NCBI RefSeq assembly: GCF_000252855.1
Contig: NC_017045.1
Location: 1-64,000, forward strand
Source: Riemerella anatipestifer ATCC 11845 = DSM 15868
GTDB taxonomy: Bacteria > Bacteroidota > Bacteroidia > Flavobacteriales > Weeksellaceae
Length of the DNA: 64,000 bases
Direction: 5' to 3'
Shown: one piece after another, positions 1 to 64,000 of the stretch
Layout: each line of letters starts with the position of its first letter
How positions within the stretch are numbered: the first letter of the stretch is position 1
Position numbers and translations under genes: made by a program
Notes under the pieces: generated by a model
What the model saw: the letters and a program-made list of their open reading frames with translations, nothing else
Database searches by the model: none
What the model was told of the DNA's origin: nothing

Positions 1-1881
1 CCAATTATTCAAAACGGTACACATTGGTATCACAGCCACAGCGGACTGCAAGAACAAATCGGAATGTATGGCTCAATGGTTTTGCTCAAAAGAGCAGACG
101 ACCCAACTTTCAGAAAAGGCATTGATGATTTGCCTTCTGTGCCTATTATTTTGAGCGAATGGACAGACTATAATCCTGATAATGTACACCGAATGTTGCA
201 CAATGCTAATGATTGGTTCGCCATTAAAAAAAACACTGTGCAGAGTTATGCAGAAGCCAAAAAAGCAGGACATTTCAAAACCAAATTGACCAACGAATGG
301 AAACGAATGTTGGCAATGGACGTGAGTGATGTATATTATGACAAATTCTTGATTAACGGAACATCTGAAAGCCAACTCGCTCAATTCAAAGCAGGCGACA
401 AAGTAAGGTTGCGAATATCAAACGGTGGTGCATCTTCCTATTTTTGGCTCACGTATGCAGGTGGAAAAATGACTGTCGTTGCCAATGATGGCAATGATGT
501 TGAGCCTGTTGTGGTGGATAGACTAATTATAGGAGTTTCAGAAACCTATGATGTCATCGTTACCATTCCGGCAGAAAATACTTCCTATGAATTTTTGGCA
601 ACACCCGAAGACCGAACTAAATCAGCATCTATTTACATAGGTTCAGGTATTAAGCAGTTGGCAAGTCCATTGCCTAAACTGAAATACTTTGAAGGTATGA
701 AGATGATGAACGATATGATGAAAATGGATGGCACAATGAACGATATGGGTATGGATATGTCATTGCAACAAATGGATATGAATACGGTAATGTACCCTGA
801 GATTACAGGAGAAAATAAACCCAAAAAATCCGAACATTCAGACCATAGCAATCATACAATGCCCAGTAATGACATTGTTACCTTAAACTACGCAATGCTG
901 AAATCACCTACCAAAACCACTTTGCCAAAAGATGCACCTATCAGAGAATTAAGGTTTGAATTAACAGGCAATATGAACCGCTATGTGTGGAGTATGGACA
1001 ACCGAGTGCTTGCTGAAACTGATAAAATTCTAATCAAAAAAGGAGAAATTGTAAGAATAACACTCTACAACAACTCGATGATGCGACACCCGATGCACTT
1101 GCACGGACACGATTTTAGGGTTATAAACGGGCAAGGCGATTATGCACCGCTTAAAAATGTTTTGGACATAATGCCTATGGAAACCAATGTGATTGAGTTT
1201 GAAGCCAATTTAGAAGGCGATTGGTTTTTTCATTGTCATATTCTCTACCATATGATGGCAGGGATGAACCGAGTTTTTAGTACAGAAAACCAAGCACCCA
1301 ATCCATTGTTGCCTGACAAAAAATGGGCTTACAAAAAACTACAAAGAGAAAGCAACGAACTACATTTTATGTTTCAAAACGACTTTGCAACAAATGGAAA
1401 TGATGGTATGACAATGTTACAAAATACCCGATGGAGTTTTGGCACTGAATGGCGTTTGGGATATAGCGACAAACACGGATACGAAACAGAAACACACATA
1501 GGGCGATACATAGGCAGAAACCAATGGCTAATGCCCTTTATTGGCTTTGATTGGCGATACAGAAAGCACGAAACACCAGAAAAAAATCTTTTTGGGCAGA
1601 CTAATACCAAAGACAATCGGACACAGTTTAGTTTAGGGGTTGCATATACTCTGCCAATGCTTATAATTTTACAAACAGAAGTCTATCACGATGGAAACGT
1701 AAGAGTACAATTAAGACGTGAAGACATTCCACTTTCAAAAAGGTTTAGAGCTGCATTTATGGTAAATACAGACAGAGAATATATGCTTGGACTGAATTAT
1801 ATCGCAAGTAAAAACTTAGGTTTCAGAACGCATTACGACAGTGATATGGGTTTTGGAGTAGGACTGACATTTAATTATTAA
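1..1881 (+). CDS. Multicopper oxidase, copper-resistance type, with C-terminal barrel-like domain (5' partial)
   Basis: The reading frame is open from base 1, so the start and the first cupredoxin domain lie outside. Visible copper-ligand motifs are HWYHSHSG at the left edge, HPMHLHGH near 1087-1110, and HCHILYH near 1231-1251, as in type-3 multicopper oxidases of the CopA family that oxidise Cu(I) in the periplasm. A Met-rich stretch (about 700-795) fits copper binding. After the last copper motif the protein runs on for about 200 residues with alternating aromatic and polar residues and ends in aromatic NY, resembling a CopB-type outer-membrane barrel. That would be an oxidase-barrel fusion, which is inferred. 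Its link to the cassette array downstream is unknown because the 5' end is missing. Confidence 0.88.
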   Translation, partial: PIIQNGTHWYHSHSGLQEQIGMYGSMVLLKRADDPTFRKGIDDLPSVPIILSEWTDYNPDNVHRMLHNANDWFAIKKNTVQSYAEAKKAGHFKTKLTNEWKRMLAMDVSDVYYDKFLINGTSESQLAQFKAGDKVRLRISNGGASSYFWLTYAGGKMTVVANDGNDVEPVVVDRLIIGVSETYDVIVTIPAENTSYEFLATPEDRTKSASIYIGSGIKQLASPLPKLKYFEGMKMMNDMMKMDGTMNDMGMDMSLQQMDMNTVMYPEITGENKPKKSEHSDHSNHTMPSNDIVTLNYAMLKSPTKTTLPKDAPIRELRFELTGNMNRYVWSMDNRVLAETDKILIKKGEIVRITLYNNSMMRHPMHLHGHDFRVINGQGDYAPLKNVLDIMPMETNVIEFEANLEGDWFFHCHILYHMMAGMNRVFSTENQAPNPLLPDKKWAYKKLQRESNELHFMFQNDFATNGNDGMTMLQNTRWSFGTEWRLGYSDKHGYETETHIGRYIGRNQWLMPFIGFDWRYRKHETPEKNLFGQTNTKDNRTQFSLGVAYTLPMLIILQTEVYHDGNVRVQLRREDIPLSKRFRAAFMVNTDREYMLGLNYIASKNLGFRTHYDSDMGFGVGLTFNY

Positions 1882-1892
1882 AACCAACCCAC

Positions 1893-1959
1893 AAGCCATA
1901 CACATTGCCAAGTCGCACGAGCCGATACGCAAACCAAAACTTGGCAAAGAGTATGGCTT
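1893..1959. terminator. Inverted repeat after the oxidase gene
   Basis: The arm AAGCCATACACATTGCCAAG (from 1893) pairs with the segment ending GCAAAGAGTATGGCTT at 1959; the inner ACTTGGCAA/TTGCCAAGT part is perfect. No T-run follows, so it may be a decayed recombination site rather than a terminator. The 130 bases from 1882 to 2013 otherwise hold no gene. Confidence 0.4.
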
Positions 1960-2013
1960 CCCAACAGTAACAGAATTGACCGACTATATAACGGACAAAA
2001 AAGAACAACGAAG

Positions 2014-2146
2014 GCACAACATCGGTTTTGCGTAATGGCGGGTTCAGTGCAAAATTGTAATTTTGTGCATCTAATTAGCATTTTGGTAGGCTGACAGTGA
2101 AGTGCATCTAAGTCTGCCACTACGCAAAGCCGCAAACCGTTGGCGG
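2014..2146 (+). repeat. attC-like site 1 (type C)
   Basis: Left box GCACAAC, left arm GGTTTTGCGTAATGGCGGG, right arm CCACTACGCAAAGCCGC, right box GTTGGCGG. The left box has no matching cassette start in the window, so a cassette end upstream of it has been lost or lies outside. First site of the array. Confidence 0.8.
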
Positions 2147-2193
2147 TCATTCTAAAAAACGTCACTGCCTAACAGAAAATTTCAATAAAAAAT

Positions 2194-2224
2194 TTGCATA
2201 TTGTTATCTGAATAGTTAACTTTG
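2194..2224 (+). promoter_or_regulatory. Promoter of the first HigBA-type pair
   Basis: TTG at 2194-2196, spacer of 20, TAACTTTG at 2217-2224, matching the Bacteroidota pattern. The -7 box sits 5 bases before the GTG start at 2229, so the transcript may be leaderless. Confidence 0.65.
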
Positions 2225-2228
2225 TGGT

Positions 2229-2570
2229 GTGGAAACTATAAGACAAGTTATTGCATATAAAAAATACTTTTTGGACTTCTACCAAGCCCAAACAGATGAA
2301 GTACAAAGAAAGATTGAATGGACTTTGAACTTGTTGCGGACAATTGACCGAGTTCCTAAAAAGTATTTTGACCATATAACTGGAACTGACGGACTTTTTG
2401 AAGTTCGGGTTGAACTTGGTGGAAACATTTTTAGAATTTTCGCTTTTTTCGATAAAGGAAATTTAGTTGTTTTAGGGAATGGTTTTCAAAAAAAATCTCA
2501 AAAAACACCAAAAAATGAAATAGAAAAGGCAATAAAAATAAAAGCAGAATATGAAAACGAAAGAAAATAA
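2229..2570 (+). CDS. HigB/RelE-like toxin (Gp49/DUF891 family)
   Basis: A 113-residue basic protein of the phage-derived Gp49/HigB type, predicted to cleave ribosome-bound mRNA. The core is an LFEVRVE strand, then GNIFRIFAFF and VVLGNGFQKKSQKTP, where the basic and aromatic residues of RelE-fold toxins lie. The start is GTG, directly after the promoter. It overlaps the antitoxin gene by 20 bases in toxin-first order, typical of higBA. It fills cassette 1 with its partner. Confidence 0.85.
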   Translation: METIRQVIAYKKYFLDFYQAQTDEVQRKIEWTLNLLRTIDRVPKKYFDHITGTDGLFEVRVELGGNIFRIFAFFDKGNLVVLGNGFQKKSQKTPKNEIEKAIKIKAEYENERK

Positions 2571-2856
2571 CATTACAACGCTTGACGAAATCCTTGACAA
2601 TAAATACGGAAAACGAGGTGCAAAAGAAAGAGAACAGTGGGAACAAGAATTTGAAAGTTTCCAACTTGGTGTTTTGCTGGAGGAAGCAAGACGCAAACTT
2701 GGTATGACACAAGAAGAACTTGCTGAAAAGTGCGGAACAAATAAGTCTTACATTTCACGTATAGAAAATAATGCAAGTGACATTCGACTTTCAACTTTGA
2801 TGAAAATTATTCAAACGGGATTAGGCGGACATTTAAAACTTACTTTACAGCTCTAA
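2551..2856 (+). CDS. HigA-like antitoxin, XRE helix-turn-helix
   Basis: 101 residues. The C-terminal half (about 48-95) is an XRE-type HTH with KLGMTQEELAEKCGTNKSY followed by ISRIEN, as in HigA antitoxins that bind the toxin and repress their own promoter. It starts inside the toxin gene. The stop lies 13 bases before the left box of site 2. Self-regulation is expected from the family, not shown here. Confidence 0.88.
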   Translation: MKTKENNITTLDEILDNKYGKRGAKEREQWEQEFESFQLGVLLEEARRKLGMTQEELAEKCGTNKSYISRIENNASDIRLSTLMKIIQTGLGGHLKLTLQL

Positions 2857-2869
2857 CAAAAAGAACGAA

Positions 2870-3004
2870 CCGCCAACAAGGTATTGCCGCAAGCGGGGGA
2901 TATTTGCATTTTAGAAAAATTTGTTTACCTTTGAGGTGTGGTATTTCAGTTGAAGTTGGGTGCTGAGAAGTCCCCGCCTTCGGCAATACCCGGACCGTTA
3001 GCAG
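2870..3004 (+). repeat. attC-like site 2 (type A)
   Basis: Left box CCGCCAAC is the complement of the start of cassette 1 (GTTGGCGG at 2139-2146). Arms GGTATTGCCGCAAGCGGGG and CCCCGCCTTCGGCAATACC; right box GTTAGCAG. The unpaired AAG against GGTCCG beside the boxes mirrors the unpaired central spacers of attC hairpins. Confidence 0.9.
2904..2933 (+). promoter_or_regulatory. Promoter inside attC-like site 2
   Basis: TTG 2904-2906, spacer 19, TACCTTTG 2926-2933, reading towards the cation-transporter cassette. Confidence 0.65.
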
Positions 3005-3039
3005 TAATGGTAGGACGACCCAACCGATAACAATAGACA

Positions 3040-3837
3040 ATGCAGAAAACGACATTTAAAATATCAAAAATGGACTGCCCATCCGAAGAACAAATGATAC
3101 GGATGAAACTTGCCGACTTGACAAACATCAACTCGTTGGACTTTGATATACCGAACAGACAACTGACCGTTTTTCACACTGACAATCACGACCAAATTTT
3201 TCAACGACTTGACAACTTAAAGTTTGACACTTCTCTTATTGACAGCGTTTCGGCAGACAATTACATTTCAACAACCGACAACACAGACCGAGAAAAAAAA
3301 TTACTTTGGCAAGTTTTAGCCATCAACTTTTTCTTTTTTGCACTTGAACTTGCGACAGGTTTTATTTCTAACTCAATGGGACTTGTAGCCGACAGTTTGG
3401 ATATGCTTGCCGACAGTATTGTTTACGGACTTGCACTTTTTGCAGTTGGTGGGACAATGACACGAAAAAAGAACATTGCAAAATCGGCAGGTTATTTTCA
3501 GTTGACACTTGCGGTTTTTGGTTTTATAGAAGTTATCAGACGATTTGTTGGAACGGAAACAATTCCAGTATTTCAGACAATGATAATTATTTCAATTCTT
3601 GCTCTTATTGGAAACGGACTGTGTTTGTATTTACTGCAAAAAAGTAAAAGCAAAGAAGCACATATGCAAGCAAGTATGATTTTCACATCTAATGACGTAA
3701 TTGTAAACCTTGGAGTAATTGTAGCAGGCGGACTTGTTTACTTGACAAACTCAAAATATCCTGACCTTATCGTTGGGACAATTGTATTTTTCATCGTTGG
3801 ACAAGGAGCATTTAAAATCTTGAAACTATCAAAATGA
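3040..3837 (+). CDS. Cation transporter: HMA-like domain plus cation-diffusion-facilitator membrane domain
   Basis: 265 residues. Residues 1-75 resemble a heavy-metal-associated fold with KMDCPSEE (only one Cys of the usual CxxC). Residues 85-265 hold about six hydrophobic segments with the CDF signature GLVADSLDMLADS, whose Asp residues bind metal in Zn/Cd/Co exporters. It lacks the usual C-terminal cytosolic domain of CDF proteins, the metal domain being at the N-terminus. Only gene of cassette 2. Metal efflux from the cytoplasm is inferred; the metal is unknown. Confidence 0.82.
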   Translation: MQKTTFKISKMDCPSEEQMIRMKLADLTNINSLDFDIPNRQLTVFHTDNHDQIFQRLDNLKFDTSLIDSVSADNYISTTDNTDREKKLLWQVLAINFFFFALELATGFISNSMGLVADSLDMLADSIVYGLALFAVGGTMTRKKNIAKSAGYFQLTLAVFGFIEVIRRFVGTETIPVFQTMIIISILALIGNGLCLYLLQKSKSKEAHMQASMIFTSNDVIVNLGVIVAGGLVYLTNSKYPDLIVGTIVFFIVGQGAFKILKLSK

Positions 3838-3866
3838 CGACTGAAAGACTGAAAGAAGAACCACTA

Positions 3867-4002
3867 CTGCTAACAGCGGTTTGGCAAAAGGCGGGGTTTC
3901 GTGCTTCGTAGAGCCATTTGTGCAAGGTTCAACATTTGTGCTTCGTATGAAATTTAGTGCTAAAAGTCCCGCCCTTCGCCAAGCCGCAAACCGTTATGCG
4001 AC
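3867..4002 (+). repeat. attC-like site 3 (type C)
   Basis: Left box CTGCTAAC matches the start of cassette 2 (GTTAGCAG). Arms CGGTTTGGCAAAAGGCGGGG and CCCGCCCTTCGCCAAGCCGC. Right box GTTATGCGAC. The loop carries GTGCAAGGTTCAACATTTG, shared with site 7. Confidence 0.88.
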
Positions 4003-4017
4003 ATTTTATAGAAAAAT

Positions 4018-5052
4018 ATGCGATATAGTAGAAAACAAATAACTAAAGCAGGAGAAAAACTTATATCTTCAAAGTCAGATAGTGAAATTAATGAAGCATT
4101 AAGTATGATTAACAGTTGGAGAACAACTCATTTGCATCCACTTGTTGTATTAAAAAACAGTTTAATACGTCTTTTGTCAAAAAATAATATTGAACCAAAA
4201 TTAATTTCACAAAGACTTAAAAGATTAACATCAATAGTTTATAAGCTTGACCTAAACCCAAGTATGGGCTTAGGTGGAATGCAAGATATTGGAGGCTATC
4301 GTGCTGTTTTGAAAGATGTTAGAGACTTGAAAAAATTGAACGAAGCGTTGAAAAATCAAAGAAGTAATCATAAACTTGAAAAAATTGTGGATTATGTTAA
4401 TGAGCCCAAACATACAGGTTATAGAAGTATTCATTACATTTATAAATATTCGTCAACAAAAGAAGATTATGACGGATTGAAAATTGAATTACAAATTAGA
4501 ACGAAACTGCAACACAATTGGGCAACCGCTGTTGAAACAGCGGGGATAATAACTAAAACATCTTTAAAATCAAATCAAGGTCCAGATGAATGGCTAGACT
4601 TTTTTAAAGTGGTAAGTTCGCTATTCGCAATTAAGGAGAAACTTCCAGTTATGGAAGAGCATAAAAATCTATCGATGGAAGATTTGATGATTAAATGTTA
4701 CAATTACTGCAATGAATTAAATATTTTAACAAAATTGAAAGCGATAAGAGTTTCTACAAATAGAATTGAGTCAGATAATTTTCCAGGGGATTACTATTTG
4801 CTTAACATCAACCTTGTCCAAATGTCAGTAAATATTCAAATCTTCAATAAGAATCAATTTGAATATGCAACAAAAGAATATTTAAGACTTGAAACTAGTA
4901 TTAAAGAGAGCGAAAATGCTGTTGTATTAGTTTCGGCTTCCTCTTTAAAAACTCTAAAAAAAGCATATCCTAGCTACTTTCTTGACACTTCTGAATTTAT
5001 CCAAGCAATTGAAAAAATGAATACAAATTGTAAGGAAAAAAAATATGTTTAA
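4018..5052 (+). CDS. RelA/SpoT-like nucleotide synthetase domain protein
   Basis: 344 residues, single gene of cassette 3. Residues about 60-180 hold the synthetase fold: GGMQDIGGYRAVL, EPKHTGYRSIHYIYKY and LQIRTKLQHNWATAVE, the motifs that bind ATP and acceptor nucleotide and carry the catalytic acidic residues. No HD hydrolase domain is present, so it is a small-alarmone-synthetase type. The C-terminal 150 residues are unfamiliar. Housekeeping enzymes of this type make (p)ppGpp; in mobile contexts related enzymes act as toxins or phage-defence proteins (ToxSAS, CapRel). No separate antitoxin gene is visible. Which role applies is open. Confidence 0.85.
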   Translation: MRYSRKQITKAGEKLISSKSDSEINEALSMINSWRTTHLHPLVVLKNSLIRLLSKNNIEPKLISQRLKRLTSIVYKLDLNPSMGLGGMQDIGGYRAVLKDVRDLKKLNEALKNQRSNHKLEKIVDYVNEPKHTGYRSIHYIYKYSSTKEDYDGLKIELQIRTKLQHNWATAVETAGIITKTSLKSNQGPDEWLDFFKVVSSLFAIKEKLPVMEEHKNLSMEDLMIKCYNYCNELNILTKLKAIRVSTNRIESDNFPGDYYLLNINLVQMSVNIQIFNKNQFEYATKEYLRLETSIKESENAVVLVSASSLKTLKKAYPSYFLDTSEFIQAIEKMNTNCKEKKYV

Positions 5053-5059
5053 CAAAAAC

Positions 5060-5260
5060 GTCGCATAACATAGTATTTGCAAAAGGCGGGGTTAAGTGCA
5101 GGGTTGAAAATTTAGTAATATTTATCCGCTTCTGCTTTTCCGTATTACTTTTTTTGAGTAAATTAGCATGACGGAAAAAGCATCCGCTTCGGTTGAACTG
5201 AATTGAACTTAAAGTTCATTTCAGCTCCGCCCTTCGCAAATACTTTTCCCGTTGTGCGTC
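5060..5260 (+). repeat. attC-like site 4 (type B, long)
   Basis: Left box GTCGCATAAC is the perfect 10-base complement of the start of cassette 3. Arms AGTATTTGCAAAAGGCGGGG and CGCCCTTCGCAAATACTTTT; right box GTTGTGCGTC. An internal stem GCTTTTCCGT/ACGGAAAAAGC encloses TAAATTAG at 5159-5166. Confidence 0.9.
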
Positions 5261-5303
5261 AGCTTATTCGAACATTGTGCATAAAACAAACTGAAAAATT
5301 AAG

Positions 5304-5333
5304 TTGTGATATTTGGAAACTTTTGTATCTTTG
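5304..5333 (+). promoter_or_regulatory. Promoter of the second HigBA-type pair
   Basis: TTG 5304-5306, spacer 19, TATCTTTG 5326-5333, in the 100-base leader of cassette 4, 25 bases before the toxin start. Confidence 0.75.
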
Positions 5334-5358
5334 TTGAAAATTTACATAAAACAACTAA

Positions 5359-5703
5359 ATGCAATTTTTTGAAACACGATTTTTAGAAGAAGCTGACAAG
5401 TTTATTTCTGAACTTGATGAAAAAACTGCTAGAAAACTGTTTTATAACATTGATTTAGCCCAACAAACAAACGACCCAAGACTTTTCAAAAAACTTAAAA
5501 ATGACATTTGGGAGTTTAGAACACTTTATGCAGGACTTCAAATTCGACTTCTTGCATTTTGGGACAAAACAGACGGAAAAGAAACTTTAGTACTTGCAAC
5601 GCACGGGTTTATAAAGAAAGTTAACAAAGTCCCAACAAAAGAAATTGACAAAGCGGTCAAAATTAGAGAAAAATATTTTAGTAATAAACAAAATAGCAAA
5701 TAA
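5359..5703 (+). CDS. HigB/RelE-like toxin (Gp49/DUF891 family)
   Basis: 114 residues, same family as the toxin at 2229 but divergent. Landmarks are DIWEFRTLYAGLQIRLLAFW and LVLATHGFIKKVNKVP, the central strands and basic tail of Gp49-type RNases. It has its own promoter and is followed after 1 base by its antitoxin. Start ATG at 5359. Confidence 0.86.
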   Translation: MQFFETRFLEEADKFISELDEKTARKLFYNIDLAQQTNDPRLFKKLKNDIWEFRTLYAGLQIRLLAFWDKTDGKETLVLATHGFIKKVNKVPTKEIDKAVKIREKYFSNKQNSK

Positions 5704-5704
5704 A

Positions 5705-6031
5705 ATGGCAAATAACGAAATTAAATCATACTCACTTGCCGAAATGAAAGATAAATATATCGGTAAAGTTGGAACAAAAGAACGTGACGAGTACGAATAT
5801 GAACTACGAATGGATGTTTTAGGTAAAATGATTAAAACGGCTCGACAAGAACGAAATTTGACACAAGAACAATTAGGACAAATTGTTGGCGTTCAAAAAT
5901 CTCAAATTTCCAAATTAGAAAGTAGTGCAAACAGTGCGACAATTGACACGATAATTAAAGTGTTTAAAGCATTGAAAGCCGAAATTAACTTTAATGTGAA
6001 ACTTGAAGAACAACATATAAAACTAGTCTAA
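5705..6031 (+). CDS. HigA-like antitoxin, XRE helix-turn-helix
   Basis: 108 residues from ATG at 5705, one base after the toxin stop; an in-frame extension back to 5645 would overlap the toxin and is not preferred. XRE HTH at about residues 38-90: RQERNLTQEQLGQIVGVQKS then QISKLE. Expected to bind the toxin and repress the promoter at 5304. Confidence 0.86.
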   Translation: MANNEIKSYSLAEMKDKYIGKVGTKERDEYEYELRMDVLGKMIKTARQERNLTQEQLGQIVGVQKSQISKLESSANSATIDTIIKVFKALKAEINFNVKLEEQHIKLV

Positions 6032-6043
6032 AACAAAGCCGAA

Positions 6044-6177
6044 CGCACAACAAGGTATTGCCGCAAGCGGGGTTAATTGCTTTTTTAGAAACTTTTGTTT
6101 ACTTTTGAAGTATGGTATTTTAGTTGAAGTTAGGTGCTAATAAGCCCCGCCTTCGGCAATACCCTGACCGTTAGCAG
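6044..6177 (+). repeat. attC-like site 5 (type A)
   Basis: Left box CGCACAAC matches the cassette 4 start GTTGTGCG. Right box GTTAGCAG. Arms as in site 2. Confidence 0.9.
6077..6107 (+). promoter_or_regulatory. Promoter inside attC-like site 5
   Basis: TTG 6077-6079, spacer 20, TACTTTTG 6100-6107. Confidence 0.62.
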
Positions 6178-6184
6178 AAATTTT

Positions 6185-6886
6185 ATGAAAACAGTCCTCT
6201 CAACAATGTTTTACTTAACAATTTTATCTTGTAATAATTCAAATAGCAATAATATGGTTTTTTTTGATAAATTTTTTGGAAAGAAAGAACAATCGGAACA
6301 AACTTCAAAACCTAATTCTAACTCTTTAAAAATTGAAAAAACAGCTGAAATGCTGGATGAAGATTTATACTGGAAAATTATTGATAATTCATTAAAAAAT
6401 TCAGAAAATCAAGATGAACAAGAAAAGTTTCTAATTTCGGAAATTAGCAAATTAACCCCTAAGCAAATGATTGGATTTCGTTTAAGAACCGACAAACTTC
6501 TCTACGATACGTATAATTCTGAAATGTGGTGTGCTAGTTATTTAATGAATGGAGGAAGTTCCGATGACGGATTTGAGTATTTTAGAAATTGGGTAATTTC
6601 GAGAGGTAAAGATGTTTATTACAAAGCAAAAGAAAATCCTGATACTCTAATTTCTCAAAAAGATTTCGGAGAAGAAGGTTTTTATGAATTTGAACTTTTT
6701 TGGTATGTAGCTTTAGAAGCATTCCGACAACGAACAGGACAAGATTTATATGATTTTATTGACGAAGATAATTTTACTACGAAAGAAGGAAATTATCCTG
6801 AATTTGAATTTACTTGGAAAGAAGAAAATCCTGAAAGTATGAAAAAAATATGTCCTAAAATTTACGAAGAATTTACGAATAAATAA
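6185..6886 (+). CDS. Lipoprotein with DUF4240 domain
   Basis: Start ATG 6185, just after the right box of site 5; an upstream in-frame ATG at 6134 lies inside the site and would spoil the signal. 233 residues. The lipobox is LTILSC near residue 16. The body carries the DUF4240 hallmarks ...LYWKIIDNSL near residue 60, the Trp/Gly-rich MWCASYLMNGGSSDDGF, and YFRNWVISRGKDVYY. DUF4240 proteins are of unknown role, often in immunity-like loci. Cassette 5 cargo. Confidence 0.8.
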   Translation: MKTVLSTMFYLTILSCNNSNSNNMVFFDKFFGKKEQSEQTSKPNSNSLKIEKTAEMLDEDLYWKIIDNSLKNSENQDEQEKFLISEISKLTPKQMIGFRLRTDKLLYDTYNSEMWCASYLMNGGSSDDGFEYFRNWVISRGKDVYYKAKENPDTLISQKDFGEEGFYEFELFWYVALEAFRQRTGQDLYDFIDEDNFTTKEGNYPEFEFTWKEENPESMKKICPKIYEEFTNK

Positions 6887-6891
6887 AAACT

Positions 6892-7027
6892 TCTGCTAAC
6901 AAGGGTTTTGCGTCAGGCGGGCTAAAGTGCAAAATTCAGGTTTTGTACTTCTATGAAAATTTGTATATTAGCCGAACATCTTGGCTTCGAAAGCCCGCCC
7001 GAACGCAAAGCCCCCGACCGTTAGCGG
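6892..7027 (+). repeat. attC-like site 6 (type D)
   Basis: Left box TCTGCTAAC matches the cassette 5 start GTTAGCAGA. Arms GGGTTTTGCGTCAGGCGGGC and GCCCGCCCGAACGCAAAGCC; right box GTTAGCGG. The loop has TATATTAG preceded by TTG at 18 bases, a weaker promoter-like pair. Confidence 0.88.
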
Positions 7028-7053
7028 TCAGCTTAAAAAAGGACACGAACAAA

Positions 7054-7608
7054 ATGAACAAAGAAATTATATCGAAAATTATTGGACGACTTAGACAAGA
7101 TGAAAGTTTTCCTGATTGGTGGAAAAGTGAAGAGGTAGCAATTCCATTTTTCGACAACGACAAGTTGACGATAACCTTTATGGATTTTGAACCCGAACAC
7201 GACAAGACATTTATTGACGAAGCAGACCAAGCTTTGACAAATTTTTTGAAGCTAAACGCAAACGACCGAAATTTGATTTCTGAATTGGCTTATAAAAACT
7301 GTATGGATTTTTTGGACGCAGTTGAATATGACGAAGCAGACGAACCATTAAGACAGATAAAAAACAAGAACGAAATTTGGAAATTCATACAGCCGACAGA
7401 AATTTATGTAACAAGACGACCTTACAAGGAGCAAGATATTTATGTTCAAATTGCTTGTGAGTGCGATTGGGAACAAGAACACGGACTTCAATTAGTATTT
7501 AGACAAGGGAAAAAACTCACGAGAATTAGTGACCAAGACGGACATTTAACAGAAGCTGATGCTTACGACAAACCAGACGAGGAAGATGAATTACTATCAA
7601 GATTTTAA
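7054..7608 (+). CDS. Acidic cytosolic protein, DUF6985-like
   Basis: 184 residues from ATG 7054; the longer frame from 6943 runs through the recombination site and is rejected. Very acidic, no signal peptide. The C-terminal pattern IACECDWEQEHGLQLVFRQG, then TRISDQDGHLTEADAY, resembles DUF6985 proteins, which are often immunity proteins of polymorphic toxins. That link is from memory and tentative. Cassette 6 cargo. Confidence 0.7.
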   Translation: MNKEIISKIIGRLRQDESFPDWWKSEEVAIPFFDNDKLTITFMDFEPEHDKTFIDEADQALTNFLKLNANDRNLISELAYKNCMDFLDAVEYDEADEPLRQIKNKNEIWKFIQPTEIYVTRRPYKEQDIYVQIACECDWEQEHGLQLVFRQGKKLTRISDQDGHLTEADAYDKPDEEDELLSRF

Positions 7609-7631
7609 TGACTGAGAACAAGAAAGCCGAA

Positions 7632-7767
7632 CCGCTAACAAGGTATTGCCAAAAGCGGGGCTGAACGGCTTCGATTGGAAATTTGTGCAAGGTTCAACAT
7701 TCGTTCTTCGATTGAACTTTTATGCTAAAAATCCCCGCCTTCGGCAATACCCGAGCCGTTGTACGAC
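7632..7767 (+). repeat. attC-like site 7 (type A arms, type C loop)
   Basis: Left box CCGCTAAC matches the cassette 6 start GTTAGCGG. Outer arms GGTATTGCCAAAAGCGGGG and CCCCGCCTTCGGCAATACC are type A, but the loop is the GTGCAAGGTTCAACATTCG type seen in site 3, so the promoter of type A sites is absent. Right box GTTGTACGAC. Confidence 0.87.
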
Positions 7768-7822
7768 ATTTTAAAAAAGGTTGTCAAAAAACTAAACTAA
7801 TTATAATTAAAAAAGAAAATTT

Positions 7823-8368
7823 ATGAAAAAAACATTATTCCTAAGTGTTTTAAGTTTACTCACAATTTCTTGTTCAGATAATTTATCTGAATCTAAAGTT
7901 AAGAGTCTTGTAAATGAATGTTTGGAAAAAGATCCTATTTATGGAAAAGGAGTTATTAGAAGTGGAAAGGTTTCTTATATGTCTGAAGAAGATATAAATC
8001 AATATCAAGAATTACAAAAAAAAGGGTTGTTAACAATTGAAAGTAAGGAAGAAAAAAGTGGTTGGTTTACAAATAAATTTCAATTAGTTGCTTTGACTGA
8101 CAAATCTAAGTCTTATGTAATTGAAAGTAAAGATATATCTGAAAACACTAAAGTCAATTATGTGAAGTTATATACAAATAAGTTAGATAAAGTTGGTTCA
8201 ATTCAAGAAATTCCTTCAATGAACATTGCTGAAGTAAGTGTTACCTATAAAAAAGAAGATAAGACACCATTTTATGATGTGTTAGAAAAGGACAAAACAG
8301 ATTTTAATACGAAAAAGATAGCACTGAAAAAAACTGAGAATAACGGTTGGATTTATTGTGAAAAATAA
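7823..8368 (+). CDS. Lipoprotein of unknown function
   Basis: 181 residues, Lys-rich. Lipobox SLLTISC at residues 11-17 after a short hydrophobic stretch. Not recognised further. It starts at ATG 7823, 56 bases after the right box of site 7, and ends 7 bases before site 8. Cassette 7. Confidence 0.75.
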   Translation: MKKTLFLSVLSLLTISCSDNLSESKVKSLVNECLEKDPIYGKGVIRSGKVSYMSEEDINQYQELQKKGLLTIESKEEKSGWFTNKFQLVALTDKSKSYVIESKDISENTKVNYVKLYTNKLDKVGSIQEIPSMNIAEVSVTYKKEDKTPFYDVLEKDKTDFNTKKIALKKTENNGWIYCEK

Positions 8369-8375
8369 AAAAAAC

Positions 8376-8577
8376 GTCGTACAACATAGTATTTGCAAAA
8401 GGCGGAGTTGAGGGAATGATAGAAAGTTCAGTAATATTTCAATCGCAAAATGCTTTTCAATTCAACTATTTTGATTAATTTAGTTTCATTGAAAAAGCAT
8501 TTGCTACGGTTGGACTGAATTGAACTTAAGGTTCATTTCAGTTCCGCCCTTCGCAAATACTTTTCCCGTTGTAACCA
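8376..8577 (+). repeat. attC-like site 8 (type B)
   Basis: Left box GTCGTACAAC is the perfect complement of the cassette 7 start GTTGTACGAC. Internal stem GCTTTTCAATT/CATTGAAAAAGC differs from site 4 yet still pairs; the loop keeps TAATTTAG (8476-8483). Right box GTTGTAACCA. Confidence 0.9.
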
Positions 8578-8592
8578 ATTTAGGAAAACCTT

Positions 8593-8970
8593 GTGGGAAA
8601 AATAACGGAAAAAGAAAATGAAGATTTAAAAGCTGATTTTGTATTACTAATGCACCCACGTTCCAAGTGGTTGTTTTGGAAATACTTTCGGAAATATCGA
8701 ATAGAAGGCTCTTTATGGAATAGCTCTGAATTTATTGTTTACAAGGGAATAGAGGTTGAATTTATGTTTTATTCACGAGAAAATGAATTATTATTTCAAG
8801 AAACCTATGAATTAGACCGCTGGTTACCTCCTCGAACTAAACGAGAATTGATAATAGATTTACCTGAATTAGTGAAGAAAACAGAACGGAAATTTAACCA
8901 TTTTGATTACCGAATTACTAAGTGGATAGAAGTATCAGGAGTAGGAGGACATAATACCGTTAAACCTTAA
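8593..8970 (+). CDS. Conserved 125-residue protein of cassette Y, copy 1
   Basis: Not recognised. 125 residues, GTG start, rich in Arg/Lys/Trp/Glu, no signal peptide; features HPRSKWLFWKYFRKYR and ELDRWLPPRTKRELI. The protein is identical to the copy at 25311 and nearly identical to that at 10683 (E8/I8 and S44/I44 differ). Synonymous-type changes dominate, supporting real coding. It is followed by 170 conserved bases without a gene. Cassette 8 spans 8569-9153. Confidence 0.72.
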   Translation: MGKITEKENEDLKADFVLLMHPRSKWLFWKYFRKYRIEGSLWNSSEFIVYKGIEVEFMFYSRENELLFQETYELDRWLPPRTKRELIIDLPELVKKTERKFNHFDYRITKWIEVSGVGGHNTVKP

Positions 8971-9143
8971 CTCCATCAAATTCTGGTGTCTAAACCTCAT
9001 AAATAATTGATTTTCATATTTTTACAACACGACACAGAATAACCTAATTATTGCATTAAGTATTAAAAATCAAAATGTTACAATGTTTAAACTGTCTGAA
9101 CAATCGGATTTAGGGTTAAGTATAAAGATAAAGAAATAAAAAC

Positions 9144-9280
9144 TGGTTACAACAAGGTATTGCCGCAAGCGGGGGTAATTGTTTTTTTAGAAAATTTTGT
9201 TTATCTTTGAGGTGTGGTATTTTAGTTGAAGTTAAGTGCAAAGAAGCCCCGCCTTCGGCAATACCCTGACCGTTAGCGGC
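9144..9280 (+). repeat. attC-like site 9 (type A)
   Basis: Left box TGGTTACAAC is the perfect complement of the cassette Y start GTTGTAACCA. Right box GTTAGCGGC. Loop identical to site 27, the site that follows copy 3 of cassette Y. Confidence 0.9.
9179..9209 (+). promoter_or_regulatory. Promoter inside attC-like site 9
   Basis: TTG 9179-9181, spacer 20, TATCTTTG 9202-9209. Confidence 0.68.
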
Positions 9281-9411
9281 AATCGTATCAAAACGCACGG
9301 CTGAAAAGAAATTTTTTGAATATGAGCATTAACAAAGCCCAAATTCTAAAAAACATTCGAATTACAGTGCATTAACACATACAGAATAACAACAGTTGAT
9401 AAAACAATAAA

Positions 9412-9861
9412 ATGAAAAACGGATTTAAAGTAATTGGAATTTCCACTCGGACAACAAACAAAGACAACAAATCAAAGGAAGATTTGGGAAAACTTTGGGG
9501 GCAATTCTATGCGGAAAACATTTTTGAGAAGATACCGAATAAAGTATCAGATGAAATATTTTCAATTTATACTGATTACAAAAGCAACTACACCGAGGAA
9601 TATACTACGATTATAGGTGTTCCTGTTTCAACACTAAATGAAATCCCTAACGGATTAGTCGGTCGGGAATTTGAAGCCGAGAATTTTCAAAAATTCGTAG
9701 CAAAAGGCGAAATGCCGAACGCTGTTATCAATACTTGGATAGACATTTGGAATAGAGACGAAGAACTCAATAGAAAATATACGTATGACTTTGAAGTATA
9801 TGGGGAAAACAGCCAAAAAGGTCAAGATTCGGAAGTGGAGATTTATATCGCAACAAAATAA
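9412..9861 (+). CDS. GyrI-like / effector-binding domain protein
   Basis: 149 residues forming a stand-alone GyrI-like small-molecule-binding domain: N-terminal strand FKVIGISTRT, helix with LGKLWGQFY, the mid segment YTTIIGVPV, and a C-terminal DFEVYG strand. Such domains bind drugs or act on gyrase. No DNA-binding part is present. The 130-base leader after site 9 holds no gene. Cassette 9. Confidence 0.78.
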   Translation: MKNGFKVIGISTRTTNKDNKSKEDLGKLWGQFYAENIFEKIPNKVSDEIFSIYTDYKSNYTEEYTTIIGVPVSTLNEIPNGLVGREFEAENFQKFVAKGEMPNAVINTWIDIWNRDEELNRKYTYDFEVYGENSQKGQDSEVEIYIATK

Positions 9862-9873
9862 GGAAAAACACCT

Positions 9874-10070
9874 GCCGCTAACATAGTATTTGCAAAAGGC
9901 GGGGTTAAGTGCAGGGTTGAAAATTTGGTAATATTTAGTCGCTCCTGCTTTTCCGTATTACTTTTTTCTTAAATTAGCAATACGGAAAAAGCATCCGCTT
10001 CGGTTGTGCTGAATTGAACTTATCGTCCAATTCAAACCCGCCCTTCGGCAATACCCTGACCGTTACCAGC
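9874..10070 (+). repeat. attC-like site 10 (chimera of types B and A)
   Basis: Left box GCCGCTAAC matches the cassette 9 start GTTAGCGGC. The left arm and internal stem are type B, but the right end CTTCGGCAATACCCTGACC is type A. Right box GTTACCAGC. Confidence 0.87.
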
Positions 10071-10530
10071 TATACACTCCAAACATTTCGCTAAGGACTT
10101 GAAACGATTAAAAAACGCTCTAAATTGTGAATAATAAGAAACTGAACTTAGACCCAGCCGAGCAGTGCGTGTTAGGGGGTCTAAATTCATTTTCTACAAC
10201 GGACGACTTAAAAGCATATTTTTGAATGAGCCGACTCCTAAAAAATGTTGGAGAGTACAGCTGATAACTTTTAACGCTCGACAGAATGTTGGACTTTTAA
10301 AACCTAAAAAAGAGGAAAAATCCCAAAGGAAAGGAACTCAAACTGACGAAAAGCGGAAAAACGAATGGATTTCGGAACTGAAAACAGAAAAAGAATAACT
10401 AAAAAACTGTGGAACTGACTAAAGGCTGAAAAACTAAACGGTCAAATTGTGGACTTGAACGCTGAAAACGTGAAAAATGTGCGGACTGAAAACTATGCGG
10501 AAAAGACACCACGCTGAAAAAAATAGTACA
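10071..10530 (+). other. Cassette X, copy 1: non-coding cassette
   Basis: About 460 bases without a credible gene. A 77-codon frame at 10165-10398 has no start context and is broken in copy 3, so it is not counted. The best feature is a hairpin TTAGACCC/GGGTCTAA (10148-10184) followed by TTCATTTTCT. It looks identical to 24700-25158 and similar to 19915-20367. It could encode a small RNA or carry regulatory signals; that is inference. Confidence 0.7.
10148..10184 (+). ncRNA. Conserved hairpin in cassette X
   Basis: TTAGACCC pairs perfectly with GGGTCTAA around a 21-base loop. The same element with changed but still pairing arms is at 16402-16439 in an unrelated non-coding cassette. Each copy is preceded by AGAAACTGAA and followed by TTCATTTTCT. 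Confidence 0.45.
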
Positions 10531-10667
10531 GCTGGTAACAAGGTATTGCCGCAAGCGGGGGATATTTGCATTTTAGAAACTTTTGTTTATCTTTGAAGTA
10601 TGGTATTTTAGTTGAAGTTAGGTGCTGAGAAGCCCCGCCTTCGGCAATACCCCGACCGTTGTAATCA
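10531..10667 (+). repeat. attC-like site 11 (type A)
   Basis: Left box GCTGGTAAC matches the cassette X start GTTACCAGC. Right box GTTGTAATCA, one base different from the box of Y copy 1. Confidence 0.9.
10566..10595 (+). promoter_or_regulatory. Promoter inside attC-like site 11
   Basis: TTG 10566-10568, spacer 19, TATCTTTG 10588-10595, aimed at cassette Y copy 2. Confidence 0.68.
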
Positions 10668-10682
10668 ATTTAGGAAAACCTT

Positions 10683-11060
10683 GTGGGAAAAATAACGGAA
10701 AAAATAAATGAAGATTTAAAAGCTGATTTTGTGTTACTAATGCACCCACGTTCTAAGTGGTTGTTTTGGAAATACTTTCGGAAATATCGAATAGAAGGCT
10801 CTTTGTGGAATATCTCTGAATTTATTGTTTACAAAGGAATAGAGGTCGAATTTATGTTTTATTCACGAGAAAACGAATTATTATTTCAAGAAACCTATGA
10901 ATTAGACCGCTGGTTACCTCCTCGAACTAAACGAGAATTGATAATAGATTTACCTGAATTAGTGAAGAAAACAGAACGGAAATTTAACCATTTTGATTAC
11001 CGAATTACTAAATGGATAGAAGTATCAGGAGTGGGAGGACATAATACCGTTAAACCCTAA
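10683..11060 (+). CDS. Conserved 125-residue protein of cassette Y, copy 2
   Basis: Second copy of the unrecognised 125-residue protein, GTG start. It differs from the other two at two residues (Ile instead of Glu at 8, Ile instead of Ser at 44) and at several silent positions, so it is the older duplicate. The 180 bases between its stop and site 12 match those after the other copies, except for small changes. Confidence 0.72.
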   Translation: MGKITEKINEDLKADFVLLMHPRSKWLFWKYFRKYRIEGSLWNISEFIVYKGIEVEFMFYSRENELLFQETYELDRWLPPRTKRELIIDLPELVKKTERKFNHFDYRITKWIEVSGVGGHNTVKP

Positions 11061-11240
11061 CTCTGTCAAATTTTTCTGTTTGAATCATATAAGTTATTGA
11101 TTTTCATATTTTTACAACACAGTGCAGAATAACCTAATTATTGCATTAAGTATTAAAAATCAAAATGTTACAATGGTTAAATTGTCTGAACAATCGGATT
11201 TAGGGTTAAGTATAAAGATAAAGAAATAAAGAAATAAAAC

Positions 11241-11377
11241 TGGTTACAACAAGGTATTGCCGCAAGCGGGGTTAATTGTTTTTTTAGAAAATTTTGTTTA
11301 TCTTTGAAGAGTGGTATTTTAGTTGAAGTTAGGTGCTAATAAGTCCCGCCTTCGGCAATACCCGGACCGTTAGCCGA
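11241..11377 (+). repeat. attC-like site 12 (type A)
   Basis: Left box TGGTTACAAC; the start of this copy is GTTGTAATCA, so one pair is mismatched. Right box GTTAGCCGA. Confidence 0.9.
11276..11306 (+). promoter_or_regulatory. Promoter inside attC-like site 12
   Basis: TTG 11276-11278, spacer 20, TATCTTTG 11299-11306, towards the restriction-modification cassette. Confidence 0.65.
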
Positions 11378-11457
11378 CACCCCACGAGCGATCGTGCAAA
11401 AATCGACATTCCGACAAATTTCAGCTTTGGAGTAACTTCAAACAAAAATTAAAATTG

Positions 11458-11465
11458 TATATTTG
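11458..11465 (+). promoter_or_regulatory. -7 box upstream of the GATC restriction-modification operon
   Basis: TATATTTG fits the Bacteroidota -7 element; no clear TTG lies at the right distance. It argues that translation of the first gene starts at 11490 and not at the TTG inside this box. Confidence 0.5.
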
Positions 11466-11489
11466 GAACGTATTTTGAATAAAAATGAA

Positions 11490-12416
11490 ATGACTAAATA
11501 TAAAATAGCAAAACCGTTTTTGAAATGGGCAGGTGGAAAAACACAACTCATTTCTGATATTGAACGAACTCTACCAACAAACATAACGCAGAAGAATTTC
11601 ACATATATTGAGCCATTTGTGGGTAGTGGGGCAGTACTTTTTTGGGTACTCAACAACTTTGCAAACCTAAAAAAAGCTGTAATTAACGACATCAACGAAG
11701 ATTTAATTAACACTTACAAAACCATTGCGGACAGACCAAAAGAGTTGATTTCAATTTTGCAAATAATGCAAAATGAATTTCACGCTCTGGAAGGAAACGA
11801 AGAAAAGAAGAAACTCTATTACTACCAGAAAAGAGAATTATACAATTCAAGAAAAGAAGAACAAAGCGGACAAGCCGCCCTGTTTATTTTTCTCAATCGT
11901 ACTTGTTTTAATGGTTTGTATCGAGTGAATAGAAAAAATGAATATAATGTTCCGATGGGAGGTTATAAAAAACCAACTATTTGCGACAAAGAAAATATTT
12001 TAGCAGTTAGCAACGCATTGCAAAAAGTAGAAATTTTGTGTGGCGATTTTGAGCAAACGCTTGATTTTGCAGAGCAAAATACGCTTTTCTATTTTGATCC
12101 ACCATACAAACCATTAAGCGAAACATCGAGTTTCAACTCTTATGCAAAAGATGAATTTAACGACAGCGAACAAATCAGATTAAGAGATTTCTGCAACAAA
12201 CTTGATATTTTAAATCATATATGGATTTTAAGTAATTCTGATGTGAAAGGAAAAGATGAAAATGATAATTTCTTTGACGATTTATATTCTGATTTCAACA
12301 TTCAAAGAGTTGATGCAAGAAGAAGTATAAATGCAAATCCAGAAAAAAGAGGAAAACTAACAGAGTTATTAATTACAAATCAAGTAAACAACGAAGAATA
12401 TGTCAGAGCAATTTAA
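11490..12416 (+). CDS. DNA adenine methyltransferase, DpnM/Dam type (alpha class)
   Basis: 308 residues from ATG 11490. Motif I region FLKWAGGKTQL, then EPFVGSGAVLFW, acidic motif NDINEDLINTY, and catalytic DPPYKPLSE with a downstream SSFNSY, all as in DpnM/M.MboI enzymes that methylate adenine N6 in GATC using S-adenosylmethionine. The C-terminal NADARRSINAN-like segment (RVDARRSINANPEKR) is typical of Dam. First gene of cassette 12; its stop overlaps the nuclease start by 17 bases. GATC specificity is inferred from the family. Confidence 0.9.
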   Translation: MTKYKIAKPFLKWAGGKTQLISDIERTLPTNITQKNFTYIEPFVGSGAVLFWVLNNFANLKKAVINDINEDLINTYKTIADRPKELISILQIMQNEFHALEGNEEKKKLYYYQKRELYNSRKEEQSGQAALFIFLNRTCFNGLYRVNRKNEYNVPMGGYKKPTICDKENILAVSNALQKVEILCGDFEQTLDFAEQNTLFYFDPPYKPLSETSSFNSYAKDEFNDSEQIRLRDFCNKLDILNHIWILSNSDVKGKDENDNFFDDLYSDFNIQRVDARRSINANPEKRGKLTELLITNQVNNEEYVRAI

Positions 12417-13239
12417 AATCTTTTTATCGCAACTTTCAGAAACTAACGCAACGCTTGATTATTTCGCAGATTTTAAGAAAATAAGGAACAATGTAAACAA
12501 AATTGCAATCAAACTTAACCAATTGAATTATTTAATTGGCAAAGAAAATTTGAAAGAAGCGGTAATAGAACTTTATGAAGAAAATTCAAAAGTTTTTGAA
12601 GTATTGGACATCTTGATTGCTATTCGCAAAAACAAAAACGCTAAAACATTCAACAACAAAGGCGAAATAGTATTGTTAGACACTTATTTCACCTCGCCTG
12701 AACTGATTTTGGAATACATTGAAGAAACGGGATTGGCAGAAGTTTTTAGAAACAAAGATGTTACTAATTTAGTTGACTATGTTTTTGGAATAGAGGTTGG
12801 TTTAGATACAAATGCACGAAAAAACAGAGGGGGTGACAATATGTCAAAAGCTGTTTCACTCATTTTTGACAAAGCAGGAGTTTTCTACAAAAAGGAAGTA
12901 AATAATACAATCTTTCCAGAAATCATAAGTTTAGGTGCAGATGTAAAACGTTTTGATTTTGTCATTAAAACCAAAAAGAAAACTTATTTAATTGAAACTA
13001 ATTATTACAATAGTGGAGGTTCAAAATTAAATGAAACAGCAAGATCTTATTCTGATGTTGCTCCTAAAATTAACCTATATGAAGGTTACGAATTTGTTTG
13101 GATAACTGATGGACAAGGTTGGTTTTCTGCAAAAAACAAATTAGAAGAAGCATATAACATAATTCCAAGTTTGTACAATTTGATAACACTTGAGGATTTT
13201 ATCAAGAAAATACAAGAAGAAACTGTAATAGAATTTTAA
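12400..13239 (+). CDS. Type II restriction endonuclease, DpnII/MboI family
   Basis: 279 residues, close to the DpnII length. The N-terminal half is helical; the catalytic core is KRFDFVIKTKKKTYLIETNY followed by YNSGGSKLNETARSY, characteristic of GATC-cutting DpnII/MboI enzymes. It lies between two methyltransferases, starts inside the first and ends right before the second. It would cut unmethylated GATC in incoming DNA. Confidence 0.9.
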   Translation: MSEQFKIFLSQLSETNATLDYFADFKKIRNNVNKIAIKLNQLNYLIGKENLKEAVIELYEENSKVFEVLDILIAIRKNKNAKTFNNKGEIVLLDTYFTSPELILEYIEETGLAEVFRNKDVTNLVDYVFGIEVGLDTNARKNRGGDNMSKAVSLIFDKAGVFYKKEVNNTIFPEIISLGADVKRFDFVIKTKKKTYLIETNYYNSGGSKLNETARSYSDVAPKINLYEGYEFVWITDGQGWFSAKNKLEEAYNIIPSLYNLITLEDFIKKIQEETVIEF

Positions 13240-14139
13240 ATGATAGTACCTTATTTCAAATCTGATGACAAAAACTTTTATCTTCTTCACGGAGATACAA
13301 TGGAACTTTTGCCAAAATTTGAACATAAGTTTGATATGGTTTTTGCCGACCCTCCTTACTTTTTATCTAACAATGGGCTTTCAATCCAAAACGGAAAAAT
13401 TGTAAGTGTAAACAAAGGGAAATGGGATAAATCTGAAGGTTTTGAATTTATCAACGACTTTAACAGAAAGTGGCTTTCATTGGTTCGCGAAAAGATGAAA
13501 GGTGATGCTACAATTTGGATTAGTGGAACAATGCACAATATTTTTTCAGTCGGGCAAATCTTGACAGAGTTAGGCTTTAAAATTTTAAACATTGTAACTT
13601 GGGAAAAGACAAATCCACCACCAAATTTTTCGTGCAGATACTTTACTTATTCAACCGAACAAATCATTTGGGCAAGAAAAACTGAAAAAGTCCCCCATTA
13701 TTTCAACTACAAGTTAATGAAGCAACTAAATGGCAATAGACAAATGAAAGACGTTTGGAAGTTACCAGCAATTGCACCTTGGGAAAAATCGTGTGGAAAA
13801 CATCCAACACAAAAACCTTTATCAGTTTTGACAAGACTTATTTTGGCTTCGACAAAACCAAACGCTTGGATTTTAGACCCACTTGCAGGAAGCTCAACGA
13901 CAGGAATTGCCGCAAATTTAGCTAACAGACGATTTTTAGGAATTGACCAAGAAGAAGAATTTTTGACAATCAGCAAGAACAGAAAATTGGAAATTGAAAA
14001 TCCAAAAATATCTGTAACATACCGACAAAAAATGGGAGGTTTCAACGACGAAAAAGAACTTGAATTATTTCTTGTCGAAGAACCAAGAACAGAATATAAA
14101 AATGAATTAAAACTCGAAAACAAAAGGGCGATCGGCTAA
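13240..14139 (+). CDS. DNA adenine methyltransferase, DpnA type (beta class)
   Basis: 299 residues. Catalytic motif ADPPYFLSNNGLS lies near the N-terminus (about 31-43) and the AdoMet-binding motif DPLAGSSTTGIAA near residue 210, the permuted order of beta-class enzymes such as DpnA, which can also methylate single-stranded GATC and aids survival when the system enters by transformation. It starts with ATG directly after the nuclease stop. Its own TAA stop is part of the left box of site 13. Confidence 0.9.
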   Translation: MIVPYFKSDDKNFYLLHGDTMELLPKFEHKFDMVFADPPYFLSNNGLSIQNGKIVSVNKGKWDKSEGFEFINDFNRKWLSLVREKMKGDATIWISGTMHNIFSVGQILTELGFKILNIVTWEKTNPPPNFSCRYFTYSTEQIIWARKTEKVPHYFNYKLMKQLNGNRQMKDVWKLPAIAPWEKSCGKHPTQKPLSVLTRLILASTKPNAWILDPLAGSSTTGIAANLANRRFLGIDQEEEFLTISKNRKLEIENPKISVTYRQKMGGFNDEKELELFLVEEPRTEYKNELKLENKRAIG

Positions 14140-14269
14140 CATCGTATTGGCAAAATGGCGGGTTAAGTCCTAATATAAAAGCAAGTAGTTCTATTTAACA
14201 TTAATGCTAAATTCAATATTTTGTGTTTTGATTTACGCTACTTCGCCAATACGTAAACCGTTATCTGCA
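14132..14269 (+). repeat. attC-like site 13 (type C)
   Basis: Left box TCGGCTAAC matches the cassette 12 start GTTAGCCGA. Arms CGTATTGGCAAAATGGCGGG and CTTCGCCAATACG; right box GTTATCTGCA. It overlaps the stop codon of the upstream methyltransferase. Confidence 0.87.
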
Positions 14270-14295
14270 ACCATTCAAAAAAAACGCAAAAAACT

Positions 14296-15126
14296 ATGAA
14301 AAGAATATTTTTGATAATTTTCTCTTTGATTTTATGTGATTTATATTTTTCACAGGATTATAAAATAATATATGAGTTTAAGTGGAAATCGGATAAATCG
14401 GACAGCAATTACAATTTAGAATTAATGGCTTTAACTACAAATTCAAAACTTTCCCAGTTTGAGGCTCTGTATAAATTTAAATATGACTCCTTAAAAACGG
14501 ATTTAAGAAACAAGGGTATTAGAAGTGTCCCAAGCCCAAGACATGAATGGAAATTCCAACAGTTGATAGAAAAGAATTTACAGAGTGGAAACATATTGGT
14601 AGAGCAGGATATTTTTGATAAAACTTATATCACTAAATACACCTGTAAACCTGAATGGAAAATTTTAAAGGACAAAAGAGAGGTTTTTGGCTACAACTCC
14701 CGTAGTGCAGAAACAAATTTTGGTGGAAGGAAATGGATAGCTTGGTTTACTGACGAAATTCCAATTACTGACGGTCCATATAAATTTTATGGACTTCCTG
14801 GATTAATTTTAAAAATAAGCGATTCTGAAGAAAACTTTATTTTTGAAGCTAAGGCATTGACACGGGAAAAAAGTGACATATCAAAACGCAACAGAGAATC
14901 AGCCATTGTAAAACTAACTCCAAAGCAATGGGAATCTTTTTGGGAGAAATTTCAGAAAGACCCTTCGAATATTTTTGCAAACCTAAATGAACAAGGTGCG
15001 ACTTACAGTTATGTTTATAACGGCAAAGATGTGAATACAAAGGAAGCTCGTGAATCTTTCAATAAAGTAGAAAAAGAAAAAATTAATTTCTTTAAAAACC
15101 CCATAGATTTAAAAAATTGTGAATAA
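14296..15126 (+). CDS. GLPGLI family secreted protein
   Basis: 276 residues with an N-terminal signal peptide (LIIFSLILCDLYFSQ). The name-giving motif YKFYGLPGLILKI lies near residue 163, after GGRKWIAWFTDEIPI. The GLPGLI family is common in Bacteroidota, where it is thought to be exported; function unknown. Only gene of cassette 13; a truncated relative closes the array at 40583. Confidence 0.88.
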   Translation: MKRIFLIIFSLILCDLYFSQDYKIIYEFKWKSDKSDSNYNLELMALTTNSKLSQFEALYKFKYDSLKTDLRNKGIRSVPSPRHEWKFQQLIEKNLQSGNILVEQDIFDKTYITKYTCKPEWKILKDKREVFGYNSRSAETNFGGRKWIAWFTDEIPITDGPYKFYGLPGLILKISDSEENFIFEAKALTREKSDISKRNRESAIVKLTPKQWESFWEKFQKDPSNIFANLNEQGATYSYVYNGKDVNTKEARESFNKVEKEKINFFKNPIDLKNCE

Positions 15127-15130
15127 TGCC

Positions 15131-15329
15131 TGCAGATAACATAGTATTTGCAAAAGGCGGGGAGGAGTAATGAATTGAAAAGTAGAAATATTTATCCGCA
15201 TCTGCTTTTCCGTATTACTTTTTTTCTTAGTTTAGCAATACGGAAAAAGCATCTGCTTCGGTTTGGTTGAAATTGAACGATTGGTTTAATTTAGCCCGCC
15301 CTTCGCAAATACTTTTCCCGTTGTGCGTC
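15131..15329 (+). repeat. attC-like site 14 (type B)
   Basis: Left box TGCAGATAAC is the perfect complement of the cassette 13 start. Internal stem GCTTTTCCGTATT/AATACGGAAAAAGC; loop motif TAGTTTAG at 15228-15235. Right box GTTGTGCGTC, same as after site 4. Confidence 0.9.
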
Positions 15330-15376
15330 AGCTTAAAACGACAGCGTAAATAACAAATAGACAAAAAACAGAAAAT

Positions 15377-16195
15377 ATGAAATTTATTTATTATAACTTA
15401 CTTTTTATACTTGTAACATTAACAAGTTGCTCAAATGCATCACAACCAAACGACCCTATTCCAGAACACGAAACTTTTAAAATTCAATCTAAACAAGTTG
15501 GAGAAGAAAGAGTAATCAATGTTTGGACACCAGAAAATTATAGAGCAAGTAAAGACTCTTTGCCTGTAATGTATATGGCAGATGGTGGAATAAAAGAAGA
15601 CTTTCCTCACATTGCAAATACTTTGGCTAAACTAATTAAAGAAAAGAAAATAAAACCTTTAATACTTGTCGGAATTGAAAACACTCAACGAAGAAGAGAT
15701 TTGACAGGCTTTACAGAAGTAACGAAAGACAAAGAAATTGCACCAGTTGTTGGTGGTTCAGAAAAATTTAGAGCATTTATCAAAGACGAACTTTTCCCTG
15801 AAATTAACAAAAGATACAGAACAACGACTGAAAAAAGTATAATTGGGGAATCTGCATCAGGACTTTTTGTAATGGAAACATTTTTCCTAACACCTGAAAT
15901 GTTTGACAATTATATCGCTTTTGACCCTTCACTTTGGTGGAATAATCATTATTTGGTAAGAACAGCAAAAGAACATTTAGCGAAATTTCCAATATCAGAA
16001 AAACGGATTTGGTTTGCAGGTTCAGACGCAGAAGACGTTTCGCCTTTTACAAAAGAATTAGCTGACATTTTTAAAACAGAGAACAAAGAAAATATTAAAT
16101 GGAAATTTTCAGACGAACCAAAAGAAAAACATACGACAATTTTCAGAGCAACGAAGGAAAAAGCAATTATTTGGACACTAAACAAAACTGAATAA
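15377..16195 (+). CDS. Putative esterase lipoprotein (alpha/beta hydrolase, esterase-D like)
   Basis: 272 residues. Lipobox LVTLTSC at about residues 12-18. The core resembles ferri-siderophore/acyl esterases: PVMYMADGG strand, LVGIENTQRR, the nucleophile elbow IIGESASGLF (Ser in GxSxS) near 158, and EKHTTIF giving the probable catalytic His near 255. It likely sits on a membrane facing the periplasm and hydrolyses esters; substrate unknown. Cassette 14. Confidence 0.83.
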   Translation: MKFIYYNLLFILVTLTSCSNASQPNDPIPEHETFKIQSKQVGEERVINVWTPENYRASKDSLPVMYMADGGIKEDFPHIANTLAKLIKEKKIKPLILVGIENTQRRRDLTGFTEVTKDKEIAPVVGGSEKFRAFIKDELFPEINKRYRTTTEKSIIGESASGLFVMETFFLTPEMFDNYIAFDPSLWWNNHYLVRTAKEHLAKFPISEKRIWFAGSDAEDVSPFTKELADIFKTENKENIKWKFSDEPKEKHTTIFRATKEKAIIWTLNKTE

Positions 16196-16204
16196 AAAGC
16201 CGAA

Positions 16205-16340
16205 CGCACAACAGCAGTTTGGCAAAATGGCGGGTTCAGTGCTAAAATGAACATTTGGTTTTCAAATGAACATTAGTGCTAAATTGAAAGTAAGTGCTTC
16301 AAAATCCGCCACTTCGCCAAGCTGCGAACCGTTGCACGCA
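16205..16340 (+). repeat. attC-like site 15 (type C)
   Basis: Left box CGCACAAC matches the cassette 14 start GTTGTGCG. Arms GCAGTTTGGCAAAATGGCGG and CCGCCACTTCGCCAAGCTGC; right box GTTGCACGCA. Almost the same sequence as site 31. Confidence 0.88.
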
Positions 16341-16719
16341 ACACTACTGAAACTCACGCTACAGAAATAAAACTAAATTTTTGCGATATAAAAGAAACTG
16401 AATCCAAACCGAACGAGGATAATGTAGAGAGGTTTGAATTCATTTTCTGTTTTTTGTATTACGGAATAGAATTGACTTTTACTCGTAGTGAATTTTCAAT
16501 AGCGTTGCGTACAACAGAACATTCGCTGAATTGATTTTATAGTCGTAGTGAATATGATTCTTGTAAAAAACTGGATTGAAAATAGGGGAGAATTGAATTT
16601 GAAAAAATAGAATTGATTTTAGGAAACTGAAATTGACTGAAAATGCTTGAAAAGTTGAATTTTAAACTATGCGAATATACCAAATTGTGAATATCAAATA
16701 GAAATGGAAATGAAAGTTC
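16341..16719 (+). other. Cassette 15: non-coding cassette
   Basis: About 380 bases without a credible gene on either strand. It holds a hairpin like that of cassette X at 16402-16439 and a repeated TCGTAGTGAAT (near 16485 and 16544). Its ends are complementary (GTTGCACGCA / TGCGTGCAAC), so it is an intact cassette. Confidence 0.65.
16402..16439 (+). ncRNA. Conserved hairpin, relative of the cassette X hairpin
   Basis: ATCCAAACC pairs with GGTTTGAAT (one mismatch) where cassette X has TTAGACCC/GGGTCTAA. The flanks AGAAACTGAA and TTCATTTTCT are shared. Changed arms with kept pairing suggest selection on structure. Confidence 0.45.
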
Positions 16720-16857
16720 TGCGTGCAACACGGGTTTTGCAAAAAAGCGGGAGTGGTTTTGTTTGGACATAATGTAATTTTTATTACCTTTGTGTTGTTG
16801 GGAGAAGGTAAGTGTTTTTTTAGCCCGCTTCTTCGCAAAGCCCCACCATTATGTGCA
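16720..16857 (+). repeat. attC-like site 16 (type D, altered core)
   Basis: Left box TGCGTGCAAC is the perfect complement of the cassette 15 start. Arms GGGTTTTGCAAAAAAGCGGG and CCCGCTTCTTCGCAAAGCCC. The right core reads ATTATGTGCA instead of GTT..., a substitution at the base next to the expected crossover. Confidence 0.82.
16763..16792 (+). promoter_or_regulatory. Promoter inside attC-like site 16
   Basis: TTG 16763-16765, spacer 19, TACCTTTG 16785-16792: a consensus promoter in a type D site whose loop is unrelated to that of type A sites. Confidence 0.7.
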
Positions 16858-16881
16858 ATGTCATAAAAAAAACCGTATAAA

Positions 16882-17646
16882 ATGAATAAAATAATAACAA
16901 TTTTATCATTTCTAACTTTTTTGTTCTGCTTTTCACAAAATTCTGAAGAATTAAACAAAAAAGGAATTGAACTTCTCATCCAAAAAAAATATGAACAAGC
17001 AATTCCACTTTTATGAAAATCTGCTGAACTGGGAAACGCAGAAGCTCAATATAATCTAGGTTATTGCTATGAATTTGGAGTTGGAGTTGCAAAAGATGAA
17101 AAAATAGCAACTTCTTGGTATCAAAAATCTGCTGACCAAAACTATAATGACGGGCTTTATGCAATGATGATGGCTTATTCTGATGGGAAAGGTGTCGAGC
17201 CAAATTATGATAAAGCATTTGAGTATGCAATGAAATGTGCAAAAAACGATGATGCAACTTGTATGTTTAATGTTGTAACAGCATATAAAGATGGAATTGG
17301 AACGCCAAAAAACAAGCAAAAAATGTTAGAATGGGCAATGAAATTGGCGAAACTTAAAAACCCTGAGAATCTAAATTTGAGTGGAAGAATAACTTCGGCA
17401 AGACTTAATCTTGCTTATATGTTCAGAGATGGAATTGATGTAGAGAAAGATATTTTTAAAAGTTATATATGGTTTCTAATATACAATGAAAACAAAAGAG
17501 ATTTTTCAGTTTTTCAACAAGATGATGTTGTGAAAGAAATTCAAGAGATAGAAAAGAATTTAACAAAAAAACAAAAAATTGAAGCTATTTTAGAAGCAGA
17601 GAAAATACTTGAACGAAAATTAGTGAATTTAAAAAAAACTATATAA
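16882..17646 (+). pseudogene. Sel1-repeat secreted protein interrupted by a TGA codon
   Basis: From ATG 16882 the frame reads a signal peptide (ILSFLTFLFCFSQ), then at codon 45 (17014-17016) TGA, then continues in the same frame to 17646. After the stop come Sel1-like repeats (AEAQYNLGYCYEFGVGVAKD and relatives), helical solenoids that bind proteins. Without the stop the product would be about 254 residues. TGG to TGA at a typical Trp position is the simplest explanation. Translation restarting downstream would make a product without a signal. Cassette 16. Confidence 0.75.
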
Positions 17647-17666
17647 GTCTGAAATCTAAAAGACAC

Positions 17667-17867
17667 TGCACATAACATAGTATTTGCGCAAGGCGGGGAT
17701 AAGGTGTTGAAAATGAAAAGCAGAAATATTTAGCCGCAGATGCTTTTCAATTCAACTATTTTGAGTAATTTAGTTTCATTGAAAAAGCATCTGCTACGGT
17801 TGGTCTAAATTGAACTTTTCAGCCCAATTTAGCCCGTCTTTCGCAAATACTTTTTCCGTTAGCTGTA
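17667..17867 (+). repeat. attC-like site 17 (type B)
   Basis: Left box TGCACATAAC is the perfect complement of the cassette 16 start TTATGTGCA, which shows that the ATT at 16848 is a point change. Right box GTTAGCTGTA. Confidence 0.9.
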
Positions 17868-17892
17868 ATTTTAAAACATACCGCACTAAATA

Positions 17893-19053
17893 ATGACAAG
17901 TTCAGAAAAATATGTTTCAGAGTTATGTGAAAAATCTTTTTTGCCATTTTGGAGTTATCCAAATCCGATAGGAAAAAACAATAAAGAACTTTGTGATGTT
18001 TTAATTGTATGTGGCGACATTATAATAATAATTTCAGTTAAAGATATTAAAATGTCCAAGCATAATGATGATAGTGTTGTTTATGAAAGATGGGTTAGGA
18101 AAGCAATTGATGATTCCGTCAAACAAATTTATGGAGCGGAAAAACACATTTTAAATTCTGACGAAATTACTCTAAAAGACTATTGCACGAAGATACCTTT
18201 ACCAAAAAAAGAAAATAGAAAAATTTACAGAATTGCAATTGCATTTGGAAGCAGTCCAAATTTCCCTTTACCAATGGGTGATTTTGGAAAAGGATATGTT
18301 TCGGTTTTTGATGAAAAATCAACAAATATTATTTTAAATGAATTAGATACTATCATTGATTTTACAAAATATCTTGATGCTAAAGAGTTACTCCAAAAGA
18401 AGGCAACTATTATCGCTGCATACGAAACCGATTTCTTAGCTTTTTATTTAAGAACTGGACTTGATTTTGATGATTCAACCGATTCAATAATTTTGGATAG
18501 TAATCTTTGGGAGTCATATCAATCAAGTGCAGAATATGAATCTTGGAAAAATGAAAGTGCTGTAAGTTATGTTTGAGATATTTTTATCAAAATTCTGTTT
18601 ACAAATCAATTTAAAGATAAAATAAATAATAAAAAATTTTTGGAATATGAAGAGGCATTAAGAATAATAAATTTAGAAGATAGAATTTCAAGAATAGGAT
18701 TAGGCCTAAATTTAGAACATGCAATTAAGGATAAGGTTCAAGCTCGTATGATTCAGGCAAACAGTGATAAAGATTATACTTATGTTTTTATGCCATTATC
18801 TGAAAAAAACTGGAACATTAAAAAAGACGAATTGCTTTTGAGATGTGATGTTGCAAGATACTTGAATCCACATATTCAAAAAGTTATTGGTATTTCTGTA
18901 GGAAAGGAATTAATAAACAATCAACAGATTCCAATTTTTGATATTTGCTATATTAATGTTCCTGAAATAACTCCTGATTTTGAAAAACACGTAAAAAAAG
19001 TTCAAAAAGAACTTGGGTATTTTACAAACCCGAGGATCTCAAAAATGAAATAA
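17893..19053 (+). pseudogene. Unknown protein, nuclease-like N-terminus, interrupted by a TGA codon
   Basis: The frame from ATG 17893 is stopped by TGA at 18574-18576 (227 codons) but stays open in the same frame to 19053, giving a 386-codon original gene. The N-terminal part has ELCDVLIVCGDIIIIISVKD, an Asp...Lys pattern that could be a PD-(D/E)XK nuclease core; the C-terminal part is unfamiliar. A separate downstream start (TTG 18640) is possible but weak. Either a pseudogene or two products; I favour a nonsense mutation. Cassette 17. Confidence 0.6.
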
Positions 19054-19059
19054 GAAACT

Positions 19060-19258
19060 ACAGCTAACATAGTATTTGCGCAAGGCGGGGAGAGGCGTTG
19101 AATTGAAAAAGCCGAAATATTTAGTCGCAAATGCTTTTTAATTCAACTATTTTAAGTAATTTAGTTTCATTGAAAAAGCATCAGCTTCGGTTTGGTTGAA
19201 ATTGAACTATTGGTTCAATTTAGTCCGCCCTTCGCAAATACTTTTCCCGTTACCTGCA
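19060..19258 (+). repeat. attC-like site 18 (type B)
   Basis: Left box ACAGCTAAC matches the cassette 17 start GTTAGCTGT. Right box GTTACCTGCA. Confidence 0.9.
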
Positions 19259-19282
19259 ATTTCACTCAAAAACTATTTAAAA

Positions 19283-19702
19283 ATGAAAAAAGCATTTTAT
19301 TTATCGAGTATCATCTTTATGATTACAAGTTGTTCATCATTTTCAAAATCATCCAAAGAAACTAAATTTGGGAACGAGAGAGGCTATCAAAGCGTTTACA
19401 ATCGGGCAGTTAATTTCAAATCGTTAACTTTTGGAGACTTCAAATTCGCATTGCGAAACAAGGAATATAAAAAACTTCGTACGAATAATACAGAGTTTAA
19501 AAACATATTGTTCTATGGAAGGACTGACGAACCTGCGTATGAATATTTTGTTTTACTTAACCCAAAAGAAAAAAAAATTGACACTTCAAAATATTTTGTA
19601 AAGGATACGATTATAAAAAATAACAATTTCATTCTTCTAATTTCTAATTACGCACCAAAAAGCGATATAAAATTTATAAGCGAAAACATCTTTGAATATT
19701 GA
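19283..19702 (+). CDS. Lipoprotein of unknown function
   Basis: 139 residues from ATG 19283; the longer frame from 19196 lies in the recombination site. Lipobox IIFMITSC at about residues 10-17. Lys- and Phe-rich body, not recognised. Cassette 18. Confidence 0.75.
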   Translation: MKKAFYLSSIIFMITSCSSFSKSSKETKFGNERGYQSVYNRAVNFKSLTFGDFKFALRNKEYKKLRTNNTEFKNILFYGRTDEPAYEYFVLLNPKEKKIDTSKYFVKDTIIKNNNFILLISNYAPKSDIKFISENIFEY

Positions 19703-19715
19703 AAATAAAAGAAAC

Positions 19716-19914
19716 TGCAGGTAACATAGTATTTGCAAAAGGCGGGGTTAAATGCAGGGCTGAAAGATTTGTAATATTTATCCGCTTCTGCTTTTCAATT
19801 CAACTATTTTTATTAATTTAGTTTCATTGAAAAAGCATCTGCTACGGTTGGTCGAAATTGAACTATTCGTTCAATTTAGCCCGCCCTTCGCAAATACTTT
19901 TTCCGTTACCAGCT
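19716..19914 (+). repeat. attC-like site 19 (type B)
   Basis: Left box TGCAGGTAAC is the perfect complement of the cassette 18 start. Right box GTTACCAGCT, the start of cassette X. Confidence 0.9.
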
Positions 19915-20367
19915 ATACACTCCAAGCATTTCGCTAAGGACTTGAAACGATTTAAAAAACGCTCTAAATTGTGAATAATAAGAAACTGAATTCAGACCCA
20001 GCCGAGCAGTACGTGTTAAAGGGTCTAAATTCATTTTCTACAACGGACGACTTAAAAGCATATTTTGAATGAGCCGACTCCTAAAAAATGTTGGAGAGTA
20101 CAGCTGATAACTTTTAACGCTCGACAGAATGTTGGACTTTTAAAACCTAAAAAAAGAGGAAAAATCCAAAAGGAAATAACCTCAAACTGACGAAAAGCGA
20201 AAAAACGAATGGATTTCGAAACTGAAAACGAGTAACCTAAAAACTACGGAACTGACTAAAGGCAGAAAAACTAAACGGTCAAATTGTGGACTTGAACGCT
20301 GAAAATGTGAAAAACGTGCGGACTGAAAACTATGCGGAAAAGACACCACGCTGAAAAAGATAGTACA
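19915..20367 (+). other. Cassette X, copy 3: diverged non-coding cassette
   Basis: Same element as at 10071 and 24700, with scattered substitutions and small indels (for example one T fewer near 20060 and a shortened 3' part). The hairpin at 19992-20028 keeps CAGACCC/GGGTCT pairing. The small frame present in the other copies is broken here, supporting a non-coding cassette. Confidence 0.7.
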
Positions 20368-20505
20368 GCTGGTAACAAGGTATTGCCGCAAGCGGGGTTA
20401 ATTGTTTTTTTAGAAAAATTTGTTTATCTTTGAGGTGTGGTATTTTTAGTTGAAGTTAGGTGCTAATAAGCCCCGCCTTCGGCAATACCATGACCGTTAG
20501 CTGCA
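20368..20505 (+). repeat. attC-like site 20 (type A)
   Basis: Left box GCTGGTAAC matches the cassette X start. Right box GTTAGCTGCA. The right arm ends CCATGACC instead of CCCTGACC. Confidence 0.9.
20402..20432 (+). promoter_or_regulatory. Promoter inside attC-like site 20
   Basis: TTG 20402-20404, spacer 20, TATCTTTG 20425-20432, towards the HEPN-like gene. Confidence 0.68.
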
Positions 20506-20535
20506 ATCTTTTCGCATAACTCACAGATATTTGAA

Positions 20536-21411
20536 ATGGGAACTAAGATAACATACAAAAGTCTTGGACATGATCCAAACGAAGATTATAGATGGGTAAC
20601 TAAAAGCTTAAAAAAAGAAGGAAAAGTAGCTAATTCTGAAAAAGAACTTAAAAAATTTCTAAAAGATCCTAAAAATCATATTATTCAAATTGGAAAAAAG
20701 GATTTGTATGCAGTAAACAAACTTAAATTAAAGAATAAAATGTTCTTACTGCCAGAAGGAAATCCCGTAACATACTATTATTCTATTGCATATGATATTT
20801 TAAATCAAATAGAAGAAGCCAAAATGTTACTTTTAGACAGTTTAGAAAAAAATCAAAGTAAATATAAATGGCATCCTGCAGTTGCTTTTAGTTTTGTTTT
20901 CAAAGTTGGAGCTAATGCAATCATATTTTCTTTCCTAGCATTAGAAGCATTTATGAATCAATGTCTGCCAGATTATGCAAAAATAGAATTTGATGGAAAA
21001 TTAGTCGATAAAAATATAATTCAGAAATATTCTTCTTTTGAAACTAAATTTAAAACCATTATTCCTCAAGTTACAAAAAAAGATTTTCTAACTGAGCACC
21101 CAAGAAAAGCAGAAGTGATTGTGAAAATTAAAAAACTTCGAGACGAATTGACTCATTTAAAAGAAATGAGAAAAGACGGATTTGTTGCTTATGAAGATAT
21201 ATATAACCAAATTTTAAATGTAGATTTAAAAAAAATCGTTAACACAGTAAAATTTTACATTAATTATCATAGTCCGAAAACAATTCAGAATTATAGACGA
21301 AATAAGAAAACTACACAACAAGAGAATCAAAAGAAATTAAAAGTAATATCGCAAACTTTTGGTGAAGACGAAAATGGAAAATATTTAAAATATTATTATG
21401 AAGACATTTAA
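20536..21411 (+). CDS. HEPN-like protein
   Basis: 291 residues, very Lys-rich, mostly helical, no signal peptide. The C-terminal half has RDELTH at residues 202-207, the R-x4-H motif of HEPN ribonucleases, and a preceding helix ALEAFMNQCLPDY typical of HEPN-like four-helix bundles. HEPN proteins often act in toxin-antitoxin or abortive-infection systems; no partner is present. The N-terminal 70 residues are unfamiliar. Cassette 20; nuclease activity is inferred. Confidence 0.68.
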   Translation: MGTKITYKSLGHDPNEDYRWVTKSLKKEGKVANSEKELKKFLKDPKNHIIQIGKKDLYAVNKLKLKNKMFLLPEGNPVTYYYSIAYDILNQIEEAKMLLLDSLEKNQSKYKWHPAVAFSFVFKVGANAIIFSFLALEAFMNQCLPDYAKIEFDGKLVDKNIIQKYSSFETKFKTIIPQVTKKDFLTEHPRKAEVIVKIKKLRDELTHLKEMRKDGFVAYEDIYNQILNVDLKKIVNTVKFYINYHSPKTIQNYRRNKKTTQQENQKKLKVISQTFGEDENGKYLKYYYEDI

Positions 21412-21419
21412 CATAAGAC

Positions 21420-21617
21420 TACAGCTAACATAGTATTTGCAAAAGGCGGGGAGAAGTGTTGAATTGAAAAGCGTAAATATTTATCCGCAAATGCTTTTCA
21501 ATTCAACTATTTTTAATAATTTAGTTTCATTGAAAAAGCATCTGCTTTGGTTGGTTGAAATTGAACTATTGGTTCAATTTAGTCCGACCTTCGCAAATAC
21601 TTTTTCCGTTGGCGGTC
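21420..21617 (+). repeat. attC-like site 21 (type B)
   Basis: Left box TACAGCTAAC; the cassette 20 start is GTTAGCTGCA, so nine of ten positions pair. Right box GTTGGCGGTC. Confidence 0.9.
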
Positions 21618-21668
21618 ATTGTAGAGTGACACATAAAAAATGCGACTATGAAATGACAAATAAATGAA

Positions 21669-22175
21669 ATGACAAATAACTTAGACAACTTAATTTCCAT
21701 TTTACCATTCGCTTTTCTAATCCACAATATTGAAGAAATATTTGGAATGGAAAGATGGACGAAATCGATTTCTAAATTCTATCCCCAACCTGTTACAACA
21801 AGACAATTTTCAATTGCGGCAGGACTTTTTACTTTTTTAGGATTTGTCCTTATATTGACAAAAAAATATTATCAGACAGAGCAGCAATATTTACTGACAA
21901 TTACAGGATTTGCAGGGATGCTTTTGTTAAATGTATTTTTTCCTCACACAATTGCAACCATATACCTAAAAAAATATTCACCGGGATTAATCACTGGGCT
22001 TTTGCTTAACTTTCCGCTGACGACTTTTATTTTGTGGACAATTTATAACTCTAATAACCTTCCTGTTCGACAGATGGCTATCGCCATTATTCTTGGGAGT
22101 ATTCTTGGGGTTTTGCTTGCTTTTATATTTCTAAAAATTGGTAAATTCGTGGACGACAAACTAAAAAAAGAATAA
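21669..22175 (+). CDS. HXXEE domain membrane protein
   Basis: 168 residues, 5-6 membrane segments. The N-terminus holds LIHNIEEIFGMERW, the H-x-x-E-E motif of this family, and FFPHTIATIY holds a second conserved His. Function of the family is unknown; the conserved polar residues in the membrane suggest metal or lipid chemistry. Cassette 21. Start ATG 21669 chosen; an ATG at 21664 is out of frame. Confidence 0.8.
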   Translation: MTNNLDNLISILPFAFLIHNIEEIFGMERWTKSISKFYPQPVTTRQFSIAAGLFTFLGFVLILTKKYYQTEQQYLLTITGFAGMLLLNVFFPHTIATIYLKKYSPGLITGLLLNFPLTTFILWTIYNSNNLPVRQMAIAIILGSILGVLLAFIFLKIGKFVDDKLKKE

Positions 22176-22205
22176 GAAAGGTTGTATTGAAATAAGAACA
22201 ACGAA

Positions 22206-22340
22206 CCGCCAACAAGGTATTGCCGCAAGCGGGGTTATTTCTTTTTTAGAAAATTTTGTTTATCTTTGAACTATGGTATATTGGTTAAAGTTGGGTGCTA
22301 AGAAGCCCCGCCTTCGGCAATACCCGAACCGTTATACGAC
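22206..22340 (+). repeat. attC-like site 22 (type A)
   Basis: Left box CCGCCAAC matches the cassette 21 start GTTGGCGG. Right box GTTATACGAC. Confidence 0.9.
22261..22268 (+). promoter_or_regulatory. -7 box inside attC-like site 22
   Basis: TATCTTTG is intact, but the -33 TTG of the other type A sites reads TTT here (22238-22240, spacer 20), so the promoter is probably weaker. Confidence 0.5.
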
Positions 22341-22413
22341 ACCACTTAAAAAAATCAGCATAAATTTTGAAATAACGTAAATGATTTGTATTTTTACACG
22401 TAATTTGAATTTT

Positions 22414-22659
22414 ATGAATACTAAACTAACTTTAAACTTAAATAAAAGCATAATTGAGAGTGCAAAAGATTATGCTAAGGAAAATAGAGTGAGTCTTTCA
22501 AAACTTATTGAAAATTATTTGAATGCATTGACTAAAAAGGAGTCCAAAAAAGTTGATGTAAGTCCTCTTGTGGAGAGTTTAACTGGAATAATTCCCCATA
22601 GCTCTGAAAATGAAACAAATGAGGATTACTATGAATATTTAAGAGAAAAATATTCATAA
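22414..22659 (+). CDS. Antitoxin of a PIN-domain toxin (DUF6364-like)
   Basis: 81 residues from ATG 22414 (an upstream in-frame ATG at 22381 adds an unlikely N-terminus). N-terminal ribbon-helix-helix pattern TKLTLNLNKSIIESAKDYAK followed by SLSKLIENYL, as in DUF6364 antitoxins. The C-terminal acidic tail (NETNEDYYEYL) probably wraps the toxin. Its last base is the first base of the toxin start codon. Confidence 0.83.
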   Translation: MNTKLTLNLNKSIIESAKDYAKENRVSLSKLIENYLNALTKKESKKVDVSPLVESLTGIIPHSSENETNEDYYEYLREKYS

Positions 22660-23063
22660 TGGAAAGAGTTTTTGTTGACACAAATATCGTTTTAGACTTG
22701 CTTGAAAAAAGAGAAAATTTTTATCAAGAAGCACAAGAATTGTTTACAATGGGAGACCAAAATAAAGTAAAGCTATTTATCTCTGCGCTAACAATTGCAA
22801 ATGTTCATTATCTACTTTTCAAACATTTAAAAATGGAAGCCAGAAAAGCTATTTCAAAATTTAAAGTTCTTGTAGAAGTTTTGCCAATTGATGATAAAAT
22901 AGTGGAACTTTCACTTGCTTCAGATTTTACTGACTTTGAAGATGCGATTCAATATTATACAGCAATTGAACACGGAATGGAAGTAATAATTTCAAGAAAC
23001 AAAAAAGATTTTAAAAATATAAGTTTGCCTGTCTTAACCGCAAATGAATATTTAAAACGTTAA
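22659..23063 (+). CDS. PIN-domain ribonuclease toxin (VapC-like)
   Basis: 134 residues. PIN acidic residues are visible: VDTNIVLDLL at the N-terminus, an acidic residue in the middle helix, and SDFTDFEDAIQYYTA plus ISRNKKDF near the C-terminus. Such toxins cut RNA using Mg2+. It overlaps the antitoxin stop by one base. Cassette 22. Confidence 0.86.
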   Translation: MERVFVDTNIVLDLLEKRENFYQEAQELFTMGDQNKVKLFISALTIANVHYLLFKHLKMEARKAISKFKVLVEVLPIDDKIVELSLASDFTDFEDAIQYYTAIEHGMEVIISRNKKDFKNISLPVLTANEYLKR

Positions 23064-23071
23064 ATTGTGGC

Positions 23072-23211
23072 GTCGTATAACAAGGGTTTTGCGTCAGGCG
23101 GGCTGAAGTACAAAATTCAACGGCAGTTTTTCAATTAAACATTAGTAATAATATTGGCTTTTGTGCTTCGATTTCCCGCCCGAACGCAAAGCCGTCGGGA
23201 TGTTATCTGTA
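23072..23211 (+). repeat. attC-like site 23 (type D)
   Basis: Left box GTCGTATAAC is the perfect complement of the cassette 22 start. Arms GGGTTTTGCGTCAGGCGGGC and CCCGCCCGAACGCAAAGCC; the spacer before the right box is GTCGGGAT instead of CCGACC. Right box GTTATCTGTA. Confidence 0.86.
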
Positions 23212-23242
23212 AGTTTAACAAAATATCGCTAAAAAAGCAAAA

Positions 23243-23665
23243 ATGAGAAAAACCTTAATAACCTTAATTTTATGTTTTGCTATTTTTTCTTGTAATAAGA
23301 ATGATTACATTTTAGAAAGTAAAATTAGTGCTGAAATTATTCAAAAAAAAGAATTGAATCTTTCAAATTATAATGATTTTGAATGGGATTCGTTGATAAT
23401 CATTAGCCCCTATTCAAGTCTTGAAAAAATTGCAACTGAAAACAAACTTAACTTAGAGAATGTTAGCGAATCAATAGAGTCTTTGGATGACATAAATTTA
23501 ATAATATTCTTAAAAGATAGAAAGGCTGTAAAAACTTGTGAATTGAAACGCATGTATGGGGATTTTAGTGGAATCTATGGACAAATTATTCCTAAAAATA
23601 AAGCAAATTTTTATATGACTGGAGATATTTTTCCTAAAAATCCTGCTAAACTTCACTTGAAGTAA
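23243..23665 (+). CDS. Lipoprotein of unknown function
   Basis: 140 residues. Lipobox CFAIFSC at about residues 11-17. The body LNLSNYNDFEWDSLIIISPY recalls small Bacteroidota lipoproteins that cassettes and polymorphic loci often carry. Role unknown. Cassette 23. Confidence 0.75.
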   Translation: MRKTLITLILCFAIFSCNKNDYILESKISAEIIQKKELNLSNYNDFEWDSLIIISPYSSLEKIATENKLNLENVSESIESLDDINLIIFLKDRKAVKTCELKRMYGDFSGIYGQIIPKNKANFYMTGDIFPKNPAKLHLK

Positions 23666-23673
23666 AGAAAACC

Positions 23674-23871
23674 TACAGATAACATAGTATTTGCAAAAGG
23701 CGGGGTTAATGAAGGGTTGAAAATTTGGTAATATTTATCCGCAAATGCTTTTCAATTCAATTTTTTTATTTAATTTAGTTTCATTGAAAAAGCATTTGCT
23801 TCGGTTGCTCGAAATTGAACGAAAGGTTCAATTTAGCCCGCCCTTCGCAAATACTTTTTCCGTTGTGCGAA
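23674..23871 (+). repeat. attC-like site 24 (type B)
   Basis: Left box TACAGATAAC is the perfect complement of the cassette 23 start. Right box GTTGTGCGAA. Confidence 0.9.
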
Positions 23872-23900
23872 ATATTGACAGACCTAACACAGAAGAAACT

Positions 23901-24554
23901 ATGAGAGCAATTTTAACAATTTTTTTAACATTATTTTTAGGAGCAAAAGTTTTTGCGACAGCTCAATATCCTGACAAAATAATCTATAATGGAAAAGAAT
24001 TTAAATTACATAGCAATCCGTTAGAAACTTATTTTGAAAAGAATCCCGACAAAAGACCAAAAGGCGGAATTATGTCAACAGCATTGTGGCGTGGTTATGT
24101 TGCGACCTTTGAAGTAAAGGACAACCAATTGTTTTTAAAGGACATTGAAATTCAATACCACGATACTACATCAAAAGAATCTTATCCATATAAATGGCGT
24201 AGTGTTATTAATGAAGTATTTCCTAACAACGAAAAGATAAAAATAGATTGGCTGACGGGACTACTGGTAATACCACACGGAAAACTTGTTAATTATGTTC
24301 ATATGGGTTATGGCTCTACTTACAAAAACTACATTTTATTAGAAATTGACAAAGGGGACTTAAAAAAGGAAAAGTATTTTAAATACAAAGAGTACGAAAT
24401 GTTTAAAGAAAGACAGTTTCAAGTTTTCAAGCAGACAGATGAATACAAAAAGATAAAGGCAGACTTGCAAAAAGACGGAAGCTCGGACGAATTTATTGAC
24501 TCATTTTTACGAAGTTTTGTAACTGAGTACACTTCTAAAATATTGACAGAATGA
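23901..24554 (+). CDS. Secreted protein of unknown function
   Basis: 217 residues from ATG 23901; the longer frame from 23745 crosses the recombination site. Signal peptide LTIFLTLFLGAKVFATA, no lipobox. The body includes NGKEFKLHSNPLETYFEKNP and WLTGLLVIPHGKLVNYVHMG, seen in small periplasmic proteins of Gram-negative cassettes. Cassette 24. Confidence 0.75.
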   Translation: MRAILTIFLTLFLGAKVFATAQYPDKIIYNGKEFKLHSNPLETYFEKNPDKRPKGGIMSTALWRGYVATFEVKDNQLFLKDIEIQYHDTTSKESYPYKWRSVINEVFPNNEKIKIDWLTGLLVIPHGKLVNYVHMGYGSTYKNYILLEIDKGDLKKEKYFKYKEYEMFKERQFQVFKQTDEYKKIKADLQKDGSSDEFIDSFLRSFVTEYTSKILTE

Positions 24555-24561
24555 GAAATAC

Positions 24562-24699
24562 TACGCACAACAAGGTATTGCCGAAAGCGGGATTGATTTG
24601 CATTTCCAAAACTTTTGTCTACCTTTGAACTATGGTATTTTAGTTGAAGTTAGGTGCTAATAAGCCCCGCCTTCGGCAATACCCTGACCGTTACCAGCT
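24562..24699 (+). repeat. attC-like site 25 (type A)
   Basis: Left box TACGCACAAC; the cassette 24 start is GTTGTGCGAA (nine of ten pair). Left arm GCCGAAAGCGGG is slightly altered. Right box GTTACCAGCT. Confidence 0.9.
24598..24627 (+). promoter_or_regulatory. Promoter inside attC-like site 25
   Basis: TTG 24598-24600, spacer 19, TACCTTTG 24620-24627. The loop differs from the other sites at several spacer positions, but both boxes are kept. Confidence 0.66.
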
Positions 24700-25158
24700 A
24701 TACACTCCAAACATTTCGCTAAGGACTTGAAACGATTAAAAAACGCTCTAAATTGTGAATAATAAGAAACTGAACTTAGACCCAGCCGAGCAGTGCGTGT
24801 TAGGGGGTCTAAATTCATTTTCTACAACGGACGACTTAAAAGCATATTTTTGAATGAGCCGACTCCTAAAAAATGTTGGAGAGTACAGCTGATAACTTTT
24901 AACGCTCGACAGAATGTTGGACTTTTAAAACCTAAAAAAGAGGAAAAATCCCAAAGGAAAGGAACTCAAACTGACGAAAAGCGGAAAAACGAATGGATTT
25001 CGGAACTGAAAACAGAAAAAGAATAACTAAAAAACTGTGGAACTGACTAAAGGCTGAAAAACTAAACGGTCAAATTGTGGACTTGAACGCTGAAAACGTG
25101 AAAAATGTGCGGACTGAAAACTATGCGGAAAAGACACCACGCTGAAAAAAATAGTACA
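24700..25158 (+). other. Cassette X, copy 2: non-coding cassette
   Basis: By eye identical to 10071-10530, including the hairpin (24776-24812). It is again followed by a copy of cassette Y, so X-Y order is shared by both loci. Confidence 0.7.
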
Positions 25159-25295
25159 GCTGGTAACAAGGTATTGCCGCAAGCGGGGGATATTTGCATT
25201 TTAGAAACTTTTGTTTATCTTTGAAGTATGGTATTTTAGTTGAAGTTAGGTGCTGAGAAGCCCCGCCTTCGGCAATACCCCGACCGTTGTAATCA
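25159..25295 (+). repeat. attC-like site 26 (type A)
   Basis: Same as site 11, including the right box GTTGTAATCA. Confidence 0.9.
25194..25223 (+). promoter_or_regulatory. Promoter inside attC-like site 26
   Basis: TTG 25194-25196, spacer 19, TATCTTTG 25216-25223. Confidence 0.68.
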
Positions 25296-25310
25296 ATTTA
25301 GGAAAACCTT

Positions 25311-25688
25311 GTGGGAAAAATAACGGAAAAAGAAAATGAAGATTTAAAAGCTGATTTTGTATTACTAATGCACCCACGTTCCAAGTGGTTGTTTTGGAAA
25401 TACTTTCGGAAATATCGAATAGAAGGCTCTTTATGGAATAGCTCTGAATTTATTGTTTACAAGGGAATAGAGGTTGAATTTATGTTTTATTCACGAGAAA
25501 ATGAATTATTATTTCAAGAAACCTATGAATTAGACCGCTGGTTACCTCCTCGAACTAAACGAGAATTGATAATAGATTTACCTGAATTAGTGAAGAAAAC
25601 AGAACGGAAATTTAACCATTTTGATTACCGAATTACTAAGTGGATAGAAGTATCAGGAGTAGGAGGACATAATACCGTTAAACCTTAA
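25311..25688 (+). CDS. Conserved 125-residue protein of cassette Y, copy 3
   Basis: Protein identical to the copy at 8593, and the DNA appears identical through the following site. Only the leader base in the cassette start differs (GTTGTAATCA here, GTTGTAACCA there), as in copy 2. This mosaic suggests homologous recombination between copies 1 and 2 or re-insertion with exchange of the box. Confidence 0.72.
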   Translation: MGKITEKENEDLKADFVLLMHPRSKWLFWKYFRKYRIEGSLWNSSEFIVYKGIEVEFMFYSRENELLFQETYELDRWLPPRTKRELIIDLPELVKKTERKFNHFDYRITKWIEVSGVGGHNTVKP

Positions 25689-25861
25689 CTCCATCAAATT
25701 CTGGTGTCTAAACCTCATAAATAATTGATTTTCATATTTTTACAACACGACACAGAATAACCTAATTATTGCATTAAGTATTAAAAATCAAAATGTTACA
25801 ATGTTTAAACTGTCTGAACAATCGGATTTAGGGTTAAGTATAAAGATAAAGAAATAAAAAC

Positions 25862-25999
25862 TGGTTACAACAAGGTATTGCCGCAAGCGGGGGTAATTGT
25901 TTTTTTAGAAAATTTTGTTTATCTTTGAGGTGTGGTATTTTAGTTGAAGTTAAGTGCAAAGAAGCCCCGCCTTCGGCAATACCCTGACCGTTGTCTGCA
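25862..25999 (+). repeat. attC-like site 27 (type A)
   Basis: Left box TGGTTACAAC, right box GTTGTCTGCA. Same loop as site 9. Confidence 0.9.
25897..25927 (+). promoter_or_regulatory. Promoter inside attC-like site 27
   Basis: TTG 25897-25899, spacer 20, TATCTTTG 25920-25927. Confidence 0.68.
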
Positions 26000-26049
26000 A
26001 TAATTTACCAATTATTACGCTGAATCCAATTTTATTAAAAATTTGTACG

Positions 26050-26057
26050 TATATTTG
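26050..26057 (+). promoter_or_regulatory. -7 box of the YefM/YoeB pair
   Basis: TATATTTG, 16 bases before the antitoxin ATG; no TTG at the usual distance. The flanking GTACGTATATTTGTAC is partly palindromic and could be an operator for the antitoxin. Confidence 0.5.
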
Positions 26058-26073
26058 TACAAAATATTAAATC

Positions 26074-26328
26074 ATGTTTGTAGCAAGTGTATCAGATTTT
26101 AGGAAAGACATTAAAAGTTATTTCGACCGAGTGACGAAAAACTTTGAAACTTTAATCATCAATCGTGGAAAGGATTCAGGCATTGTCGTGATGTCTTTAG
26201 ACGAGTATAATTCTTTAATGGCAACGAATCATGAACTCTCATCAAAGAAAAACGAAATGAGACTTGATACTGCTATTGAAAAACTTAAAAAAGGTTCTTC
26301 TTTTCAAAAAGAATTAATTGAAGAGTGA
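26074..26328 (+). CDS. YefM/Phd-type antitoxin
   Basis: 84 residues. N-terminal Phd/YefM fold: VSDFRKDIKSYFDRV, then LIINRGKDSGIVVMSLDEYN, the classic pattern of this DNA-binding antitoxin family. The C-terminal helix carries charged residues that would neutralise the toxin. It overlaps the toxin start by 4 bases (ATGA type). Cassette 27. Confidence 0.9.
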   Translation: MFVASVSDFRKDIKSYFDRVTKNFETLIINRGKDSGIVVMSLDEYNSLMATNHELSSKKNEMRLDTAIEKLKKGSSFQKELIEE

Positions 26329-26585
26329 TGAAATATGTTTTTGTAGACGAATCTTGGGAGGATTATTTATACTGGCAAAAAATTGATAAGAAGAAACTAA
26401 AGAGAATTAATGATCTACTCAAAGACATTTCAAGAAATCCATTTGAGGGCATTGGCAAGCCTGAACCTCTAAAGCATAAATATTCCGGTTTTTGGTCAAG
26501 AAGAATTGATGATGAGCATAGACTGATTTATAAATTTGAGGACGACCAAATATTAATAGCAAAGTGCAGATTTCATTATGATTGA
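26325..26585 (+). CDS. YoeB-type mRNA interferase toxin
   Basis: 86 residues, the YoeB length. Motifs: DESWEDYLYWQKIDKK, NPFEGIGKPEPLKHKYSGFW with SRRIDDEHRLIYKF, and the C-terminal CRFHYD, where the catalytic Glu, Arg and His of YoeB are found. It cuts mRNA at the ribosome and is held by the YefM-like partner. Confidence 0.93.
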   Translation: MMKYVFVDESWEDYLYWQKIDKKKLKRINDLLKDISRNPFEGIGKPEPLKHKYSGFWSRRIDDEHRLIYKFEDDQILIAKCRFHYD

Positions 26586-26592
26586 GAATTAC

Positions 26593-26791
26593 TGCATACA
26601 ACATAGTATTTGCAAAAGGCGGGGTTAAGTGCAGAATTGAAAACTTGGGAATATTTATCCGCTTCTGCTTTTCCGTATTACTTTTTTGAGTAAATTAGCA
26701 ATACGGAAAAAGCATTCGCTACGGTTGGTTGAAATTGAACTATTGGTTCAATTTAGTCCGCCCTTCGCAAATACTTTTTCCGTTAGCTCTC
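26593..26791 (+). repeat. attC-like site 28 (type B)
   Basis: Left box TGCATACAAC; the cassette 27 start is GTTGTCTGCA, one mismatch in ten. The same left box would pair perfectly with the start of the terminal cassette (GTTGTATGCA at 40543). Right box GTTAGCTCTC. Confidence 0.9.
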
Positions 26792-26809
26792 ATTTTTCAT
26801 AAACACGTG

Positions 26810-26839
26810 TTGATATTTTGAAATAAATACGTATATTTG
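26810..26839 (+). promoter_or_regulatory. Promoter of the second PIN toxin-antitoxin pair
   Basis: TTG 26810-26812, spacer 19, TATATTTG 26832-26839, 18 bases before the antitoxin ATG. Confidence 0.75.
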
Positions 26840-26856
26840 CTAAAAAAGAAATTAAG

Positions 26857-27111
26857 ATGAATACAAAATTAACTTTAACAATAGAGAAAGAGATTATTGA
26901 AATAGCAAAAGAATATGCAAAAGGTAAAGGACAAAGTCTTTCTGAGATGGTAGAAAATTACTTTAAGTTTGTAACTGTAAAAAGAGTTGATATGAAAGAA
27001 AAAGAACTTTCTCCCAAGGTAAAAAAACTTAGAGGAATTATAAAGACTGATAAAAACTTTGATTACAAGCAAATTCTAACAGAAGAACTTTCGAAAAAAT
27101 ATGGACTATAA
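26857..27111 (+). CDS. Antitoxin of a PIN-domain toxin (DUF6364-like)
   Basis: 84 residues, related to the antitoxin at 22414: TKLTLTIEKEIIEIAKEYAK then SLSEMVENYFKF, a ribbon-helix-helix DNA-binding start. The tail NFDYKQILTEELSKKYG would contact the toxin. It overlaps the toxin gene by 11 bases. Confidence 0.85.
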   Translation: MNTKLTLTIEKEIIEIAKEYAKGKGQSLSEMVENYFKFVTVKRVDMKEKELSPKVKKLRGIIKTDKNFDYKQILTEELSKKYGL

Positions 27112-27532
27112 ACTTTTTGTAGACTCAGATGTAGTTATTGATTTCTTTACGGACAGAGAGCCTTATGTTAACCCTGCGAGTGAACTTTTTGAACTTAATG
27201 AACAAGGGAAAGTAAAACTGTTTTTGTCGGCTGTAAGCATCAATAATATTTACTATATAGTTAGAAAGTTTTTAGGTCATAAAAAGACGCTTGAAGTAGT
27301 TGAATTGTTAACAGAGATGACAGAGATTGTTGGGACAACGAAAAAGGAAATAATACAAGCGTTAAGTAATGACTTTACAGATTATGAGGATTCTATTCAA
27401 TACTCTTCAGCCTTAACCATTAAAGATTTGGATGCAATTATCACGCGGAATGTAAAAGACTATAAAAATTCATCGATTGCTGTTATGACACCATTAAACT
27501 TTCTGAAAATGAAAGAAAAAAACGAGAGCTAA
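27101..27532 (+). CDS. PIN-domain ribonuclease toxin (VapC-like)
   Basis: 143 residues. PIN motifs DSDVVIDFFTDREPY (N-terminal Asp cluster), SNDFTDYEDSIQYSSAL and IITRNVKDYKN. Related to the toxin at 22659. The TAA stop (27530-27532) lies inside the left box of site 29. Cassette 28. Confidence 0.87.
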   Translation: MDYKLFVDSDVVIDFFTDREPYVNPASELFELNEQGKVKLFLSAVSINNIYYIVRKFLGHKKTLEVVELLTEMTEIVGTTKKEIIQALSNDFTDYEDSIQYSSALTIKDLDAIITRNVKDYKNSSIAVMTPLNFLKMKEKNES

Positions 27533-27661
27533 CAAGGTATTGCTGCAAGCGGGGGATATTTGCATTTTAGAAAATTTTGTTTACCTTTGAAGTATGGTAT
27601 TTTAGTTGAAGTTGGGTGCTAAGAAGCCCCGCCTTCGGCAATACCCTGACCGTTAGCGGTA
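27524..27661 (+). repeat. attC-like site 29 (type A)
   Basis: Left box GAGAGCTAAC is the perfect complement of the cassette 28 start GTTAGCTCTC, and also encodes the last two codons and stop of the toxin. Right box GTTAGCGGTA. Confidence 0.9.
27560..27589 (+). promoter_or_regulatory. Promoter inside attC-like site 29
   Basis: TTG 27560-27562, spacer 19, TACCTTTG 27582-27589. Confidence 0.66.
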
Positions 27662-27699
27662 ATGTTAACAGAACCTTAAAATAAACTATTAAAAATAAA

Positions 27700-28158
27700 A
27701 TGGAAAATTTACAAGAACGTATTTTAAAAATATTTAGCGAATTCAAAACGCCTGTAAATGGTATATTGATGCCACAAAGTATTGAAAGCAGAATAAGTAA
27801 ATGGGATAGACGTTCTCAAGATGAAGCTTCAAACGCACTAAATGAATTAATTTCAAATGGATACGTTGGAACAAGCGGGCATTGGTTAACACTTACTCAA
27901 AAGGGATATGATTTTTTAAATCAAGGTTTGTCAATTGAAGACACAGAAAATGTCATATTAGAGTTTCTTAGAAAACGAAATTTAGGTGTTGGACACGTAA
28001 TTATGGAAAATTGGTTTATTAGTTTACAAAATCAAATAGAAAGATTTCATTTTGATAACTTCAACGTAGCTTTAAACAATATATTAAATAAAGGATATAT
28101 CGAACAAAGAGATAATGGAATATTTTTGACACAAAAAGGTTACGATAAGTTATATTAA
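27700..28158 (+). CDS. Tandem winged-helix-like protein of unknown function
   Basis: 152 residues built of two similar halves: each ends in a wing-like unit (LTLTQKGYDFL near residue 70; IFLTQKGYDKLY at the C-terminus) preceded by a helix and NELISNGYV or NNILNKGYI. This resembles small wHTH modules. No partner domain. Could be a transcription factor or a structural wHTH; unknown. Cassette 29. Confidence 0.7.
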   Translation: MENLQERILKIFSEFKTPVNGILMPQSIESRISKWDRRSQDEASNALNELISNGYVGTSGHWLTLTQKGYDFLNQGLSIEDTENVILEFLRKRNLGVGHVIMENWFISLQNQIERFHFDNFNVALNNILNKGYIEQRDNGIFLTQKGYDKLY

Positions 28159-28164
28159 AACACT

Positions 28165-28370
28165 ACCGCTAACATCGGTTTTGCGAAATGGCGGGTTAAG
28201 AGAAATATTGAAAGTTTTTGCATTTTTATCCGCAACAGCTTTTTATATTTCCTTTTTTTTTTTTAGTTTAGTAAATATAAAAAGCTGTTGCTCAAGTTAG
28301 TGCAAAATTGAAAGTTTAGGCTTCCAAATCCGCCACTCTCGCAAAGCCGCGGCTCGGCTCGTTAGCGGTA
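28165..28370 (+). repeat. attC-like site 30 (type C arms, long internal stem)
   Basis: Left box ACCGCTAAC matches the cassette 29 start. Internal stem CAGCTTTTTATATTT/AAATATAAAAAGCTG is unrelated in sequence to type B stems but in the same place; loop motif TAGTTTAG (28264-28271). The right box follows CGCGGCTCGGCTC instead of the usual spacer. Right box GTTAGCGGTA. Confidence 0.85.
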
Positions 28371-28405
28371 ATTATAACTGACGACACCCAACAAACAAAC
28401 AGACA

Positions 28406-29173
28406 ATGAACACAGAAAAAATATTTGACGAAAACGGACGTGGGTTTACTCGAGTTTTTTCCACTGACAAAGTTGAACTAGTTAACCCCGTAAAATATTA
28501 CAAGACCTTTGAACTTGAGAAACGAGCCATTTCTTTACGGGACCTACTATATGCAAAATATCCCTTTTTAACTTCGCAATTGGACGACAATTTTTTTGTA
28601 AAAAAAGCAGAAGAAATGCTAGTTGGATTTTTTGAAAAATTTGAGCAGACAAAAGTTCACGATAACTTTATACAGCTACTAAAGACAACTCGAAAGAAAG
28701 ACCAAGAAACTTTACTTAAGGGAATGACATTAAATCCAGACGAATTAATGTCACTTATTTTCAAGTCATATAACGACTTTGGTTTTTTATACAGCAAATA
28801 TCTTTTTGAAAATTTACCTAATGGCCTGGAAGGCAAAAAACTACCCAAACTTTTTCATATTAAAGAAGATGGAACAATTCACAAAGTAGGTGAAACTGAT
28901 TTGACAGATGGAGAACTAAAAAATGTGATTGAACACCGAAAGGTAATTGTTTCTCATTTCTTCGAGAAGGATGACTTTTGGCACTGCTTCTTTTTAACAT
29001 ACAACAGTATTGGTGGTAAAGAAAATTGGAAAAACGGACAAGCCCACTTTCATTACATCTCAAGTTCTTTTGGAATTTCAAAAGCTGACTTCATTGAAAG
29101 TGTGCGAACAGGTAAATATAAATCAACATCAATCCACATTGATTTGCTAGATTATGGCAATCAAACCGAATAA
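28406..29173 (+). CDS. Unknown protein, first gene of a two-gene nuclease cassette
   Basis: 255 residues, no signal peptide, not recognised. Acidic-basic mixed, mostly helical N-terminal half; the C-terminal half has HCFFLTYNSIGGKENWKNGQ and AHFHYISSSFGISKADF, conspicuous His/Trp residues. It is followed 20 bases later by an Mrr-like nuclease gene in the same cassette, so the two probably act together. Cassette 30. Confidence 0.7.
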   Translation: MNTEKIFDENGRGFTRVFSTDKVELVNPVKYYKTFELEKRAISLRDLLYAKYPFLTSQLDDNFFVKKAEEMLVGFFEKFEQTKVHDNFIQLLKTTRKKDQETLLKGMTLNPDELMSLIFKSYNDFGFLYSKYLFENLPNGLEGKKLPKLFHIKEDGTIHKVGETDLTDGELKNVIEHRKVIVSHFFEKDDFWHCFFLTYNSIGGKENWKNGQAHFHYISSSFGISKADFIESVRTGKYKSTSIHIDLLDYGNQTE

Positions 29174-29193
29174 TAAAATCAATACTCTTTAAT

Positions 29194-30012
29194 ATGGAAT
29201 GGAAAGAATACGAAGAAATCACTAAGTACATATATGAAACACTTGGAGCAGCAAACGGTGTTAAAATTGAGTGCCACGGAAATAATTGCAAAGTAACAGG
29301 CAAGTCAACAGTTGTACATCAAATTGACGTATTGACAAGCCATTCTGACGGACTTCATTCTTATAAAACTGCTGTTGAATGCAAATATTGTGAGCAGACA
29401 ATAAATAAAGACATCATAATGAAAGTTGCTGAAATTGTAGAAGATGCAGGACTGAATAAAGGTGTAATAGTGTCAAAAAATGGGTTTACTCCAGATGCAA
29501 TATCATTTGCTAAATACAAAAACATTGGGCTCATTGAATTAAGAGAACCTAATGAAGATGATTGGAAAGGCAGAGTGAAAAACATACAGATAAATATGAA
29601 TATGCTATTGCCTCAAATAAATGGATTAGAACTTTTAGTATCAAAGGAAACAAAATCTACTTTAAAGCCAGGGTCAATAAGGGTCGAATTTTTAGACATT
29701 AAAAAAACAGATGGAAGTGTTGAAAACATAGAAAAATACATTAATGAATTCAATAACGAACTGTGTAAAAAGGAAGAAAACGAAGTCTTAGAAAAAGTCT
29801 TCACCTTTGATACAGGTACCGTATTGATTTATAAACCTACGGGTGAAGAAACTGAAATTAGTGGAGTTAAGCTGAATGGAATACTAAGAATTGCAAAGGA
29901 AACAATAGAAATTAAAGGAGAAGACCATATCTATATGATTATGAAATCTATATTTGAAGACAAATCTTATACGATAACAAAAGACAAGAAAATAAATGAA
30001 CGACAAAAATAA
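29194..30012 (+). CDS. Mrr-type restriction endonuclease domain protein
   Basis: 272 residues. The N-terminal 120 residues carry a PD-(D/E)XK core of the Mrr type: QIDVLTS (Asp), AVECKY (Glu-x-Lys), then KVAEIVEDAGLNKGVIVSKN and the Mrr-like GFTPDAISFAK. The C-terminal 150 residues are unfamiliar. Mrr enzymes cut modified DNA; here a defence function together with the gene at 28406 is inferred. Confidence 0.83.
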   Translation: MEWKEYEEITKYIYETLGAANGVKIECHGNNCKVTGKSTVVHQIDVLTSHSDGLHSYKTAVECKYCEQTINKDIIMKVAEIVEDAGLNKGVIVSKNGFTPDAISFAKYKNIGLIELREPNEDDWKGRVKNIQINMNMLLPQINGLELLVSKETKSTLKPGSIRVEFLDIKKTDGSVENIEKYINEFNNELCKKEENEVLEKVFTFDTGTVLIYKPTGEETEISGVKLNGILRIAKETIEIKGEDHIYMIMKSIFEDKSYTITKDKKINERQK

Positions 30013-30014
30013 CT

Positions 30015-30151
30015 ACCGCTAACAGCAGTTTGGCAAAATGGCGGGTTCAGTACTTAATTGAACATTTGGTTTTCAAATGAACATTAGTGCTAAATTGAAA
30101 GTAAGTGCCTCAATACCCGTCACTTCGCCAGGATGCAAAACGTTATCTATA
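30015..30151 (+). repeat. attC-like site 31 (type C)
   Basis: Left box ACCGCTAAC matches the cassette 30 start. Near twin of site 15. Right box GTTATCTATA. Confidence 0.88.
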
Positions 30152-30166
30152 ACCATACTAAACACA

Positions 30167-30727
30167 ATGAAGAACTTAATCTCAATTTTAGTTATATTTT
30201 TGATAATATTAAATTCTTGCGCAGATAAAAATTCAGAGATGAAAATTGAATCAAGTACTGACAAATTTATCTTTTTTGAACCTGCTGATTTAGGAGCTTT
30301 TGGTTCAAAAACAAGACTAATTATTTATGTAAAATTTGATGAATGTGGAGAATGGGGAGGACACGAAGAAAACTTTGAAGTTTTCTCGAAACGAGATAAG
30401 CAATTTTATGTAAAATATAAAAGAACTAAAGTTGATTGCGATAAAGTTGGAGAGCTGTACGGGAAACCTGAATTCCAACAGCCTGATAAAGAATTGGAAT
30501 TTAAACTAACAGAAAAAAACATTATTGCTATTAATAATTATTTATCCAAACTACTTAAAAGTAAAATTTCTGAACGTTTCCCAGGATACTCAGGTCGAAA
30601 TTTTGGAGTAATGAAATCTGATTCAACGCTTATTATTGATGTATATGATAGAAGTGAAGAGAATTTAAAAAATTATAATACATTATTAAATTCTTTAAAA
30701 ATCGAGGAAGTTAATTATGAATATTGA
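30167..30727 (+). CDS. Lipoprotein of unknown function
   Basis: 186 residues from ATG 30167, just after the right box; the longer frame from 30077 lies in the site. Lipobox FLIILNSC at about residues 11-18. The body CGEWGGHEENFEVFSKRD has paired Cys and acidic residues; not recognised. Cassette 31. Confidence 0.76.
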   Translation: MKNLISILVIFLIILNSCADKNSEMKIESSTDKFIFFEPADLGAFGSKTRLIIYVKFDECGEWGGHEENFEVFSKRDKQFYVKYKRTKVDCDKVGELYGKPEFQQPDKELEFKLTEKNIIAINNYLSKLLKSKISERFPGYSGRNFGVMKSDSTLIIDVYDRSEENLKNYNTLLNSLKIEEVNYEY

Positions 30728-30737
30728 TTGAAATGGC

Positions 30738-30936
30738 TACAGATAACATAGTATTTGCAAAAGGCGGGTTTAAGGTGTTGAATTGAAAAGCAGAAATATT
30801 TATCCGCATATGCTTTTCAATTCAACTTTTTTTAATAATTTAGTTTCATTGAAAAAGCATCTGCTATGGTTGGTCGAAATTGAACGAAAGGTTCAATTTA
30901 GTCCGACCTTCGCAAATACTTTTCCCGTTAGCAGAA
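30738..30936 (+). repeat. attC-like site 32 (type B)
   Basis: Left box TACAGATAAC; the cassette 31 start is GTTATCTATA (one mismatch). Right box GTTAGCAGAA. Confidence 0.9.
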
Positions 30937-30987
30937 ATTTTACTCAAAACATCGAAAGTTAATATTAACCTATTTACTAAATTAAGT

Positions 30988-32043
30988 ATGCCAAAAAATT
31001 ACTCTTTATTAGTTGAGAGCCTCCAAAAGAGGTCTAATCCTGACAATATAATACTAGAAAAGTCTCTTTCTAATGAATTGTCGACTATTAGATATAATGA
31101 TATTCTTCGTTATATAACTTTAGCAATGAATGGTGTGGAACAATCATATACAGAACGAAGTAAAGAAGCAGGGGAAAGAGTTAAAAATCACTTGAAAGAA
31201 ACATTGAATGATGTTGTTTATAGATATCAAGGTTCTGTAATGACGAATACCCATATTAAAGGTAATAGTGATATTGATTTATTAGTAATTACAGATAAGT
31301 TTTACACTTTTGATAGAGCGGGAATAGAAAAAACTTTAAGTGATTTCAACCAAACTTATTATCTTAATCAGATTCAAATACAAAGACTCAAAAACGAATT
31401 ATCAGGAGGAGGTTATAGTACAGCTTTAGAGGATTTAAGAACCAATCGATTAAAGTCTGAGAAGAAATTAAAAGATGTTTATGATATATGTGATATAACA
31501 CACGCAAAAGCAATAAAAATTACAAACCAAAGCTTGAAGAGAGATGTAGATATTGTAATTGCTAATTGGTATGATAATGTTAATTCTGTAATTAATGGTA
31601 AAAATTCTGATTATAGGGGAATACAAGTTTATAACAAAGACACAAATTCAAAAGGAAAACAAGATTATCCATTCCTAAGTATTAAAAGAATTAATGAGCG
31701 TAGTTCTGACACTAACGGAAGATTAAAAAAGATGATAAGATTTTTAAAAAATGTAAAAGCAGATAGTGGAAAAGAAATTAATTTATCTAGTTTTGATTTT
31801 AACGCTATTTGTTATGATATAGATGTGAAAATATATAAAAATTTGAGCAAATATTTTTTAGTTCCAGTTATCTATAACCAATTACTCAGATTAGTAACTA
31901 ACGAAACTTTGGCGAATAATCTAAAGTCCGTAGATGAGCACGAATATATTTTCAGAGATAAACCAGAAAAATACAAGTCATTAGGACTACTATTAGAAGA
32001 AGTTACAGTTATTTACTTAGATTTAAAACCCCAGCTATTATAA
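30988..32043 (+). CDS. CD-NTase (CBASS cyclic-dinucleotide synthase)
   Basis: 351 residues from ATG 30988; the in-frame extension to 30880 is site sequence. Nucleotidyltransferase motifs: GS at residues 81-82 in RYQGSVMTN, the metal-binding DID at 94-96 in GNSDIDLLV, and the third Asp in [11 protein letters not shown] near 185-187. This is the CD-NTase pattern of CBASS antiphage systems, where phage infection triggers cyclic-nucleotide synthesis. Synthases paired with STING effectors typically make cyclic di-GMP. The TIR-STING gene follows with a 1-base overlap. Cassette 32. Confidence 0.87.
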
Positions 32044-32993
32044 TGAGAAAGAAAAGAATTTTTATAGGTTCGTCTAGCGAAGAACTTGATTTGGCTAGTG
32101 CTGCCAAGAGCATTCTTGAGCTTGAAAAAGAGTTTGAAGTAACTATCTGGAATGAGGATGTATGGGAGAAAGCCGTTTTTAGATTAAATAATAGTTATTT
32201 AAATGATTTAATTAGAGCAACTTTACAGTTTGATTTTGGAATCTTAATAGGAACAAAGGATGATAAAGTCGTTTATAGAGGAAATGAAGAGCTACAACCT
32301 AGAGATAATATTTTGTTTGAACTTGGATTATTTATTGGAAGATTAGGTTTAAATAATTGTGCTTTCTTAATAGATAAAGACATAAAGCTATTGTCTGATA
32401 TTAAAGGTATTTCTTTAGCAAGATTTAATCGTGGTGATTCATCATCTTTTACTAAAGCAATAACACAAGTAAAAGATTTATTTAAAAATCAGGTTGATTC
32501 AGGAATTAATTTCTTTCCATCTTCCACTTTGGCTGCAGTATATTATGAAAATTTTGTAAAACCTACTTGTCTACATATAATTCAAAATGGTGGTATACAA
32601 GATGATGACGGAACAAAATATGAAAATTCTACTATTAAGATCATTATACCTCAGAAGCTTACGACTGATGTTAATAGCCAATTTCAAACATTAAAGAAAA
32701 GTTTTCAAACAAAAAAACTAACTTTTGACTATTTAGGAAGACCACGAAATATAGATGTGGAAACTTTAATTCAAGATGGAAAATTATATGTTATTGATTT
32801 TCCAACTGTTTTATCTGGGATAAATTATGCTATTTCAAATCTTCTGCCGAATGATTTCAACTCAATGTCAGATGATTATGAATTAATTTTGAATAGAGAG
32901 TTTGATAGATTTATTTATACATTGAATAAACTCGCACTTAGAGATGGATACAACAATTTAATTACTGTAATAAATGAAAAAGACATTAAATAA
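32043..32993 (+). CDS. TIR-STING effector of CBASS
   Basis: 316 residues, no membrane segment. Residues 4-130 form a TIR-like domain of the Cap12 type: [15 protein letters not shown], then [16 protein letters not shown] with the likely catalytic Glu at 93. TIR domains of this kind degrade NAD+. Residues about 157-316 look like a bacterial STING fold: [19 protein letters not shown] begins the dimer helix, followed by strands with TIKIIIPQ and a [13 protein letters not shown] lid-like loop. Ligand binding would make filaments that activate TIR and kill the infected cell. STING assignment rests on pattern memory and domain order. Confidence 0.8.
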
Positions 32994-32997
32994 AACT

Positions 32998-33198
32998 TCT
33001 GCTAACAAGGGTTTGGCGCAATGGTGGGTAAAGTGCTGATTTGAACTTTGAGTAATTCTATTCCGCCTACGCCATTTTTATTTGCTTTTTTTAATATATT
33101 AGCAAATAAAAAATGGCTTCGGCTACTTTGGGTGATAGTTTAAAGGTTGAATCCTTCAAATTCCGCCACTGACGCCAAGCCCCAAACCGTTAGCAGAA
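32998..33198 (+). repeat. attC-like site 33 (type D arms, long internal stem)
   Basis: Left box TCTGCTAAC matches the cassette 32 start GTTAGCAGA. Internal stem GCCATTTTTATTTGC/GCAAATAAAAAATGGC, loop motif TATATTAG (33095-33102). Right box GTTAGCAGAA, identical to that of the cassette before. Confidence 0.87.
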
Positions 33199-33222
33199 AT
33201 TTTAAACAAAACTCGTCATAAA

Positions 33223-33861
33223 ATGAAAAATCTGATAGTATTATTATTTCTAACTTTCTTTTCAAGCTTGACCTTTGGGTAATTTAAAAGTGTTCAAGAC
33301 AGTTTAGACTATATGGAACACTATGGAAAATATTTTGACTGTAAATATGAGAAAGGAAATGTTTTAATTGTGAGGAAAAAAGGGAAGACAATTGATCCAA
33401 TGAAAAGTTGGAGCCCAACAAAAGAAGGATTTGTGTTGAGAATAGAAGGTGCATATGATTTAGAATTCTCTAACGGAAAAAGATATAGGACTGGTATTAT
33501 AAAAAATATTACAAAAGACTCTATTTTTCTCACAACGACTTTAAATGAAAACTCTGCAAAATTTGAAGGTGTAGAATTTGAAATCCATAAATATGCTTTA
33601 AAGGATATAAAAATTGCAAGATTTATTAATGATAGAAGTCTTGGAATATATTCAAAGAAAAAAATAGATAACAATGATTATGAAGTTTTTGCTCAAGAAG
33701 TTGATAAAGCGAAACTTTGTCCTGCAGTACTGACATTTCCGAAAAGAAACAATGAAGTTAAAGTCTGCCCATATTACCTAACTGCCCAAGGTTACGATAT
33801 ACTTTACGAAACAAATGGCTTTATAGATTATATGCAATATCCTGTAAAGTGGGGAGATTAA
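33223..33861 (+). pseudogene. Secreted protein with a TAA codon in the signal peptide
   Basis: ATG 33223 opens a signal peptide (NLIVLLFLTFFSSLTFG) stopped by TAA at 33280-33282; the frame stays open and continues to 33861. CAA to TAA would explain it (the family motif would be FGQ). The downstream ATG at 33313 would give a 182-residue cytosolic version. Body: YDLEFSNGKRYRTGIIKNIT and a Lys/Tyr-rich tail; not recognised. Cassette 33. Confidence 0.72.
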
Positions 33862-33867
33862 ACAACT

Positions 33868-34064
33868 TCTGCTAACATAGTATTTGCAAAAGGCGGGGAG
33901 GAGTAATGAATTGAAAAGTAGAAATATTTATGCGCTTCTGCTTTTCCGTATTACTTTTTTTCTTAATTTAGCAATACGGAAAAAGCATCCGCTTCGGTTG
34001 GTCGAAATTGAACGAAAGGTTCAATTTAGTCCGCCCTTCGCAAATACTTTTTCCGTTGTACGAC
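33868..34064 (+). repeat. attC-like site 34 (type B)
   Basis: Left box TCTGCTAAC matches the cassette 33 start. Right box GTTGTACGAC, the same as that of cassette 7. Confidence 0.9.
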
Positions 34065-34099
34065 ATTTAACATGAACTCACCTCTAAAAAATATTAAAA

Positions 34100-34453
34100 A
34101 TGAAAAAACTTTTAAAATTATTATTTTTTGTGCTAATCACTATGTCGACGGTAGGGTGCCTGAGGGAAAGCGAAGAAAAGGATAAAATTTCCATTGTTAC
34201 TGCGACGGTACACCATCAGTATGCTGACTTAAAAATCCCTCCGTTTTTTGATACAGTTGTAAAAGGACTGAAAATAAAAGAATCAAACTTTACCGAATGG
34301 ATTGTAATTACAGGTATTGAAGGATTTACATACGAAGAGGGTTTTGAATATGAGCTTAAACTTCAAAAAACTTATTTGTCCAACCCTCCTCAAGATTCTC
34401 CAAGTAATATAACATATAAACTTATTGAAATTTTATTGAAGAAGCAAAAATAA
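34100..34453 (+). CDS. DUF4377-like lipoprotein
   Basis: 117 residues. Lipobox MSTVGC at about residues 15-20. The C-terminal part EGFTYEEGFEYELKLQKTYL, NPPQDSPSNITYKLIEILLK matches the DUF4377 pattern, a small domain in Bacteroidota lipoproteins. Role unknown. Cassette 34; it is followed by a truncated recombination site. Confidence 0.78.
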   Translation: MKKLLKLLFFVLITMSTVGCLRESEEKDKISIVTATVHHQYADLKIPPFFDTVVKGLKIKESNFTEWIVITGIEGFTYEEGFEYELKLQKTYLSNPPQDSPSNITYKLIEILLKKQK

Positions 34454-34454
34454 C

Positions 34455-34464
34455 ATCGTACAAC
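34455..34464 (+). repeat. Truncated attC-like site: left box only
   Basis: ATCGTACAAC is the complement of the cassette 34 start GTTGTACGA, but the next bases (GGCAACATTTAAG) are not a site. A deletion has removed the rest of the site and the start of the next cassette. Confidence 0.7.
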
Positions 34465-34488
34465 GGCAACATTTAAGATACTGACTAA

Positions 34489-34728
34489 ATGAAATTTATC
34501 GATATTTATAAAAGAATTTTACCATTGTGGGGAACTGAAATACATTTTCAAGACGCAAATTTAGTGGGTAATAATGGCATGCACTCAATTCAATTCTATA
34601 AAAAATGGAATGAAGTGGAAAACAACGTATCTGAAGACGATAAATTTGGAGATTTAATGGTTTGGACAATGTTTCAAATTTTCCATAAAACCACTATTAA
34701 TAAAATTAAGCAAAATATTTCACATTAA
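34489..34728 (+). CDS. Small hypothetical protein, possibly a gene fragment
   Basis: 79 residues, no signal peptide. N-terminus FIDIYKRILPLWGTEIHFQD; ends TINKIKQNISH. It sits in the deleted zone between a lone left box and a gene missing its start, with no recombination site of its own. It may be the remainder of a larger gene. Not recognised. Confidence 0.45.
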   Translation: MKFIDIYKRILPLWGTEIHFQDANLVGNNGMHSIQFYKKWNEVENNVSEDDKFGDLMVWTMFQIFHKTTINKIKQNISH

Positions 34729-34753
34729 ATCCAATTGAGGTTGATAAAAGCGT

Positions 34754-35440
34754 AATCGAGCAAAAATATTTTTATTAATCTTAATTTTTCTAATAACAAT
34801 ATCAAATGGTCAGAAATTAGGAATAGTTGCAAAATATGATTCAGAATTAAAACATATACATCTAAAAGGTGGATACAACTATGACGTATTAAATATTGAA
34901 AATCTACATTATGATATTAAACCATTTATCGATTCTCTTATAATTGATAATAATTTAATTAATAATGAAATTAATGACTTTGATTTTTCAATTTTATATG
35001 ATTATGTTCCTGAACAGCCTAATAAGAAAATTAAGGAATATTTAAAAAATTATTGTCTAAGTAAAGATCTTAATGCCTTATTTATAATTCGCTCTAATAA
35101 TTTATTTAATTCCTTAAATCCTCTCAAAACAACATACAAGTATAATTTTGACTATGGAATTTTAACTATGAACGGAAAGAAAAAACAATATGTATATTAT
35201 AATAATATCGATTTTCTATACTATGTTTTAGAAGATAATAGATTAACATATCCTGTTATGAAGAGAGATTTGCGTCTATCTTTTCCGCTTATACCTAAAA
35301 AATCTTCAGAAACTGTCTATGATGAAAATGATTTGACATTAAATGATTCAAAAAATATTAAAGTGGACTTTTTGAATGAATTAAAGAAAAGAATTAAAGC
35401 AAATTTTGATCATATTATAATGAAAATTAGTGAAAAATAA
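34754..35440 (+). pseudogene. Secreted protein gene lacking its start codon
   Basis: The frame is open from just after an in-frame TAA at 34747 to 35440, and its first residues read like the rest of a signal peptide (KIFLLILIFLITISNGQ) with no ATG before them. Translation could begin only at ATG 35168, which would drop most of the protein. The ending box TACAGCTAAC has no matching cassette start upstream, so the 5' end of this cassette was deleted. Function not recognised. Confidence 0.65.
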
Positions 35441-35444
35441 GCAC

Positions 35445-35583
35445 TACAGCTAACAAGGTATTGCTGCAAGCGGGGGTTAATTGCTTTTTTAGAAAATTTT
35501 GTTTACTTTTGAAGTATGGTATTTTAGTTGAAGTTAGGTGCTAAGCGGCCCCGCCTTCGGCAATACCTTGACCGTTAGCTGCA
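35445..35583 (+). repeat. attC-like site 35 (type A)
   Basis: Left box TACAGCTAAC without a surviving partner. Arms normal apart from CTGCAAG and a CGGCCCCGCC variant. Right box GTTAGCTGCA. Confidence 0.9.
35481..35511 (+). promoter_or_regulatory. Promoter inside attC-like site 35
   Basis: TTG 35481-35483, spacer 20, TACTTTTG 35504-35511. Confidence 0.63.
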
Positions 35584-35604
35584 ACCTTGGACAACGATAC
35601 ACAA

Positions 35605-36240
35605 ATGAACAATATGCTTGAAACACCACCGACAGTAAGACTACCACGACCTGATGAACTTCCGAACAATCCAGAAGTATTTGAGAGATTGAAAGAACTT
35701 GAAAACGCAAATATTGTTGAAGGCTATAAACTTAGCATTAACACAGCTCATGATTTGCCTTTTAAATTTTATGTTGAAATCAATATTGATAATTCACGAC
35801 TTTGGGACTTATTTAAAGCGCTAACAAATCAGTTGCCGGACAATCTAAGTTGCATTTACAATCTGTATGGAGAAGAAGCAATATTTAGTGTTTATAAAGA
35901 CAAGAATATAATTCTAAAACAACTTGAGTGTTATAAAACCGAATTGACGCAAGACTGTAATTTAGAGTTTGGGCTTATATATCAAGCGGATGACAAACTG
36001 GAAGAAGTTTTTGTTTCTGACTCTAAGTTTTTAAAGGTTTGGGGAAACAACGAAATTTCATTTAGACAATTAATGAACGACTTTAGATTAAACGAAATAT
36101 CAGACCTTAATTTCATTGACGAATTTCCTAAAGTAGTTGAATCTTTGACAATGTTTAATAAAAAAGCAAAAAGGACTGAAGCAATAATTGAAGAACTGGA
36201 TGAATTTTTTAACCCGAAGAAAACAGACTGGAAATTATGA
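35605..36240 (+). CDS. Hypothetical acidic protein
   Basis: 211 residues from ATG 35605; a TTG at 35587 could add six residues. No signal peptide. Begins NNMLETPPTVRLPRPDELPN and carries KFYVEINIDNSRLWDLFKAL, a pattern of small ferredoxin-like or immunity folds. Not recognised. Cassette 35. Confidence 0.7.
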   Translation: MNNMLETPPTVRLPRPDELPNNPEVFERLKELENANIVEGYKLSINTAHDLPFKFYVEINIDNSRLWDLFKALTNQLPDNLSCIYNLYGEEAIFSVYKDKNIILKQLECYKTELTQDCNLEFGLIYQADDKLEEVFVSDSKFLKVWGNNEISFRQLMNDFRLNEISDLNFIDEFPKVVESLTMFNKKAKRTEAIIEELDEFFNPKKTDWKL

Positions 36241-36269
36241 TAGAAAGAGAGCGACAGACAAGAAAGGCA

Positions 36270-36405
36270 GCAGCTAACAAAGTATTGCCGCAAGCGGGGC
36301 TGATTTGCTTTTCCGAAACTTTTGTTTATCTTTGAAGTATGGTATTTTAGTTGAAGTTAGGTGCTAAGAAGTCCCCGCCTTCGGCAATACCCAACCGATG
36401 TAGCG
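36270..36405 (+). repeat. attC-like site 36 (type A, altered core)
   Basis: Left box GCAGCTAAC; the cassette 35 start is GTTAGCTGC. The right end reads CCAACC followed by GATGTAGCG, so the GTT core has become GAT, yet GATGTAGCG is repeated as its complement 21 bases on. Confidence 0.8.
36305..36334 (+). promoter_or_regulatory. Promoter inside attC-like site 36
   Basis: TTG 36305-36307, spacer 19, TATCTTTG 36327-36334. Confidence 0.66.
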
Positions 36406-36437
36406 AAATCCGCTTCGCTCCTTTCGCTACATCGGTT
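36393..36437. repeat. Perfect 16-bp inverted repeat (micro-cassette)
   Basis: AACCGATGTAGCGAAA at 36393-36408 and its perfect complement at 36422-36437 enclose 13 bases (TCCGCTTCGCTCC). The unit sits exactly between two sites and so has the size of a cassette with almost no content. As RNA it would form a strong hairpin, but no T-run follows. Confidence 0.7.
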
Positions 36438-36515
36438 CGGCGGTTTTGCAAAATTCCCTCTCGGAAGTAGAGCTTCCAGAGGAAACTTCGCAAAACCGCC
36501 GAGCCGTTAGGCAAT
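36425..36515 (+). repeat. attC-like site 37 (short, type E)
   Basis: Left box CGCTACATC (AAC changed to ATC). Arms GGTTCGGCGGTTTTGC and GCAAAACCGCCGAGCC pair over 16 positions with one G-T; the inner CTCTCGGAAG/CTTCCAGAG is also paired. Right box GTTAGGCAAT. About 90 bp, the size of classical mobile-integron attC sites, and GTTAGGC fits the classical GTTRRRY core. Confidence 0.78.
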
Positions 36516-36538
36516 ATCTTAAGCAACATTATAGAAAT

Positions 36539-36946
36539 ATGAAATTAATTGTACTTGAAAGAGATTCAAACACAGGAAAAACAACCACTATCGGTTTGTT
36601 ATATGAAAAATTACTGAACAATGGTGGAGCATCAACAAATAAGCAACCTCTTGGAGGAGGCCCAAATGACTTTTCTGACATTGTAATCAACTATAAAAGT
36701 CTGAAAATAGCGATTTTTACAATGGGAGATTACTCAACTGCAATATCAAAAGCAATTGTTCATTATGACAATCTTGGTTGTGATTTTTTCATATGCTCAC
36801 TTAGTAAAGGAAAATATAAAGTTAGAGCTAACAATCAAATAAATAATTATCCAAATATTAAAATTCAAAAAACGATTTCATCACAGAGTATTTCAGAGAT
36901 TCAGGCAAATGATAATGATGCGTATCAAATCTTTTCAATGATATAA
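36539..36946 (+). CDS. P-loop NTPase
   Basis: 135 residues from ATG 36539; the longer frame begins inside the site. The start LIVLERDSNTGKTTTIGLLY is a strand plus Walker A motif (P-loop NTGKTT); KIAIFTMGDY forms the next strand, and GCDFFICSLS another. Short for an NTPase; resembles nucleotide-binding proteins of small mobile systems. The second gene of the cassette follows after 3 bases, so the two probably act together. Cassette 37. Confidence 0.78.
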   Translation: MKLIVLERDSNTGKTTTIGLLYEKLLNNGGASTNKQPLGGGPNDFSDIVINYKSLKIAIFTMGDYSTAISKAIVHYDNLGCDFFICSLSKGKYKVRANNQINNYPNIKIQKTISSQSISEIQANDNDAYQIFSMI

Positions 36947-36949
36947 AAA

Positions 36950-37543
36950 ATGTTTTTGTCAAACTTAAAAGAGTTATATAAAAGACTAAAAGAACAAGAC
37001 GAAACCTATTATCTATTTCACTTCACAAAAAATAGCGTTCGTTTTGAGGTCTTATTTGATATTTTTCATTTGCCTTTTCAATTACATTTCTTACAAAAAG
37101 AGAGTGATTTTTCTTTTTGTATAATTGTTAGAAAAGGTTTTATTATCAATGATTTTCTAGATAGACAAACCTACAAAAATCTATGTAAAATCTTAAATTT
37201 AAAGTTTGATAAAGACAATCCATTCAGTACAAAGTTATTTTTCGAAGAATTTAATTTAAAAATTCCTAGCTATCAAGTCAAAGAAAAAAAAGAAAGAGAA
37301 CTATTAGTTTTTTATCAAAATGATATTGAGGAATCAGAAAAACTATACTTTGATGGTGTTATCGAATGGAATAAAATTAAGAATGGAAAGGGGGTTACTA
37401 TCAAAAATCTTGAAAAAACCAGAATTCTTTACCCAGAACTATACCATTGGTGTAAAAGAGAAAATATAAGTTTAAGATATACTCATATTAAGAAAGACAA
37501 AGAGAACTTGTTAATAGATAGAATAAAGAAAGACATCGCCTAA
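36950..37543 (+). CDS. DUF6037-like protein, partner of the P-loop NTPase
   Basis: 197 residues, no signal peptide. VRFEVLFDIFHLPFQLHFLQ and SDFSFCIIVRKGFIINDFL resemble DUF6037 proteins found in accessory regions of many bacteria (family from memory). The C-terminal third is Lys/Glu-rich. The TAA stop (37541-37543) is part of the left box of site 38. Possible two-gene defence or regulatory module with the gene at 36539; function unknown. Confidence 0.68.
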   Translation: MFLSNLKELYKRLKEQDETYYLFHFTKNSVRFEVLFDIFHLPFQLHFLQKESDFSFCIIVRKGFIINDFLDRQTYKNLCKILNLKFDKDNPFSTKLFFEEFNLKIPSYQVKEKKERELLVFYQNDIEESEKLYFDGVIEWNKIKNGKGVTIKNLEKTRILYPELYHWCKRENISLRYTHIKKDKENLLIDRIKKDIA

Positions 37544-37674
37544 CAGGGTATTGCCGCAAGCGGGGATGTAGTTGCATTTTAGAAAAATTTGTTTATCTTC
37601 GAAGTATGGTATTTCAGTTGAAGTTAGGTGCTAAAAAGCCCCGCCTTCGGCAAATACCTGGGCCGTTACCGGGC
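37535..37674 (+). repeat. attC-like site 38 (type A)
   Basis: Left box ATCGCCTAAC; the cassette start is GTTAGGCAAT, pairing over GTTAGGC and one more position. Right box GTTACCGGGC. The right arm CGGCAAATACCTGGGCC is slightly altered. Confidence 0.88.
37572..37601 (+). promoter_or_regulatory. Promoter-like pair inside attC-like site 38
   Basis: TTG 37572-37574, spacer 19, TATCTTCG 37594-37601; the -7 box has C for T, so it is weaker than in the other type A sites. Confidence 0.45.
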
Positions 37675-37702
37675 ATTGTAAAACGATATTCAAACAACGA
37701 AA

Positions 37703-39091
37703 ATGAGGATAGAAAACATTAGACAATTCATAAAAGAAAAAGCTGAACAATTCGGTGCCAAGACAGACAACGAATTCAATAAGCCTTATATTGAACGAAA
37801 TAACACCGGACAAGAAGCACTCAAAGACAACGGAGCTTATTTTGGATTTATTCACCCAGAAGAGGAAGCGTCAGGTCCTTTCCACGACTTTTCATTGACC
37901 ATTTTTCCAAACAACCAAAACAAACCCTGGTTGGTATGTCTTGGAATTGGTTCTAGTGGTTTCAAGAATGACTACGAACTCGCAACCTATCCTGGACTTA
38001 GAAGATTATTTTCGAAACTGACTGACGAAAGAGGATTTTGCAAATCAGACTTTTCTGACATAGAAACAAGCTTGCCAAAATCAATCACTGGTAGCCTGGA
38101 CTTGCAGCACATAAAGAATACGATAAAAACTTACACTAAAGTTTTACCGACTTGCCAAATCGTTGACGACCCAGAAAGTGAAGAAGGAAAACAAATTATT
38201 GCAGCCTTTGTCGCAGGTTATGCAAAACTTAGAGACTGGCCTTCCAACAAAGACCATAGAAAAGCAGTTTCAGAAGCTTTAGAACCATTCTTAAAGACTG
38301 AAACTACTGATGAAACGGAAGAAGTGAAAAATCTTTTAAACGAAAGAAAGTACATAGTCCTTCAAGGTCCGCCAGGAACTGGTAAAACAAGAACGGCAAA
38401 AAGTGTTGCAGACAAAATAGGTGCAAAAACATTCTTCACTCAATTTCACGCAGAAATAAGTTTCTCAGATTTTATTTTTGGAATTAGGCCCGACACAGAA
38501 AATCAAGAACTACGATACAGAGAAAATTTTGGGAGCTTCTCAGAGGCCTTAAAATATGCCGTTGGCCATATAAATGAAAAAGTTATCTTAATCATTGACG
38601 AAATAAACAGGGCTAATCTTTCCAATGTATTAGGGCCTATTTTTTATCTATTTGAGCATAAGATGGATATTTCAAATGTTGAAATTGAGATTGCCCCAAA
38701 TTTCAAAGTAACGAAACTGCCCGAAAACTTTTCAGTGATTGCTACAATGAACACTGCCGACAGGAGCTTGGCAGTTGTTGACTTTGCACTAAGAAGACGC
38801 TTTGCTTGGTACACCCTTAAACCAAAAGCAATAAAGTCGAAACAGTTCTTTAAAGAGGACTTTAGCAGAATTCAAGAAATATTTGACTGGTATGCATCAA
38901 GCATCGAACTAAACCTGCAACCGGGACAAGGCTATTTCATTGCGGACACCGAAGAGGAAATGAAAAATCGTATTCGTTATGAAATATTTCCTTTGATTAA
39001 AGAATATCTGCAAGAGGGACTTTTAAGAAATGCTAAAGAAGAGTTTAATAATTATTTCTCAACTAGAATAAATCTTTCTCTTTTCGAATGA
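37703..39091 (+). CDS. mcrB: McrB-type GTPase of a McrBC restriction system
   Basis: 462 residues. The N-terminal 200 residues include a McrB-type recognition region (NPWLVCLGIGSSGF-like GIGSSGFKNDYEL). AAA+ motor: Walker A QGPPGTGKTRT near residue 222, Walker B LIIDEINRANLSNVLGPIFY near 300, and the sensor region ATMNTADRSLAVVDFALRRR. McrB oligomerises, hydrolyses GTP and drives the McrC nuclease on modified DNA. The stop overlaps the McrC start by 4 bases. The recognised modification is not predictable. Confidence 0.9.
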   Translation: MRIENIRQFIKEKAEQFGAKTDNEFNKPYIERNNTGQEALKDNGAYFGFIHPEEEASGPFHDFSLTIFPNNQNKPWLVCLGIGSSGFKNDYELATYPGLRRLFSKLTDERGFCKSDFSDIETSLPKSITGSLDLQHIKNTIKTYTKVLPTCQIVDDPESEEGKQIIAAFVAGYAKLRDWPSNKDHRKAVSEALEPFLKTETTDETEEVKNLLNERKYIVLQGPPGTGKTRTAKSVADKIGAKTFFTQFHAEISFSDFIFGIRPDTENQELRYRENFGSFSEALKYAVGHINEKVILIIDEINRANLSNVLGPIFYLFEHKMDISNVEIEIAPNFKVTKLPENFSVIATMNTADRSLAVVDFALRRRFAWYTLKPKAIKSKQFFKEDFSRIQEIFDWYASSIELNLQPGQGYFIADTEEEMKNRIRYEIFPLIKEYLQEGLLRNAKEEFNNYFSTRINLSLFE

Positions 39092-40461
39092 AAAAGCCAT
39101 TGGATGTTTTTTGCGAAATTCCTTGCCTGACTGAACAATCAAAACAGTTGGGTGGAGTTGCTTTGCAAAAAAAATGGTTCAAGTCAGCAGATAAAAGAAT
39201 TATCGGTCAATACCTCCAGAAATTCATTGATTACAATTCTGAGCAATTTAAATTTCTTGGTGTTCAACCATATATCATTGGTTCAGACCAAAGTACTGCA
39301 CTTGCATTTCGTTCATCTGGTTTTATTGGCTCTATTCCTTTGAGGGCTTCTGACACCGGAAAGCAAATCGGTGATTTTGTAGTTATGCCTCGATTTACCG
39401 GGCGTGATAGATTTGAGGACTATATTGAAATTCTAAACCTACTAGGTACTGAAATTAGTCCTGATGTAATTGATAGTTTACCATTGGCATCAGGTAAGAA
39501 TTTCAGGCCACCATTGTATTTGGAGGCTGTAAAATTTATATCAGCTCTTGAAAAATTGACAATGAGACCATGGAGAAAGTTTGACAATATTGAAAAAGTA
39601 TCAAGTCAACCGTCTGGTCAAATCAATTGGACAAAATATATAAACAACGAATTCAAAGTAGAAAACAGGTTAAAATTTCCGGCTAGAACAAATGTATTGA
39701 ATGAATTTCATTCAGAATATTCGGAAGTTAGATATGTCTTTGACATTTGTAAAAGTGAATTACTTTCTGCCAATACACCGCAGAGAATTAAGAATGCTTT
39801 GCAAACCAAATTGAGTTTCCTTGAAGAACGATTATATCATCATAAACCAAAAGCGACTAATAAAATCACAATCCGATTTTCCGATAGTCCAACTGTGAAA
39901 GCCTGCAAAGAACAAGCTAATAGAATTTTAAGCTTTAACCTTGTAGATAGCACAGCTTGGCGGGTAGACTTTTCAGATGTATTTGAAAAATTTATTCAAC
40001 ATATTTTTAAAGAAGCTGCAAAAGAAACAGGCGGACGGCTTTATTCAAACTTTAAGTTTCATTCAAGAACTTCAAAACATTACTCTTGGGAATTAAAGCA
40101 TATCGAGCCGGACGCAATCTTTCAAAAAGAAAATATTTTGGTTTTTATTGACGCCAAATACAAATCTAATTTATACAACAAGTTTGACCAAAGTGAAGTC
40201 CTTAAAGAAGACCACCGACACGACTTACATCAAATAATGGCATACTCATCATTCAGTAAGGCAGATTATAAATTTGGTTTCCTTTGTTATCCATCGGACC
40301 AAATCGAATTAAAAAGCATTCAGTATAAAAACGGTATTAACGAAGCGACAAGTACGATATTGATTTTGGGAGTACCATTAAGAAAGGACGGAATTAACGA
40401 GACAAAAAGAGTATTGACAAATGAGCTTAACGAAATTGAAAGAAGAACAACGTCCCGGTAA
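39088..40461 (+). CDS. mcrC: McrC-type nuclease subunit
   Basis: 457 residues, second gene of the McrBC cassette. The C-terminal PD-(D/E)XK core shows EPDAIF, then VFIDAKYKSNLYNKFD, the metal-binding Asp and the D-x-K pair of McrC. A following MAYSSF element is also typical. The N-terminal half bridges to McrB. The last three codons and stop (TCC CGG TAA region) lie within the left box of site 39. Confidence 0.9.
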   Translation: MKKPLDVFCEIPCLTEQSKQLGGVALQKKWFKSADKRIIGQYLQKFIDYNSEQFKFLGVQPYIIGSDQSTALAFRSSGFIGSIPLRASDTGKQIGDFVVMPRFTGRDRFEDYIEILNLLGTEISPDVIDSLPLASGKNFRPPLYLEAVKFISALEKLTMRPWRKFDNIEKVSSQPSGQINWTKYINNEFKVENRLKFPARTNVLNEFHSEYSEVRYVFDICKSELLSANTPQRIKNALQTKLSFLEERLYHHKPKATNKITIRFSDSPTVKACKEQANRILSFNLVDSTAWRVDFSDVFEKFIQHIFKEAAKETGGRLYSNFKFHSRTSKHYSWELKHIEPDAIFQKENILVFIDAKYKSNLYNKFDQSEVLKEDHRHDLHQIMAYSSFSKADYKFGFLCYPSDQIELKSIQYKNGINEATSTILILGVPLRKDGINETKRVLTNELNEIERRTTSR

Positions 40462-40552
40462 CACGGGTTTTGTGTCAGGCGGTGTGACGTGCAAACTTGG
40501 AGCTTTGTGCTCCGAAACCCACCCTTCGCAAATACTTTTTCCGTTGTATGCA
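40454..40552 (+). repeat. attC-like site 39 (short chimera of types D and B)
   Basis: Left box CCCGGTAAC matches the McrBC cassette start GTTACCGGG. The left arm GGGTTTTGTGTCAGGCGG is type D, the right arm CCCTTCGCAAATACTTTTTC is type B; pairing is poor and the loop short (about 100 bp in all). Right box GTTGTATGCA. Last site of the array. Confidence 0.82.
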
Positions 40553-40582
40553 ACATTAGATTGAACTACAATCCTAAATCTT

Positions 40583-41050
40583 ATGAAAATATTACAATTT
40601 TTCTTAATTTTACTCACTGCAAATTTATTTTCGCAAAATTATCGATTTATCTATGAATATAAATTTGCACCAGACAAGACAAAAAAGGACTCTCTTATAA
40701 ATAATTACATGTATTTAGAATCTGACGGAACGCAATCTAATTTTATAAGCGAAACAAAATTTAAAATTGATTCGATAAAAAATTCTAGTAACAACATGGG
40801 CGAAATCATGAAAGCGGGTAGAATGGACAAAAATTTACATTATAACATTACTAAAGATTACAAAAAAAATGACATAGTTTATCATACGAAATTTACAACA
40901 ATCAATTTTAGAATTCCCGAAAATGAACGACCAAATTGGAAAATTTTTAATGAACTTTTGAAAGTTAGTAATTATCAATGCCGATGGCAGATACTTTTTG
41001 GGGAGCTTATTTTGGTATGTTTACAGATAAGTTTGGTATTAACTGGATGA
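40583..41050 (+). pseudogene. GLPGLI family protein, truncated by fusion to chromosomal sequence
   Basis: Starts normally with signal peptide QFFLILLTANLFSQ and a GLPGLI-like N-terminal half (compare 14296). At about 40975-40985 homology ends, before the GGRKW and GLPGLI motifs, and the frame runs into sequence that in another frame encodes a VOC protein. The last 20 or so residues are therefore read-through. The terminal cassette has no closing site. Confidence 0.72.
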
Positions 41051-41079
41051 TAAATTTTGAATCTCAGAACAATCAATAA
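40977..41079 (+). pseudogene. 3' remnant of a VOC-family (glyoxalase/PhnB-like) gene
   Basis: Frame ending TAA 41077-41079 reads MADTFWGAYFGMFTDKFGIN then WMINFE, the C-terminus typical of PhnB-like VOC proteins. All upstream parts are missing and replaced by the terminal cassette, so this marks the array-chromosome junction. Confidence 0.68.
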
Positions 41080-41095
41080 ATTTGTAAAAGAAATG

Positions 41096-41132
41096 TTGCC
41101 AAAAGTTTTTCTATCTTTTGGCAATTTTTTTT
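41096..41132 (+). terminator. Rho-independent terminator
   Basis: TTGCCAAAAG / CTTTTGGCAA hairpin with a 9-base loop followed by eight T. Ends transcription after the VOC remnant. The 130 bases from here to the next gene hold no other feature. Confidence 0.8.
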
Positions 41133-41260
41133 AATATATATAGTGTTTTTACTATTCATTTTTATGAATTTATTTAACTTAGTAGCGTTGAAATTTGATA
41201 TGCTGCTTTTTAGATAAAGCTAAAATGTTGAAAATTATATTTTTAATAAAATTAAAGTAG

Positions 41261-41719
41261 ATGAATTTTTCTAAAATATTTTATGGGTTTGTTTTTGGTG
41301 TAGCATCATTATTAGTAAATGCCCAAGATATAAAAGAAAAAATAGCTATTGAAGGAGGTTATACCTATTTTAATAGAAGTTTTGCTGATGTTGGAGTAAA
41401 GTTTGCATTCGACAAAGAATTTATAGTATTAGGTGGAAATGCATTAGTAGGTGCTGCTGATGGTAAACTTTTAGTCATACCCGAGATTAATGCAACGAAA
41501 TATTTTGAATTCAAGAAAAATGATTTACCATTCGCTTTTGTAAGGTTTAATGTTTCTCCAAAAACAGTTTCTCCTCAAGTTGGATTTAGCTATTTCTTCA
41601 TAGAGTTTGGTGTGGGATATGGTTTTAGTTTTGATAAGTCTATCCACTACAGAACAGAAGGATTTAGAACACAACTGAATATCAATATTCCTTTAAAATT
41701 TAACATGAGAATAATGTAG
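41261..41719 (+). CDS. Small outer-membrane barrel-like protein
   Basis: 152 residues. Signal peptide FVFGVASLLVNAQ. The body is a run of alternating strands (IEGGYTYFNRSFADVGVKFA, FSYFFIEFGVGYGFSF), as in small porin-like or OmpW-type folds. The end FKFNMRIM lacks the usual terminal aromatic residue. Function unknown. First intact chromosomal gene after the array. Confidence 0.65.
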   Translation: MNFSKIFYGFVFGVASLLVNAQDIKEKIAIEGGYTYFNRSFADVGVKFAFDKEFIVLGGNALVGAADGKLLVIPEINATKYFEFKKNDLPFAFVRFNVSPKTVSPQVGFSYFFIEFGVGYGFSFDKSIHYRTEGFRTQLNINIPLKFNMRIM

Positions 41720-41778
41720 AATTAAAAGTTTACGAAGTGAGTAAACAAAAAAATATCAACTAAACTTAAAATTTTAAA

Positions 41779-42327
41779 ATGAAAAAAATAATCATTACTG
41801 CCATTTCGTTGTTTTTTATCTTGGAATCCTGCAATGAGAAAAAAGAAGTAACAAATAGTACCGAAATAAAATCAGTTAAAACTGCTGATACATTAGTGAA
41901 AACCGAGAAAACTGAAGAGACTATAATACTCTCTACAAAACACAATCCTAACTTTATTTTATGTGATTTGGATGGTGATGACTCATCAGATAGAGTAGAA
42001 ATAGTTTTGAATACGAAGAATGAAAAGTATGGTTTGAAAATTACCTTTGGAAACGGTAAAACAGAGTATCTAGGCTTAGGAAAAGAGGTTTTGGGACAAG
42101 GTTTTGACGATATGAGCTGGATAGGCATTTTTGAAAAAGCTCCTAAAGGGGAGGTTTATTTTAATAATGTAAATGATGAGGGAGATATTATAAGTGAAGA
42201 AGAAGTGAAAGAAAGTGATAAAATTAGATTACCTAATGATGGTATTTTCATCCATGCGGAGGAGTCTTGTGGAGGAGGAGTAATCTATCTAAATAAGGGT
42301 AAATTTGAATGGATACAGCAAGAGTAA
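41779..42327 (+). CDS. Lipoprotein of unknown function
   Basis: 182 residues. Lipobox FFILESC at about residues 12-18. The body has HNPNFILCDLDGDDSSDRVE, an EF-hand-like acidic loop reminiscent of VCBS/FG-GAP-type repeats, and ends with a Gly-rich CGGGVIYLNKG. Lies between two other secreted proteins on the same strand. Confidence 0.72.
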   Translation: MKKIIITAISLFFILESCNEKKEVTNSTEIKSVKTADTLVKTEKTEETIILSTKHNPNFILCDLDGDDSSDRVEIVLNTKNEKYGLKITFGNGKTEYLGLGKEVLGQGFDDMSWIGIFEKAPKGEVYFNNVNDEGDIISEEEVKESDKIRLPNDGIFIHAEESCGGGVIYLNKGKFEWIQQE

Positions 42328-42351
42328 AACCTCTATATAAACTTAATTATT

Positions 42352-43050
42352 ATGAAAAAAACAATATTAGCCCTGTTTTTGACTTTTAGTTTTTCCAGTG
42401 CATTCGCTCAGTTTGCTGTCGTGAATGATAAAGACGGTTGGGTAAATATAAGAAATAGAGAGCAAAAGGGTAAAATTATAGATACTTTACCCAATGGACA
42501 CCTGATCTATTGGTATGGTCCCAGTGAACCTAATGAGAAGAATTGGGGTTTTGTTCAATATGTTAAAAATGGAAAAGACCTTGAAGGGGACATTTACAAA
42601 GATCGCTATAAGTGGATTTCAGACTTTTCACCATTGAAAATTTCAAAGAAAACAGCTAACTCTGTAACTCTAAAGCAAGAAGCTATTACTGTAACTGTTA
42701 CGAAGTCCCACTTTGATAAGAAGAAACATAAATTTACCTATTTTAAGGATAACCCCACCATTATATCTCATATTGATGGTAAGGCTCCTTGGGGGACAGA
42801 CGGCAACCTACCGAAGGCACAATATGAAAAAATTAGCGTCCGTATTGGGGATAAAACGCTTATCTTACCAAAGGCAGCTTTAGAAAACGTGTATGACCCT
42901 TATCTGGACGGGGTAGAAGCTAATTATGATAAACAGAATGATACCCTGTATATTCAAGCAATAAATGGGGATGGTGCGGGCACCTGTCTTATCATTTGGA
43001 AAATTGAAAAAGGAGTTTATAAAGACAGACTAATTGTTAATGGTTTTTAA
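42352..43050 (+). CDS. Secreted SH3-like domain protein
   Basis: 232 residues. Signal peptide LALFLTFSFSSAFAQ. Residues 22-80 resemble a bacterial SH3 domain: VNDKDGWVNIRNREQKGKII with DTLPNG and a WGFVQY strand. The rest is unfamiliar (GDGAGTCLIIWKIEKGVYKD near the end). Probably periplasmic, binding peptidoglycan or protein partners; inferred. Confidence 0.75.
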   Translation: MKKTILALFLTFSFSSAFAQFAVVNDKDGWVNIRNREQKGKIIDTLPNGHLIYWYGPSEPNEKNWGFVQYVKNGKDLEGDIYKDRYKWISDFSPLKISKKTANSVTLKQEAITVTVTKSHFDKKKHKFTYFKDNPTIISHIDGKAPWGTDGNLPKAQYEKISVRIGDKTLILPKAALENVYDPYLDGVEANYDKQNDTLYIQAINGDGAGTCLIIWKIEKGVYKDRLIVNGF

Positions 43051-43099
43051 ATGAAATAGTTGTAATCTATTTTTATTGTGGTAATAGTATAATTAGCAA

Positions 43100-43906
43100 A
43101 TGGAACAAAAATTCGATATTGACAAAATTGTAAACTATTTGGATAAGTATAAATCCGACTTGCCAAAGTTATACACTTGGGATGCAAAAATAGAAAGACT
43201 TGCAGAGCTTGAAGTATTAACACAAAAACAAATTGAAGAAATAAATAAAAAGAAACCCTACGAAAAAGCACTTCATCTCAAAAAAATTGTTGGGCAAAAC
43301 CTGAAAGAAACATATATAAACGACAAAACTCTATTTTATGAAATTTGTTTATGGATAATTAGAGATTGGGGTGGAATTTTTACAGCGAATGATAATGAAA
43401 CAATAAAACTTATTGAGAGTTTTTTAAATAAAGAAGTTATTGAATTTCAAAGAATTGCTAGCATTTCAAAAGTTAGTTCATACTTGTATCCTGAAAAGAA
43501 CATAATTTATGACTCACGAGTTGCATATTCATTGAATTGGATAATTCTCTCAGAAAATGCAGGACAAAAGTACTTTCCAATTCCCAAAGGTAGGAATTCT
43601 AAAATGATAGCATTTGACCTTAATGTTCTAATACGATTAAAAAATATATCAATTTATCAACCAAATGAAATATCAGATTTAGATAAGAAATTTTTTATTA
43701 AAAATTTAGATAAACAACTTTTTATAGACAAGAAGATTGCATATTCAGAACTTAATAAACTTATAAAGGATATAAGCGAAAAATTATGGAAAGATGACAT
43801 TGAAAAACAACATAATTTGTATTATACTGAAATGTTATTATTTGCTATTGCCGATAGAGAAGTATTCTTGGACATTACAAAAAAATGGATTGAATTAACA
43901 AAATAA
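43100..43906 (+). CDS. Hypothetical protein, weakly OGG-like
   Basis: 268 residues, no signal peptide, Lys/Ile-rich and helical. The segment ISKVSSYLYPEKNIIYDSRV recalls helix-hairpin-helix glycosylase-like (OGG-like) proteins, a weak similarity from memory. Followed after 16 bases by a small gene on the same strand. Confidence 0.6.
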   Translation: MEQKFDIDKIVNYLDKYKSDLPKLYTWDAKIERLAELEVLTQKQIEEINKKKPYEKALHLKKIVGQNLKETYINDKTLFYEICLWIIRDWGGIFTANDNETIKLIESFLNKEVIEFQRIASISKVSSYLYPEKNIIYDSRVAYSLNWIILSENAGQKYFPIPKGRNSKMIAFDLNVLIRLKNISIYQPNEISDLDKKFFIKNLDKQLFIDKKIAYSELNKLIKDISEKLWKDDIEKQHNLYYTEMLLFAIADREVFLDITKKWIELTK

Positions 43907-43922
43907 AGTAATCATTCAATAA

Positions 43923-44309
43923 ATGACAAAAAAAATTAGCCAAAAATTATTTCAAAATTTATATGATAATAAGACAATTCTTCTTCCCAAGATGGGACCA
44001 TTTTGTTTTTGTGAATTTTTGAAATCCGACTTTAAAGACAACAAATTAATAATTTATTTAAAAGTTCTTGAACCTGTTTTTAGATTAAAACCAAGATATA
44101 TAACATGGTTTGAAAAAGCAATGAGTGAAAGTTCTATTGAAATTCAATATAATTTTTTGTACGAAAATATTATATCATTAAAAATAGAGCAACAATATAT
44201 TACAAGTGTTTATGGTTCAAGTATTTGGGCAAACCATGGGATAGTGAAAAAAGTTTATGAACTAAAAGCACAAGGTTTAGATGAAGAAATTTACGAAATC
44301 TTGAGCTAA
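43923..44309 (+). CDS. Hypothetical protein
   Basis: 128 residues, no signal peptide. LLPKMGPFCFCEFLKSDFKD and a C-terminal YELKAQGLDEEIYEIL helix. Not recognised. Probably co-transcribed with the gene before it. Confidence 0.6.
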   Translation: MTKKISQKLFQNLYDNKTILLPKMGPFCFCEFLKSDFKDNKLIIYLKVLEPVFRLKPRYITWFEKAMSESSIEIQYNFLYENIISLKIEQQYITSVYGSSIWANHGIVKKVYELKAQGLDEEIYEILS

Positions 44310-44405
44310 AAAATATATGAGAACAAAATGATAAAGTCAACAAGTTATTTGTTCGGTTGGTTTGAATTGGACTTTATTATGTGATATTTTATCTAAACAA
44401 ACGAT

Positions 44406-45044
44406 ATGAAAGGAAAAATTATAATATCAATTCTATTGTTACTTTTTATTTCTTGTCAGAATTCTAAATTCGTTAACGAAGGTAAACCTACTTCGGTTAA
44501 AGAAATTGGATTTTCCGAAAAGGGGACGGAAATGCAAACGGTTATCATCAATATTATTAAAGCCTATCAGAATAAAGATGAAAAGGCTTTAAATAAACTT
44601 ATCCCTAAAAAGTTTGGGATCACCTTTCTGTATCGTATGGGGGCTCAGGATCATATTGCGAATGTTAAAAAAATTTCTTTTGCTAAGCCCGTTCCCAGCT
44701 ATTTGCCTTTTGACCCTAATATCATAACTGACTATAAAATTACCCAAGAAAAACTACCGATATTTAGTTGTGAAACCGAAAGCTGGAATAAACCTGCGGG
44801 AATTTATATCGACCTTAATCAAAAAGAATCGTTATTTTCTGAAATTGCAAAGTTTGAAAATGCTAACTTTGACGAGAACCCCTGGTCCGATAGTGAGGTT
44901 AAAAAATTGGAAATCATAGAGAGAAACAGTCATAAAGTCATTGTAATTGGGCAAAACCAAAAGGAGTTTATTTTCTATATTGGCTATTTCGATAATATAT
45001 GGTATTTAACGGCGATCGACCGATTTGAGGTTTGTTCTGCTTAA
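44406..45044 (+). CDS. Lipoprotein of unknown function
   Basis: 212 residues. Lipobox LLLFISC at about residues 11-17. The body contains an NTF2-like-looking N-terminal part (IINIIKAYQNKDEKALNKLI) and WYLTAIDRFEVCSA at the end. Precedes the LPS-associated family gene by 26 bases. Confidence 0.75.
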   Translation: MKGKIIISILLLLFISCQNSKFVNEGKPTSVKEIGFSEKGTEMQTVIINIIKAYQNKDEKALNKLIPKKFGITFLYRMGAQDHIANVKKISFAKPVPSYLPFDPNIITDYKITQEKLPIFSCETESWNKPAGIYIDLNQKESLFSEIAKFENANFDENPWSDSEVKKLEIIERNSHKVIVIGQNQKEFIFYIGYFDNIWYLTAIDRFEVCSA

Positions 45045-45070
45045 AATCAACATAATAAATTGAAGGTAAA

Positions 45071-45775
45071 ATGAATTATTTTAAATTGTTAATCGCTCTT
45101 GCATTATTATCGTGTAATACGAAAGAGAGTAAAATAGAAGAAAAGCAAATACCAACAGAAGGGATCTCGGAAAAATTAGAAAAGAAGGAAAACTTTGAAA
45201 TTTCGTACGAAAAACTTTCAGATAAAGTGATTCCTCAGGGGCTTTCTTTTGAGGGAAAGGTAAAAGAGGTCGTTAGAGTAGAGGATTTACAGGGAGAGCA
45301 TATAATCCTATTAACAGAAACAGGGATTGTTCCAAGCAAAAAGGTGATCAACGCAGACTATGAAAAAGATGCAAAAACTTTCGTGTATGATTATCTTTAT
45401 GATAAAAATGAAAATAAATATAAATTAAACTGGAAAATACAAGATTTTATTTTGAATTGTGAGTTTGATTTATCTATGAATTTCGTTAAAGATACTTTTA
45501 AAATCACGGATTTAAACAACAACGGTATCGCCGAAATTTGGACGATGTATTCCATGTTGTGTACTTCGGACATTAGTCCAGATGTGATGAAAATCATCAT
45601 GTACGAAGGCAAACAGAAATATGCTTTAAGAGGACACGCTACTCTAATAGCGGGCGAAGACAAACTTGAGGAAGGCGAGTATCAATTCGACGAAAACTTA
45701 TCAAAAGCCTCAAAAGAAATAAAAGAATTTGCTCTAAAAATGTGGCGAAATAATAATATACAGAAATTAAACTAA
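45071..45775 (+). CDS. Lipoprotein resembling the M949_RS01915 family
   Basis: 234 residues. Lipobox LIALALLSC at the N-terminus. The pattern FKITDLNNNGIAEIWTMYSM followed by SPDVMKIIMYEGKQKYALRG resembles the M949_RS01915 family, named after a Riemerella anatipestifer gene linked to lipopolysaccharide. That link is from memory, and enzymatic activity is not evident. Followed by a terminator shared with clpP. Confidence 0.65.
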   Translation: MNYFKLLIALALLSCNTKESKIEEKQIPTEGISEKLEKKENFEISYEKLSDKVIPQGLSFEGKVKEVVRVEDLQGEHIILLTETGIVPSKKVINADYEKDAKTFVYDYLYDKNENKYKLNWKIQDFILNCEFDLSMNFVKDTFKITDLNNNGIAEIWTMYSMLCTSDISPDVMKIIMYEGKQKYALRGHATLIAGEDKLEEGEYQFDENLSKASKEIKEFALKMWRNNNIQKLN

Positions 45776-45802
45776 AAAGAGGTACTGAGTGAAAAATACA
45801 AT

Positions 45803-45830
45803 AAAACCCTAGAAATTTCTAGGGTTTTTA
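45803..45830. terminator. Bidirectional terminator
   Basis: AAAACCCTAGAAATTTCTAGGGTTTT is fully palindromic with A- and T-runs on both sides. It separates the convergent lipoprotein gene and clpP and serves both. Confidence 0.88.
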
Positions 45831-45844
45831 TTTTATCATTCTAT

Positions 45845-46519
45845 TTATTTTCTAGCTAGAACTTCGTCTATCATTCCGAATTCTTTAGCTTCTTCGGAGG
45901 TCATCCAGTAATCTCTATCAGAAGATTTTTCAACCCATTCATAAGATTGTCCAGAATGTTCAGAGATAATATCATAAAGTTCCTTCTTTAGCTTCAGCAT
46001 TTCTCTAAGATTGATTTCCATATCGCTAGCCACACCTTGAGCTCCTCCACTAGGTTGGTGTATCATCACTCTAGAATGTTTAAGAGCAGAGCGTTTACCC
46101 TTTTCACCCGCTACAAGAAGTACAGCTCCCATAGAAGCAGCCATACCTGTACAGATAGTAGCTACATCAGGCTTAATGATTTGCATCGTATCATAAATTC
46201 CTAGCCCTGCATATACACTTCCGCCAGGAGAGTTAATGTAAATCTGAATATCTTTAGTAGGGTCTGCACTCTCTAAAAATAAAAGTTGAGCCGTTACAAT
46301 ATTTGCCACTTGGTCGTCTATCCCAGTACCTAAAAAGATGATTCTATCCATCATCAATCTAGAAAAAACGTCCATTTGTGCTACATTCATACGGCGTTCC
46401 TCCATAATGTATGGTGTAAGGTTGGTTGGGTTAAAAGTCCCCATATATTGGTCGGTAGCTAATCCATTATTTCCTAGGTGCTTTACCGAAAAATCTCTAA
46501 ATTCCTTTTTAATATCCAT
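45845..46519 (-). CDS. clpP: ATP-dependent Clp protease proteolytic subunit
   Basis: 224 residues. Serine protease with nucleophile Ser in GMAASMGAVLL, His in MIHQPSGGAQG, and the Asp further on in the handle region. It forms a 14-mer that degrades proteins unfolded by ClpX or ClpA. The N-terminal extension of about 25 residues (before YIMEERRMN) is typical of Bacteroidota ClpP and may be removed. clpX is not adjacent here. Confidence 0.95.
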   Translation of the reverse strand: MDIKKEFRDFSVKHLGNNGLATDQYMGTFNPTNLTPYIMEERRMNVAQMDVFSRLMMDRIIFLGTGIDDQVANIVTAQLLFLESADPTKDIQIYINSPGGSVYAGLGIYDTMQIIKPDVATICTGMAASMGAVLLVAGEKGKRSALKHSRVMIHQPSGGAQGVASDMEINLREMLKLKKELYDIISEHSGQSYEWVEKSSDRDYWMTSEEAKEFGMIDEVLARK

Positions 46520-46598
46520 ATTGTGTTATATTTTATTTTCAAATTCAAATACCAATACTGTACCCGAAGTTTTTTAAGCAGTAAAAATAGTCATTATG

Positions 46599-48521
46599 TC
46601 ATAAAACACGAAACAATTTTTGGTCTATGGTGTTTTTTAGCATCGTTAGTTTGATTATTTTTTGATAAATCTCTGTTTTATCTTCAGCTTCGGTATTTTT
46701 CAAATCCTCTATCATTTTCATAATATACTCTCGCTTATAGCGATAGATGGTATCAGCAACCAATTTATTGATAGATTTTTCTTTTGGTAGAAGGTAAATG
46801 TTATGTTTTTTCCAATCACTTAGCTGATAAGGCTCTACTAAAGCATTGGCTACTTTATTGGTAATTTCTTCATTCATTAAAGTAATGAAAAAACGCTCTG
46901 ACCTCAGTTCATTGGTTTGGATACCTTGTTTTATTTCGTTGATGATTTTCTTGTTGGTTTCAGATTGTATTTCACAATTATCCTCTTCCATTCGGCATAT
47001 TACTTCTTCAATAACGGTAGTTTGGTAAACTTTATCTTCGGCATCTTTCATTTCAATAATATAATCTCCATACTTTAACATCAGTTCTACCATTTGCTCT
47101 TCCAAATAGAGTAGGGCGGTGTTGGCTTTAGTAAAGTCCGAAGTAATCACCTCCAGCTTAGGTTGTGGCTGAGGTGTGGCTTTTTTAGGCGTTAAATGTT
47201 GTTGTTCTTTAACCTGTTGTTGTATGCCTAGCTCGTTAAATAAACTCTGTTCCGAAAGCCCAAACTTGTTAGAAATTTCTTTAAGGTAAATCTCCTGCTT
47301 TAAAACATTCCCGACAAATGCCACCGATTTTACAATATCTCTAATGGCTTCGGATTTTTTTATAGGGTCGTGTTCTACATCTTTGAGTAGAATTTCAGCT
47401 TTAAAATTGATGAAATCTTGGGCGTTGTTTTGTATAAAATCTTCTACAAATTCCTTTGGGTGTTTCCTAGAAAATGAATCAGGGTCGTCCCCATCAGGGA
47501 AAAGTAAGATTCTAATATTCATTCCTTCGGAAAGGAGCATATCTATACTTCTAAAGCTGGCTTTAATCCCTGCAGCATCTCCATCAAAGAGTATAGTTAC
47601 ATTTTCTGTAAGTCTTTTAATGAGTTTAATTTGCTCTGTGGTAAGTGCCGTTCCAGAACTCGCTACTACATGCTCTATCCCTGCTTGATGCAGTGCTACC
47701 ACGTCCATATAGCCCTCTACTAGTAAACATAAATTTTGTTTAGAAATGGCTTGTTTACTTTGGTTAAGCCCATAGAGAACATTAGATTTATGATAAATTT
47801 CTGTTTCAGGAGAATTGAGATACTTGGCAGTTTTAACATTAGATTTTAAAATCCTTGCTCCAAACCCCAAAACTCTTCCAGAAAAACTATGGATAGGAAA
47901 TATAACCCTTTCTCTAAAACGGTCTAAGCCATCAGGAGCATAATCTGTAAAGATGGATAGTCCTGATTTTTCTAAAATCTCTTTGGTATAACCTTTAGAA
48001 ATAGCATATTCTGTGAAGGCATTTTTTTGAATAGGAGAGTAGCCTAGCTGGAATTTTTTTATAATATCCTCTCGTAACTCTCTTTCTTTGAAATAAGATA
48101 GACCGATACTTTTACCTTCTTCGGTTTCCCAAATTTGTTTTTGATAGTAGTGGTTGGCTACTTCGTGTATTTTATAGAGTAAATCTTTTTCGGTTTGGGC
48201 TGTTTTTTCTTCTTCGGTGAGCTCTCTTTGGTGTTCTTCTATTTCGATGCCGTATTTTTTTGCGGCAAATCTGAGGGCTTCGGGATAGCTGAAATTCTCT
48301 ATCTCCATTAAAAAAGAAATGGCAGTACCTCCTTTTCCAGAGGAAAAATCCTTCCAAATTTGCTTGGAAGGAGACACAATAAAACTAGGTGTTTTTTCAT
48401 CTACAAAAGGGCTGAGTCCTTTATAATTAGACCCAGCTCTTTTGAGTTGAACATATTCACCCACAATTTCTTCCACTCGTATGGCGGAAAAAATTTTGTC
48501 TATCGTCTCTTTAGTTATCAA
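46599..48521 (-). CDS. dnaG: DNA primase, zinc-ligand residues replaced
   Basis: 640 residues. Domains: CHC2-like N-terminal region (1-100), Toprim core with LLVEGYMDVVAL and LFDGDAAGIKA, and a C-terminal helicase-binding region. In the N-terminal domain the usual Cys-x2-His and Cys-x2-Cys ligands are absent: KGLSPFVDEKTPSF and WKDFSSGKGG stand where GLCPFH and CFGCGKGG are expected. So it probably does not bind zinc there. I recall the same in other Flavobacteria, so this is lineage-wide rather than a defect. Confidence 0.95.
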   Translation of the reverse strand: MITKETIDKIFSAIRVEEIVGEYVQLKRAGSNYKGLSPFVDEKTPSFIVSPSKQIWKDFSSGKGGTAISFLMEIENFSYPEALRFAAKKYGIEIEEHQRELTEEEKTAQTEKDLLYKIHEVANHYYQKQIWETEEGKSIGLSYFKERELREDIIKKFQLGYSPIQKNAFTEYAISKGYTKEILEKSGLSIFTDYAPDGLDRFRERVIFPIHSFSGRVLGFGARILKSNVKTAKYLNSPETEIYHKSNVLYGLNQSKQAISKQNLCLLVEGYMDVVALHQAGIEHVVASSGTALTTEQIKLIKRLTENVTILFDGDAAGIKASFRSIDMLLSEGMNIRILLFPDGDDPDSFSRKHPKEFVEDFIQNNAQDFINFKAEILLKDVEHDPIKKSEAIRDIVKSVAFVGNVLKQEIYLKEISNKFGLSEQSLFNELGIQQQVKEQQHLTPKKATPQPQPKLEVITSDFTKANTALLYLEEQMVELMLKYGDYIIEMKDAEDKVYQTTVIEEVICRMEEDNCEIQSETNKKIINEIKQGIQTNELRSERFFITLMNEEITNKVANALVEPYQLSDWKKHNIYLLPKEKSINKLVADTIYRYKREYIMKMIEDLKNTEAEDKTEIYQKIIKLTMLKNTIDQKLFRVL

Positions 48522-48536
48522 ATTTTTATGATAAAA

Positions 48537-49214
48537 TTAGATGCTGTTTTGCTTCTTATCTTTTCCGAAAAACATTTTAATAATTACAGGTGCTGTTGTA
48601 ATGACTACAATAAACAGTATTATTATTTCCAAATGTCTTTTTAAATCGATACCAAACTGCTCCAAAAATAGTTTATCCAAATAGTGTCCTGCAAAAATAA
48701 GTGAAAATGACCACGCAATAGCTCCTACAATATTATAAAGCATAAATTTACCTTTCTCCATTCCTACAATACCAGCTACAATAGGTGCAAAGGTTCTCAC
48801 GATGGGTAAAAATCTAGCCGCTATAATGGCTATTCTACCGTGTTCCTCATAGAAATCATGAGCCTTAAAAAGATATTTTTTCTTGAAAAGGAAAGAGTCT
48901 GGTCTTTCATATAAAGCAGGTCCACTTTTTTTACCAAACCAATAGCCCACCATATTTCCTAAAATAGCAGCAATAGCAATAGCACTAGCTAATATAACGG
49001 TGCTTAAGAAATCACTTTCAATGATACCAAAAGTTTCCGTAATCATAGGAACGGCATAGATGCCAGAGATGAAAAGTAAACTATCTCCTGGTAAGAAAAA
49101 CCCTACAAAAAGTCCTGTTTCTGCAAATATGATAAATAACACTAACCAAAATCCTCCCATTTTGATATAAAATTCAGGATTTAGGAGGTCTTTCCAACTT
49201 TCAAAATGATCCAT
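48537..49214 (-). CDS. DedA family membrane protein
   Basis: 225 residues with about five hydrophobic segments. DedA/SNARE-associated signature: GLFVGFFLPGDSLLF near the N-terminus, and ARFLPIVRTFAPIVAGIVGM with the conserved Arg and Pro. Family members are undecaprenyl-phosphate or phospholipid flippases linked to proton flow. Ends 15 bases before the dnaG start. Confidence 0.9.
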   Translation of the reverse strand: MDHFESWKDLLNPEFYIKMGGFWLVLFIIFAETGLFVGFFLPGDSLLFISGIYAVPMITETFGIIESDFLSTVILASAIAIAAILGNMVGYWFGKKSGPALYERPDSFLFKKKYLFKAHDFYEEHGRIAIIAARFLPIVRTFAPIVAGIVGMEKGKFMLYNIVGAIAWSFSLIFAGHYLDKLFLEQFGIDLKRHLEIIILFIVVITTAPVIIKMFFGKDKKQNSI

Positions 49215-49235
49215 ACTTATTTTTTACTTGATGCA

Positions 49236-49243
49236 CAAAAATA
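49236..49243 (-). promoter_or_regulatory. -7 box of the DedA gene
   Basis: TATTTTTG on the - strand, 21 bases before the ATG; no clear -33 TTG. Confidence 0.4.
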
Positions 49244-49291
49244 CTTAATTAAATTCTTTTTAGTCCTATCTATAAAGAGATTTAACAAATT

Positions 49292-50422
49292 TTATAATTC
49301 TAAATCGTTATCTGTAACGGCTGTACCGTCTGCCATAAGGTAGGCTTTTAGAAAAGGTGTGATTTCTCCATTCATTACAGCATCTACATCGGAAGTCTCA
49401 TGCCCTGACCTTACATCTTTTACCAATTTATAGGGGTGCATGACATAGTTTCTGATTTGGCTGCCCCATTCTATTTTCATTTTATTGGCTTCTATTTCGT
49501 TTCTAGCCCTCATTCGCTCTTCAAGTTCTATCTCATAAAGCCTAGATTTAAGAAGTTGTAGAGCCTTTTCTTTGTTTTGTAGTTGAGACCTGCTTTCGGA
49601 GTTTTCTATAATGATTCCTGTTGGAGCGTGTCTTAGTCGTACAGCAGTTTCTACTTTGTTTACATTTTGTCCACCTGCACCAGAAGCTCGCATGGTTTCA
49701 AAACTAATATCGGCAGGGTTGATGTTGATTTCTATTGAATCGTCTACTAGTGGATAAACGTAAACCGATGCAAAGCTAGTGTGTCTTTTAGCATTGCTAT
49801 CAAATGGAGAAATTCTCACCAAACGATGTACTCCATTTTCTCCTTTAAGATATCCAAAGGCATATTCTCCTTCTATTTCTAAGGTTACGGTTTTTACACC
49901 AGCTACATCACCTTCTTGGAAATTGAGTTCTTTTACTTTATATCCGTTTTTATCTGCCCACATCAGATACATTCTCATTAGCATACTCGCCCAATCGCAA
50001 GATTCTGTACCACCAGCTCCAGCAGTAATTTGAAGTACGGCAGAAAGTTCATCGCCTTCGTTAGAAAGCATATTTTTAAACTCTAAATTTTCTACTTTTT
50101 CTAGTAGAGTAGGGTAGGCGGTTTCTAGTTCTTGTGCACTGTCGGGGTCTTCTTTAGCGAACTCAATTAAAACTTGTAAATCTTCCAATCCTGTATGGAT
50201 TTCTTCGTAATCTTCCACCCATTTTTTTTTAGACCTAAGTTGTTTCAAAAAAACTTCTGCTTCCTTTGGATTATCCCAAAATTCTGGAGCAGCAGTTTTT
50301 TCGTCATCATTGGTAATTTCTAACTTTTTTTTATCAATTTGAAGATATTTGTGAAGGTCTGATACTCTTTGACTGATATTTTTTGCTTGATCTAATGTAA
50401 CCACTTTTACAAAAATTTCCAC
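49292..50422 (-). CDS. prfB: Peptide chain release factor 2
   Basis: Up to 376 residues. GGQ motif in [17 protein letters not shown], which triggers peptide release, and SPF in VRISPFDS, which reads UGA and UAA. The N-terminus reads straight through ([12 protein letters not shown]) with no internal TGA, so the programmed frameshift of many prfB genes is absent. The first codon (GTG at 50422) overlaps a -7 box, so translation more likely begins at a downstream codon such as GTG 50404. Confidence 0.95.
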
Positions 50423-50429
50423 AAAAATA
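50422..50429 (-). promoter_or_regulatory. -7 box of prfB
   Basis: TATTTTTG on the - strand touching the upstream GTG; if used, transcription starts near 50415, after that codon. Confidence 0.4.
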
Positions 50430-50476
50430 ACGAAATTCCGCTAAACGAAAATAGAACGTTTTAATTGAGGATAAAA

Positions 50477-51814
50477 TCAAACCGTTGTAAGAAATCGTCT
50501 CACCAGAAGCGTGGCGGAAATTGTTAAGCCAATTCCTAGGGCTATCCACATTCCAAAAGCTCCCATGTTTAGATTGATACATAAATAATATCCCAATGGT
50601 AAGGTAATCAGCCAATAGGCTATGAATGTAATAAAACTAGGAATTTTAACATCTTGTAATCCTCTCAAAAGCCCCAACGCTGTAACCTGAATACCATCTG
50701 AAAGCTGAAAAAGAGCGGCAATAATCATCAGTTGAGAAGCTAAAACTAATACCTCCACATCTTCTTTTTTAGTAAAGAAAGTAGGAAGAACTTCTCTACC
50801 AAGTATGAAAACCATACCGCAAATCAGCATAAATAGGAAAACTATTTTCAGGTTGTTAATGCCCACTTTTCTTACTTCGATAAAGTTTTTTTCTCCTACT
50901 TTATTACCTATCATAATGGTGGAAGCTACACTAAACCCTATACAAAGATTAAAGGTGAAGGAAGCCATACTCAACGCAATCTGATGAGCAGCAATATCTC
51001 TAGCACTTACTTTACCACAAATAAAAGCAGCCGCAGCAAATGCAGTTACCTCAAAAAACATTTGTAAAGACATCGGAAATCCTAACCTAAGGAGTTTGGT
51101 AAACATTTGTTTCTTAAGTAAACTTAGCTTTAAACTAAAGTCATCCATATATCGGCGAGTCACTTTCTCTTTTCTCATTACGAAAAATAGAAAAAACACC
51201 ATGAATATTCTCGCAATAAGTGTGGCGTATGCAGAACCAGCAACTCCAAAACTAGGGATAATCCAAAATCCTTTTATCAAAATATAATTTAAAATAATAT
51301 TGATAATATTAGCAATAATAGTTGCTTTAGTAACCCCGATAGTAAATGAAAGACCTTCTGAAACCTCTCGCATAGTTTGAAATATCATAAAAGGGAAAAT
51401 ACTTACTACAACTATTTTAAGGTAGGTTTCCGCATCTGGCATTATGTGAGGAGGCTGGTCAAGATGATACATCAATGGACTAATACCAAAAATCAGAAGA
51501 ATGAGAAGAATCCCAATACTAACATTTACAATAAGTCCGTGGCTAAAAACTTGGTTAATCTGTTGATGGTCTTCTCTAGTTTGAGCTTCTGAAACCAAAG
51601 GTGGAATAGCCAAAGAAAATCCCAAAGCCACTACAAAAATGGAAAAAAATATACCGTTTGCCAAAGAAACCGAAGCCAGTGCATCGGCTCCTAGTAAGTT
51701 TCCTACAATAATATTATCAAATAAATTAACGGAAACTTGCCCTACCTGTGTTAGCATCACGGGTAAAGCAAGCTCCATAAGTCGTTTAGTATAAGCTGTA
51801 TCTAAGAAAGACAT
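50477..51814 (-). CDS. MATE family efflux transporter
   Basis: 445 residues, twelve hydrophobic segments. N-terminal MATE pattern ELALPVMLTQVGQVSVNLFD with NIIVGNLLGADALAS, and the second-half repeat LGFPMSLQMFFEVTAFAAAA. These transporters export cationic drugs against Na+ or H+. Ends before the prfB promoter; starts 30 bases after the regulator gene. Confidence 0.92.
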   Translation of the reverse strand: MSFLDTAYTKRLMELALPVMLTQVGQVSVNLFDNIIVGNLLGADALASVSLANGIFFSIFVVALGFSLAIPPLVSEAQTREDHQQINQVFSHGLIVNVSIGILLILLIFGISPLMYHLDQPPHIMPDAETYLKIVVVSIFPFMIFQTMREVSEGLSFTIGVTKATIIANIINIILNYILIKGFWIIPSFGVAGSAYATLIARIFMVFFLFFVMRKEKVTRRYMDDFSLKLSLLKKQMFTKLLRLGFPMSLQMFFEVTAFAAAAFICGKVSARDIAAHQIALSMASFTFNLCIGFSVASTIMIGNKVGEKNFIEVRKVGINNLKIVFLFMLICGMVFILGREVLPTFFTKKEDVEVLVLASQLMIIAALFQLSDGIQVTALGLLRGLQDVKIPSFITFIAYWLITLPLGYYLCINLNMGAFGMWIALGIGLTISATLLVRRFLTTV

Positions 51815-51844
51815 AATATCATGATAAATTTATAAGAATTTCCT

Positions 51845-53029
51845 TTACTTTTTAACAAAGTTGGAAATATCATTCTCACTTACAGGGTTTTCGCCTAATA
51901 TAATTAGCCTTTCCACGACATTTCTTAATTCACGAATGTTCCCCGTCCAATCATAATTTTGAAGAGCTTTTAGAGCTTCCTTACTAAATTCTTTTACAGG
52001 GCTACCATTCTCAGAAGCTATATTTTGTGCAAAATGTTCCACTAGTAGAGGTATATCTTCTTTTCTATCATTAAGAGCAGGAACTTGTATTTCTATTACC
52101 GAAAGTCGGTGGTATAAATCTTCTCTAAACCTTCCTTCTTCTATTTCTTTTTGTAGGTTTTTATTGGTTGCTGCTAGAACTCTTACATCTATTTTTATTT
52201 CTTTGTCACTTCCGACAGGAGATACTTTATGTTCTTGTAAGGCTCTGAGCACTTTGGCTTGTGCCACCAAGCTCATATCACCTATTTCGTCTAAAAATAT
52301 CGTCCCTCCATTAGCTTGTTCAAATTTACCAGACTTATCCTTAACAGCACCTGTAAAAGAACCTTTCATATGTCCAAACAATTCGCTTTCTATCAATTCC
52401 GAAGGTATGGCAGCACAGTTTACTTCTACCATAGGACCTTTGGAGCGTTCGCTTTGAGAATGTAAAGCGTGAGCCACTAGTTCCTTTCCAGCACCATTAG
52501 GTCCAGTAATGAGAACTCTAGCATCAGACGGAGCCACTTTGTCTATCATATTTTGGATTTTCTTAAGGGCTTCCGAGCTACCAATCATTTGGTATTTTTT
52601 ATTTACTTTTTTCTTAAGCTGAGTATTCTCCTTCTTTAAGATTTGGTTAGAAGTTTTGAGTTCCTTTCGCTCTAAAGTATTTCTCACACTCGTGATAAGT
52701 CTGTTGAGGTCTATAGGCTTCTCTATAAAGTCATAAGCACCTTGTTTAAGACATTGTACCGCTGTATTGATGTCTCCGTGGGCAGAAATCATCACAAAAG
52801 CAGTATCTGGTTTTATTTCCAATGCTTTTTGTAAAAGTTCTGTACCAGAGACTTTTGGCATTTTTATATCGGATATTACTAGAGAAAAATCATCTTTTTC
52901 TATTAGTTTATAAGCTTCTAGTCCATCATCAGCTACTAAAATTTCATAATCTTTAATTTCCTCAGAAAGAATATTTTTAAGCAAGCCTGAAATGGCTTTT
53001 TCGTCTTCTACAATTAATATTTTTTGCAT
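51845..53029 (-). CDS. Sigma-54-dependent response regulator lacking a DNA-binding domain
   Basis: 394 residues. Receiver domain (1-120) with ILIVEDEKA and phospho-acceptor Asp in LVISDIKMP. AAA+ sigma-54 domain (about 145-375): Walker A LITGPNGAGKELVAHAL, the sigma-54-contacting HMKGSFTGAV (usually GAFTGA), and Walker B GTIFLDEIGDM. It ends at NIRELRNVVERLIILGENPV plus 15 residues; the Fis-type HTH of NtrC is missing. Such regulators act from solution or through partners. Cognate kinase not in view. Confidence 0.9.
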   Translation of the reverse strand: MQKILIVEDEKAISGLLKNILSEEIKDYEILVADDGLEAYKLIEKDDFSLVISDIKMPKVSGTELLQKALEIKPDTAFVMISAHGDINTAVQCLKQGAYDFIEKPIDLNRLITSVRNTLERKELKTSNQILKKENTQLKKKVNKKYQMIGSSEALKKIQNMIDKVAPSDARVLITGPNGAGKELVAHALHSQSERSKGPMVEVNCAAIPSELIESELFGHMKGSFTGAVKDKSGKFEQANGGTIFLDEIGDMSLVAQAKVLRALQEHKVSPVGSDKEIKIDVRVLAATNKNLQKEIEEGRFREDLYHRLSVIEIQVPALNDRKEDIPLLVEHFAQNIASENGSPVKEFSKEALKALQNYDWTGNIRELRNVVERLIILGENPVSENDISNFVKK

Positions 53030-53033
53030 AGAA

Positions 53034-53041
53034 CAAAGATA
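53034..53041 (-). promoter_or_regulatory. -7 box of the regulator gene
   Basis: TATCTTTG on the - strand, 4 bases before the ATG, which would make a leaderless or nearly leaderless mRNA. Confidence 0.45.
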
Positions 53042-53065
53042 GTTATATTTAAATTAAATTCTAAA

Positions 53066-53722
53066 TTATTGATAGTTTCTCGCACCAAATATGGCAGACC
53101 CAACTCTAATAGAATTAGCTCCGCATTCTATGGCTAGAGGAAAATCACCACTCATACCCATAGATAGAGTATTTAATTGATGAGAATCTGAAAGATAATC
53201 ATATAGCTGTTTCAGAAAAGAAAATTCTCTTCTGATTTGGGTTTCATCATCGGTAAAAGTCGCCATTCCCATTAATCCTTGCAATTTGATATTAGGAAAT
53301 TCGCCTTGTTTTATTTTAACACATAACTCTTTTACTTCATTCACTTCTAGACCTGTTTTGGTATCTTCTTCTGCAATTTTTACTTGAAGTAAAATATTGA
53401 TGAGTCTCTTATGTTTTCCTGCTTGTTTATCTATTTCCTGTAATAGCTTTTCCGAATCCACACTTTGTATAGTGTGTATAAAAGGAGCAATATATTTAAC
53501 CTTATTGGTTTGTAGATGCCCTATAAGATGCCACTGTATATCACTTGGCAACTCAGTATGTTTGGCAACCAACTCCTGTACTTTGTTTTCTCCAAATACT
53601 TTATGTCCTAAATTGTAAACTTTTTGTATATCTTCAACTGGATAAGTTTTAGAAACGGCTACAAGATTTACAGTTTTAGGAATTTGTGATATGAGTTTAC
53701 TGTAATTAGCTTCTACTGACAT
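53066..53722 (-). CDS. YggS/PROSC-type PLP homeostasis protein
   Basis: 218 residues from ATG 53722; an in-frame ATG 30 bases upstream overlaps a -7 box and is not preferred. PLP Lys in NLVAVSKTYP; further signatures FGENKVQELVAK, WHLIGHLQTNKVK, and SMGMSGDFPLAIECG with GANSIRVGSAIFG at the end. Fold type III barrel that binds pyridoxal phosphate and keeps vitamin B6 and amino-acid pools in balance. Confidence 0.93.
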   Translation of the reverse strand: MSVEANYSKLISQIPKTVNLVAVSKTYPVEDIQKVYNLGHKVFGENKVQELVAKHTELPSDIQWHLIGHLQTNKVKYIAPFIHTIQSVDSEKLLQEIDKQAGKHKRLINILLQVKIAEEDTKTGLEVNEVKELCVKIKQGEFPNIKLQGLMGMATFTDDETQIRREFSFLKQLYDYLSDSHQLNTLSMGMSGDFPLAIECGANSIRVGSAIFGARNYQ

Positions 53723-53749
53723 AATAATAGTACTATAATAATCTTTGAG

Positions 53750-53757
53750 CAAAAATA
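53750..53757 (-). promoter_or_regulatory. -7 box of the yggS-like gene
   Basis: TATTTTTG on the - strand; predicted mRNA start near 53743 excludes the upstream ATG at 53752. Confidence 0.42.
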
Positions 53758-53782
53758 AAAAAAACCGCCATATGGCGGTTGC
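53758..53782 (-). terminator. Terminator of mscL
   Basis: AACCGCCATATGGCGGTT is a perfect 18-bp palindrome followed, on the - strand, by a long T-run. Confidence 0.85.
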
Positions 53783-53798
53783 AAAAATATTGTTGGAA

Positions 53799-54170
53799 TT
53801 ATTTTTTTAGTAAATCTCTTATTTCTGCTAAAAGCTCTTCTTGTGTAGGTCCTGCTGGAGCTTCTTCTACTTTTTCTTCTTTCTTCATTTTGTTAATACC
53901 TTTAATCATTACAAACAAAACAAAAGCTATACATAAGAAACTGATAACAGCAGAAAGGAAACTTCCATATTTAATGCCGTTCCAAGACAATTGAGCTATA
54001 TTTTCTGCTCCAAGTTTTTCTAACGCTGGACTAAGTAGTGCAGGGGTAACGACATCCTCCACGAAGGAGTTTACAATCTTCCCGAAAGCTCCTCCTATAA
54101 TTACACCGACTGCTAAGTCAATAACATTGCCTCTAAGAGCAAATTCTTTAAATTCTTTAATAAATCCCAT
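53799..54170 (-). CDS. mscL: Large-conductance mechanosensitive channel
   Basis: 123 residues, two membrane helices. First helix signature FALRGNVIDLAVGVIIGGAF with GKIVNSFVEDVV, second helix FLCIAFVLFVMIKG, and a charged C-terminal helix (LLAEIRDLLKK). Opens on osmotic downshock. Single-gene transcript with its own -7 box and terminator. Confidence 0.96.
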   Translation of the reverse strand: MGFIKEFKEFALRGNVIDLAVGVIIGGAFGKIVNSFVEDVVTPALLSPALEKLGAENIAQLSWNGIKYGSFLSAVISFLCIAFVLFVMIKGINKMKKEEKVEEAPAGPTQEELLAEIRDLLKK

Positions 54171-54193
54171 AATATTGTATTTTTATTTAATAC

Positions 54194-54201
54194 AAATATA
54201 T
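54194..54201 (-). promoter_or_regulatory. -7 box of mscL
   Basis: TATATTTG on the - strand, 23 bases before the mscL ATG; -33 not clear. Confidence 0.5.
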
Positions 54202-54310
54202 TAAAAAATGTTAATTATATCGTAAAATATGACGACGTAGTTATAGATACTTTTATTTTTATTTTTATTAAAGAGTGTAATATGTTAATAATTAGTTATA
54301 TAGATTACTA

Positions 54311-55162
54311 CTATTTACTGACTTTAAATCGCTTTGATATAAACATAATAGCTACTCCAGCTATCATAAATGGGATAGATAAAACTTGACCTGTGTTAAG
54401 TCCTGCAAACTGAATAAACTCGTCACCTTGTGGTTCTTTCCAAAATTCTACAGTAAATCTTATTGCCCACAATAGAGCCAAAAATAAACCGAATAACCAC
54501 CCTTGTTGATATTTCTTTTGGGTTTTAAAATATAAGAAAATGAGCAACATAAATAGACATAGGTAGCCAAAAGATTCGAATAATTGTGTAGGGTATCTAG
54601 GGACAATTGCACCGTATTCCATACTTTGTTGAGGGAATAATACGGCAAAAGAAGAGCCTTCTGGAGCTGGTTTTCCTATAATTTCTGAGTTGAAAAAGTT
54701 TCCTATCCTAATAAAAACACCAGCTAAGGCAATTACAATACCTAGCCTATCATATACCCAAAACGGATTTTTTTTGATGATTTTTAAACTGTAGTAGAGG
54801 GTGGTAAGTATGAGTGCAATGGCAGCTCCGTGACTTGCAAGTCCAGAAAAGCCTGTAAAGGCAAAGCTAGGCTGTGTACGAATAGGCAGAAAAACTGACC
54901 AAAAATCTTCCTTAAAAAGTTCAGGTTGATAAAAAATAACATGTCCTAACCTCGCTCCAAAGATGGTACCGACTAAAGTCCATGTGAATAGAGGTTCTAA
55001 ATATTTTTCATCTACACCGTCTATTTTGAAAAACTTTTTCATAATCAAAAAGCCTAAGCCGAATGCTAAAACAAACATTAGACTGTAATAGTGAATAGTA
55101 AAAAAATTGCCTAATTCTATCCCTTTAGATGGGTCCCATGTGGTGTATAAAAATTGTGTCAT
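54311..55162 (-). CDS. lgt: Prolipoprotein diacylglyceryl transferase
   Basis: 283 residues, about seven membrane segments. Lgt landmarks: FTIHYYSLMF near the start (conserved His/Tyr), GARLGHVIFYQPE, FIRIGNFFNSEIIGKP with the conserved Arg-x-Gly-Asn-Phe signature, and PTQLFESFGY. It attaches diacylglycerol to the lipobox Cys of prolipoproteins, which include the many lipoproteins of the cassette array. Confidence 0.95.
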   Translation of the reverse strand: MTQFLYTTWDPSKGIELGNFFTIHYYSLMFVLAFGLGFLIMKKFFKIDGVDEKYLEPLFTWTLVGTIFGARLGHVIFYQPELFKEDFWSVFLPIRTQPSFAFTGFSGLASHGAAIALILTTLYYSLKIIKKNPFWVYDRLGIVIALAGVFIRIGNFFNSEIIGKPAPEGSSFAVLFPQQSMEYGAIVPRYPTQLFESFGYLCLFMLLIFLYFKTQKKYQQGWLFGLFLALLWAIRFTVEFWKEPQGDEFIQFAGLNTGQVLSIPFMIAGVAIMFISKRFKVSK

Positions 55163-55169
55163 TATGCTT

Positions 55170-55424
55170 TTAGTTTATTTTGTGTTTCTTTTCAGGTACA
55201 GGGTCATAGCCACTTCCTCCCCATGGGTGGCATCGTCCAATTCTTTTTATGCCTAGCCAAAATCCACTTAAAAATCCGTGTTTTCTCAAGGCTTGTAGCA
55301 TATAATGTGAACAGGTGGGCTGATAACGGCAATTATTTCCCAGCCAAGGAGAAATGGCACTTTGGTAAAACTTGATGAGAATTACCAAAGGGAAAATCAA
55401 TATGTTATTAAAATTTACTTTCAA
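55170..55424 (-). CDS. yidD: Membrane protein insertion efficiency factor YidD
   Basis: 84 residues. The YidD pattern is clear: [35 protein letters not shown] and [20 protein letters not shown]. Ends 7 bases before lgt, so the two form one transcript. Confidence 0.95.
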
Positions 55425-55431
55425 AACATTG

Positions 55432-55470
55432 CAAAAATAGACTAAAAAAATGAAAATTAGTTTAATTTTG
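55432..55470. promoter_or_regulatory. Divergent promoters of yidD-lgt and rarA
   Basis: On the - strand TATTTTTG (55432-55439) lies 8 bases before the yidD ATG. On the + strand TAATTTTG (55463-55470) lies about 33 bases before the rarA start. No good -33 boxes. Confidence 0.4.
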
Positions 55471-55503
55471 TTTCTAGTTTAAATAATTTTAATATCTCAT
55501 ACT

Positions 55504-56781
55504 TTGAATTCAAATATCCCTTTAGCAGAGAAATTACGCCCTAAAACCTTAGATGAAATGCTTGGGCAAGAACATCTTACAGGTAAAGACGGAACGATAA
55601 GAAAAATGTTGGATACTGACCGACTTAATTCTCTGATTTTATGGGGACCTCCAGGAACGGGTAAAACTACCTTAGCAGAAATTCTTTCGGAGCAATCGGG
55701 ACGAAAATTTTTTAAACTTTCTGCGGTTTCTAGTGGGGTAAAAGAGGTAAGAGAAGTGATAGATGATGCCAAAAAGCAACATTTGTTTTCTGGTAAATCT
55801 CCTATTTTGTTTATAGATGAAATTCATAGATTTAACAAATCACAACAGGATTCTTTGCTTCACGCTGTGGAAAAAGGCTGGGTGATTCTGATAGGAGCAA
55901 CTACCGAAAATCCTAGTTTTGAGGTCGTTTCGGCATTATTGTCTCGTTCTCAAGTTTATATTTTGAAACCATTGAGTTACGAAAAATTGGAAGAACTGGC
56001 TACTATTGCGGTCGCTCGTTTTAATCAAGATGAAAATACAGATTTTACTATTGAAAACAATCAAGGGTTTATACAATATTCGGGAGGCGATGCTAGAAAG
56101 CTCATTAACTCAGTAGAGTGGGTGCTTAATCAGTATAAAGGCTCTGGGCAAAACCAGTTATCTAGTGAGACTATTCTGAAAGTTTTACAAGAAACTATAC
56201 CTGTTTATGATAAAAATGGAGAGCAGCATTATGATGTAATTTCAGCTTTTATAAAATCCATTAGAGGGAGCGATGTTAATGCTGCTTTGTATTGGTTAGG
56301 GAGAATGCTCGTGGGGGGCGAAGATATTAAGTTTATTGCAAGGCGACTTTTGATATTGGCGGCAGAAGATATAGGCTTGGCTAATCCTAACGCTCTTACA
56401 ATGGCTAACAGTTGTTTTCAGTCGGTTAATGTTATAGGTTATCCAGAATCTCGTATTATCCTTAGCGAATGTGTGATTTATTTAGCGGCCTCACCTAAGA
56501 GTAATTCAGCGTATCAAGCTATCAATGAGGCGTTGGCGTTGGCGAAAAAAACAGCTCATTTGCCTGTGCCGTTGCACCTAAGAAATGCACCTACAAAACT
56601 GATGAAAGAAATGGACTATGGTAAAGATTACCGCTACGCTCACGCCTACGAGGGAAGTTTTGTATCACAAGAATTTTTTCCTGAAGAATTATCTGGAGTT
56701 TCTTTTTATCGTTCAGGAGATAATGCCACCGAAAGAAAAATAAAAGAACAAATTTCTAAAAAGTGGGGCGATAAATACTAG
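55504..56781 (+). CDS. rarA: Replication-associated recombination protein A (AAA+ ATPase)
   Basis: 425 residues, TTG start. PLAEKLRPKTLDEMLGQEHL, Walker A WGPPGTGKTTLAE, Walker B ILFIDEIHRFNKSQQD and sensor ATTENPSFEV, followed by the MgsA/WHIP-type C-terminal helicase-loader-like part (RLLILAAEDIGLANPNAL). Acts at stalled replication forks. The only + strand gene in this block; its last 4 bases overlap the end of the convergent sua5. Confidence 0.95.
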   Translation: MNSNIPLAEKLRPKTLDEMLGQEHLTGKDGTIRKMLDTDRLNSLILWGPPGTGKTTLAEILSEQSGRKFFKLSAVSSGVKEVREVIDDAKKQHLFSGKSPILFIDEIHRFNKSQQDSLLHAVEKGWVILIGATTENPSFEVVSALLSRSQVYILKPLSYEKLEELATIAVARFNQDENTDFTIENNQGFIQYSGGDARKLINSVEWVLNQYKGSGQNQLSSETILKVLQETIPVYDKNGEQHYDVISAFIKSIRGSDVNAALYWLGRMLVGGEDIKFIARRLLILAAEDIGLANPNALTMANSCFQSVNVIGYPESRIILSECVIYLAASPKSNSAYQAINEALALAKKTAHLPVPLHLRNAPTKLMKEMDYGKDYRYAHAYEGSFVSQEFFPEELSGVSFYRSGDNATERKIKEQISKKWGDKY

Positions 56782-57389
56782 AGTTCTCCCTTACCTTGTC
56801 TAATGATTTCTGCAACACCAGAAGTTAAATCTACAATGGTAGAAGCCACATTATCACCATAGCCTGAATCAATGACAATATCCACCAAGTGGTCATACTT
56901 TTCAGCGATAAGTTCTGGATCTGTGGAATATTCTATAATTTCATCGTCGTCTTTTATAGAAGTTGAAGCGATAGGACGGCCTAATTTTTCTACAATAAGT
57001 TGCGGAATAGGGTGGTCTGGCACTCTAATACCTACGGTTTTATGACCTTTATAAGCAAGAGGTAAATTCTTATTAGCTTCTAGAATAAAGGTAAACGCTC
57101 CAGGAATATGACTTTTTAATAATCTAAAAACAGAATTGTCAATAGGTTTAGTGAAAGATGAAAGATGACTTAAATCGTTACAAATAATAGAAAAGTGAGC
57201 TTTCTCTAGTTTTATTTTCTTTAGAGCAGCGAGTTTCTCCATTGCTTTGATGTTATTGATATCGCACCCCAAGGCGTAAACCGTGTCGGACGGATAGATG
57301 ATAAGCCCTCCGTTGTCTAAGGTTTTAATGACCTCTTTTATAAGGTTTTCTTGAGGGTTTTGGGAGTAGATTTTAATGACCTTCGCCAT
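56778..57389 (-). CDS. Threonylcarbamoyl-AMP synthase family protein (Sua5/YciO/YrdC)
   Basis: 203 residues. YrdC fold: GGLIIYPSDTVYALGCDIN near residue 28, KLEKAHFSIICNDL, KTVGIRVPDHPI, and RPIASTSIKDDDE. With the K-x-K pattern near residue 60 it could be the YciO branch rather than the TsaC/Sua5 enzyme that makes the t6A precursor. tsaE of the same pathway lies at the window edge. It overlaps plsC by 17 bases. Confidence 0.88.
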   Translation of the reverse strand: MAKVIKIYSQNPQENLIKEVIKTLDNGGLIIYPSDTVYALGCDINNIKAMEKLAALKKIKLEKAHFSIICNDLSHLSSFTKPIDNSVFRLLKSHIPGAFTFILEANKNLPLAYKGHKTVGIRVPDHPIPQLIVEKLGRPIASTSIKDDDEIIEYSTDPELIAEKYDHLVDIVIDSGYGDNVASTIVDLTSGVAEIIRQGKGEL

Positions 57390-58179
57390 GGTTGTCTTCT
57401 TTTTTTCGTTTTAGTTCCTCGTCGTATTCGTGGAGAATATTATGCTCTGGAGTTTGCTCTATGGCTTCCATTATTTTTTGTAAAATCTCTTGTGCAGACT
57501 CGTTTTCATAATCAATGTCAAGAGCAGGTTTAAATTCCATAGTTGGTTCTACGCCTGTTACTTTAATTTTAAGTCCTTTTTTGTCAAAAGCCCTTCTAAA
57601 TCCATTGATTTTGATAGGTATCACGATAGGACGTTGCTGTTTTACTAGCTTAGCGGTTCCTTTTCTTCCCTGTGCAAATGCCGAAGTCGTCCCTTGTGGA
57701 AAGGTAATTACCCAGCCGTTATCTAAGGCTTTAATGATGTTTTCCACCTCGCTCATATCCACCATACGGTTAACATTTTTGCCTTCGGCACGCCAAGTTC
57801 TTTTTACTGTTACGGCACCTGCTAGTTTGAAAATTCGGGCAAGGATACCTTTGTTCATTGTTTCTTCTGCGGCCACATAGTAGAAATCTACTTTAGGATT
57901 AAGTAGGTAAACAGGATTTTTTATCGTATTATGATAACCATTATTTACGGCACAAAATGCGTGATACATAGCCGCCACATCAGCAAAATAGGTCTGATGG
58001 TTAGATACAAACAAAACATTACTTTCAGGTAAATCTACCAAATGTTCAGTACCTGATATTTTAAGTTTATTAAATCCGTTGAACCTTCTGTAAGATATTA
58101 TCCCTAAAATGAAAATAATAAATCTCTTAAGAAAGTATAAATTTCCGAATGAATCGGTAAATATTGTTTTTTTTGCCAT
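57373..58179 (-). CDS. Lysophospholipid acyltransferase family protein (PlsC-like)
   Basis: 268 residues. Acyltransferase box FVSNHQTYFADV (the usual NHx4D catalytic motif with one more spacer residue), and FPQGTTSAFAQGRKG where FPEGTR is expected. So both motifs are variants, though in the right places. Would acylate lysophosphatidate in membrane lipid synthesis. Start codon after the nudix gene by 28 bases. Confidence 0.87.
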   Translation of the reverse strand: MAKKTIFTDSFGNLYFLKRFIIFILGIISYRRFNGFNKLKISGTEHLVDLPESNVLFVSNHQTYFADVAAMYHAFCAVNNGYHNTIKNPVYLLNPKVDFYYVAAEETMNKGILARIFKLAGAVTVKRTWRAEGKNVNRMVDMSEVENIIKALDNGWVITFPQGTTSAFAQGRKGTAKLVKQQRPIVIPIKINGFRRAFDKKGLKIKVTGVEPTMEFKPALDIDYENESAQEILQKIMEAIEQTPEHNILHEYDEELKRKKEDNHGEGH

Positions 58180-58207
58180 CGGTTACGCCTCTGTTTAGCG
58201 TGCAAAT

Positions 58208-58828
58208 TTACATATTTTTTAACAACTGACTAAACTCGTACAAAATCATAGAAGTAGCACCCCATATATTGTGGTTTTTGTATGGTATAACGGGGACTTC
58301 TATATTTTTGTTAAGTGGGGTTTTGATGGGTGTTTTAGGAAGGTCTAAAAGTAAGGATAGAGGTAGTTCTATCAACTCTTGGGCTTCTGACTCTTGTAAG
58401 GTAAATTTCGGATTTTTTTTGGTGTATGAAACATAAGTATGAACATAAAAATTACTAGGTGGAATATACAATGGGCTTAAACTTCGTATCAATCTCAAGT
58501 AAGGGCGAATAATGCCTAGTTCCTCTGTAGTTTCACGCAGAGCGGTGTGGGCAAATGTTTCATCAGAAACTTCTTTTTTTCCACCAGGTAAAGAGATTTG
58601 TCCACTATGTTTGTCATTAACATTGGCTGTTCTCACCATAAGTGGGATATGCCATTGGTTACCTTTAAGGTAAAGTAAAATATTAACAGCAGCTAACTTT
58701 GGTTTTTTAGCGAGTATTTCATCATAAGAGTAGACAGGTCTTTGGGGAGGAGCGTAGACTTTATGAGCATTCTCTCCTTCCAAAGGAGCGATTTTAATTC
58801 GTTTAATTAAATCTCTACCAAGTTTCAT
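58208..58828 (-). CDS. NUDIX hydrolase, coenzyme A pyrophosphatase-like
   Basis: 206 residues. Nudix box near residues 100-122: GGKKEVSDETFAHTALRETT followed by EELGI. The preceding SGQISLPGG matches CoA-pyrophosphatase-type NUDIX (the UPF0035 pattern). Hydrolyses nucleoside diphosphates linked to another group. Starts 3 bases after trkA. Confidence 0.9.
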   Translation of the reverse strand: MKLGRDLIKRIKIAPLEGENAHKVYAPPQRPVYSYDEILAKKPKLAAVNILLYLKGNQWHIPLMVRTANVNDKHSGQISLPGGKKEVSDETFAHTALRETTEELGIIRPYLRLIRSLSPLYIPPSNFYVHTYVSYTKKNPKFTLQESEAQELIELPLSLLLDLPKTPIKTPLNKNIEVPVIPYKNHNIWGATSMILYEFSQLLKNM

Positions 58829-58831
58829 TTT

Positions 58832-59524
58832 TTAATCCATTTTTTGTTTTAAAAAACCTTTTAAATCTTTGTTAGAACCATAAATTACTAGTATATCATT
58901 AGTTTCTAGTAGAGTATCTGTAGCTGCCACACCTAGTACTTTGTTTTCTGTTTTGGTTTTGCCTAAAAGACTTTTAACTTCTACTTTCCTTATAATGGTA
59001 AGAACGGCTAAGTTGTATTTTTTGCGGAAATCTATCTCACGAATAGTCTTCCCAATATATTCTTCTGGTACTTTAGCTTCTATAATGCTATATTCTTGGT
59101 TTAGTTCAAAAGAATCTACAACATTGCTTAGACATAGTTTTTTTGCCCATCTTTCGGCTGTTTCTTCTTCTGGGTGTACTATTTCATCAACGCCAATGGC
59201 TTGTAATACTTTTTCGTGAAGAGGATTGATGGCACGGCTTATGAGCCGTTTTACTTGTAAGTTTTTAAGGAGAGCAGTGGTCATTACATTAGCACCTTGG
59301 TCTTCGCCAATAGCAACCACGAAAATATCAGTTTCTTTGATGGGAAGCCCCGAAACAGTAAATTCATCGGTAGAATCCATACAGATGGTATGCGATATTT
59401 TTTCTTTATAGGCATCTACTTTGGCGGCACTATTATCTATCCCGATAACTTCGTTGCCTTGAACCGTTAGTTTTTGAGCTAAAGAAGCTCCAAAGTTTCC
59501 TAATCCTACTATAATATATTTCAT
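58832..59524 (-). CDS. Potassium uptake regulatory subunit (KtrA/TrkA type)
   Basis: 230 residues. N-terminal RCK Rossmann domain KYIIVGLGNFGASLAQKL with Asp binding NAD(H) or ATP (GIDNSAAKV), and a C-terminal RCK_C domain (YIGKTIREIDFRKKYNLAVL). The soluble gate of the K+ channel encoded just upstream (7-base gap). Confidence 0.93.
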   Translation of the reverse strand: MKYIIVGLGNFGASLAQKLTVQGNEVIGIDNSAAKVDAYKEKISHTICMDSTDEFTVSGLPIKETDIFVVAIGEDQGANVMTTALLKNLQVKRLISRAINPLHEKVLQAIGVDEIVHPEEETAERWAKKLCLSNVVDSFELNQEYSIIEAKVPEEYIGKTIREIDFRKKYNLAVLTIIRKVEVKSLLGKTKTENKVLGVAATDTLLETNDILVIYGSNKDLKGFLKQKMD

Positions 59525-59531
59525 TTTGTTT

Positions 59532-61280
59532 TTAATTTATGGTTATTTCTTCTTTTGGATAGCTATAATTTTTATACTTAGATTTTTTAACGATAGCAAT
59601 GGCTAAAGATAACATACTGATACGCCCTACAAACATAATGCCTATGAGTACCATTTTAGAGGCTTCGCTGAGAGAGGCGGTAATACCTAGGCTTAGCCCT
59701 ACGGTACTATAAGCAGAGAAACATTCAAAAGAAATATCTAGAAGGTTTTTGTCTGGGTCAAAAAAAGTAATGAGCATAATGCCTAATCCTATCGCCATAA
59801 GAGATAAAGTCATAATAGCAAAAGCTCTTCGTATAGAAATATCTGCGATTTCTCTTCGGAAAATTTCTACTTTAGATTTACCTTTGGCAAGGCTTAATAC
59901 ATTAAGGAATGCTATGGCAAAAGTATTCGTTTTAATACCACCACCAGTAGATTGTGGTGAAGCTCCTACCCACATGAGTAAAAAGACAATCATAATGGTA
60001 GGGAAGGACATAGAGGCATTGTTAATGGTGTTAAACCCTGCCGTTCTAGGTGTAGTAGCACCAAATAAAGCGGTTACGAATTTCCCAAAACCTTCATGTT
60101 CTGCTAAAGTGTTGTGATATTCTAAAATGTAAAAAATAATAGTACCAACTATTGTGAGAGATACGGTAGTTACCAAAGTGATGCGGCTATCCAAGGTTAA
60201 TACCCAAGGTCTGTACCTTCTTTTTTGTTCGGAGAATGGACTTATATGGGCGATTTTATATTTAATATAGTTGATGATATTTACTACGATAGGGAAGCCT
60301 AAACCTCCGAAAACAAAAGTGAAAATAACAACTAAATGTAAGTAATAATTGTATTTGTAAGCACTATCATAAAGATTAGCATCTAGCGTAGAAAACCCTG
60401 CATTACAAAAGGCAGATACGGAATGAAAAATAGAAAAAAAGATGTGCTGAAATTCCGAAGTGAACAAGGTGGAGCTTACACTCGTATATATCAAAATTCC
60501 AGAGAAGAGTTCTATCCCAAAAGTAATGAGAATAATGTTTTTTAGGGTAGAGAATACATCGCCGAGTTTTTTTGAACTCGTCATATCGCTTAGAGCCAAT
60601 TGGTTTTCGTAAGAGGTGCCGCCTTTGAAAAAGTAACTGAAATAACTTGCAAAAGTTAAAATCCCTAAACCTCCAATCTGAATTAAAATAATAATGATAA
60701 GTTTACCAAAAGTTGTAAAATCACTACCCGTATTCAGTACCGATAAGCCCGTAACACAAACCGCACTAGTAGAGGTAAACAAAGCATCTAAAAACGAAAT
60801 CCCGTGTGTGGTAGCTTTGGGGAGCGTGAGCAGAAAAGCTCCCATTAGTATAATCACAATAAAACTACTGATGAATAATTGGGCTGGATTGAGTATCGTC
60901 CTTTTAAAATTGATTTTCAAATCCGAAAACTCTCTTATAAAAGTAAATACCACTGCCATAATAACCCAATATCTACTTTCAAAAAAACGGTCTAGGCTAC
61001 CGTACAATGGGCTTAAAAAATGAAAGTAGAAAATAACCACCGTAAATATTACCGTAGCTAAATCAAAAATGAAAGCTTTCCGATTAACAGAAGTTCTTTT
61101 CTCATAATATCTGGCAGCAGTGGAAATGAGTCCTATGGCAATAGCGAAGTGGTAGTAGCCATCAAACATCATTCTAGAATCTTTAGATTGGTTAAAACCA
61201 AAATCGCCAAAGAAAGCAACAATCCCTAGGGTGCTGATGATAAAGGAAAATATATAGAGAAGTTTAAAGTTAATAATCAT
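59532..61280 (-). CDS. Potassium transporter membrane subunit (KtrB/TrkH type)
   Basis: 582 residues. Superfamily of K+ transporters with four pore loops: TSTSAVCVTGLSVL, HSVSAFCNAGFSTL, TPRTAGFNTI and FSAYSTVGLSLG, the Gly of each forming the selectivity filter. The N-terminal 130 residues add three to four extra membrane segments. Operon partner of the KtrA-like gene. Confidence 0.93.
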   Translation of the reverse strand: MIINFKLLYIFSFIISTLGIVAFFGDFGFNQSKDSRMMFDGYYHFAIAIGLISTAARYYEKRTSVNRKAFIFDLATVIFTVVIFYFHFLSPLYGSLDRFFESRYWVIMAVVFTFIREFSDLKINFKRTILNPAQLFISSFIVIILMGAFLLTLPKATTHGISFLDALFTSTSAVCVTGLSVLNTGSDFTTFGKLIIIILIQIGGLGILTFASYFSYFFKGGTSYENQLALSDMTSSKKLGDVFSTLKNIILITFGIELFSGILIYTSVSSTLFTSEFQHIFFSIFHSVSAFCNAGFSTLDANLYDSAYKYNYYLHLVVIFTFVFGGLGFPIVVNIINYIKYKIAHISPFSEQKRRYRPWVLTLDSRITLVTTVSLTIVGTIIFYILEYHNTLAEHEGFGKFVTALFGATTPRTAGFNTINNASMSFPTIMIVFLLMWVGASPQSTGGGIKTNTFAIAFLNVLSLAKGKSKVEIFRREIADISIRRAFAIMTLSLMAIGLGIMLITFFDPDKNLLDISFECFSAYSTVGLSLGITASLSEASKMVLIGIMFVGRISMLSLAIAIVKKSKYKNYSYPKEEITIN

Positions 61281-61290
61281 TATTAAAAAT

Positions 61291-62133
61291 TTATTTCAAA
61301 ATACCTCTTATTCTGTTGGCATTTTTGATGAGTTCTTCTAGGAAATCATAATTTTCTTTCTCTAATGCGGCTTTAAATTTTCTTAATTGAGAAATATGCT
61401 CATTAAGTACATCTAGTACATTCTCTTTATTTTGTTTAAAGATAGGAACCCACATTTCGGGGTGAGATTTTGCTAACCTTACCGTGCTAGAAAATCCCGA
61501 ACTGGCTAACTGGAAAATAGTATCTTCTTCCTTCTCTTTTTCTAAAACCGTATTGGCTAGAGCATAAGAGGTAATGTGTGAAATGTGCGAAATATAAGCC
61601 GTGTGTATATCGTGCTGTTCGGAAGTCATTTCCACGAGGTTCATTTCCAAAAGTTGGTAAACTTCGGATACTTTTTCCACAGCGTCTTTTGCAGAATCTT
61701 CAGCATCGCAAAGAACGGCTACTCTGCCAGAAAAAGAGTCTAATTGGGCTGACTTAGGTCCGCTGTTTTCCGTCCCCCACATAGGGTGCGAAGCTACGAA
61801 ACGAGTTCTATTTCGGTGATTTTTGATAGCATTTACAATTCCCAATTTTGTAGAACCAGTATCCATTACGGTTTGATGTTGGTCTAGTAAATCCAATACA
61901 CTAGGCAGTATCTTTTGGGTAGCATCTACAGGAATCGCTATGATGATGAGGTCAGCCTTTTTTACTGTATTTTCCAAATCATCAGCTTCATCTATGATGC
62001 CCAATGCTAGGGCTTCGTTGAGGTGGTCAGTAGAGTTATCTGTACCACATATTTGTATTGAAGTGTTTTTACTTTTCAGTTTTAGAGCCATTGAGCCGCC
62101 AATTAGCCCAACGCCAATTAGTCCTACAACCAT
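61291..62133 (-). CDS. tyrA: Prephenate dehydrogenase
   Basis: 280 residues. NAD-binding VGLIGVGLIGGSMALKLK at the start, then AIPVDATQKILPSVLDLLD and VASHPMWGTENSGP with the catalytic His, and HDIHTAYISHISHI further on. Converts prephenate to hydroxyphenylpyruvate in tyrosine synthesis. It starts in the stop codon of the small gene before it (TAATG) and ends 10 bases before the transporter gene. Confidence 0.92.
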   Translation of the reverse strand: MVVGLIGVGLIGGSMALKLKSKNTSIQICGTDNSTDHLNEALALGIIDEADDLENTVKKADLIIIAIPVDATQKILPSVLDLLDQHQTVMDTGSTKLGIVNAIKNHRNRTRFVASHPMWGTENSGPKSAQLDSFSGRVAVLCDAEDSAKDAVEKVSEVYQLLEMNLVEMTSEQHDIHTAYISHISHITSYALANTVLEKEKEEDTIFQLASSGFSSTVRLAKSHPEMWVPIFKQNKENVLDVLNEHISQLRKFKAALEKENYDFLEELIKNANRIRGILK

Positions 62134-62504
62134 TATTTAAGAGATTTAAGGTTAAAGAAACGAGCTTCTTTCTCACATTTTTCAAAACTGATTTCGTACA
62201 TCGGATTTTTTTTAGGATAGTAGAGTAGATAAGAAGGGCAAGGCTTTTTTTGAGCATTACTCTTTTGGAAGTTTATCTCGCCGTGGGTAATAAGGCTATC
62301 TTTTAAAAAACTTTCGGTGATTTGTAGATGTTGCATTTGAACCTTGAACTCTTCGGAATAGCTGAACTCTTTAGACAATGTTTCTGCAATTACACGGCTG
62401 TTAGGAAGGTAGCCACTACAACTCACCCCTTTCTGATTAAGTACAAAAAATACAATAATAAATCCTGGTATAAGTCCTATTAAATAAAATTTGAGTTTTC
62501 TCAT
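62133..62504 (-). CDS. Hypothetical membrane-anchored protein
   Basis: 123 residues. One N-terminal membrane segment (KFYLIGLIPGFIIVFFVLNQ), followed by a small domain with three Cys (SCSGYLPNSRV, PCPSYLLYY, FEKCEKEARFF). Linked by 1-base overlaps (TAATG) to both the alanine dehydrogenase and tyrA genes, so it belongs to a tight operon. Function unknown. Confidence 0.8.
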   Translation of the reverse strand: MRKLKFYLIGLIPGFIIVFFVLNQKGVSCSGYLPNSRVIAETLSKEFSYSEEFKVQMQHLQITESFLKDSLITHGEINFQKSNAQKKPCPSYLLYYPKKNPMYEISFEKCEKEARFFNLKSLK

Positions 62505-63694
62505 TAGAAGGTTAATAAGTTTATATCGTGGTAGTTTAATCCAAATTTTTCACAAACAATTTTCTTCGTATGTCGGCCTTTATACATATAGATAGCATCT
62601 TTGCTACTGCTATCTTTTAGGAGCATCGTTTCCAATCCACCTTCGTGGTCAGACTGTAGCAGATAGCTCAAGAAGAAATTACTAATGGCTTTGGTAGTAG
62701 TTCTAGGCGTTTTAGACGTTAGGTTCGGAATTCCAGAATGAACAATCTCGTGTTTTATAACAATAGGGTTGCTTTGGGTAGTTAGTTCTGCGGTTTCAAT
62801 AGATTTACCGTAATCAATGGTAAGGTCTATAACAACGCTGCCCTTTTTCATCAGTTGTACCATCTCTTCCGTTACAACAGGAGGCAGATTGTGCCTTTGT
62901 AAGGCTCCTATTACAACATCGGCTCTTCTAAGGCTTTTCGTTAGCTCTTTAGGGTCTATAATCGAGGTAGAAACTCTATTATCTATAAAGTTGTGCAGTC
63001 GTCTTAGCTTTGCCAGAGAGTTATCAAAAACCCTAACATTAGCCCCAAGTCCAATAGCCGTTTTTGCCGCAAACTCACCTACAATACCCGCCCCTAAAAC
63101 CACCACTTCGGTAGGTCTTACGCCTGTAAGACCGCCTAACATCAAGCCGTTGGACTGTGCCAAAAGTTCCGAAGCATAAAGAATAGCAACATTGCCCGCA
63201 ATTTCGCCAATCAATCTTACTAATGCCAACTGCTGGTATTCATCTTTAATAAATTCAAAAGCAATGGCGGTGATTTTTCTTTCGGCTAATTTTTTAAAAT
63301 AATGAGGTGTCTGAAGATTAACTTGCAACGCTGAAATTAGAAAAGAAGATGGTTTTAGATACTCAATCTCTTCTTCTGTAGGAGGATTTATCTTTAGCAC
63401 AAGCTGTTGCCCAAAAGTTTCTTTAGGGTCATTGGTGATGATGGCTCCCGCCTCGGAGTATTGCAAATCGGTGAAAAACGAGCCTTCACCAGCCCCGCTT
63501 TCTATAATAACCTGATGCCCATTTTGCGTGAGAACCTGCACCGCATCGGGAGTTAGGCAGAGCCTTTTTTCGTTTAGGCAAGTTTCTTTAGGAATACCTA
63601 TGAAAAGCCTTTGCCCTTTTTTTATAATTTCTAATCGTTCTTCTTTTGGTAGAAGTTGTTCTTCTTTAAATGGAGTAAATATCGTACTACTCAT
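62504..63694 (-). CDS. ald: Alanine dehydrogenase
   Basis: 396 residues. Ala dehydrogenase/transhydrogenase fold: IGIPKETCLNEKRLCLTPDA with the catalytic Lys further on, NAD-binding VVLGAGIVGEFAAKTAIGLG, and HSGIPNLTSKTPRTT near the end. Interconverts alanine and pyruvate with NAD. Some Bacteroidota members are annotated as the transhydrogenase-like branch; the single Rossmann domain fits either. Confidence 0.9.
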   Translation of the reverse strand: MSSTIFTPFKEEQLLPKEERLEIIKKGQRLFIGIPKETCLNEKRLCLTPDAVQVLTQNGHQVIIESGAGEGSFFTDLQYSEAGAIITNDPKETFGQQLVLKINPPTEEEIEYLKPSSFLISALQVNLQTPHYFKKLAERKITAIAFEFIKDEYQQLALVRLIGEIAGNVAILYASELLAQSNGLMLGGLTGVRPTEVVVLGAGIVGEFAAKTAIGLGANVRVFDNSLAKLRRLHNFIDNRVSTSIIDPKELTKSLRRADVVIGALQRHNLPPVVTEEMVQLMKKGSVVIDLTIDYGKSIETAELTTQSNPIVIKHEIVHSGIPNLTSKTPRTTTKAISNFFLSYLLQSDHEGGLETMLLKDSSSKDAIYMYKGRHTKKIVCEKFGLNYHDINLLTF

Positions 63695-63731
63695 AGTTAT
63701 TAGGAATTATTCAGTATATGAAAAATATAAG

Positions 63732-63739
63732 CAAATATA
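63732..63739 (-). promoter_or_regulatory. -7 box of the ald operon
   Basis: TATATTTG on the - strand, 37 bases before the ald start; a -33 TTG is not at the usual distance. Confidence 0.45.
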
Positions 63740-63743
63740 AGAA

Positions 63744-64000
63744 TCATTTAAACACAATATGCCTTTCTCCGTCTATATTTTCTATTTTCATTTCGTGATA
63801 GTGGAGTTCCTCAAGTTCAGTTTCGTAGATTTCTGGCCATTCTATAATAGACAAAAACCCCGTTTCCAGATATTCTTCAATACCGATGTCAAAGGCTTCA
63901 TCAGCAGATTTCATTCGGTATAAATCAAAGTGATAAATGTTGCCTTTCGGGCAAGCATACTCATTCACAATAGCATAAGTAGGAGAAGAAACCTCATCGG
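63744..64000 (-). CDS. tsaE: tRNA threonylcarbamoyladenosine biosynthesis ATPase TsaE (5' partial)
   Basis: About 85 C-terminal residues; the frame runs off the window edge. DEVSSPTYAIVNEY followed by GNIYHFDLYRMKSADEAFD and a terminal SIIEWPEI are the TsaE hallmarks after the Walker A motif, which lies outside. TsaE hydrolyses ATP for t6A tRNA modification with TsaB and TsaD. Confidence 0.93.
   Translation of the reverse strand, partial: DEVSSPTYAIVNEYACPKGNIYHFDLYRMKSADEAFDIGIEEYLETGFLSIIEWPEIYETELEELHYHEMKIENIDGERHIVFK

Follow-up and report, generated by a model that had tools for sequence, protein, structure and literature searches.

The window, a stretch of 64,000 nucleotides, belongs to a Riemerella genome (G000) that consists of a single contig of 2,164,087 bases. 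An integron cassette array occupies ~2.1 to 40.5 kb of the window; its cassettes, about 35 in number, stand head to tail, start with TTRNNNN after an attC site and carry the complementary R'' at their end. The array appears to run on across the contig junction: a left edge lies at ~2148.5 kb of the genome (locus L210), and a gene-less cassette that recurs in the window, cassette X, is again the first one there. No intI gene is present at this edge of the large array. A tyrosine recombinase encoded at G000:509978-511015 is 58% identical to the intI beside the attI site of locus L195 and matches the model TIGR02249 with E = 2e-53, yet falls under that model's curated cut-off; an integron integrase match was found in 18 of 19 genomes. 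The gene (loci L214 and L224) adjoins an acyl-CoA-dehydrogenase-like gene, with no array seen upstream, and its product may work in trans on the large array. Among the gene-bearing cassettes of the window, one (30880-32993) encodes a CBASS-type nucleotide cyclase and a TIR-STING effector, a STING defence module in the form of an integron cassette, and another, of 2.9 kb (11370-14260), holds a complete DpnII-type restriction-modification system with a D12 methylase, the DpnII endonuclease and a second methylase.

Four gene-less cassettes of the window, all on the plus strand, share a hairpin, to which we assign no strand in the coordinates. The first copy of cassette X (10063-10658), which we delimit from the first T past the preceding attC through its own attC, has matching ends (R' TTACCAG, R'' CTGGTAA) and no gene by its boundaries and an ORF scan. 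Its hairpin (10137-10195, 18-nt arms and a 23-nt loop) is followed by a non-coding, CTGA-rich tail up to R'' (10196-10538, plus strand) with no conserved ORF, and by a promoter candidate, TTG-N19-TATCTTTG, identified by consensus match only, in the attC (10566-10595, plus strand). Cassette 15 (16332-16848) contains a hairpin at 16393-16448 (18-nt arms, 20-nt loop) and a consensus promoter in its attC at 16763-16792 (plus strand). The second copy of X is diverged (19906-20496; hairpin 19981-20039; attC promoter consensus 20402-20432, plus strand), and the third lies at 24691-25286 (hairpin 24765-24823; attC promoter consensus 25194-25223, plus strand). All four hairpins that the sequence-only reading had noted in X and cassette 15 are thus present, and a fourth copy of X lies outside the window at G000:2148.57 kb. 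The pattern AGAAACTGAA-N20-50-TTCATTTTCT occurs five times in the 2.16-Mb genome, every time within the array, and a reversed control pattern does not occur in it at all. The AGAAACTGAA at 29847 was rejected as a further copy, being a chance match without a hairpin.

On the plus strand the hairpin reads 5'-AGAAA c TGAAT c CAGACC - loop 17-23 nt - GGTCTG a ATTCA t TTTCT-3', with an A-tract before the stem and a T-tract after it. It is imperfect, 53-59 nt in total length, always in array-sense orientation, and starts 59-73 nt past the cassette start. AGAAACTGAA and TTCATTTTCT, first taken for flanks shared by the cassettes, are instead the base of the stem, mutually paired at 9 of 10 positions; because they pair with each other around a conserved C.T mismatch, we count the stem as 17 pairs. 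The mismatches in the arms are the near-constant C.T on the plus strand (A.G on the minus strand) and one C.A, which is a G.U on the minus strand. The arms quoted earlier for cassette 15 do pair at eight of nine positions, with a C.A mismatch at the remaining one.

Paired cells amount to 92.8% among 32 distinct hairpins. Nine of the 17 pairs are invariant, five depart by mismatch only and three have double changes (two from G-C to A-T and one from C-G to T-A), so that the covariation described from the sequence alone is real in a few pairs and modest overall. Changes on both sides were seen in eight cells of the three pairs, against 1.3 expected in shuffles, and four of five measures placed the structure above column shuffles. 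A slid control topped the hairpin on the covariation score (0.069 vs 0.051), owing to a single pair; for this reason we take the covariation as support, not proof. With covariation this thin and nine of 17 pairs invariant, the sequence must be constrained besides the structure. On either strand, the hairpin has fold z-scores between -2 and -6. The suggestion of a structured RNA or a site for a structure-binding protein is supported in part: the paired cells (93%), the variable loop length and the z-scores speak for a single-stranded structure, but the arms are kept mainly in sequence.

As had been stated, neither X nor cassette 15 contains a gene. A Pfam search of the longest ORFs gave no match, the 77-aa plus-strand frame of X is interrupted in the third copy, and indels in relatives are non-multiples of three; on the absence of Pfam matches, the unconserved frames and these non-triplet indels, a protein-coding reading was rejected. 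In the window, the hairpin is present in every ORF-less cassette once two short pieces, artefacts of the boundary rule, are discounted. We counted distinct cassettes in 22 sampled array stretches with an ORF threshold of 90 aa: the hairpin occurs in 25 of 44 cassettes without such an ORF, whereas 0 of 107 ORF-bearing cassettes have it (p = 6e-17). The hairpin is missing from some ORF-less cassettes of the Chryseobacterium group, and some of the 19 ORF-less cassettes without it resemble gene fragments.

The sequence-only reading had suggested a covariance search of Bacteroidota, and this brought the number of distinct hairpins to 32, which come from about ten genera and fall into nine subfamilies of cassettes. 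A covariance model (R1) built from 16 hairpins was positive in 17 of 320 genomes of the same family, representing eight genera. Across the order, 4 of 396 genomes were positive, three of them already counted and the fourth a weak match in the genus Flavobacterium (L201), which we rejected since its arms differ and an attC is absent. One strong further match (G900) came from the genus of G617, and a phylum-wide search added one more (G978), from another Bacteroidota family; the hairpin also occurs in Flavobacterium croceum. A relative of the same genus as the window (G001) has the same hairpins as contigs of R. anatipestifer CCUG25054. By BLAST, cassette X is present in attC context, at 93.5% identity, on the 4.8-kb R. 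anatipestifer plasmid NZ_CP081933.1 (L228), which is recorded as non-mobilizable and also carries a predicted erm(F). A search of phages for cassette X gave no match. Exact-pattern matches outside Flavobacteriales were mostly due to chance, with unpaired arms, and were set aside.

With the exception of one weak match, the hairpins sit in integron cassettes, and the matches comprise whole or nearly whole cassettes with an attC at the end. By the exact rule (an R' start complemented at R''), 47 of 55 places could be excised as cassettes, 40 of them distinct; those that failed were mostly at contig ends or sequence variants. For the cassette of G978 an upstream attC was not seen, and in G133 the hairpin cassette runs into a lipoprotein-like ORF. 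The nine subfamilies are interlinked only at about 60-75% identity. In an alignment of their heads, the hairpin is the sole strongly conserved block, with near-invariant arms; identity in the leader and in the tail drops to about 60-70% across subfamilies. A hairpin cassette is first beside intI in L182, L194 and L195 and stands at the array edge in L210; a first-position role beside attI was rejected as a rule, most copies being inside arrays.

Past the hairpin, the tail extends for about 250-400 nt. Folding it in the nine subfamilies revealed no fold of its own in eight (z near 0) and a z-score of -2.7 in one, and a larger RNA fold within the tail was rejected on the eight values near 0. The tail is strongly strand-biased, with CTGA at about 20/kb and TCAG at 0.7/kb across the nine subfamilies; CTGAAT was observed 20 times against 2.8 expected, in all nine, and its complement is absent. 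No clear periodic spacing of the TGA motif was found. A second gene-less class (L184:8565, L184:9738, L187, L188 and L190), starting with TTGTGCGCAATATT, has a CTGA-rich non-coding sense strand and no hairpin. That gene-less cassettes without the hairpin look CTGA-rich indicates that tail and hairpin are separable modules.

An Rfam 15 covariance-model search of the hairpin region gave no match, and a known RNA family was rejected as its identity on this ground. Flavo-1 RNA (RF01705), a conserved structured RNA of Flavobacteriia, is likewise distinct from the hairpin; it was seen near intI at L195:4554-4629, directly adjoining the gene, and at L182:4320-4411. Gene-less cassettes, promoter cassettes and one integron small RNA are already known. 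The last, sRNA-Xcc1 of Xanthomonas, is encoded in an integron cassette, has spread horizontally and is reported to run against the array direction (PMC12444791). Our candidate RNA resembles it in lying in integron cassettes, in its horizontal spread and possibly in running against the array; unlike it, the hairpin belongs to another phylum and has no Rfam match, and the Xanthomonas RNA accompanies the gene symE (PMC12444791). In a partial literature search, no earlier description of gene-less cassettes sharing a conserved hairpin family came up, nor of any in Bacteroidota.

Several observations bear on the active strand. Transition-type departures from Watson-Crick pairing number five; each is A.C on the plus strand and hence G.U on the minus strand, and none is a G.U on the plus strand, an argument that consists of these five events (two-sided p = 0.06). 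RNA fold energies are better for the minus strand in representatives of all nine subfamilies; in the first copy of X, one of three hairpins folded separately, the plus-strand RNA is slightly better. Folded as DNA, the bottom strand was better than the top in all three hairpins tested, one of them marginally (-11.6 vs -8.8, -10.5 vs -8.0 and -12.0 vs -11.8 kcal/mol). The evidence leans towards the bottom strand as the active one, as RNA or as single-stranded DNA.

The cassettes, the hairpin with its near-invariant arms, its constant place and orientation, and its exclusive link with ORF-less cassettes are shown directly. We propose that the hairpin is the conserved core of one mobile family of gene-less cassettes, which Weeksellaceae share with a few other Bacteroidota. 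The cassette would encode a non-coding RNA carrying the 53-59 nt hairpin, which a cellular factor would recognise by structure and by sequence, and transcription of the RNA might use the bottom strand and so run counter to the array, as is reported for sRNA-Xcc1 (PMC12444791). We infer that the active form is single-stranded and RNA; that it is transcribed from the bottom strand is a weaker inference. Our preferred reading, held tentatively and at somewhat under an even chance, is a cassette for a non-coding RNA with a hairpin that a putative cellular factor binds. For the wider statement, that these cassettes form a horizontally moving family with a single cargo, be it a structured non-coding RNA or a signal in single-stranded DNA, to which a dedicated host factor binds, we judge the chances evenly balanced.

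Single-stranded DNA fits the same data as RNA. A folded bottom-strand hairpin could recruit a factor that aids second-strand synthesis, excision or capture; it would form at stages of integron recombination or replication that leave the cassette's bottom strand unpaired, and gene-less cassettes would spread well by it. The confinement of the hairpin to integron cassettes, its constant orientation and its fixed distance from the recombined end all agree with such a signal, as do the up to about 15 matches per genome and the hairpin cassettes lying first beside intI in three loci. In attC sites the bottom strand is the strand that is folded and recombined, and the bottom strand of our hairpin, too, folds better as DNA. 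The hairpin also resembles attC sites in being imperfect, with mismatches and a variable loop. Unlike them, it lacks the GTTRRRY/RYYYAAC cores in its arms, and its cassettes own an ordinary attC besides; lacking the GTT core, it is unlikely to serve as a site for IntI itself. Moreover, cassettes with an ORF in the same arrays (0 of 107 have the hairpin) do not need it to move, and no factor of this kind is known to us. We regard a DNA signal as doubtful.

A promoter or insulator function, by which the cassette would drive the next one and the hairpin would stabilise the 5' end or stop upstream or antisense transcription, is also suggested by known systems. Vibrio and Treponema integrons contain attC-bounded, ORF-less promoter cassettes, sometimes first in the array (PMC11014356, PMC6557892), and the Vibrio study found the promoters not to be predictable in silico. 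Our hairpin cassettes are likewise attC-bounded, ORF-less, scattered in chromosomal arrays and sometimes first. The Vibrio and Treponema cassettes were characterised by promoter activity, and the portions of those reports drawn on here describe no shared hairpin (PMC11014356, PMC6557892); ours, in contrast, have no conserved promoter in the cassette body on either strand and keep one hairpin across genera. In the window, the consensus TTG-N18-21-TAnnTTTG is found in the attC of all four hairpin cassettes and in that of many gene cassettes too, with 17 matches in array sense against 3.1 expected and two on the reverse strand. This full Bacteroidota-type consensus sits in many attC sites of one type and occurs at 2904, 6077, 9179, 10566, 11276, 16763, 20402, 24598, 25194, 25897, 27560, 35481 and 36305, at a near-fixed 86-95 bases ahead of the next cassette start, and promoter-bearing attC sites might drive each following cassette. 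None of the hairpin cassettes outside Riemerella has it in attC, so that the promoter reading draws real support from Riemerella alone. Being present in many gene cassettes and absent outside Riemerella, the attC promoter is not coupled to the hairpin. The A-tract ahead of the stem and the T-tract behind it speak for this function. A terminator search gave no match at the hairpin, and its loop of 17-23 nt is much too long for an intrinsic terminator (a GC-rich stem, a loop of 3-8 nt and then a U-tract), which was rejected. Neither the promoter nor the insulator role would require invariant arm sequence, and we consider this explanation unlikely.

A double-stranded operator, with the arms as inverted half-sites for a DNA-binding dimer, would account for the almost invariant arm sequence. 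The spacing of the half-sites varies from 17 to 23 nt, a spread exceeding half a turn of the helix that a rigid dimer site would not tolerate, and changes are compensated in three pairs, making an operator very unlikely. Still more improbable is that these are functionless, duplicated passenger cassettes, similar through recent transfer: a genome often holds identical copies and the X copies partly sit in larger duplications, but the hairpin is near-invariant while the remainder of the cassette drifts to 60-70% identity in nine subfamilies.

Gene-less cassettes are customarily set aside or explained as promoters, and the integrons of Bacteroidota have, to our knowledge, been little studied. 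Here a whole family of gene-less cassettes retains one hairpin amid the drift of all else, which suggests that such "empty" cassettes, far from being junk, have a structured RNA or a signal in folded DNA as their content. The arm sequences and the alignment provide a means to annotate such cassettes. If the preferred reading of a non-coding RNA is correct, integrons exchange regulatory RNAs across genera; if the hairpin is a DNA signal, some cassettes bear their own mobility aid. A hairpin cargo would, if true, be a class of cassette cargo besides proteins and promoters, widespread in the integrons of Weeksellaceae.
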